Shown here piece by piece: positions 1 to 27,486 of a stretch of DNA of 27,486 bases (position 1 is its first letter; the number at the start of each line of letters is the position of its first letter). The notes beneath the pieces are model-generated. The model was not told the DNA's origin. It saw only the letters and a list, made by a program, of their open reading frames with translations, and made no database searches. The stretch comes from a virus. The stretch is taken from positions 1-27,486 of IMG/VR virus record IMGVR_UViG_3300009418_005501; one strand, given 5' to 3'. Position numbers and translations under genes: made by a program.

Positions 1-1695
1 TATTACTTCCAAATCATCGTTAACACGATAAAGTTTATAATAGACATCCTCAACTAAATCAATTGGTGCTTTTTTTGAAGACACTGTATAGATGGTTGGA
101 CTCCAATCTTTTTTTCTTGTGTACAATCTAAATCTAGCTTTTGTATTTTGATTAGAATATGATGGCTTTAAGTTAGTAATATTACTCACAAATTGCTGAT
201 TTGGGTTAAATGATTGTCCGGGCCAAACTTGAGTTAAACTTTTCGGCTCAATTGATCCTGTATAATATTGAACGCTGGCGCTGTGCCACACATCATAAAC
301 AGTAGTTAAAGATGTCGAGCCAGTAAACGCAAAAGAGGCTGAATATATGCCGGTAGAAACATAACCTCCCGTGACATTATAATCTCCAGATGTTACGACG
401 CCCCCACCAACGCTTAAAGCTAACGTCGCGCCCGAAGGGGCAGTATTATCCGAAGAGCCGGAATATAAACTAACCAATATAGCGCCAGTTCCAACTGCCG
501 GAATGTTCTTTAATTGACCTCGTACATAATTGTAATAATAAATTGTATTTAAATTATCGGCAGCAGGAGCTAAAGAACTGCTGTAATAAAAGCTCCCTCT
601 ATCATCTTTTATAGAAGAATCCCACCGAGCTTCAATAATTGGTCTATAGAAAAAATATTGAGACCCTCGTGCAAAAAACTTTTTAGTATAATAGGAAACA
701 GAGTCAGATTCTTCAGTGGAAGACAATTTAACTCCGACACCATAATTTGATTTAGAGCCCAATACATTTCCTGCACTATTAATCCATTGCTCAACTAGCG
801 GAGTAATATCTAACTCCAAATCCTCGAAACCAGTATTGAAGGAAGCAGTAAAAGAGGAAGAGGCGTCTGAATAATAATCACCGCCCTCTGTTGTCCACAA
901 AGTATAATCACTTCCGCCGCCAAGAGTTCCACTTAATCCACTATTGGCAACGCTGTCACTACCCGTAACATCAAAAACGGCGGCGGCGCTAGAAGATATA
1001 GAATTTAAATTTCCTGCTGCTCCTGCGGCGGATGAAGTAATATAAACAATAGAACTAACAGCATTTGCACTAAAGTCTGCGCTAGCTGACGTATTTATTA
1101 TTGTAACTATATTGGTGGCGCATGCAGCAGTGCTGCCTCCAATGTGAAAAAAGTCGGGCGCCGGGGTTGCATCATTTATAGAAGTAAACAAATAATTCGC
1201 TGTTGCTCCAGTTAAATGGAGTGTGTTAGCGGCTGTATTCGCTCGTACAGTTATAGATGCGCTAGCGGCAATATCCGTATCTGTTGTGTAAAGCCAGTTT
1301 GATGGCTCTTCATTAGAATAATTTTCCATATCTAAGCCATTGCCCTCTTGCCAAGATTGAGAAATCGCTGATACAACTAGATTAAAATCCTTTGGCGTTG
1401 TTTGGGAATGTCTTGCGTTGAACATTCTTAAATAAAAGGAAACGCTTCCGGAGGCCGGGATATTTCCTTGAGTGCGATCATATGAAATATAATTCGCGGC
1501 AGTCCCAGTGACCGGAAATTTAATTAAAATTCTAGCATATTCAGTTGATGAAGCTGATTCCTGTGCATATATGGAAAATGATTCTACTATGTCTGATTGG
1601 CCCATATTGCCACTGACGCCGCGTTCGGTTAAATTAGCTTTATAAGCATTAGTAATTGTATTGTCTGCGTCTGCAGTGTATCTTTTAATAGCCAT
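1..1695 (-). CDS. Putative virion structural protein, Ser/Thr/Ala-rich, 3' end cut by window edge
   Basis: I translated this frame by hand from the ATG at 1695: it stays open for 565 codons to the window edge, so the C-terminus is missing. The start overlaps the gp6 stop in a TAATG junction, which implies translational coupling. The protein is rich in Ser, Thr, Ala, Gly and Tyr, has no signal peptide or membrane segment, and looks beta-rich. Residues 1-80 have a pattern (charged start, then YARILIKFPV, then an SxSFYLRMFNA strand) that resembles DNRLRE/CBM96-type beta-sandwich modules, and a second such region around residue 290 has LDITPLVEQWI followed by YGVGVKLSS. Lying directly after gp6 suggests a baseplate-peripheral or fibre-network protein of the virion. 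The DNRLRE resemblance is from memory and is weak; the function is not established. Confidence 0.75.
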   Translation of the reverse strand, partial: MAIKRYTADADNTITNAYKANLTERGVSGNMGQSDIVESFSIYAQESASSTEYARILIKFPVTGTAANYISYDRTQGNIPASGSVSFYLRMFNARHSQTTPKDFNLVVSAISQSWQEGNGLDMENYSNEEPSNWLYTTDTDIAASASITVRANTAANTLHLTGATANYLFTSINDATPAPDFFHIGGSTAACATNIVTIINTSASADFSANAVSSIVYITSSAAGAAGNLNSISSSAAAVFDVTGSDSVANSGLSGTLGGGSDYTLWTTEGGDYYSDASSSFTASFNTGFEDLELDITPLVEQWINSAGNVLGSKSNYGVGVKLSSTEESDSVSYYTKKFFARGSQYFFYRPIIEARWDSSIKDDRGSFYYSSSLAPAADNLNTIYYYNYVRGQLKNIPAVGTGAILVSLYSGSSDNTAPSGATLALSVGGGVVTSGDYNVTGGYVSTGIYSASFAFTGSTSLTTVYDVWHSASVQYYTGSIEPKSLTQVWPGQSFNPNQQFVSNITNLKPSYSNQNTKARFRLYTRKKDWSPTIYTVSSKKAPIDLVEDVYYKLYRVNDDLEVI

Positions 1696-3491
1696 TACTC
1701 TACGGTGCCTCCAATATCTAAATCTGGATATTTTATTTCAAAAATAGTATCCGTTGGTGGAAATAAAAATCTACCATCAGGAGAAAGAGCCTCTTCTATA
1801 GATATTGGAGCATCAGCATAACCATCGCCAACCTTTACTTTTAATTTAACATCCACAACATCCATAAGGTCTGGAATGGATTTTAATATTTGATATATAT
1901 CTGTAATTATTATGGGCTCTCCAATATAAAACGTCTTAGTGAAGGCATTTCTTAACGTATCGTTGGCCTCAACTAAAAGATCATATTTGTTTGTGCCAGG
2001 AAATGGTACGATTTTAAACTCTATTCCAATATTGCATATCTTTGCATCTAAAATGTCGATTGTATCATTGACCATCTTATATTGATTTATCCATGTTTTT
2101 AAGTTATTTTTAAGTGTGGTATTAGCAACCACCAAATCTCCATCGGAATTTTCGGCAAGTACATAATAATTTATATTACGCTGGTTATATGAGTCAGTAT
2201 CTAATTCCAAAGCTGCCCTTTTAATTTTTCCAAATTTTGATGGCATGTTATAGCCCAATGCTATATAATCTTGTTTGGTCACTGCCCTGTTTTGAGAAGC
2301 AAAGTTGGCCATGGCCCTTTCTTTTATTTCTTCAATGCTTATAAGGCCAACGTCGCCAGTAACAGGCGCTTCATTTAAAACGGCCAAACTATTTTGTACT
2401 CCAGATATTGTAGCTTCGTTTAATAAGCCTTCTTGTTCGGCCAAGAATGAAAAATCTGCAGTGCCGATTCTTGTTATTGTTTGTGCGGCTGCATTAACAT
2501 TTTCATTTGTGTTAATTCTATAAATAATAGTTAATGTAGTGCTGGATGGTGACACTCCTAATTTATCAGTTTTGTTTAAGATAGAAGGGTCAAAAGAGGT
2601 ATCTGTAACATAATCTTTTGCATGCAATTGTAATATAACCTCAGACGGATCTTTGACTTCAACAGGAGTTTCTTCACTTCCTTGACCAAATTGTAAAAAT
2701 AGGCCATCAGGGGTAGAATCAACCCTAAATCTCCTAGAAACAGAAACAGGCTTTAATATATATGGAACGGTATTATTGTCAGGATTTCTATTTATTACAG
2801 GGACATGAAGAACGTCCTGGCTCAAATAATCAACTTCAAAATACTGATTTCCATTATCATCAAACACTGAGATTATTTCACTTATATTTTCACCAACCAT
2901 GGAAACCCTTTGAAATGGAGTATATTCTCCAACGTATACTTCTTGTACTGCTAATTCACCAGAAATTATTTGACCCGCTGTCCTGACTGCATAGGAAGTT
3001 GGATTTCCTGTGGTGGCATCCTGATTTGCAACTACAATTGGATTATCAGAAAGCGCAAAATTTACATCCTCTAACAAAGAAAAAATTGTATCGTTTGTTG
3101 ATATAAAAGTCGATCCCTTGCGTAAAATGGGCATATATTTTTCATCAGGTGCCTGAGAGGAGGCTTCAGCCGGAACGGTAATATAAAAATTGCACACGCC
3201 AAACGAAGACGGATATGGCTTATATTTATAGCCCATTTGTCGACTTAGCTTGAGTACATTATCAAATTCAATGGCAGTGTCTAAAAAAGATTCGTTGGCT
3301 TGGTAATCCGTGTAAAACGAAAGCATATCCCCAACATAAGCAACGGTATCCAACATTATAGAACCAAAAGATGCTTCAGTGAAATCTCTATAATTATCTG
3401 GGTAATATCTCTTGACATATGATTCTAATTCACTTCTAATTGAAGTAAAATCGCGATTAGTATAATTTATTGCTGGTTTTTTCGTTGCCAT
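1695..3491 (-). CDS. 6: Baseplate wedge subunit, T4 gp6-like
   Basis: This 598-residue protein matches the T4-like gp6 baseplate wedge family (T4 gp6 is about 660 residues). Recognisable features are the N-terminal INYTNRDFTSIRSEL segment, the DFTEASFGSIMLDTVAYVGDML stretch at about residues 37-60 and the downstream QANESFLDTA, all typical of gp6 in T4-like phages. The C-terminal half, with an NRAVTKQDYIALGY segment near residue 400, follows the baseplate J/gp6 pattern. In T4, gp6 dimers link neighbouring wedges into the ring around the central hub. The ATG at 3491 has an AAGGA ribosome site about 12 bases upstream. gp25 lies 32 bases upstream, and the stop overlaps the next start by one base. 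The identification rests on motif recognition. Confidence 0.9.
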   Translation of the reverse strand: MATKKPAINYTNRDFTSIRSELESYVKRYYPDNYRDFTEASFGSIMLDTVAYVGDMLSFYTDYQANESFLDTAIEFDNVLKLSRQMGYKYKPYPSSFGVCNFYITVPAEASSQAPDEKYMPILRKGSTFISTNDTIFSLLEDVNFALSDNPIVVANQDATTGNPTSYAVRTAGQIISGELAVQEVYVGEYTPFQRVSMVGENISEIISVFDDNGNQYFEVDYLSQDVLHVPVINRNPDNNTVPYILKPVSVSRRFRVDSTPDGLFLQFGQGSEETPVEVKDPSEVILQLHAKDYVTDTSFDPSILNKTDKLGVSPSSTTLTIIYRINTNENVNAAAQTITRIGTADFSFLAEQEGLLNEATISGVQNSLAVLNEAPVTGDVGLISIEEIKERAMANFASQNRAVTKQDYIALGYNMPSKFGKIKRAALELDTDSYNQRNINYYVLAENSDGDLVVANTTLKNNLKTWINQYKMVNDTIDILDAKICNIGIEFKIVPFPGTNKYDLLVEANDTLRNAFTKTFYIGEPIIITDIYQILKSIPDLMDVVDVKLKVKVGDGYADAPISIEEALSPDGRFLFPPTDTIFEIKYPDLDIGGTVE

Positions 3492-3523
3492 ATTTTTAAA
3501 AAATCCTTTTCATAATTAGATAT

Positions 3524-3919
3524 TTAAGCTGTAAAAGTAATAGCTAATGTGTCGTCTAGGCCCACACTGGGAATTGTATAGTGAATTTGTAATCCTAGAG
3601 AGTTTGTAGGCTCGTTTTCGCCCGGGCTATCCTGAAGGTCTATCACATTAATATCTGTAACTCGAACAAAGGGAACATATTTTTTTACCTGCTCCATAAT
3701 TTTGCCCCTAAGTGATGTATGAGTAACCATTTTAGTATCAAATAAATAATTACGAACCCCAACTCCAAAATTAGGATCCATCATTCTTTCACCTGGGCAC
3801 GTTAAAACAACCATCTTAATGTTCTGCTTCATAACGGCGCCTATAGTTTTATTTAATTTGTAATACCCATCAACAGGATCGTGTTGCAGTGGTAATTTTG
3901 GAGAATAACCGATTCCCAT
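3524..3919 (-). CDS. 25: Baseplate wedge subunit, T4 gp25-like
   Basis: A 131-residue protein, almost the same length as T4 gp25 (132 residues). The conserved core of the gp25/GpW lysozyme-like fold is visible at about residues 45-65: a CPGERMMDPNFGVGVRNYLFD segment containing the ER...DPxFG...LF signature. In contractile systems gp25 joins the wedge core to gp6 and to the sheath initiator, and despite the family name it is not thought to be a working lysozyme. The ATG at 3919 is preceded by a strong AGAGGAG ribosome site 9 bases away (3929-3935). A 70-base AT-rich gap separates it from the giant gene upstream, one of the largest gaps in the window. The gp25-gp6 order matches many T4-like phages. 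Confidence 0.93.
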   Translation of the reverse strand: MGIGYSPKLPLQHDPVDGYYKLNKTIGAVMKQNIKMVVLTCPGERMMDPNFGVGVRNYLFDTKMVTHTSLRGKIMEQVKKYVPFVRVTDINVIDLQDSPGENEPTNSLGLQIHYTIPSVGLDDTLAITFTA

Positions 3920-3928
3920 TTATTTAAT

Positions 3929-3989
3929 CTCCTCTAGATAAGTAGAATTTAAACATGTTTTCATTATAAAATAATTATACATTTCAACA
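3929..3989 (-). promoter_or_regulatory. AT-rich gap before gp25: strong RBS and possible promoter
   Basis: This gap lies between the giant gene's TGA and the gp25 ATG. On the minus strand it contains two TATAAT hexamers (3974-3979 and 3963-3968) and the AGAGGAG ribosome site (3929-3935). I see no good -35 box at a 16-18 base spacing and no exact T4 late box (TATAAATA). The ribosome site is well supported; the promoter is a weak guess, since TATAAT arises easily in DNA this AT-rich. No GC hairpin followed by a T-run is present. Confidence 0.3.
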
Positions 3990-6900
3990 TCATCCACTGT
4001 CTGTTTGGGGGGTGCCATCTTCACATTCTTCTTCTTCTTCTGTAAGTTTGTCTTTATCTTTGTCTGGAATCTGCGAAATCATTTTTGCTATTATTCCAAC
4101 AGGAGTTAGTGGTCCAGGGAAAAACCATGGTGTTTTCCAGGTCGGGTCAACAGTGTTCGCTGCCATTTGAACAACTAACTCAAAAAATTGTGCAGCCACA
4201 TCTTGAGACGATGGCGCTGACATGGCTAACTTTTCTTCCTGGGGGACATCTTCAACTGCGTCGTTAACATATGAATAATCACCCTCTAATATTTTAATAG
4301 ATTGAGTTATGAAAGAGTTAATTAATAGCTTCGTAGGAAAAAATAGATTTTGCAACTCAGGATAAGCACTAATCATAGCATAACGGTATAAAAGTGCTGT
4401 AGAAAACACAGTTTGTCTAATGGGCAACACCTCCTCAAGGAGTTTAGACCCTTTTGTCTTTTCCATTATTTTGTTTTGCAACGTATGCACAATTTCTTCC
4501 CGCAAAGGGTTGGGGCTTGATTCGGCATCATCAGTTGTGCGGTTATGGGGGGCTAATGAGGTATTAAGAAGTTTGCACGCCGCCCAAAGAGTGGGCCGCA
4601 CAGGATTATTATTAGATGCTGTATTGACATAATACGTACTTGGCTCTTTATTTTCCTGCATGTAGGCCACATTTATCTTAATTGGGCAAAATAGATTATT
4701 ATATAAATTTGCTTTATTGTTAATCGATGGGCCGCGGGAGAAATTATATTCAAGGGCACCTTGCTCCAACCCAAGATCAGAAATTTTGCCCATAATTAAA
4801 CTCCATGGATTTTCTTTTAATGGTGGAGTAGGCGAATCGATAAAAGCAGAAGAAACAGAGTCAGACCCAAACGTCGTCGGAGATCCCGCGGGGTGTAAAT
4901 TTTTATGTACATCCTCCCAATATTTTCTCAGATCATATTCTGTAGCTTCTAGTGGTAAACACAACCAGCGGCGTACTTGGTTGGCTGGATCTGACAATAA
5001 GAACGTTTTATCTAAAATATAATCTCTATCAATTTTTATATCCGGTAAATAAGGCTCCACATCTCTCAATTCGGATATAAGATTTTCTATATAATCTGAA
5101 TCGATATCTTGTCCTTGATATGGTACCACCAAATTCAGCCTCATACCCAGGGAAATATCAAACCAGTGATCAAAAGGCGCCTCAACAACAACTCTTTTTA
5201 ACCACTCATAAATCCCACATAAATAATCAATGTTTAAATTCACAAAGCTGTCACCAAAGACGGTATCGGGAGCAAGACTTTCAACGGTGATACCATCAGG
5301 AAGTGCAGAAAAATCATCAAAACCATGACGATCCATAAACTGGGCAATTGCCAATAGATAATTTTTATTAAAAGAGTTCGAAATATTCTTCGTAGCGACG
5401 GCGCCGACGTCGGCGTCATTAACACCGATATTTGTCTCTTTGGCACCAGAAAAAATATCAATAATTGAACCATTCCATTTTGAAAAACTAGCATCAGCTA
5501 TCTCAGAAAAATTGTAATACCCCATTGAGTCAAAATTTATAACCCCCCTATTGCGAAAATTACTTCTGGCCTCTGGGATGACCCCATTGGGGTAGTGCTG
5601 CCAATAATAAAAAGCATTATAAAACGCAGCTGGGCCGGCACCGCCGGTAATACCCTCCTGGAATGCCTGTGTTATTGTATCCAATGAACTTACAGTGCTT
5701 TGAAATATTAATTTATAAATGGAACTAGTATCGGAGGGCTTATTAAGGTCAGAAGCCCAACTCCACAGCGCGCCATCCTTGTCTACTGGTGAAAAGAAAG
5801 TTAAAAAGAAATCCCAAAAAGTAGAAAGTTTTCCGCCCTTTACCGCTATAGGAGCATCGAAAATGAGTAAACCATGGGCCTCATATTCTTCTTCCACTTT
5901 TCCTATGACCTTCCTTATAAAATTATGTATTTTCCTAACAACTTCTTCATAGTTAGGCACCTGTACTCCAGGTTGACCATATGATTGAGCGCCTGTTGGG
6001 CTATGGCCCGGAAGTGGAAAAATGTTTTTGTATAGTGGGTTGCCGCCGTCGCGTGTGAAAAAAGTGTTAATAATTGGCTCACCAGTTTCTACTGACTGAT
6101 TGTGGGGGACGTCTTGTAGGGTGATGCCGGGAGCTGCTCCATACGTCATCCCATATGCATTAACATCATCATAAGCTCTAAAAATAGCGCTTTCCCAAAG
6201 CGCAAAAGCTTCTTTAAACTTTCCCCAAAAACTATAAAAATATGGTTCTGCATCCTCCAAAGACGAGGGTTCGTTATAGGTTGTAGCTAATTTAGACTTC
6301 ATTCTTACATAGGGTTCAAAGAAGAGGCCCCCTTCGAGATCAGAAGGGAAAGGCTTTTGTCCATCAATCTGCCAACCCTCGTTTTTATCAATTAACTCGA
6401 AGAAGGGCATCTTATTTTTTTCTAAACTATTTGGATCTCCAAGTGTTTTTGGGCGCGATGGATACATTGCCTTATTCATTATTTCATTATGTATAGCATA
6501 CTTGAAAAAATCATTTTTAAAATATTCTCCCTCCCCCAGCGTGATAAACTCATCTTTCCAGTTGGGGTTAGTGTGATAGCGTATACGACTATCCATTAAA
6601 GAATCAACTTCTAGAGCCTCTTCCATAATAAGAATATCTAAGCTTTCTTCTGGAGTTTTTACTTTTAGTTCTTCGGCTTTTGCTACATCGTCGAGGGGGG
6701 CGCCATTTTCGTCTACCATGGCGTCTACATCTAATGTTAATCTACGTGCATTTACTATTTTTTCAGAATATTCTAAAAGAGGGCCATATCCTGTCGATAA
6801 AACACTCTCAACTGAAGATTTAACATTTTTCTTTACAATGCCCATATATGCTTCATCTTCGATGATGTCAGATATATTCGCAAATGAAAACATAAAAATA

Positions 6901-9900
6901 TTTTTAAGAAACTCTTCTACAATACAAACTTTTATTAGCATTTTATATAATCCAAACAAATTTGCAATCTGAAGTGCGTCTGGTGTGGCAAACATACTAA
7001 CTACGCATTCTAGGCTTTTTCTAATATCATCTACGTCTAATTTATTTTTATCAGGATTTAATAAGGGTGTCGCGTCTGTGTCAATACATTTAGATTCAGT
7101 TTCTTGATTAGTTAGCGGAAGCGAATTAAAGTTCTTAGCTTCAAATAATTTATTTTTAGATGTATTATTCCAAACAGTCTCAAGAATTAAATTTGAAGCA
7201 ATCGGAAAAATGCCTTTAAATATGGAGGCTGGATTATCTCCAGTGACGGCCGTCATGAACATCATTTCTGGAAGAACTTTGCCAGTTGGTATAGACGGGC
7301 TTTTAAACCAATACTTAAAAAGCCCGTTCTCAAAATCATTCATATCAAAAATTTCACCTTCTTCTTCATCTTTCTTAGATTTTTCAGGAGGTGGATATTC
7401 ATAATCTTTAATATCCCCATTAAAACAAAGTACTTTAATTTGTGGGGATTCGATAGATGTTCCTTTAAAACCCATCGGATTGCCAGAAAAATTAAAAACC
7501 ATATATATGATATACGGCGTATTAGGAATATCATATTCAAATATTGCTATTTTATTCTCTGGTTCATATTTTATTAATTGATTCATGCCGCCGTTATCAG
7601 AAGTTGTAATTTCAGCAATCATATTCCGGAATTTCTTGGCAACAAGCTTCTTTCCTTCAGAATCGGTGTCCGATTCATAAGCGTCCACAGACGCTGCCAG
7701 CATAGTATTGACAGCGCTCTTATACGCAGCCGAAGGATCCTCTGGATCGACTTCCACATTGGACAGCTGATTAATCAAAATATTAACTGCATCGCCGCTC
7801 ATAACTTCTTTTATTAATGGTTTATAGGCGGAGAGGTTATTATTAAAAACGTCATCAATGGTTTTGTATGTACGATTATTCAGCCTTTCCTGCATAAAAA
7901 GCTGTGTTGGATCAGATTGATTAGGCATCATCGGCTTCATTCCAACTTGATTTGGAGAACAAGGGCCGCAAAAAAGTGGAGGATATAGATCTTCCATCAT
8001 CTGCTTATCCATTAACGGTAAAATTGCCGACAAATCATCTAAAACTTGTTGTTGATCTCCTTCAACTAAGGCTATAATATCGTCTGGCGCGATGGACTCA
8101 CCAAGATTCTCCACATTAATGGGGTCGCAAAGACTTGAAAAAGCACTTTGTAGGGCGTCATATTCATCAATAACTGCGTCATATGTATCCGGATCAATTA
8201 ACTTTCCCAAATCAAACAAAAAAGCATGTGCTTGAGTTGGAGAAATAAATCCGATTGGGAAAGGCAATTCGACAATTGCGCCCGAGTCAGGATCCTCTTT
8301 TTTATATGTCTGGTTCTCTTTGGTAGGATCATATCCAGTTTGTGCAACAATTGCGGCTAGAGATAGGCCTGGAAATTGTTGTAATATAGTCATACTCACT
8401 TCGTCGCCCATTAATATTAGTGCCGGCTCTTCATAATTTCCATCAAAAGAGCTGTCATTGCATTCAGTTGTAAATAATCTTTTTAATTCGCGGGGCGAAA
8501 ATGCATCTCCTAGCTTTTCAAACCCATCTACCAAAGTTTGAATGTCCTGGTTGAAAAAATGTTTTTCTTTAAGATCTTTAAACTTGTCCCAAAGTTCTTG
8601 TTCTCCCTTGTCTTTATATACTTGAGAGTCCATTATCCAATCTTTGGGGCTCGCAAAACCAAAGGGGCTATCGGTGCCATTACATAAATCTTTAGTTAAA
8701 TTCCCACTAAACTCATCCTTAACATATTTTAAAACAACCATTGTGGTAGCAAAAACGAGATTCATTCCCATATCTTTAAGACCATTTGCAAACGCGTCTT
8801 TGAAGCCTTTCATTTTATCCTCGGACTTCAGATACTTTTTAATAGGATTAATCATTCTGTCTAAAGCTAAAGTTCCATCCTGATCCGAATCATATAACTT
8901 ATCTTTTGCTGCGGTTGTCATCCCATCTATCATTTCATCAGAGATATCTTGGAATTCATCGAGTAAACGAGTGACTGGCCCGTATAAAGTTAATACACAA
9001 TCACATATGGCATCGCTAGCTTGATCATCAGCCCATTTTGCTAATTCTTCATTAAAGTCATCTGGGGCTCTTCCAAACTTCTTTTGCATATATGGGTCAG
9101 AACAATAAGCAGAAGTTAATTTAGACACAACCTGAATCTCTGTCCATGGAGTCGCTGGGTCGGGTGGAAATTTCTTGGGGTATCTAGCGGATGCAATTTT
9201 GTAAAGCTCGCCAACTCGGCCTGTAATCTTTCCTTCCAATTTTGCAATTGCCATTTCGCCTGGTGCACCCAGATTTCTTAAACATGGATAGAGTTGTTGT
9301 CGAATTTCTGCTATTGGCACCTTCTTCAATATCGTTTGGCATAAATGTCTTTTCATGTCGCTGTTTTTGACACATTTAAACAGAAGCGTTGCAGCTATTT
9401 TTATTAATTCAGATATTGGAATTCTGTTTAGCAACTTATCAAAAAGAGCCGTCATGGACTTTACCTCTCCACTGAGGGCTTTCAATAAATTATCGTCGCC
9501 AGCATACATGTTAGTAACATTTGATGCCCCAACAACCATATTTTTAACGTCCGGACTCATTAGTTGGAGGGGATCTTTTATATATTTCCCAGTAAACAGA
9601 AGGTCTTTAAATATCGGATTTTTTAACTGGAGTATATCCAAAGGCGTGCCTGGCATGGATCCACCCTGGCCAGAATAATGTACTTCTGGGGGAGGGTAAA
9701 TATATGTATGGACAAAATCTAACCATGATTGTTCCATGGAAAATAAATCAGTACTATAATTGCCCCCATCTTTTAAATATCGCGCATACCTTCTATTAAT
9801 TTCTGGCAATAAATGTATAAAATTATTAATTCCCGGGAGGGCAAATGGACCATTTCCTTTTATGGCATTAAGGCCTTCTTTAAGAATATAGGGGGTTAAA

Positions 9901-11021
9901 TCCGCGCCCTCTTCACACAAACAATCTGCAACTTCACTAAAAGAAACATATTGTAAAATATAATCTTTTGTAAAACCAAACTGCAATGCTGACAGTGGGG
10001 TAGTATCTTTTAACTCTTCTAAGCTAGGGTGGCCATTGGTTCGCATTAGGCCATCAAGTATCTGATAAATTTGACTTATGGAGCCGGCTGCACATTTAGC
10101 ATCAAAGTTGACTTCCACCCCTTCTCTAGCAAAAGCAATATTCATCTGTGCGTCAAAGTGTAGTAAAATATTTTCTAAATTTTCTAAATTTTGCTTAAGA
10201 TCTTTAACTAAAATTAATACTTCCCTATTGGTGACACTATAATCTATATTAGGAGCATTCTGAGATAATGAATCTACCCACCCTCGATCAAACATAACTT
10301 TAATCCATAAAGTCTGATATTCTGGAAGCCTAGGCACAATGTGCCAAGATTGTGTTGTTGACACCTCTTTTGGCTTGCCCGTAACTGGATCATTTGATCT
10401 TTTAACTTTTCTATTTTGTGGTATAAAACCAAAGTCTTTTGACCAATTTTTAATTTGGTCTTTGCGGATTGTCTTGTCTAAATCCTTTTCTAATTTTTTT
10501 AGTGCCCAAAATTTACAATTATTAACAAATTCCTCATTGCCAAGAAGGCCGACGCCGGGGGCTCCTTTTTTAGAAGCGGGATATCCAATATTATATTTAT
10601 TGAGCCCATCTTTATAATTAACCAAATTTGGATTTTTGGTCATGTTCTCAAAAACCAATGGAACTATATAATATTTGCCATCAGCTGATAAATGTGCTTT
10701 TTCTCTCTGCCACCAGAGTTGCTTATTCCCAATATTTTTCTTTTCATAATCTCTATTTTTTTCGTTCCCAAAAGTTACAGACGGTCCAATGCCATAAGAT
10801 TTCTTTATCACGCTTATTTTATATGCCCAACTAAAATTTTCTTCCGGAGGGAACAAATTAGCATCATTCATTTTCTTTTTGATGATACCCATGAATCCCT
10901 CAAGAGTCGGAGAATATTTGCCGCTTACTGCAGTCAAAACGACAACGCCTTTTTCTGGTTCCTCTTTTAATCTGTTATATAATTTTTCAATTATTATATC
11001 TAAAGCTGTTTTGTTAGCCAC
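3990..11021 (-). CDS. Giant baseplate-region protein of unknown function (2343 aa)
   Basis: One uninterrupted frame of 2343 codons with a GTG start, by far the largest gene here. I do not recognise a family. Visible features: no signal peptide or membrane segment; a basic N-terminal 120 residues; about 20 cysteines, including an FCGPC motif near residue 1017; an EF-hand-like Asp-rich loop (DSDQDGTLALD) near residue 710; a Lys/Glu-rich linker near residue 1220; and an acidic tail with six Glu residues close to the C-terminus. It sits between the putative spike gene and gp25, so a structural role in the baseplate is likely. One possibility is a functional stand-in for the large wedge proteins gp7 or gp10, which are not seen in this window; another is a tail-fibre attachment or tape-like protein. 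The gene is clearly coding; the function is inferred from position only. Confidence 0.85.
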   Translation of the reverse strand: MANKTALDIIIEKLYNRLKEEPEKGVVVLTAVSGKYSPTLEGFMGIIKKKMNDANLFPPEENFSWAYKISVIKKSYGIGPSVTFGNEKNRDYEKKNIGNKQLWWQREKAHLSADGKYYIVPLVFENMTKNPNLVNYKDGLNKYNIGYPASKKGAPGVGLLGNEEFVNNCKFWALKKLEKDLDKTIRKDQIKNWSKDFGFIPQNRKVKRSNDPVTGKPKEVSTTQSWHIVPRLPEYQTLWIKVMFDRGWVDSLSQNAPNIDYSVTNREVLILVKDLKQNLENLENILLHFDAQMNIAFAREGVEVNFDAKCAAGSISQIYQILDGLMRTNGHPSLEELKDTTPLSALQFGFTKDYILQYVSFSEVADCLCEEGADLTPYILKEGLNAIKGNGPFALPGINNFIHLLPEINRRYARYLKDGGNYSTDLFSMEQSWLDFVHTYIYPPPEVHYSGQGGSMPGTPLDILQLKNPIFKDLLFTGKYIKDPLQLMSPDVKNMVVGASNVTNMYAGDDNLLKALSGEVKSMTALFDKLLNRIPISELIKIAATLLFKCVKNSDMKRHLCQTILKKVPIAEIRQQLYPCLRNLGAPGEMAIAKLEGKITGRVGELYKIASARYPKKFPPDPATPWTEIQVVSKLTSAYCSDPYMQKKFGRAPDDFNEELAKWADDQASDAICDCVLTLYGPVTRLLDEFQDISDEMIDGMTTAAKDKLYDSDQDGTLALDRMINPIKKYLKSEDKMKGFKDAFANGLKDMGMNLVFATTMVVLKYVKDEFSGNLTKDLCNGTDSPFGFASPKDWIMDSQVYKDKGEQELWDKFKDLKEKHFFNQDIQTLVDGFEKLGDAFSPRELKRLFTTECNDSSFDGNYEEPALILMGDEVSMTILQQFPGLSLAAIVAQTGYDPTKENQTYKKEDPDSGAIVELPFPIGFISPTQAHAFLFDLGKLIDPDTYDAVIDEYDALQSAFSSLCDPINVENLGESIAPDDIIALVEGDQQQVLDDLSAILPLMDKQMMEDLYPPLFCGPCSPNQVGMKPMMPNQSDPTQLFMQERLNNRTYKTIDDVFNNNLSAYKPLIKEVMSGDAVNILINQLSNVEVDPEDPSAAYKSAVNTMLAASVDAYESDTDSEGKKLVAKKFRNMIAEITTSDNGGMNQLIKYEPENKIAIFEYDIPNTPYIIYMVFNFSGNPMGFKGTSIESPQIKVLCFNGDIKDYEYPPPEKSKKDEEEGEIFDMNDFENGLFKYWFKSPSIPTGKVLPEMMFMTAVTGDNPASIFKGIFPIASNLILETVWNNTSKNKLFEAKNFNSLPLTNQETESKCIDTDATPLLNPDKNKLDVDDIRKSLECVVSMFATPDALQIANLFGLYKMLIKVCIVEEFLKNIFMFSFANISDIIEDEAYMGIVKKNVKSSVESVLSTGYGPLLEYSEKIVNARRLTLDVDAMVDENGAPLDDVAKAEELKVKTPEESLDILIMEEALEVDSLMDSRIRYHTNPNWKDEFITLGEGEYFKNDFFKYAIHNEIMNKAMYPSRPKTLGDPNSLEKNKMPFFELIDKNEGWQIDGQKPFPSDLEGGLFFEPYVRMKSKLATTYNEPSSLEDAEPYFYSFWGKFKEAFALWESAIFRAYDDVNAYGMTYGAAPGITLQDVPHNQSVETGEPIINTFFTRDGGNPLYKNIFPLPGHSPTGAQSYGQPGVQVPNYEEVVRKIHNFIRKVIGKVEEEYEAHGLLIFDAPIAVKGGKLSTFWDFFLTFFSPVDKDGALWSWASDLNKPSDTSSIYKLIFQSTVSSLDTITQAFQEGITGGAGPAAFYNAFYYWQHYPNGVIPEARSNFRNRGVINFDSMGYYNFSEIADASFSKWNGSIIDIFSGAKETNIGVNDADVGAVATKNISNSFNKNYLLAIAQFMDRHGFDDFSALPDGITVESLAPDTVFGDSFVNLNIDYLCGIYEWLKRVVVEAPFDHWFDISLGMRLNLVVPYQGQDIDSDYIENLISELRDVEPYLPDIKIDRDYILDKTFLLSDPANQVRRWLCLPLEATEYDLRKYWEDVHKNLHPAGSPTTFGSDSVSSAFIDSPTPPLKENPWSLIMGKISDLGLEQGALEYNFSRGPSINNKANLYNNLFCPIKINVAYMQENKEPSTYYVNTASNNNPVRPTLWAACKLLNTSLAPHNRTTDDAESSPNPLREEIVHTLQNKIMEKTKGSKLLEEVLPIRQTVFSTALLYRYAMISAYPELQNLFFPTKLLINSFITQSIKILEGDYSYVNDAVEDVPQEEKLAMSAPSSQDVAAQFFELVVQMAANTVDPTWKTPWFFPGPLTPVGIIAKMISQIPDKDKDKLTEEEEECEDGTPQTDSG

Positions 11022-11027
11022 TTTCTG

Positions 11028-11033
11028 ACCTCT
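11028..11033 (-). promoter_or_regulatory. Ribosome binding site deciding the GTG start of the giant gene
   Basis: Reading the minus strand, AGAGGT lies 6 bases before the GTG at 11021. This well-placed Shine-Dalgarno sequence supports GTG as the true start of the 2343-residue protein. Confidence 0.75.
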
Positions 11034-11045
11034 TTTTTTGTAAAC

Positions 11046-12035
11046 TTAAGTTGTAGATACTTGGCCACTATTAATATAGTCACTGCTAAATTGTTCTAAT
11101 CTTTGTATCTTAATACCGGAGCCTCTCATTCCGTGTAACATAAGGCTTTTCTTGCAAGATAGCGCACTTGTTATGGCGTCAAAGCCAGCAGTCATGCAAT
11201 CAAAAGACATTAGGGTTTCTCCCCCCGCAAGAGAAGTTGGGTTTCCAGTTGCAAGGGTACCAATAGCCATGCTAGTTGGAGATGGATGTTTGTGGCTCAT
11301 AAGTGCAGTATTAAATTTATGCTGAAACATTAAAAAATTATCCACAACGGTTGCCAATTCATTAATATTATCAACTATGTCATTTAGCGCCCTTAATACA
11401 TTATTTCCTTTTGGGATAGGTTGGGGCTTGCCGCCGCCGGCAATTAAATTAATACTGCCAGGTCCCCAAACTGGAAAGCCCAATGAATTTTTAAGATCTA
11501 TTCCGCTGCAAATTTTAATATTTTCACGTCCAATAATACGGAGCTGATCTGCCTTCACAACTGCAGCAGATTTCCCAGCCACCGACCCAATATTGCCGCC
11601 AGGGACTGCAAACATATCATCAACATCACATTTAGCAGAGACATAAATTCTAGCAGCATCTTTTTTTGCATTTGGATTAAGTGGCACTCCGGGAACTTTG
11701 CCCTTCGCTGTGCCATGTGAATCTAAACCTGCATATATATCGACCGCAGAACAGCCAAAAGCGCCGACTCCCCCATAACCGGCGCCATGTATATATGGTT
11801 CACCAGTTTTGGGATCCGTTTTTTCATTCATTCTGTCTAGACCGATTCTTATCCCAGAACCATAAGACCCTTCAATGTGATTTTCGCCTTTGGCATATCT
11901 AGATATATTAGGCACCCGATGGGGGTTGGGATCGCCATCAATGCCACTATAAAATATGCTTGTACTTCGGTCTAAATTTAATCCAGTTTGATCAAAAAAT
12001 AAAGCTCTATTTCTAAGGGGAATACTTAACGTCAT
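11046..12035 (-). CDS. Putative baseplate spike / gp5-like tip protein with HxH motif
   Basis: This 329-residue protein is Gly- and Asn-rich with no membrane segment. Residues about 165-215 (KADQLRIIGRENIKICSGID, then GSINLIAGGG) have the short alternating strands seen in the beta-helical spike parts of phage gp5/VgrG-type proteins. A helical stretch at about 218-245 (NDIVDNINELATVVDNFLMF) is followed by SHKHPSP with histidines 248 and 250. An HxH motif near the distal end binds iron in some phage spike tips such as P2 gpV. The gene lies between the hydrolase-bearing protein and the giant baseplate-region gene. The ATG at 12035 has an AAGGA site about 11 bases upstream. It could instead be another hub accessory protein; the spike assignment is by analogy. 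Confidence 0.55.
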   Translation of the reverse strand: MTLSIPLRNRALFFDQTGLNLDRSTSIFYSGIDGDPNPHRVPNISRYAKGENHIEGSYGSGIRIGLDRMNEKTDPKTGEPYIHGAGYGGVGAFGCSAVDIYAGLDSHGTAKGKVPGVPLNPNAKKDAARIYVSAKCDVDDMFAVPGGNIGSVAGKSAAVVKADQLRIIGRENIKICSGIDLKNSLGFPVWGPGSINLIAGGGKPQPIPKGNNVLRALNDIVDNINELATVVDNFLMFQHKFNTALMSHKHPSPTSMAIGTLATGNPTSLAGGETLMSFDCMTAGFDAITSALSCKKSLMLHGMRGSGIKIQRLEQFSSDYINSGQVSTT

Positions 12036-12049
12036 TTTATTATTTTCCT

Positions 12050-15000
12050 TTATGCGGAAGCTTTGTCCTTTTTCTTCACTACCGGCTTCGCTGTTTTAAG
12101 GTACACGGTTCCGGCCCCCCCTTGCGTCACCCAGGCGCGCCATGCTTTCGGTGAACTCTTATGGGGGCCGGTGTATGAACAACCATTTTTCTTTAATCTC
12201 GCACGTGCCCATTTAAAGTCTGCTCCATGTACTTTCAGCATTGAAGAGGACCAAGGCCTGTTCAATCTCACGTGATAGTGGTTAGCGTGAGCGGGTACCA
12301 TACTAAACATTTTCAGTATTTTTTTCCTTGTTGCTCCCCCATCTCCTACAAAAGCTTTAAATAACTTTTTAAACGCAGGATCGGGGGTACCAAACCAAAG
12401 ATCATATTGTTGTTTTTCCAACTCCAACATTCGTTTTTTTAGCCAGGGCCCAAATCTGGAGCCTTTTTTGTTGTTTACTCCAAAATATATTGCAGAGCCA
12501 GGAAAATATTTAAGTGTAAGAAGCCCCAACGCAATAGTTTTATCATAGTCTACAACCATGCCCTTGTGTTTTTTTGCTTTGTCAGGGCTCTCATAAAGTC
12601 GTTGAAAACGGCGGGGGGAGGCGCCTGGCCCCGACAGAACTAGGCTGGTACCAGGAGAGTTTTTATAATCAATTGGCAAAGTCATATCAAAATCATTACC
12701 CTCTCTGTGAGAATTGTGGCCTCGCACCATATCAATACCATTGGCCCATTTTGGGGAAACATCTCCTATCATCCATTGTATACCTGATTTTCCTTTTTGG
12801 GATCCTCTAACTATAGTAGCATATGCGCCGCTCTTAGCAGGTTTGGCAGCTTTACCCCATATGGGATTTTCTAAGACTTTATCTATAAATTCTCCTACTT
12901 TCTTATTACCATAAGAATAGTTATAAACTTGTCTCCTTTGAGCAGTATATTTTTTACCTTTTACAAAAGCTGATATATTAATTAATCCTAAAGGATTTGG
13001 GCCGCACTCTACTTTTCCAGAAGGGACGCTTCCCTTGGCGCCCTTTTTCTTGCCCTTAATTCTCGCTCTGCAATCTTTCTCACAGGCTTTCAATTGTTTT
13101 CGCTTAACTGTATTGGCTCTTTGTCTTGCTTTCTTGCCCTTTGCACATTTTACATTAGGGTCAGCTAATTTATGTTTATCAGGGAGTGGCTTTCCTTCGT
13201 AGTTATAAGCATTTCCATCATCGTCATATGAAACAGGAACTTCTGCTGGTTTTACTTTTATAGCCGGAGCTTTTATTGGAATTCCATCAACTTTTCCACT
13301 TTCTAATAAAGAAGGTGTGCCGAATCTTTTTTCTAGTGGGCCATAGTGGCCACCTGCGGTATTCAGGTCCAAATATAATCCTTCTAATTTAGTCAGATTA
13401 TCTGCTGGAGGGGGCTGAATATCTTTACATCCATTAAATTGTTTACCGCCGGGAAGACCTTTGGGGTCACAAGGATTTTGTGATATAAATCTTTTAATAT
13501 TTGGCTTAACAACGGTCAATGTTTCAGCCTCTTTGGGCGTATAAATGTGTATCTCCAAATCTTTCCCTGGATTAAAGCCACTTTTGTTATTCACAAAAAT
13601 CTTTTCAAAAACTGGATCAATCGCGAAGGAGTAAGAAGAGTCGAGATAATCTATTCTTTTAAGCTTAGTACTCCCAATTGTGTTACTAGATAATTGCTCC
13701 ACTAAACCAGCTAGAGAATAACCACCTCCAGAAAATGATTTAATATTTATAAATTTGGGATTGGCTGTTGCACCTAAACCTTTCTTAAGGTCGGTATTCT
13801 TTATTTTATCAACCACTTCTTTATGAAAATCCGCAAAAGTGGCGCCCGAGTCAGAGCCAAAAGTAGCTTTTTTAACCCCGATCTTAGAATAAACATTCAG
13901 CTGGGTCGTTACATATACTATATTTCTTTTTTGTTTGTGAACCATTTCATACAAAGACTCTTGAATTTTTTTTCTAAATCCCATCCCCCGCCAAAGAGTT
14001 TCTCCCGGAGAATCACCCTGGAGCCCATGGAGAAAATATATTAACTCATAAGGTTTCGTTAAATCAGCTCCTTGCGGGACGACAATTGCGGTCTTGCCTT
14101 TCTGTGCTTTAGTTTCTGAAGAATTATATAATAAAGTTTTTCCCTTAAACTCTGAAAAGAAACTTTTATCTTGGGCTGAAATTTCGGCACTGTCACCCTC
14201 AGACTTAATAACCATGCCGGGCGTTTTTAAGACTTCGGTTGCAGAAACTGCGGTTGGAGCGCTGGCCTCTTCCCACCATGTAATCCAGTCAAAACTGAGC
14301 GGGGCCGAAACTCCTCTGAAAATAAAATTCACCCATCGACCAGACAATCTTAAAGTTTTTGCTTTGTTGCTCTCAATAAATTTTTTGCCACTGTCGTATT
14401 CACCTTTGAGTTTCTTATAGTCCGGTTCGTTTTTGGCCAATTGGGTGCCCCCCTTCTTATAAATCAGGGCGCCCTCATAAAACTTTTTTAGTTCATCAAT
14501 GGCTTGATTTAAGGGATCTTTAGACGAAGCTAGCGTCATAGTAGTCAGCCATTCTATAGTGAATGAAGAGGTGCGACCGATGTATGCAGCAACAGCATTT
14601 TTAGGCAAGTCTGGGGCTTTATCTGATAAGTGATATTCAACTTCCACTTTGTTGGGATCAATGGCAATCATAATATCCTTTATGTCATTGTCGTGCCAAT
14701 GATTGGCCTCGGTAGAACTATAATCCGCGTCCCATAATTGTATTTTTTTCAAATTTTTAAACTTACCGAATTTTTTTATTCGAGCTAAGTTGGAAATTGC
14801 AATAGCGCCATAACGATCCGCAACCAAAGTTGTTTGTTGAATTTTTTTCTTTTGAATTGAAAATTTCTCACTTAAAACTTTATTAACTGCCCCAACTAGT
14901 TTTTCAATATGACCTGCAACTCCTGCGCCTATGGACTTTTGTTCATATGACATTGTTTGTCTATTAAATATTTTTGATGTACCATCGAAGTTCCATACCG

Positions 15001-16114
15001 GCCATTGTCTATCTCCGTATGTCGTGAGTTTCGTGTTTGGCTTCGATGTGGCGCGGGGATATCCATTATTTTTGGTCATTTTCTCCTTTGACCACATCAT
15101 TTCAGGCATTACAAAAACAAGATTCCGGCGGGCCCCATCAAATTGAGGATTTTTTTTGGTCATTTGAGTTATTGTTTTTCCAATCTCATTCCACTCTTTT
15201 GAATCATTTGCAAATTTTCCTTGATCATGGAAAAAATAAATTACTTCAAGGCCTTTATTTGGACTAACACCAGTTGGCATATATATTAGTACACTGCGAC
15301 CCTCTCCTTCGATCATCTGCAACCCGTCTTTTGTGCCGTTCCCCTCTAATTTACCAATATAAACAATTCCTTTAAAGTTATCATTGCTTTTGGGATCCAC
15401 TAATTTTGCTAGCCATTTCGGTGCTTCAGCTCCTGGGGCGCCATTTATTAATTTGTTTTCTTGATGGCCGGCGTCTGTAGTTAAAGGTATGACATCATCC
15501 AACTTAGATGCCTTCTTGTTTTTATTAATGCAATCTCCAACTGCCCCTTCGCCAGTATAACTTTTTTTGCAAGCGTCTATGCAATCTTTTAGTTCTTGTA
15601 CATTAGCTTTTATGTTTTTAGGATCTACAGGACCTGCAAAATACAGCCGGCTGATGGCCCCCTTATTTGCCAACTCTACCTTCACTAAGTCGCCAGGGGC
15701 GGCCCCTTGGCGCTGTACTAATGTATCGATTGCTTGTATTGTCGGGTATGCATCAATTGCCAGCTTATCTTGCCTGGTTTCTTCCGGAAGATTATCCGGT
15801 TTTGTTAACATAAAATGTAACTCAGGGACACAAACTTTATACGTATTTAAGCTGTATTTTGCAGAGGCGCCTGTGTTGGAATTTAATGCAACTGCACTAT
15901 CCTGGGGGGTGCATTCGTTATCAACCCTCAACAATACACCAATAAGAGTGCCAGAGGTTTTAAACTTATTTGGGGTAAAAACCCTATCCTTCATCCGAGC
16001 TATTATAGACTGAGGTGTCTCAGACTGAGAATCAATGCTCTCTTGATCTACATCATCAACATTAAAATCATTAAGATATCCTGGCTGAATATCCAATATT
16101 GGAGGCCTGCTCAT
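12050..16114 (-). CDS. Tail-associated multi-hydrolase: OB-like + two alpha/beta-hydrolase-like domains + M74 (MepA-type) endopeptidase
   Basis: The 1354-residue product appears modular. Residues about 45-180 look like an OB-type barrel (FKTSGTLIGVLLRVDN to GDLVKVELANKG...FAGPVDP), as in gp5-type hubs. Residues about 255-560 and 650-920 are two alpha/beta-hydrolase-like domains that share the layout of an IYFFHD or IYFLHG strand-loop. The second keeps a nucleophile elbow SFSGGG (about 792-797), an Asp in DYLDSSY and a His in GGHYG; the first has ADRYGA at the elbow position. A Lys/Arg/Cys-rich linker follows. Residues about 1070-1290 match penicillin-insensitive murein endopeptidase: GDVSPKW...GHNSHREGNDFDM (about 1118-1145) and HANHYHVRL (about 1275-1283), which carry the M74 zinc ligands. 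It probably opens peptidoglycan during DNA injection; ester substrates are unknown. Starts at an ATG 3 bases after the upstream gene's stop. Confidence 0.88.
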   Translation of the reverse strand: MSRPPILDIQPGYLNDFNVDDVDQESIDSQSETPQSIIARMKDRVFTPNKFKTSGTLIGVLLRVDNECTPQDSAVALNSNTGASAKYSLNTYKVCVPELHFMLTKPDNLPEETRQDKLAIDAYPTIQAIDTLVQRQGAAPGDLVKVELANKGAISRLYFAGPVDPKNIKANVQELKDCIDACKKSYTGEGAVGDCINKNKKASKLDDVIPLTTDAGHQENKLINGAPGAEAPKWLAKLVDPKSNDNFKGIVYIGKLEGNGTKDGLQMIEGEGRSVLIYMPTGVSPNKGLEVIYFFHDQGKFANDSKEWNEIGKTITQMTKKNPQFDGARRNLVFVMPEMMWSKEKMTKNNGYPRATSKPNTKLTTYGDRQWPVWNFDGTSKIFNRQTMSYEQKSIGAGVAGHIEKLVGAVNKVLSEKFSIQKKKIQQTTLVADRYGAIAISNLARIKKFGKFKNLKKIQLWDADYSSTEANHWHDNDIKDIMIAIDPNKVEVEYHLSDKAPDLPKNAVAAYIGRTSSFTIEWLTTMTLASSKDPLNQAIDELKKFYEGALIYKKGGTQLAKNEPDYKKLKGEYDSGKKFIESNKAKTLRLSGRWVNFIFRGVSAPLSFDWITWWEEASAPTAVSATEVLKTPGMVIKSEGDSAEISAQDKSFFSEFKGKTLLYNSSETKAQKGKTAIVVPQGADLTKPYELIYFLHGLQGDSPGETLWRGMGFRKKIQESLYEMVHKQKRNIVYVTTQLNVYSKIGVKKATFGSDSGATFADFHKEVVDKIKNTDLKKGLGATANPKFINIKSFSGGGYSLAGLVEQLSSNTIGSTKLKRIDYLDSSYSFAIDPVFEKIFVNNKSGFNPGKDLEIHIYTPKEAETLTVVKPNIKRFISQNPCDPKGLPGGKQFNGCKDIQPPPADNLTKLEGLYLDLNTAGGHYGPLEKRFGTPSLLESGKVDGIPIKAPAIKVKPAEVPVSYDDDGNAYNYEGKPLPDKHKLADPNVKCAKGKKARQRANTVKRKQLKACEKDCRARIKGKKKGAKGSVPSGKVECGPNPLGLINISAFVKGKKYTAQRRQVYNYSYGNKKVGEFIDKVLENPIWGKAAKPAKSGAYATIVRGSQKGKSGIQWMIGDVSPKWANGIDMVRGHNSHREGNDFDMTLPIDYKNSPGTSLVLSGPGASPRRFQRLYESPDKAKKHKGMVVDYDKTIALGLLTLKYFPGSAIYFGVNNKKGSRFGPWLKKRMLELEKQQYDLWFGTPDPAFKKLFKAFVGDGGATRKKILKMFSMVPAHANHYHVRLNRPWSSSMLKVHGADFKWARARLKKNGCSYTGPHKSSPKAWRAWVTQGGAGTVYLKTAKPVVKKKDKASA

Positions 16115-16117
16115 CTA

Positions 16118-16423
16118 TTATTTATCTCCACTCTGGATTATATCAAAAAGATGCTCCTTATCTTCATCATTTAATTCTAAAGAGTCGTCCCGCCTTTTGT
16201 TTAAAATTGCAGTAATTTTAACTAACTGCTCATTAGAGCGCTGCAGGGTTTCAACATATTTAGAAGCAATCATGCCTAATTGTTTGTGGTTCTCTAAATC
16301 AGAGGTTTTTTTCATCTCCAATAAAAGATCTGTTAATAAGGTACTTGTTATCGCTCGATCATTTCTAATGTTTTTTATTGACTCTTCAATATAGTCATTA
16401 ATGTCCTCTACTCTTCTTCCCAT
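16118..16423 (-). CDS. Small helical protein next to sigma factor; possible gp33-like late co-activator
   Basis: A 101-residue, charged and predicted all-helical protein with no Cys or membrane segment. Its start overlaps the sigma gene by 16 bases, so the two are probably translationally coupled. The C-terminus ends with an acidic-hydrophobic segment, NDEDKEHLFDIIQSG. In T4, the late co-activator gp33 (112 residues) works with sigma gp55, and both carry short acidic-hydrophobic C-terminal tails that bind the sliding clamp. The size, partner gene and tail make a gp33-like role possible, but I see no clear sequence match, and a structural or scaffolding-type small protein is equally possible. 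The coding assignment is safe; the function is a guess. Confidence 0.75.
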   Translation of the reverse strand: MGRRVEDINDYIEESIKNIRNDRAITSTLLTDLLLEMKKTSDLENHKQLGMIASKYVETLQRSNEQLVKITAILNKRRDDSLELNDEDKEHLFDIIQSGDK

Positions 16424-17097
16424 TTCTTTCTAAAATCCCTATACTTAATCCTTAATTTGTTTAAGGAGCTTACGACTTGTTTGGTGTTTAAACCAGTAAT
16501 CTCTCTGATGTATAGGTAAATAGCTTTCTTATTAAAAATTTCTATATTTTCAGATTCTTCAAAAAGAATTTTTACGGCTTGAATAACTTTTTTATCATTT
16601 GTTCTTGTTGCCACCACTTCCCATGCAACAATATTGTTCCTAAAGTGCGCCCAAAATTCTCTTTTAATTGCATCTTGCATTGAAGTATTATAAACAACAA
16701 GGGGGTGACTATTATTAATATTCTCACTCTCAGGCACACAATAATTTTCAATTAATACTTCTCGCCTATATCTCTGTGATGTTTTCTTGACTTTGTGTAT
16801 AAACCAATTTTTTGTTATGACACTAAAATAAGAAAAAGCCTTTGAACCCTTGCTTGGGTCATATTTATCTAATATAGTGATCAGCCAATTTTTACAGTCT
16901 TCTTTTAAATAATCAATATTGGGAAGGCTAGTAAACTTGTAAGTATAAACAATTTTATCAACCATTTCGTCAAAGGCCGGGCCGATGAGTGTTGCGTATA
17001 AAGAATTTCTTGTTTTTGGATCATTCGTATTACAATATTCAATTATTGCATTTTCATGTACTTTTGTAAAATACATGTTTTTTCTTTTACGAGCCAT
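16408..17097 (-). CDS. 55: Phage late-transcription sigma factor, T4 gp55-like
   Basis: A 229-residue basic protein with a sigma-70 region 2-like core. At about residues 78-106 the KYDPSKGSKAFSYFSVITKNWFIHKVKK segment matches the region 2 helix that contacts the RNA polymerase clamp and the -10 element. No sigma region 4 is evident, in agreement with gp55-type factors, which recognise only the short late -10 box and depend on gp33 and the sliding clamp. The N-terminus is Lys/Arg-rich and the C-terminus ends in Trp-Glu-Glu-Glu. The ATG at 17097 is 3 bases after the upstream gene's stop, with a GAGGAAG site upstream. It would direct host RNA polymerase to virion genes such as those just downstream. 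A non-gp55 phage sigma is the alternative. Confidence 0.87.
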   Translation of the reverse strand: MARKRKNMYFTKVHENAIIEYCNTNDPKTRNSLYATLIGPAFDEMVDKIVYTYKFTSLPNIDYLKEDCKNWLITILDKYDPSKGSKAFSYFSVITKNWFIHKVKKTSQRYRREVLIENYCVPESENINNSHPLVVYNTSMQDAIKREFWAHFRNNIVAWEVVATRTNDKKVIQAVKILFEESENIEIFNKKAIYLYIREITGLNTKQVVSSLNKLRIKYRDFRKKWEEE

Positions 17098-17100
17098 TGT

Positions 17101-17400
17101 TTATATGTCTTCCTCATTATGCCCTTCTTCATCAGCATAATTAATATCATAAGTGGCCCTAAAATTTTTAGCGCTTTCCGAAAGAAGCTTCGAGTGCCGC
17201 AAAAGATTCTCCAACGTAGTATCCCCATAAAATCTTTCTAAATTATATACAATATCAACATGCTCAGAGTACTCTTCTAAACTAATAAATAAGCCTTCTA
17301 GTTCCTCAGATATATTAAGAAAACGCTTTACTAACTGTACTATATACCAAACTAATAATCCATTGATTACAACGGAAATTCCTAAAAATATTTCAATCAT
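17101..17400 (-). CDS. Small single-pass membrane protein
   Basis: A 99-residue protein with one N-terminal hydrophobic segment (about residues 3-24, IFLGISVVINGLLVWYIVQLV) followed by a soluble, helical, acidic domain ending in Glu-Glu-Asp-Ile. The topology suggests an anchored cytoplasmic domain. The start forms an ATGA overlap with the stop of the upstream zinc-ribbon gene, and the stop lies 3 bases before the sigma gene. I do not recognise a function; small proteins of this shape are common in T4-like phages. A holin role is unlikely because only one hydrophobic helix is visible and the rest is long and charged. Confidence 0.75.
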   Translation of the reverse strand: MIEIFLGISVVINGLLVWYIVQLVKRFLNISEELEGLFISLEEYSEHVDIVYNLERFYGDTTLENLLRHSKLLSESAKNFRATYDINYADEEGHNEEDI

Positions 17401-17648
17401 CTTTTATCCTTCAGCTCCTCTTTGTGTTGATCAAGCTCTTTTTTAGAATTCTTAATGAATTCTTCAACATGAGAACCAACTTTTGGTTTGTCGGGTTCCG
17501 GGCTCTTAGAGAGATTGTGAAAAATACTTGGCTTGCGATAAATATTTTTAGACTTACAGCGTTTGCAGTCTTCGGCCTCTTCAGTCATGCCATGATTTTC
17601 TTTCCATTCTTCACAGCAATCATCACATGCATAGACATATATGGGCAT
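17397..17648 (-). CDS. FmdB-type zinc ribbon protein
   Basis: An 83-residue protein whose first 35 residues match the FmdB/CxxC zinc-ribbon family: the MPIYVYAC start, then Cys8, Cys11 (and Cys12), Cys28 and Cys31, which form two CxxC knuckles that should hold one zinc ion. The rest is Lys/Glu-rich and probably helical or disordered (PDKPKVGSHVEEFIKNSKKELDQ). FmdB-like proteins are often annotated as putative regulators but their role in phages is not established; binding of nucleic acid or of another protein are both possible. It lies in the small-gene run that leads into the sigma factor, 1 base after the upstream gene and overlapping the next by 4 bases. Confidence 0.85.
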   Translation of the reverse strand: MPIYVYACDDCCEEWKENHGMTEEAEDCKRCKSKNIYRKPSIFHNLSKSPEPDKPKVGSHVEEFIKNSKKELDQHKEELKDKR

Positions 17649-17649
17649 T

Positions 17650-17883
17650 TTATGCCTTGTTGTCTGTATCTGTGGTATCTACATTTTGTTGTAAACTTTC
17701 TTCAAAATTATCATCAAATTTAACAAGCGGAGGATTTATAACCACCAATCCATGTGGGGAATCTTTTATCTTAAAGCCGCTCAATACCGGAACAATATCA
17801 GATTGCTCCATTAAACTTTTTTGTAGCGCCATCATAACAGCTCCCACGGCTTGATCTGACATTCGCATTTCTTTTAATTTCAT
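17650..17883 (-). CDS. Small conserved-looking phage protein of unknown function
   Basis: A 77-residue protein with a helical N-terminal half (MSDQAVGAVMMALQKSLMEQ), a short beta-type segment around IVPVLSGFKIKD and GLVVINPP, and an acidic, low-complexity C-terminus. It resembles small unnamed proteins that I associate with T4-like aquatic phages, but I cannot name a family. The ATG overlaps the gmd stop in an ATGA junction. It marks the switch from sugar genes to the small genes before the sigma factor. The coding call rests on tight packing and plausible composition. Confidence 0.7.
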   Translation of the reverse strand: MKLKEMRMSDQAVGAVMMALQKSLMEQSDIVPVLSGFKIKDSPHGLVVINPPLVKFDDNFEESLQQNVDTTDTDNKA

Positions 17884-18857
17884 TTAATTTCTCCTTTTAT
17901 TAAATTGTAATCATGATCATACATCATTTCGGCTAAACCTTTAAATGTTATACTTGGGCCCCAATTTAGTTTCTCTTTTGCTTTTGTATAATCTCCCAAA
18001 AGCAGCGGCACCTCATGAGGTCTGTAAAATTGAGGATCGATATCAACATAAAATTCAGGATTTCCTAGGCCTGCGTGATGGAATACATAATGTAAAAACT
18101 CTTCCACGGTATGTGCTTCATTTGTAGCAATAACATAATCTCCTGGCTTATCTTGTTGTAACATAAGCCACATGGCTTTAACATAATCGCCGGCGAAACC
18201 CCAATCCCTTTTAGAATGTATATTTCCTAATGAAAGTCTTTTCTGTAATCCTAATTTAATCCTCGCTGCAGCCAGAGTAATCTTTCTAGTTACAAAGGTC
18301 TCTCCTCTTCGTGGGGATTCGTGATTAAAAAGAATCCCACTTGAAGCATGGATACCATATGATTTTCTATAATTCCTCACAAGATTGTGTGCAAACACTT
18401 TTGCACAGGCGTAAGGAGAGGCCGGCATAAGCTTAGACTCCTCATTAAAAGGAATGTTGACATTATCGCCAAACATTTCAGAAGATGAAGCCTGATAAAA
18501 GCGGGCATGTGGTACAATGTGGCGCATGGCCTCCAATAATCGTAATGTCCCCATGGCCACGCCGTCTACGGTATTTATCGGCACGTCAAAAGATACTCTA
18601 ACATGAGATTGAGCAGCTAAATTGTAAATTTCATCTGGTTTATATTTCAAAAATAATGACCACATGCATGAAGAATCATTTAGATCAAAATATTCTAAAA
18701 TAAAATTTTCATTATTATAAATATGATCAACCCTTTCAGTGCGAATAGTAGATGTCCTTCGTTTCGCACCGACCACTTTATACCCCTTTTCTAACAATAA
18801 CTCTGCTAAATAAGAACCATCTTGACCAGTTGCTCCTGTAATAAAAGCTGTTTTCAT
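17880..18857 (-). CDS. gmd: GDP-mannose 4,6-dehydratase
   Basis: A 325-residue extended short-chain dehydrogenase that converts GDP-D-mannose to GDP-4-keto-6-deoxy-D-mannose, the common precursor of GDP-L-fucose, GDP-D-rhamnose, GDP-perosamine and 6-deoxytalose. The NADP-binding glycine motif GATGQDGSY is at residues 8-16. The GMD-specific RRTSTIRTERVDHIY region follows at about 33-47. The catalytic set is Ser126/Glu127 in SSSEMFG and Tyr149/Lys153 in YACAK. FNHESPRRGETFVTRKI (about 207-223) is a hallmark of GMD. Length is close to that of small bacterial GMDs. It overlaps both neighbours by 4 bases (ATGA), so it is co-translated with the SDR gene upstream. GDP-mannose would have to come from the host, since no mannose-activating gene is seen here. 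Confidence 0.95.
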   Translation of the reverse strand: MKTAFITGATGQDGSYLAELLLEKGYKVVGAKRRTSTIRTERVDHIYNNENFILEYFDLNDSSCMWSLFLKYKPDEIYNLAAQSHVRVSFDVPINTVDGVAMGTLRLLEAMRHIVPHARFYQASSSEMFGDNVNIPFNEESKLMPASPYACAKVFAHNLVRNYRKSYGIHASSGILFNHESPRRGETFVTRKITLAAARIKLGLQKRLSLGNIHSKRDWGFAGDYVKAMWLMLQQDKPGDYVIATNEAHTVEEFLHYVFHHAGLGNPEFYVDIDPQFYRPHEVPLLLGDYTKAKEKLNWGPSITFKGLAEMMYDHDYNLIKGEIK

Positions 18858-19687
18858 ACCCCTAACTCTCTAAAACATTTATCAATAGCATCACGTGCGT
18901 TAATTTTAGCATACCAACCAATATTTTTTAAAGGTATTGTGCCGGCTAAAGTATGTTTGACATCCCCTTTTCTCTCCGGGGCATATCGCCAGTCTGGAAT
19001 GTGATATTTTTCAACTATAGTTTTTATGTCATTTAATGACAAAGAAACCCCAGCACCAACATCAAAACACACTCCATGAAATTTATCTTCATAATTCATA
19101 CAAAATATATTCACATCTACAATATCTTCAACATGAATATAATCTCTTGTTTGTTCGCCATCTCCATCAAATCTTAATGATTCTCTTTGTCTTAACATTT
19201 CCACCCACGCACAAATAACCGTAGAATAGGCGCCGCCGTGTTCTTGGTCTTCGGAAAAAACATTAAAATAACGAAGACAAACAGTATCCAATCCATATAA
19301 TTCAGAATATAATTCACATTCCATTTCGGAAATTAATTTATGTAATCCATATGGAGATTTGGGGCCGTTGCCATCTCCAGTCGCGGCCGATGACGAACTA
19401 AAAATCACCCTTTTAACTCCATGATTTTTAGCCCACTCAAGTAAAACAGAAGTGCCATATGCATTTTGTTTAAATGTATAGCTGGGCCTTTCAACCGAAT
19501 ACTCTACTCTTGGGAGAGCAGATAGGTGAAAAACATAATCAAACTGCTCGTTTGGCAAACAACAAAGAATATCTTCTCCTTCTTTTAAATCAACACCTTT
19601 TACTTCGTAATTAAGTTCAATTAATTTATTATATATTTTATTACCAATATATCCTTTGTGTCCTGTAACTAATATTTTCTCTTTCAC
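18854..19687 (-). CDS. Extended-SDR nucleotide-sugar epimerase/reductase (GalE/WbpP-like)
   Basis: A 277-residue NAD(P)-dependent sugar-nucleotide enzyme. The cofactor motif GHKGYIG is at residues 8-14, SSSSAATG at about 96-103 supplies the catalytic Ser, and Tyr113/Lys117 form the YxxxK pair in SPYGLHK. LRYFNVFS (about 137-144) and GDGEQTRDYIHVEDIVD (about 171-187) are typical of the UDP-hexose 4-epimerase group. It lacks the Cys-containing motif I expect in GDP-fucose synthase, so it may be a C4 epimerase or a GDP-4-keto-6-deoxymannose reductase acting after the adjacent GMD. It starts at GTG with a good AAGGA site. A 38-base gap with no evident signal separates it from the methyltransferase upstream. 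Confidence 0.87.
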   Translation of the reverse strand: MKEKILVTGHKGYIGNKIYNKLIELNYEVKGVDLKEGEDILCCLPNEQFDYVFHLSALPRVEYSVERPSYTFKQNAYGTSVLLEWAKNHGVKRVIFSSSSAATGDGNGPKSPYGLHKLISEMECELYSELYGLDTVCLRYFNVFSEDQEHGGAYSTVICAWVEMLRQRESLRFDGDGEQTRDYIHVEDIVDVNIFCMNYEDKFHGVCFDVGAGVSLSLNDIKTIVEKYHIPDWRYAPERKGDVKHTLAGTIPLKNIGWYAKINARDAIDKCFRELGV

Positions 19688-19695
19688 TTATTTAT

Positions 19696-19700
19696 TCCTT
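19696..19700 (-). promoter_or_regulatory. Ribosome binding site deciding the GTG start of the SDR gene
   Basis: On the minus strand AAGGA lies 8 bases before the GTG at 19687. Starting there keeps the KILVTG strand and the glycine motif intact; no in-frame ATG lies nearby that would. Confidence 0.7.
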
Positions 19701-19725
19701 TTTGTTAAAATTATATCTAATTTTT

Positions 19726-20352
19726 TCAACTCGCGTAGATATCATCTATGGGGCCAACTCTCCCTTCATGTTGATACCCTTTCTCAACTAATAGATCCTT
19801 AATTCTATTATCGTTGTAATTGTTCTCAACCAAGATTATTTTAATATTATATTTGTCAAAGTCTAGCGCGTTTAATATTTCAAACTCTGACCCTTCTGTG
19901 TCTACCGTACAAAAATCGATATTATAAACACTGTTTCGACTCAATATATTATTTAGTAAATCTGTTTGAACTGTGATCACATCATGGCCCGTATTGTTTG
20001 GGTGCCTCACTTCATTCTTAATTCGAGGGAGATGATTTTTATGATAACTCTTGACAATACCACTTAGTCCCTTACCCCAGCCACAAATGTCTAAAAATTG
20101 AGCTTCACCAATATAGTCTGATATGGCGACACACTCACAAACACATTTTCTATTTTCCTTAAGTAGTTTAAATCTAGCCGGGCTTGGTTCTATACAAATA
20201 CCGGACCAGCCCATTGATTCTTCAAAAAACATTGTATTACTTTTATCAATTCCATCGTCGGCGCCGATTTCCAGAAATACCCCGTTTTTTTTATCCTTAA
20301 AATAATTTTCATAAAGCCACTTATCTTGACCATATTGACTATAGAATTTCAT
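19726..20352 (-). CDS. FkbM-family SAM-dependent methyltransferase (first of two)
   Basis: A 208-residue Rossmann-fold methyltransferase of the FkbM type, which usually O-methylates sugars or other small hydroxyl compounds. The SAM motif I is VFLEIGADDG (residues 25-34), followed by GICIEPSP (motif II) and FCTVDTEGSEFEIL, the FkbM-typical DxEGxE segment. The N-terminal SQYGQDKWL is also usual for this family. It overlaps the upstream methyltransferase gene by 4 bases (ATGA). Surrounded by glycosyltransferases and GMD, it most likely methylates a hydroxyl of the glycan made by this block. The exact acceptor cannot be deduced. Confidence 0.88.
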   Translation of the reverse strand: MKFYSQYGQDKWLYENYFKDKKNGVFLEIGADDGIDKSNTMFFEESMGWSGICIEPSPARFKLLKENRKCVCECVAISDYIGEAQFLDICGWGKGLSGIVKSYHKNHLPRIKNEVRHPNNTGHDVITVQTDLLNNILSRNSVYNIDFCTVDTEGSEFEILNALDFDKYNIKIILVENNYNDNRIKDLLVEKGYQHEGRVGPIDDIYAS

Positions 20353-21137
20353 TCGCGACCTCTCCTACTTATCTGGATTTCTTTACCCGGGTGCTGACTA
20401 GCAACTATAAGTCCATCGGCCGAATAACTCTCTTCTTCTGTATGAGAACAAAGAATATAGAAATTTTTATTTTTTAAGAATCTCATACAGTATTCATGTA
20501 CATGCTGCCCATGAGTAGAGATGAAAAAATAATTAATTTTCTGTTCCTCAATAGAATCTAGAGAGCCCAAAAGCATATCATATTCAGCCCCTTGAATGTC
20601 TGAATGTACAATATCAACTGTATCTAAGTTATATTCTTTGCGTATATTATCAATACTGGTCTGATCAAGCGTATAAGATTTTCCATCCCAGTCTACAAAA
20701 TTAGTATTCCTTAAGGGTTCTCTGCCAACCGACGCTTGAGCAAATTTGCCCTCCATATTGTTGATATCAAAATTAATTTTTCCTGCTTTTAGTTTTTCTT
20801 CATTTGGTTCAATCATAATATTTGTCGGATTCTCAACTTCTTTATTAAACCACATAGAATAATATGACCAATTGCTGCCAAGCTCTATCATAGTTGCTTG
20901 GGGCGGTATGTCTTTTAATACTTCATAAAAAGCTTTTTCTTCCTGTGGTTCGTGGTGCCCTTTTAAGTCTCGAATTATTGTCGTCATCCAATCACCATGA
21001 TAGCCGCCTTTTACAACCTTTATGCCGTTATGCATTATTTGATATTTGTCCTCGGCAATCATCCCAGCATTGTCAACTTTCGGTATATACGAACAATCTC
21101 CACAACTTATCGTCAATTTAGCTCGATCAGTTAGCAT
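20349..21137 (-). CDS. FkbM-like SAM-dependent methyltransferase (second, divergent)
   Basis: A 262-residue protein with a class I methyltransferase core: TMIELGSNWSYYSMWF (about 90-105) as SAM motif I, NIMIEPNEEKL as motif II and IVHSDIQGAEYDML (about 180-193) as the FkbM-type DxQGxE segment. An N-terminal extension of about 85 residues has no family I recognise; it includes two cysteines (SCGDCSY) and a YHGDWMTT segment. It is only distantly similar to the neighbouring FkbM protein, so this is not a recent tandem duplication. It overlaps the upstream GT10 gene by 11 bases. Probably it methylates another position of the same glycan. Confidence 0.83.
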   Translation of the reverse strand: MLTDRAKLTISCGDCSYIPKVDNAGMIAEDKYQIMHNGIKVVKGGYHGDWMTTIIRDLKGHHEPQEEKAFYEVLKDIPPQATMIELGSNWSYYSMWFNKEVENPTNIMIEPNEEKLKAGKINFDINNMEGKFAQASVGREPLRNTNFVDWDGKSYTLDQTSIDNIRKEYNLDTVDIVHSDIQGAEYDMLLGSLDSIEEQKINYFFISTHGQHVHEYCMRFLKNKNFYILCSHTEEESYSADGLIVASQHPGKEIQISRRGRE

Positions 21138-21969
21138 CTTCTATCCTCCTTATTTTTTTCCTTACAATTTCCCAAATATTATATTCATCCAAAACCTTAT
21201 TCCTGCTTCTTCTTAACGATTCTATCGTTTCATCGGTAACAGGAGCTTCTAATATTTTTTTTATTTTTGCGGCGGGATCAGGATCATACAAATCTATGCA
21301 TCGGTAACTCAAGGGATCAAAAAAATCATCTATATTAGGGCAGCCCCAATATATTGGGATAGACCAAGAAAGATACGCATCCGCTAATTTCTCAGTCCAA
21401 TAATTTTTCTCTTGAGAGTTTTCTAATACAACACTATAAGTATAGGGAGACAAGCCACGTAATTTGCAATTACCATCATAATTTAATTCCCCCTTATAAT
21501 TTTTTTTATAATCCTGTTTATTATGACCTCTTCCATAAAGATCGATCATATTTTCATTTGTGATCAATTTCTTAACAAAATTTTGTCTATGATTGTGCTT
21601 TGATGAAACTACACAACTAATTTTTTTTTCTTTCTCAGGATAAGGCATTTCTTTTAGCTGGTCATAACTTCTGTTTACCCACCATGTTATACCACAATGA
21701 GTGTTTTCCCATATAAGCATATGCTTGAATGTTCTGGATAGCTTTTCTATAAAATTTGGTTCACGTTTAATATATATTGTTTTGTCAGGATCAATATTAT
21801 AATTCGTATTTTTTCCTCCAAGAATTATATAATAATCAGCATTATTGATATTTGAGACGCCCACAATATCTTTCCAGACACCAGAAAGGCCCGGTGTTTG
21901 CTTATTATAGCGTTGCAATAAACTAGCCGGGTACTCATTCCACGAATTTATAAAGAAAACTTTGTTCAT
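21127..21969 (-). CDS. GT10-family glycosyltransferase (alpha-1,3-fucosyltransferase type)
   Basis: A 280-residue protein with the donor-binding region of family GT10, known for GDP-fucose transfer in Helicobacter pylori FucT and animal FUTs. SVVLENSQEKNYWTEKLADAY (about 176-196) and IPIYWGCPNIDDFFDP (about 203-218) follow the ENxxxxxYxTEKxxDAYxxxxIPIYWGxP signature closely. Upstream CVVSSKHNHRQNFVKKL and DLYGRGHN correspond to the VSNPxxxxRxxFxxxL and GR segments of the same family. The enzyme is soluble, without a membrane helix. With GMD eight hundred codons downstream in the same operon, a GDP-6-deoxyhexose donor is likely, though GDP-fucose itself is not proven. A 21-base gap separates it from the GT2 fusion gene. 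Confidence 0.87.
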   Translation of the reverse strand: MNKVFFINSWNEYPASLLQRYNKQTPGLSGVWKDIVGVSNINNADYYIILGGKNTNYNIDPDKTIYIKREPNFIEKLSRTFKHMLIWENTHCGITWWVNRSYDQLKEMPYPEKEKKISCVVSSKHNHRQNFVKKLITNENMIDLYGRGHNKQDYKKNYKGELNYDGNCKLRGLSPYTYSVVLENSQEKNYWTEKLADAYLSWSIPIYWGCPNIDDFFDPLSYRCIDLYDPDPAAKIKKILEAPVTDETIESLRRSRNKVLDEYNIWEIVRKKIRRIEDAN

Positions 21970-21990
21970 TTTTCGGCAACCACAACTTTC

Positions 21991-24039
21991 TCACTTATCT
22001 TCATTATAATTCCCTTTTATTAAAATAACATCCTTTCTATCTTTTTCTTCATCGCGATTTTCTTTCATTTTTATCATACCCTGCAGGGATAAAAATTTCA
22101 AGCCGTGGGCATAGATGTGTTTTTTTGAATTATATAAGATATCTCGCGCATCATCAACATAGTATCTGAGATATGGATTATGAGAAGAAACATTTTCAGT
22201 AAATGGAATTGTATTTGATGGTAAATGAATAACATCAAAATCGCGACATGCACGCTTTCCATATAAGGACAATGGGGCGCTACCTCCAACACAGAAATCT
22301 TCTAAGTCTAAGTCGCTATTTTCAATTATATGCTTAGTCTCTTTTACAAACTGCTTAATGTTTGGTGTATTAAATGCGCCCACCTTTGAAGTGTTTATAA
22401 ATTCTAAAGTAGGTTCGTGGAATGCAATAGTTGCATTTCTCCAGGCCTCTTCGTAAGTGTCTGTGGTATGTACGCTTGGCTTTCCAATACCAACAACATC
22501 TCTAATTTCATTTTTTACGCGTGTGGCTGTTTCTGGGCCGGCACATTCAAATAAAATAACCTTTACTGCGCTTCCTTTAGAAAAATTTAAATTAGCTTGT
22601 TCATGAGCGCCTGGATATCCATTTGTTTCATTGCCAAGCCACGTTTCGTCAGAATAGGAAGAGATAACATAATTTAATTTACCAGTATCACTAAGTTCAA
22701 TATCCTTTTGATAAATAACAGAGACATTGTTTTTTGTAAAAATCTGAGAGATTTTATCAAAATGAGGCTGACAATGGGCACAAAGAGATGTCACAAATAC
22801 ATTTTTCTTTAGTCTCATGTATTCTAGAGCCATGGCATCTGCCGTGTCTCTGTCTAGACCCGTTGGGACAATATCCCTCTTATTTAAAAAATAATCCGCA
22901 GAACACATTAATTGGCCCGCATCTGGGGCACTTTCTTTGCAAATGAGGGGTACACCATAGGTAATGGCCGCGGCGGTGCGGTGAGCACCATTTAAAAGCA
23001 TGTGGTTGTCGTTTACAGGAACAAATGACTTCTCTTCATCAAAACCTGTTGTTTTCATCTCCTCCAAGATCGAGTGATAGGCATTATAAAAATCTTCTAA
23101 ATTGTTTTTAGCAGGTCTCTTTTCGGTAAACCCACCCCATACTTCCAGGTGATTTTCATATACTGATTTTGCAAAAAAGTCTTCTACGCCTTTTTCACGA
23201 TGCCGAGCATATAAAGTCTTTGCTGGTAGGTCAAACCTCCAGGCAGTCAAAAGTTCGGTCGCATCATCAATGACAAACCTATCTTTGTATTTACTTTTAA
23301 TGCCATAAACCCTTGAATACTTAGGTTTGCGTCGAATCTCTGACTCATATGATAGTTGTTTTTTACGCTTTTCTGGTACTACATGATCGTTATTGTCATG
23401 AAGATTATAAACATATATTAACTCTTTGACAAAAGATATTTTATCCCCAGCCATCTCCAGCATGGGAAACATAAAAGCTAAATCCCAAGCAGCTTCGTAA
23501 AAATTATCTTCTTTATTTTTAAGATCTTCTACTTTGATCTGTTTCCAAAGATGATATTTGAAGGTTCTTAAGGCTGAAGTCATCCATGGGGAATCCCTGT
23601 AAGAGCGATTTCTTATTATTTTTTTAGGAACTGCCTTCTCACAGAATTTGCTGCGCTCTCCAGAAGGATAAAGTACATGGCTTCCATAAGTCAGCCAACA
23701 ATCATCACTATAATATTTACATAATGTCGATAATACTTCGGCATTCGCAAACCAGTCATCTCCATCTAAAGAAACAATTATATCTTCGCCTTTTGGGTCT
23801 GAAACATTGATAGCATTATAAATATTTTCTAGGGCGCCCACATTCGTTTTATTCTGAATCAAAGTAAACCGAGAATCTGTTTCAATTTCTCTTTTAATAA
23901 TAGAAACACTATCATCAGAGGAAGCATCATCAACCAGCACACATTGAAAATCTGTATATTTTTGTGCTTTGATACTGCGTATACACGCTTTAACCCACTT
24001 TTCCACATTGTAAAGAGGGACAATTATTTTAAAATGCAT
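21991..24039 (-). CDS. Three-part fusion: GT2 glycosyltransferase + ParB/sulfiredoxin-like + nucleotidyltransferase-like domain
   Basis: A 682-residue protein. Residues 1-240 form a GT-A family 2 glycosyltransferase: FKIIVPLYNVEKWV at the start, LVDDASSDDS (35-44) and the metal-binding DGD (92-94). Residues about 260-400 contain KYSRVYGIKSKYKDRFVI and NDNHMLLNGAHRTAAA (about 344-358), which recall the GxHRxxA motif of ParB/sulfiredoxin-like folds. Residues about 400-570 look like a Rossmann-type region of unknown role. Residues about 575-682 have VGGSAPLSLYGKRACRDFD (GGS at 585-587, DFD at 600-602) and end with a KMKENRDEEKDRKDVILI helix, the layout of a minimal nucleotidyltransferase fold. 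Start overlaps the upstream gene by 16 bases. GT2 is secure; the other two domains are motif-level calls. Confidence 0.82.
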   Translation of the reverse strand: MHFKIIVPLYNVEKWVKACIRSIKAQKYTDFQCVLVDDASSDDSVSIIKREIETDSRFTLIQNKTNVGALENIYNAINVSDPKGEDIIVSLDGDDWFANAEVLSTLCKYYSDDCWLTYGSHVLYPSGERSKFCEKAVPKKIIRNRSYRDSPWMTSALRTFKYHLWKQIKVEDLKNKEDNFYEAAWDLAFMFPMLEMAGDKISFVKELIYVYNLHDNNDHVVPEKRKKQLSYESEIRRKPKYSRVYGIKSKYKDRFVIDDATELLTAWRFDLPAKTLYARHREKGVEDFFAKSVYENHLEVWGGFTEKRPAKNNLEDFYNAYHSILEEMKTTGFDEEKSFVPVNDNHMLLNGAHRTAAAITYGVPLICKESAPDAGQLMCSADYFLNKRDIVPTGLDRDTADAMALEYMRLKKNVFVTSLCAHCQPHFDKISQIFTKNNVSVIYQKDIELSDTGKLNYVISSYSDETWLGNETNGYPGAHEQANLNFSKGSAVKVILFECAGPETATRVKNEIRDVVGIGKPSVHTTDTYEEAWRNATIAFHEPTLEFINTSKVGAFNTPNIKQFVKETKHIIENSDLDLEDFCVGGSAPLSLYGKRACRDFDVIHLPSNTIPFTENVSSHNPYLRYYVDDARDILYNSKKHIYAHGLKFLSLQGMIKMKENRDEEKDRKDVILIKGNYNEDK

Positions 24040-24866
24040 TTCTCAACTACCTCGGCAATTTCTTGTCTTTTCTCAACAAAACACTTTATCAAATCTGAAC
24101 CTTTCTTCTTAAACCATGGTTCTTTTGTGGCGCCCACTAAATCATTAGTTATTAAGCTCATGTTCATCATTCTTGCTTCAACCACTATCCTGGAAAAAGT
24201 CTCCGGCGTTGAAGGAAAAAATATTAAATTTTCATTTTTGGATATATTTTCTAAAAATATATTTGGTGGTGCGGGATCTATTAGCTCATAATCAATGCCC
24301 TTAATACGACAATATTCAATTGACCCGACTGTATTCTTATGTGCGATATGAGAATTCATAATAGAGCTTTTTTCATTTTTAGTCTTTTTGGAGAGGTCCT
24401 CTAGAAGCTTAAGCGTTTTGAGCGACCATAAGTTTCCACTTAAATTAACAATGTTGTTGAGTGATAAATTAACCCTTACAATATCGGCATGAAATTTAGT
24501 TTGACACAAAATAGCTTGTGCATTTTTATAAAAATCAAAATTAATTATTTCTGTTTTGGGAGCAATAAAATCCGGATAATTCGCAGGATTTCTGGTTTTA
24601 AGATATTTGTGATCATGCTCATAGATCACATAAGGCAACGAGCCCTCTGTAATTTTGTCTTTTACAGAGGGCTCTAAATTGATAAAGTTAGATATGATTG
24701 CACCATCCATATCATTTAACGACTTGTTAGTGACCAAATGACTTTGCAAACTGACAACATCGTGACCATTTTTTTTCAAGATACAAATTAATTCTTCATT
24801 GTTTAATTCGCCACCCCCAACCAAATGTTCAGCAAAAAAGTCAGCTATAAAAAGCAACTTAGTCAT
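24024..24866 (-). CDS. Short GT-B-fold glycosyltransferase (GT4-like)
   Basis: A 280-residue protein with features of a GT4-type glycosyltransferase, somewhat shorter than the usual 350-400. The N-terminal LFIADFFAEHLVGGGELNNEEL carries the glycine-rich GGGE loop. Near the C-terminus, FFPSTPETFSRIVVEARMMN (about 228-247) fits the ExxxxxxxE donor-binding motif of the family (FPSxxETFxRxxxEA), and ITNDLVGA follows as usual. The middle part is reduced compared with longer homologues. It overlaps the GT upstream by 8 bases and the fusion gene downstream by 16 bases. The donor and acceptor sugars cannot be read from sequence. Confidence 0.8.
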   Translation of the reverse strand: MTKLLFIADFFAEHLVGGGELNNEELICILKKNGHDVVSLQSHLVTNKSLNDMDGAIISNFINLEPSVKDKITEGSLPYVIYEHDHKYLKTRNPANYPDFIAPKTEIINFDFYKNAQAILCQTKFHADIVRVNLSLNNIVNLSGNLWSLKTLKLLEDLSKKTKNEKSSIMNSHIAHKNTVGSIEYCRIKGIDYELIDPAPPNIFLENISKNENLIFFPSTPETFSRIVVEARMMNMSLITNDLVGATKEPWFKKKGSDLIKCFVEKRQEIAEVVEKCILK

Positions 24867-26142
24867 ACTTTTCTTCGTTCAACTCATTAAGCCAACTTTG
24901 CACATCTACGCTCTCTGAAGCATATTCCTTTAGACAATCATTAAATGCCTTATACTGTTTTTCTTCACTGAAATTTTTTAATACCCATTTCTGAAGATCT
25001 TTGGCCTGCTTTTTAAATCTACCATAGTCTTTATAAATCTCTCTTAATTTCATTTTATAAGAGCCGGGTTGTGCATATGCCCACATTGAGCCTTTTTCTA
25101 ATACACCATCCCAAACAGCATGATCGGGTATTGGCTGAATATCATAGCCCACTTTTCCAAAATGAGCTTTCATTTTTTCTTTGCCAGTTTTCTTATCTTT
25201 TTTAGGTGCAAAAAGAAAATCTATATGGCCGCTCCATGCCGGAGCCACCACTGGAAGTCCTGAATATGCAGCCTCAAACAACGGTAGCCCAAAGCCCTCG
25301 CCATGGGTTAAAGAAACTAAAGCTTTAATTTTTGGATGTTTATACAAAGAATGCATTTCTTCATCCGACATATCTCCATGTAAAAGATATATTTTGCATT
25401 GCCTATTTTCGTACTGTTTCAAAAAGTTTGTAATTGTTTTCGTCGTATGTTCACGATCAATAATTGAATTACCCTTTGTAAAGGCTTTCACAACTAAACC
25501 AACATCCGGATTGTCAATAAATTCCTCAACAAACCACTTAATAGTATTAGATAAATTTTTTCTTGGGCCCCACTGAGCTACCGTGAGGAAATTAAAATCA
25601 GTCTTTAGATCTAAATTTACATTAACATCTTCATATTGTTTTACTGGATAGTGTACAACCTCTACATCCTTTTGGCATTTTAGTTCAGCCTTCTGGCCTG
25701 TATTTTTATCTACGCCATCATACGTAGTTTTTAAAAACACTTGTTTAGAATGTTCCGATACCGTAATTACCTTATTCATATGATTAACTTTTTCAAGCCA
25801 AACCGGAGATACTCTAGTTGTTTCAATTCCAGCAGTTACACCAATATTAACCGGTGCCATTTGCTGCCATTCATTTGGAATTGTAACCTGTATACTAATA
25901 TCGTATTGGGGACGTCCCTGCGTTTGATGGTGATACGCGGCGGTTTTTTGAATTAAGCTATCTAGCCACCGGCGTTCGTCATTATCTTCGTGTATCCAGC
26001 CGCATTGACCCCACGGTACCGGCAATACATGTATATCATATACATCTTCAACTGCTTTGAGAGCCCTTAAAACAAATCTTCCATGTTCTCCGTAACCAGA
26101 TCGAGTCAAAACTGGCGCTCTTACTATTATTTTTTGTTTCAT
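24859..26142 (-). CDS. GT4-family glycosyltransferase
   Basis: A 427-residue GT-B fold glycosyltransferase. The N-terminal strand KIIVRAPVLTRSGYGEHGRF is like those of family 4 enzymes, LTVAQWGPRKN (about 187-197) opens the C-terminal domain, and HGEGFGLPLFEAAYSGLPVVAP (about 279-300) holds the conserved EGFGLPxxE donor motif. I place the start at the ATG at 26142, which overlaps the upstream stop (TAATG) and has an AAAGGA site 6 bases before it. An in-frame TTG 21 bases earlier would add seven residues and has weaker support. The frame continues to a TAA that overlaps the next gene by 8 bases. Confidence 0.9.
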   Translation of the reverse strand: MKQKIIVRAPVLTRSGYGEHGRFVLRALKAVEDVYDIHVLPVPWGQCGWIHEDNDERRWLDSLIQKTAAYHHQTQGRPQYDISIQVTIPNEWQQMAPVNIGVTAGIETTRVSPVWLEKVNHMNKVITVSEHSKQVFLKTTYDGVDKNTGQKAELKCQKDVEVVHYPVKQYEDVNVNLDLKTDFNFLTVAQWGPRKNLSNTIKWFVEEFIDNPDVGLVVKAFTKGNSIIDREHTTKTITNFLKQYENRQCKIYLLHGDMSDEEMHSLYKHPKIKALVSLTHGEGFGLPLFEAAYSGLPVVAPAWSGHIDFLFAPKKDKKTGKEKMKAHFGKVGYDIQPIPDHAVWDGVLEKGSMWAYAQPGSYKMKLREIYKDYGRFKKQAKDLQKWVLKNFSEEKQYKAFNDCLKEYASESVDVQSWLNELNEEKYD

Positions 26143-27422
26143 TATAGTTCCTTTAATTCCCAATTAGTATAGCCATGGCGAGTTTCCCAAGATCCCATTT
26201 CTTCATGTATTGTAGTTAATGTTTTTTCCCATGAACTACAATAGTTTTCGAAATTATAATTTTTTACAACATGATCACGGCCTAATTTTCCCATTTTTTC
26301 TCTTTTTTTCTTCGGCATTTCATACATTTTTAACATAGCATTGATACAATCTTCTCCTGATATACGATCTTCGTAGATCCATGGAATATCTTGAGAACCA
26401 ATAACTGCCTTCGAAGCTGGTTCAATACCAATCCCAAACCAATTTTTTCCATCTGTAACTTGCTCTTGAAGGCCACCCGTCATATTAACAATAATAGGAG
26501 TTTCACAAGACAAGGATTCAAGCGTAGCCAAGCCGAAGCCCTCTGCATCAGCAATATTAATAGTGCAATCACACATGTTATACATCAAAGACAGCACCAT
26601 CGGATCAACCTTTTGTTGAGAAAATAATACTTCTCCGTTGGTCAAGCCCAATTCTAGGAGTATCGCCTCTAGATCTTGGCCATGTTGATCTTTGACATCA
26701 GTGTGCATAATCAATGATGCCTTGTCGTGCCCAACTTTATCTAAAAACTCTTTAAACCAAAAAATCAAAGAGCCGCTCTGTTTTCTTCTAGCATTTCTAT
26801 TATTCCAAAAAAATAAAAATTTACTTTCATCATATTCGTTTCCGAAAGACTTGCCAAAAGAATTTTTTGCAAAATTATCAACATCTTCTACAGGATGTTT
26901 CGAAAATATTTGTGAATCCACCGCATGCGGCAGATACATAGATCTTACATTTGGAGAAACGTTTTTAACAACATCATCAGTTACTTTTGAAATGGTTGCA
27001 ATAAAATCATTTGATTCATAATATTTTTTATTATACGTTGGATAGGGTCGATTATCCCAAACATGGTAATAAACCATTGGCACCAAGGGACGAATCTCAT
27101 TTTCCATTTGCCACAACCAGCCAAAGAATCTAGGATCAGTCATAAACCAAAGAATATCTGGTTTTTCTTGTCTCAAGATAGAACGAAGTAGATCCGGGTT
27201 TCCATACCCATCAACCGGCAATGTTATCCAGTCTTCTCCATATTCCTCCGTCTTAATAGGCTGATAAGTCTGATGTTTCATTGCCCCACCAAGACTAAAA
27301 AATTTAAACTTTCCAGTCTTTAACATCGCCTCAATCATATATTTAGTTTGTGTGCCAACTCCAGATGGAGCAAAAGGCATATCACTAATTGTTAAAACCT
27401 TAATCTTTTTTTGTGTTTCCAA
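26142..27422 (-). CDS. GT4-family glycosyltransferase with TTG start
   Basis: A 426-residue GT-B glycosyltransferase. KIKVLTISDMPFAPSGVGTQTKYM at the N-terminus is the family 4 pattern with its Gly-rich loop. The central FLFFWNNRNARRKQ (about 205-218) and NIADAEGFGLATLESLSCETPIIV (about 288-311) contain the phosphate- and donor-binding residues, including the EGFGLxxxE motif. No in-frame ATG precedes the conserved first strand, and an in-frame TGA lies 4 codons upstream, so the TTG at 27422 is the only sensible start; a GAGGG ribosome site precedes it. Only distantly similar to the neighbouring GT4 enzyme. It is the first complete gene of the sugar block in this window. Confidence 0.88.
   Translation of the reverse strand: METQKKIKVLTISDMPFAPSGVGTQTKYMIEAMLKTGKFKFFSLGGAMKHQTYQPIKTEEYGEDWITLPVDGYGNPDLLRSILRQEKPDILWFMTDPRFFGWLWQMENEIRPLVPMVYYHVWDNRPYPTYNKKYYESNDFIATISKVTDDVVKNVSPNVRSMYLPHAVDSQIFSKHPVEDVDNFAKNSFGKSFGNEYDESKFLFFWNNRNARRKQSGSLIFWFKEFLDKVGHDKASLIMHTDVKDQHGQDLEAILLELGLTNGEVLFSQQKVDPMVLSLMYNMCDCTINIADAEGFGLATLESLSCETPIIVNMTGGLQEQVTDGKNWFGIGIEPASKAVIGSQDIPWIYEDRISGEDCINAMLKMYEMPKKKREKMGKLGRDHVVKNYNFENYCSSWEKTLTTIHEEMGSWETRHGYTNWELKEL
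26149..26154 (-). promoter_or_regulatory. Ribosome binding site deciding the ATG start of the 427-residue GT4
   Basis: On the minus strand AAAGGA sits 6 bases before the ATG at 26142 and lies between the upstream TTG (26163) and this ATG. It therefore favours the ATG over the TTG as the start. Confidence 0.75.
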
Positions 27423-27486
27423 GCTAATCCCTCACTTACAATGTTTTGTATTATAAAATTCGCACGTTCCATATCTACCATGGCAA
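27392..27486 (-). CDS. Possible 3' end of an upstream gene
   Basis: Only the last bases of the window lie upstream of the TTG-started GT4 gene. One frame is open from the edge to a TAA at 27394-27392; it contains an ATG at 27481 and reads MVDMERANFIIQNIVSEG and on to a basic end, but it would overlap the GT4 gene by 31 bases. A second frame reads CHGRYGTCEFYNTKHCK and stops at a TGA (27434-27432), overlapping the ribosome site of the next gene without invading its coding region. Its three Cys and two His look like part of a zinc site. I cannot decide which is real. Confidence 0.3.
   Translation of the reverse strand, partial: AMVDMERANFIIQNIVSEGLAWKHKKRLRF
27429..27433 (-). promoter_or_regulatory. 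Ribosome binding site for the TTG start at 27422
   Basis: On the minus strand GAGGG lies 6 bases before the TTG. It overlaps a TGA at 27434-27432, consistent with coupling to an upstream gene that ends there. Confidence 0.55.

Follow-up and report, generated by a model that had tools for sequence, protein, structure and literature searches.

The window, a 27,486-nucleotide stretch of viral DNA (IMG/VR record IMGVR_UViG_3300009418_005501, positions 1 to 27,486), encodes a 1354-residue protein, referred to here as the hub, within a T4-type baseplate cassette (Table 1). Taken as a whole, we consider it quite probable that this is a tail-tip protein of a T4-type phage that unites an N-terminal anchor, a non-catalytic alpha/beta-hydrolase domain (A), an esterase domain of the same fold (B) and an M74 endopeptidase for entry through the cell envelope. 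Cell-entry tools of this general kind are known; the particular arrangement seen in the hub is both new and rare.

Table 1. Features of the hub gene and its cassette (window coordinates; residue numbers refer to the hub protein)
Feature	Residues	Coordinates	Strand	Basis or remarks
Whole gene, modular baseplate hub/tip protein	1-1354	12050..16114	-	Full-length orthologues L007, L008, L009, L019, L041; C-terminal part L003
N-terminal anchor domain, common to other same-slot proteins	1-205	15500..16114	-	hhalign homology
Domain A, alpha/beta-hydrolase fold, catalytically dead as judged by sequence	215-600	14315..15472	-	Fold, A-B homology, elbow residue
Nucleophile-elbow position of domain A	Arg434	14813..14815	-	R, R, G, R, G, H in six proteins
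Domain B, alpha/beta-hydrolase fold, feruloyl-esterase-like, putative active esterase	610-945	13280..14287	-	Fold, A-B homology, PDB profile
Putative nucleophile of domain B (SFSGG)	Ser795	13730..13732	-	S in 4/6; K in L007, H in L041
Putative acid of domain B	Asp825	13640..13642	-	After strand 816-823; D in 5/6, N in L007
Putative catalytic His of domain B	His923	13346..13348	-	After strand 913-918, low-confidence part of model; lost in L007, L019
Linker with conserved Cys990, Cys1011, Cys1015, Cys1037	946-1039	12998..13279	-	Alignment of relatives
C-terminal M74-type (MepA-like, LAS) peptidase domain	1040-1354	12053..12997	-	Motif, Pfam, profile
GHNSHREGNDFD	1132-1143	12686..12721	-	His1133, Zn ligands His1136 and Asp1143 = MepA His110, His113, Asp120 by alignment
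HANHYHVRL	1276-1284	12263..12289	-	His1276, His1279, His1281, Arg1283 = MepA His206, His209, His211, Arg213
329-aa partner gene		11046..12035	-	Adjoins hub in all relatives
gp25-like baseplate wedge protein, cassette marker		3524..3919	-	PF04965 E 2.5e-10, PHROG 261
gp6-like baseplate wedge protein, cassette marker		1695..3491	-	PHROG 219 E 8e-24
gp55-like late sigma factor, upstream slot marker		16408..17097	-	PHROG 234 E 6.9e-6

The gene, which the sequence-only reading had placed at 12050-16114 without giving a strand, is a real and intact reading frame on the minus strand, beginning with ATG and free of internal stop codons. Its supposed setting in a baseplate cluster was borne out by a T4-type cassette with gp25 and gp6 wedge genes, in which the order is gp55-like sigma factor, a 101-aa protein, the hub, the 329-aa protein, a 2343-aa protein, gp25 and gp6; gp5-type hubs likewise lie among baseplate genes that include wedge genes. 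The same order is maintained in relatives of the hub as far as their contigs extend. The gp6-like protein matches those of Microcystis phage Mel-JY01 (34%) and Flavobacterium phage immuto (32%). The product of the 329-aa gene is likely a spike/tip protein; comparison of its family with the Mel-JY01 type gave an E-value of 0.013, and this link was not accepted. A large glycan gene cluster was observed directly upstream (17880-27422).

In IMG/VR, five distinct relatives share the complete architecture, at 32-58% identity to the window protein, while a sixth, L003, is a C-terminal fragment. The architecture was absent from 50,697 phage records when these were searched by tblastn with the whole protein and with its domains, and a tblastn search of the same records with MepA also gave no match. 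Alignment of the hub against 84,980 prokaryote species genomes, a pattern-based search to which only fairly close relatives are visible, returned no relative. The five full-length relatives keep the entire arrangement even where identity falls to about 30%, which shows that it is not a product of chance. Searches of the hub against Pfam, PHROG and NCBIfam yielded a weak M74 match and otherwise only matches at chance level. A Foldseek match to the 'Esterase' of Arthrobacter phage Seahorse was also recorded.

Related IMG/VR phages encode proteins in the same slot, with the same neighbours as the window hub (L023-L033, L202, L215 and L216), which carry other enzymes, namely VanY, Amidase_2, SLT-like and DUF2272. 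Comparison of hub residues 1-205 with the N-termini of such proteins using hhalign showed them to be homologous (probability 99.1, E 3.9e-19; reversed control E 0.58), this result applying to slot proteins with VanY (L024, L026) and Amidase_2 (L025). Homology was weaker for L027 (Amidase_2), L031 (weak SLT) and L032 (E 2.7e-7); in all, it extends to L023-L027, L031 and L032, and weakly to L215. Other occupants of the slot possess VanY (L011), Amidase_2 (L029, L202), DUF2272 (L033) or M23 (L030) domains. The L215 protein has a single type-A alpha/beta-hydrolase with a different C-terminal domain, and in L023 a separate SGNH-like gene adjoins the hub. The slot is thus that of a modular entry hub, and the cargo of the window lineage is unusual. 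An OB-like start, which the sequence-only reading had suggested, could not be confirmed. Sequence searches matched the region to neither T4 gp5 nor any PDB chain, the AlphaFold model has pLDDT below 50 across residues 1-212, and when the anchor was compared with T4 gp5 and the hub-slot proteins of Mel-JY01, immuto and LR756508, nothing significant emerged.

Domains A and B are homologous tandem copies (probability 96.6, E 5e-10). The AlphaFold models are weak (mean pLDDT 50 and 54), being built from shallow alignments; Foldseek analysis of the joint A+B model against the PDB gave alpha/beta hydrolases as leading matches, with feruloyl esterases first (E 3e-5, probability 1.00), and the fold was assigned to each domain through secondary structure and A-B homology. 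The best fold matches were feruloyl esterases of carbohydrate esterase family 1 (XynY, XynZ, BT_4077), which were also the sole PDB matches of the domain B profile (best E 0.008). Sequence similarity to these enzymes is marginal, and the putative catalytic acid of the window protein apparently follows strand 6. No match of the hub domains to Pfam Esterase (PF00756, CE1) was found, and domain B against a FrmB-type profile (E 0.19) did no better than the reversed control. Domain A also matched designed armadillo repeats, but only at its N-terminal edge, and these matches were discarded.

In the model, the nucleophile-elbow position of domain A follows strand 425-433 and precedes helix 436-445. 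Serine is absent from it in all six proteins, being replaced by Arg, Gly or His, and a seventh homologue, the single-domain protein L215, has Gly by inspection. Because serine never occupies this elbow, domain A is, on the strength of its sequence, a non-catalytic copy. In domain B, Ser795 sits between strand 786-793 and helix 798-807 of the model, and Ser795, Asp825 and His923 plausibly form a catalytic triad, as judged from the sequence and a model of low to medium confidence. Two alpha/beta-hydrolase domains had been proposed from the sequence, and the fold stands for both; the assignment of both as esterases was rejected for want of Ser in A, leaving B as the one domain with a plausible triad.

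It is conceivable, although we hold it doubtful, that neither domain is an esterase, both being binding or structural modules, with M74 as the sole enzyme and the Ser-Asp-His of B a relic. Domain A, without its nucleophile, is better conserved than B (mean identity 39% vs 37%), and the triad of B is incomplete in three of the six lineages (L007, L019, L041), as this explanation would have it. All three residues are nevertheless kept in the window protein, L008 and L009, and in L007 they are swapped together (for K, N and A) while the surrounding domain remains, as expected if three residues act together; this suggests a linked function and favours B as a putative esterase.

The C-terminal domain is probably an M74-type enzyme that cuts cell-wall cross-links. 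Both zinc motifs reported by the sequence-only reading, GHNSHREGNDFD and HANHYHVRL, are present, within one residue of where it had put them, and its M74-type C-terminus is further supported by a weak, sub-gathering Pfam match (best E 0.0036) and by hhalign comparison with a profile of about 30 aligned M74 proteins (probability 90, E 1.6e-6; controls at 0.3 or worse, the reversed one at 0.33). The zinc ligands of M74 (His113, Asp120, His211) and its conserved His110, His206 and His209 are all matched, as is every residue invariant among 30 family members (H110, S112, H113, G116, D120, H206, H209, H211, R213). E. coli MepA (b2328) has the full conserved His/Asp/Arg set in the same order, with 29% identity to the phage domain across 63 aligned columns; MepA is, however, a stand-alone enzyme, and the stretch between motifs is longer in the phage domain (133 vs 86 residues). 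Five of seven family members retain the full M74 residue set, whereas L019 is without the distal histidines and L041 has the His209 equivalent replaced. The AlphaFold model of this region is poor (mean pLDDT 54) and Foldseek gave no fold match. LAS families have an HxxxxxxD...HxH core in common, the Pfam M74 score is under gathering and sister slot proteins carry VanY, an M15 enzyme, so that the domain might instead be an M15-like LAS peptidase (carboxypeptidase or L-Ala-D-Glu peptidase). We consider this unlikely, since GHxSHxxGxDxD and HxxHxHxR agree with M74 at every residue, the equivalents of His110, His206 and Arg213 among them, and the window protein has no VanY match, whereas the sister proteins do.

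The hub would be a structural tail-tip protein (baseplate hub or hub-attached) of a T4-type contractile-tailed phage, equipped with its own envelope-cutting tools. Residues 1-205, judging by the common slot, would anchor it in the baseplate; domain A would most likely hold or position a surface or wall polymer, or be purely structural; domain B would most likely use Ser795/Asp825/His923 to strip an ester-linked acyl or other group from an envelope polymer; and the M74-type zinc endopeptidase, the signature of which is present, would cut peptidoglycan cross-links for passage of the tail tube. The entry machine first envisaged, with ester removal alongside cross-link cutting, is plausible as an entry tool, with one candidate esterase rather than two. 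Loss of the triad or of the M74 site in some relatives means either that some lineages can do without the activity or that the domains there serve as binding modules. In sister lineages, where the same anchor bears other wall hydrolases, the enzyme load would have been exchanged from one lineage to another, presumably to suit the envelope of the host. More speculatively, and on balance rather improbably, the tandem pair may capture and cut, with pseudo-esterase A gripping an esterified polymer while B strips the ester and clears the way for M74; A, single in L215, would have come first and been duplicated to give B. A role for the domains on the phage side or in assembly instead of at the host envelope, with B for example trimming glycan from the neighbouring sugar-gene cluster, is highly improbable despite the position of that cluster, as the upstream genes vary among relatives while the hub is constant, and sister slot proteins bear typical wall hydrolases.

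T4 gp5, the baseplate hub subunit and tail lysozyme (gene 5, NC_000866), is a structural protein with wall-cutting activity (PMC3004832). Like the window hub, it is encoded shortly before the gp6 wedge gene. The two have no detectable sequence homology, and the window hub, without a lysozyme domain, bears two alpha/beta-hydrolase domains and M74 instead; gp5 also has its own C-terminal triple beta-helix, a part that the separate 329-aa gene may serve in the window phage. The Gp44 (Tal) protein of Staphylococcus phage phi11 combines an endopeptidase and an esterase-type domain in one tail/baseplate protein, the latter termed lipase/esterase or SGNH hydrolase, not alpha/beta-hydrolase (PMC5380687). 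Compared by description only, it differs in having a Gram-positive host and an N-terminal peptidase, as opposed to C-terminal in the window hub. The combination had been thought unfamiliar, which holds for the architecture among the 50,697 phage records; as a functional pairing of endopeptidase and esterase it is not unprecedented, because phi11 Gp44 was already reported (PMC5380687).

Across related uncultured phages, this baseplate slot joins one anchor to wall enzymes of several kinds, to which one lineage adds predicted alpha/beta-hydrolases and an M74 endopeptidase. As of 2017, the virion lysin of just one phage infecting Gram-negative bacteria had been shown to be an endopeptidase (PMC5380687). 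If the host is Gram-negative, the chemistry of the hub would be an uncommon one, and the hub a source of new enzymes active on the wall.

The hub gene lies in a window of 27,486 bases, a virus record whose long genes are on the minus strand, and is located inside a T4-type baseplate cassette in the order gp55-like late sigma factor, 101-aa gene, hub, 329-aa gene, 2343-aa gene, gp25 and gp6. Microcystis phage Mel-JY01 and Flavobacterium phage immuto have gp6 proteins that are 34% and 32% identical, respectively, to the one here. No significant match to the 2343-aa protein was found in Pfam or PHROG; a very large protein of this kind is present in the cassettes of all relatives (1496 to 2488 aa). 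Also kept in relatives, upstream of the sigma factor, is a zinc-ribbon-like protein. The neighbouring sugar cluster, constant in position and variable in gene content among relatives, encodes a GDP-mannose 4,6-dehydratase, an epimerase, two FkbM methyltransferases, a GT10 fucosyltransferase-like protein, a GT2 and further glycosyltransferases.

Features of the window and of related IMG/VR loci (L-numbers)
Feature	Coordinates	Strand	Remarks
Hub gene	window 12050-16114	minus	ATG start, 1354 aa, intact
2343-aa protein	window 3990-11021	minus	between 329-aa gene and gp25
gp55-like late sigma factor			PHROG 234, E 7e-6
gp25			PF04965, E 2.5e-10
gp6			PHROG 219, E 8e-24
Small zinc-ribbon-like protein	window 17397-17648	minus	PF09723, E 5e-7, under curated cut-off
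Sugar gene cluster	window 17880-27422	minus	
Hub relative	L019:9989-14179		
Single-domain hub	L215:2530-5757		
Slot protein	L027:4009-6960		983 aa
Slot protein	L028:6941-9892		983 aa
SGNH-like gene	L023:8653-9882		directly after hub gene

IMG/VR scans identified an identical hub protein on another contig (L002), five distinct full-length relatives with identical domain order (L007, 58% identity; L008, 50%; L009, 45%; L019, 37%; L041, 32%) and the C-terminal part of a further relative (L003, 48%). Gene order around the hub is conserved in every full-length relative, within the extent of the fetched DNA. No relatives were found among 50,697 phage records or, by pattern scan, in 84,980 species genomes.

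Between the two central domains, A (residues 215-600) and B (610-945), hhalign detects homology at probability 96.6 and E 5e-10, or E 1e-10 once L041 is included. In a joint model both cores are of medium confidence (blocks mostly 60-87), strands and helices alternate as expected, and alpha/beta hydrolases lead the PDB matches, headed by the feruloyl esterases 6y8g, 1gkk, 1gkl and 7xrt (E 3e-5 to 8e-5, probability 1.00). These matches and the A-B homology bear out the alpha/beta-hydrolase-like domains proposed in the sequence-only reading. Independently of the model, the sequence profile of B matched six PDB sequences (best E 0.008, the remaining five weak), all feruloyl esterase domains, the endo-1,4-beta-xylanase Y and Z matches being identified as such modules via the PDB fold matches. 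Neither domain matched Pfam, including its Esterase family, and a FrmB-type profile performed no better than its reversed control.

The esterase-like character that was also proposed for both domains holds for the fold; the nucleophile serine is missing from A. The modelled nucleophile elbow lies between strand 425-433 and helix 436-445 in A, and between 786-793 and 798-807 in B. The elbow residue of A is Arg, Arg, Gly, Arg, Gly and His in the window protein and its five full-length relatives, and in none of the six is it Ser. In B, Ser795 is kept in four of six (Lys in L007, His in L041), with Asp825 after the next strand and His923 after the last, in a region where the alignment is gappy and the model weak. 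The window protein keeps all three residues of this putative triad, as do L008 and L009; L007 has replaced all of them (K, N, A), L019 lacks the His and L041 the Ser. Mean pairwise identity is slightly higher for A (39.2%) than for B (36.7%). The hub of L215 combines this anchor with just one domain, of type A, and with a different C-terminus; its anchor and domain match the hub proteins by blastp (E about 1e-10), and the domain aligns with A by hhalign (E 4e-11; reversed control 0.02). On inspection its elbow is Gly; taken with the elbow residues of the six proteins, this fits a non-catalytic role for A. This single-domain hub may represent the ancestral state before the A/B duplication. Its C-terminus is LAS-like (GNHTNCCAFDF...HYDW).

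At the C-terminus, Pfam M74 matched four of six members weakly (best E 0.0036, below gathering) and NCBIfam MepA matched at E 0.003. Comparison with about 30 aligned M74 proteins from one bacterial phylum gave probability 90 and E 1.6e-6 over MepA 61-123 (controls: reversed, 0.33; domains A and B, 0.4-0.8). The second motif was located separately using E. coli MepA. MepA His110, Ser112, His113, Gly116 and Asp120 correspond to hub 1133, 1135, 1136, 1139 and 1143, and His206, His209, His211 and Arg213 to 1276, 1279, 1281 and 1283; all nine, invariant at both motifs in the M74 set, are present. Among them are His113, Asp120 and His211, the zinc ligands of MepA. Both motifs and the profile match thus uphold the proposed M74-type peptidase, although its model is poor (pLDDT 54). 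All histidines and Asp1143 are kept in five of seven family members; in L041, Arg replaces His209, and L019 lacks all three histidines of the distal HxxHxH and keeps the proximal motif. To judge from these residues, the L019 peptidase is likely inactive. Conserved cysteines 990, 1011, 1015, 1037 and 1312, in the linker ahead of the M74 domain and its surroundings (window 12998-13279 and 12053-12997), possibly form disulfides or a metal site.

Hub residues 1-205, the anchor, align to the N-termini of proteins in the same slot of the cassette in more distant phages: profile comparison gave probability 99.1 and E 3.9e-19 over 158 columns for L023-L026 (n=4; reversed control E 0.58), and E 2.7e-7 for L027, L031 and L032. 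These anchor-bearing proteins carry VanY (L024, E 3e-11; L026, E 6e-21), Amidase_2 (L025; weakly L027) or a weakly matching SLT (L031), and the slot therefore combines an anchor with exchangeable wall enzymes. Assigned by slot position are L011 (VanY), L029 and L202 (Amidase_2), L033 (DUF2272) and L030 (M23), L011 and L030 being contig-edge fragments. In the slot proteins of L027 and L028, an Amidase_2-like domain accompanies a LAS-type motif (WGHAAKSSHKWGSGLDF), which makes them another two-enzyme version. The anchor matched neither T4 gp5 nor a relevant PDB chain and its AlphaFold model has pLDDT <50, so the suggested OB-like start was not recovered.

T4 gp5, a hub with lysozyme (PMC3004832), is a functional counterpart whose homology to the window hub is undetectable. 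The combination of activities, earlier thought unfamiliar, is already known, since Gp44 of Staphylococcus phage phi11 is described as an endopeptidase with a lipase/esterase or SGNH hydrolase (PMC5380687). Among phages infecting Gram-negative hosts, a single virion lysin was a proven endopeptidase as of that review (PMC5380687). No M74 or feruloyl-esterase domain joined with a phage baseplate was found in the papers searched; given the Gp44 precedent, it is this architecture that is new, and not the pairing of endopeptidase and esterase in a tail protein. In L023, an esterase-type function would instead be a separate neighbour of the hub, a stand-alone SGNH-like gene (motifs GDS, GND (GxND) and DxxH) with no match in Pfam or PDB.

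The idea of a cell-wall entry machine is supported in part, with gene, synteny, anchor homology, A/B fold and M74 signature established. The missing nucleophile of A counts against two active esterases; the virion location, the esterase activity of B, the endopeptidase activity and the order of action are predicted ones. Tail contraction would bring B and the peptidase domain to the host envelope, where B, a predicted esterase, would remove an ester group and the M74-type domain, a predicted endopeptidase, would cut cross-links, with A holding substrate or acting as a spacer. The hub is most likely a tail-tip protein of the virion that delivers ester-removing and cross-link-cutting domains to the host envelope.
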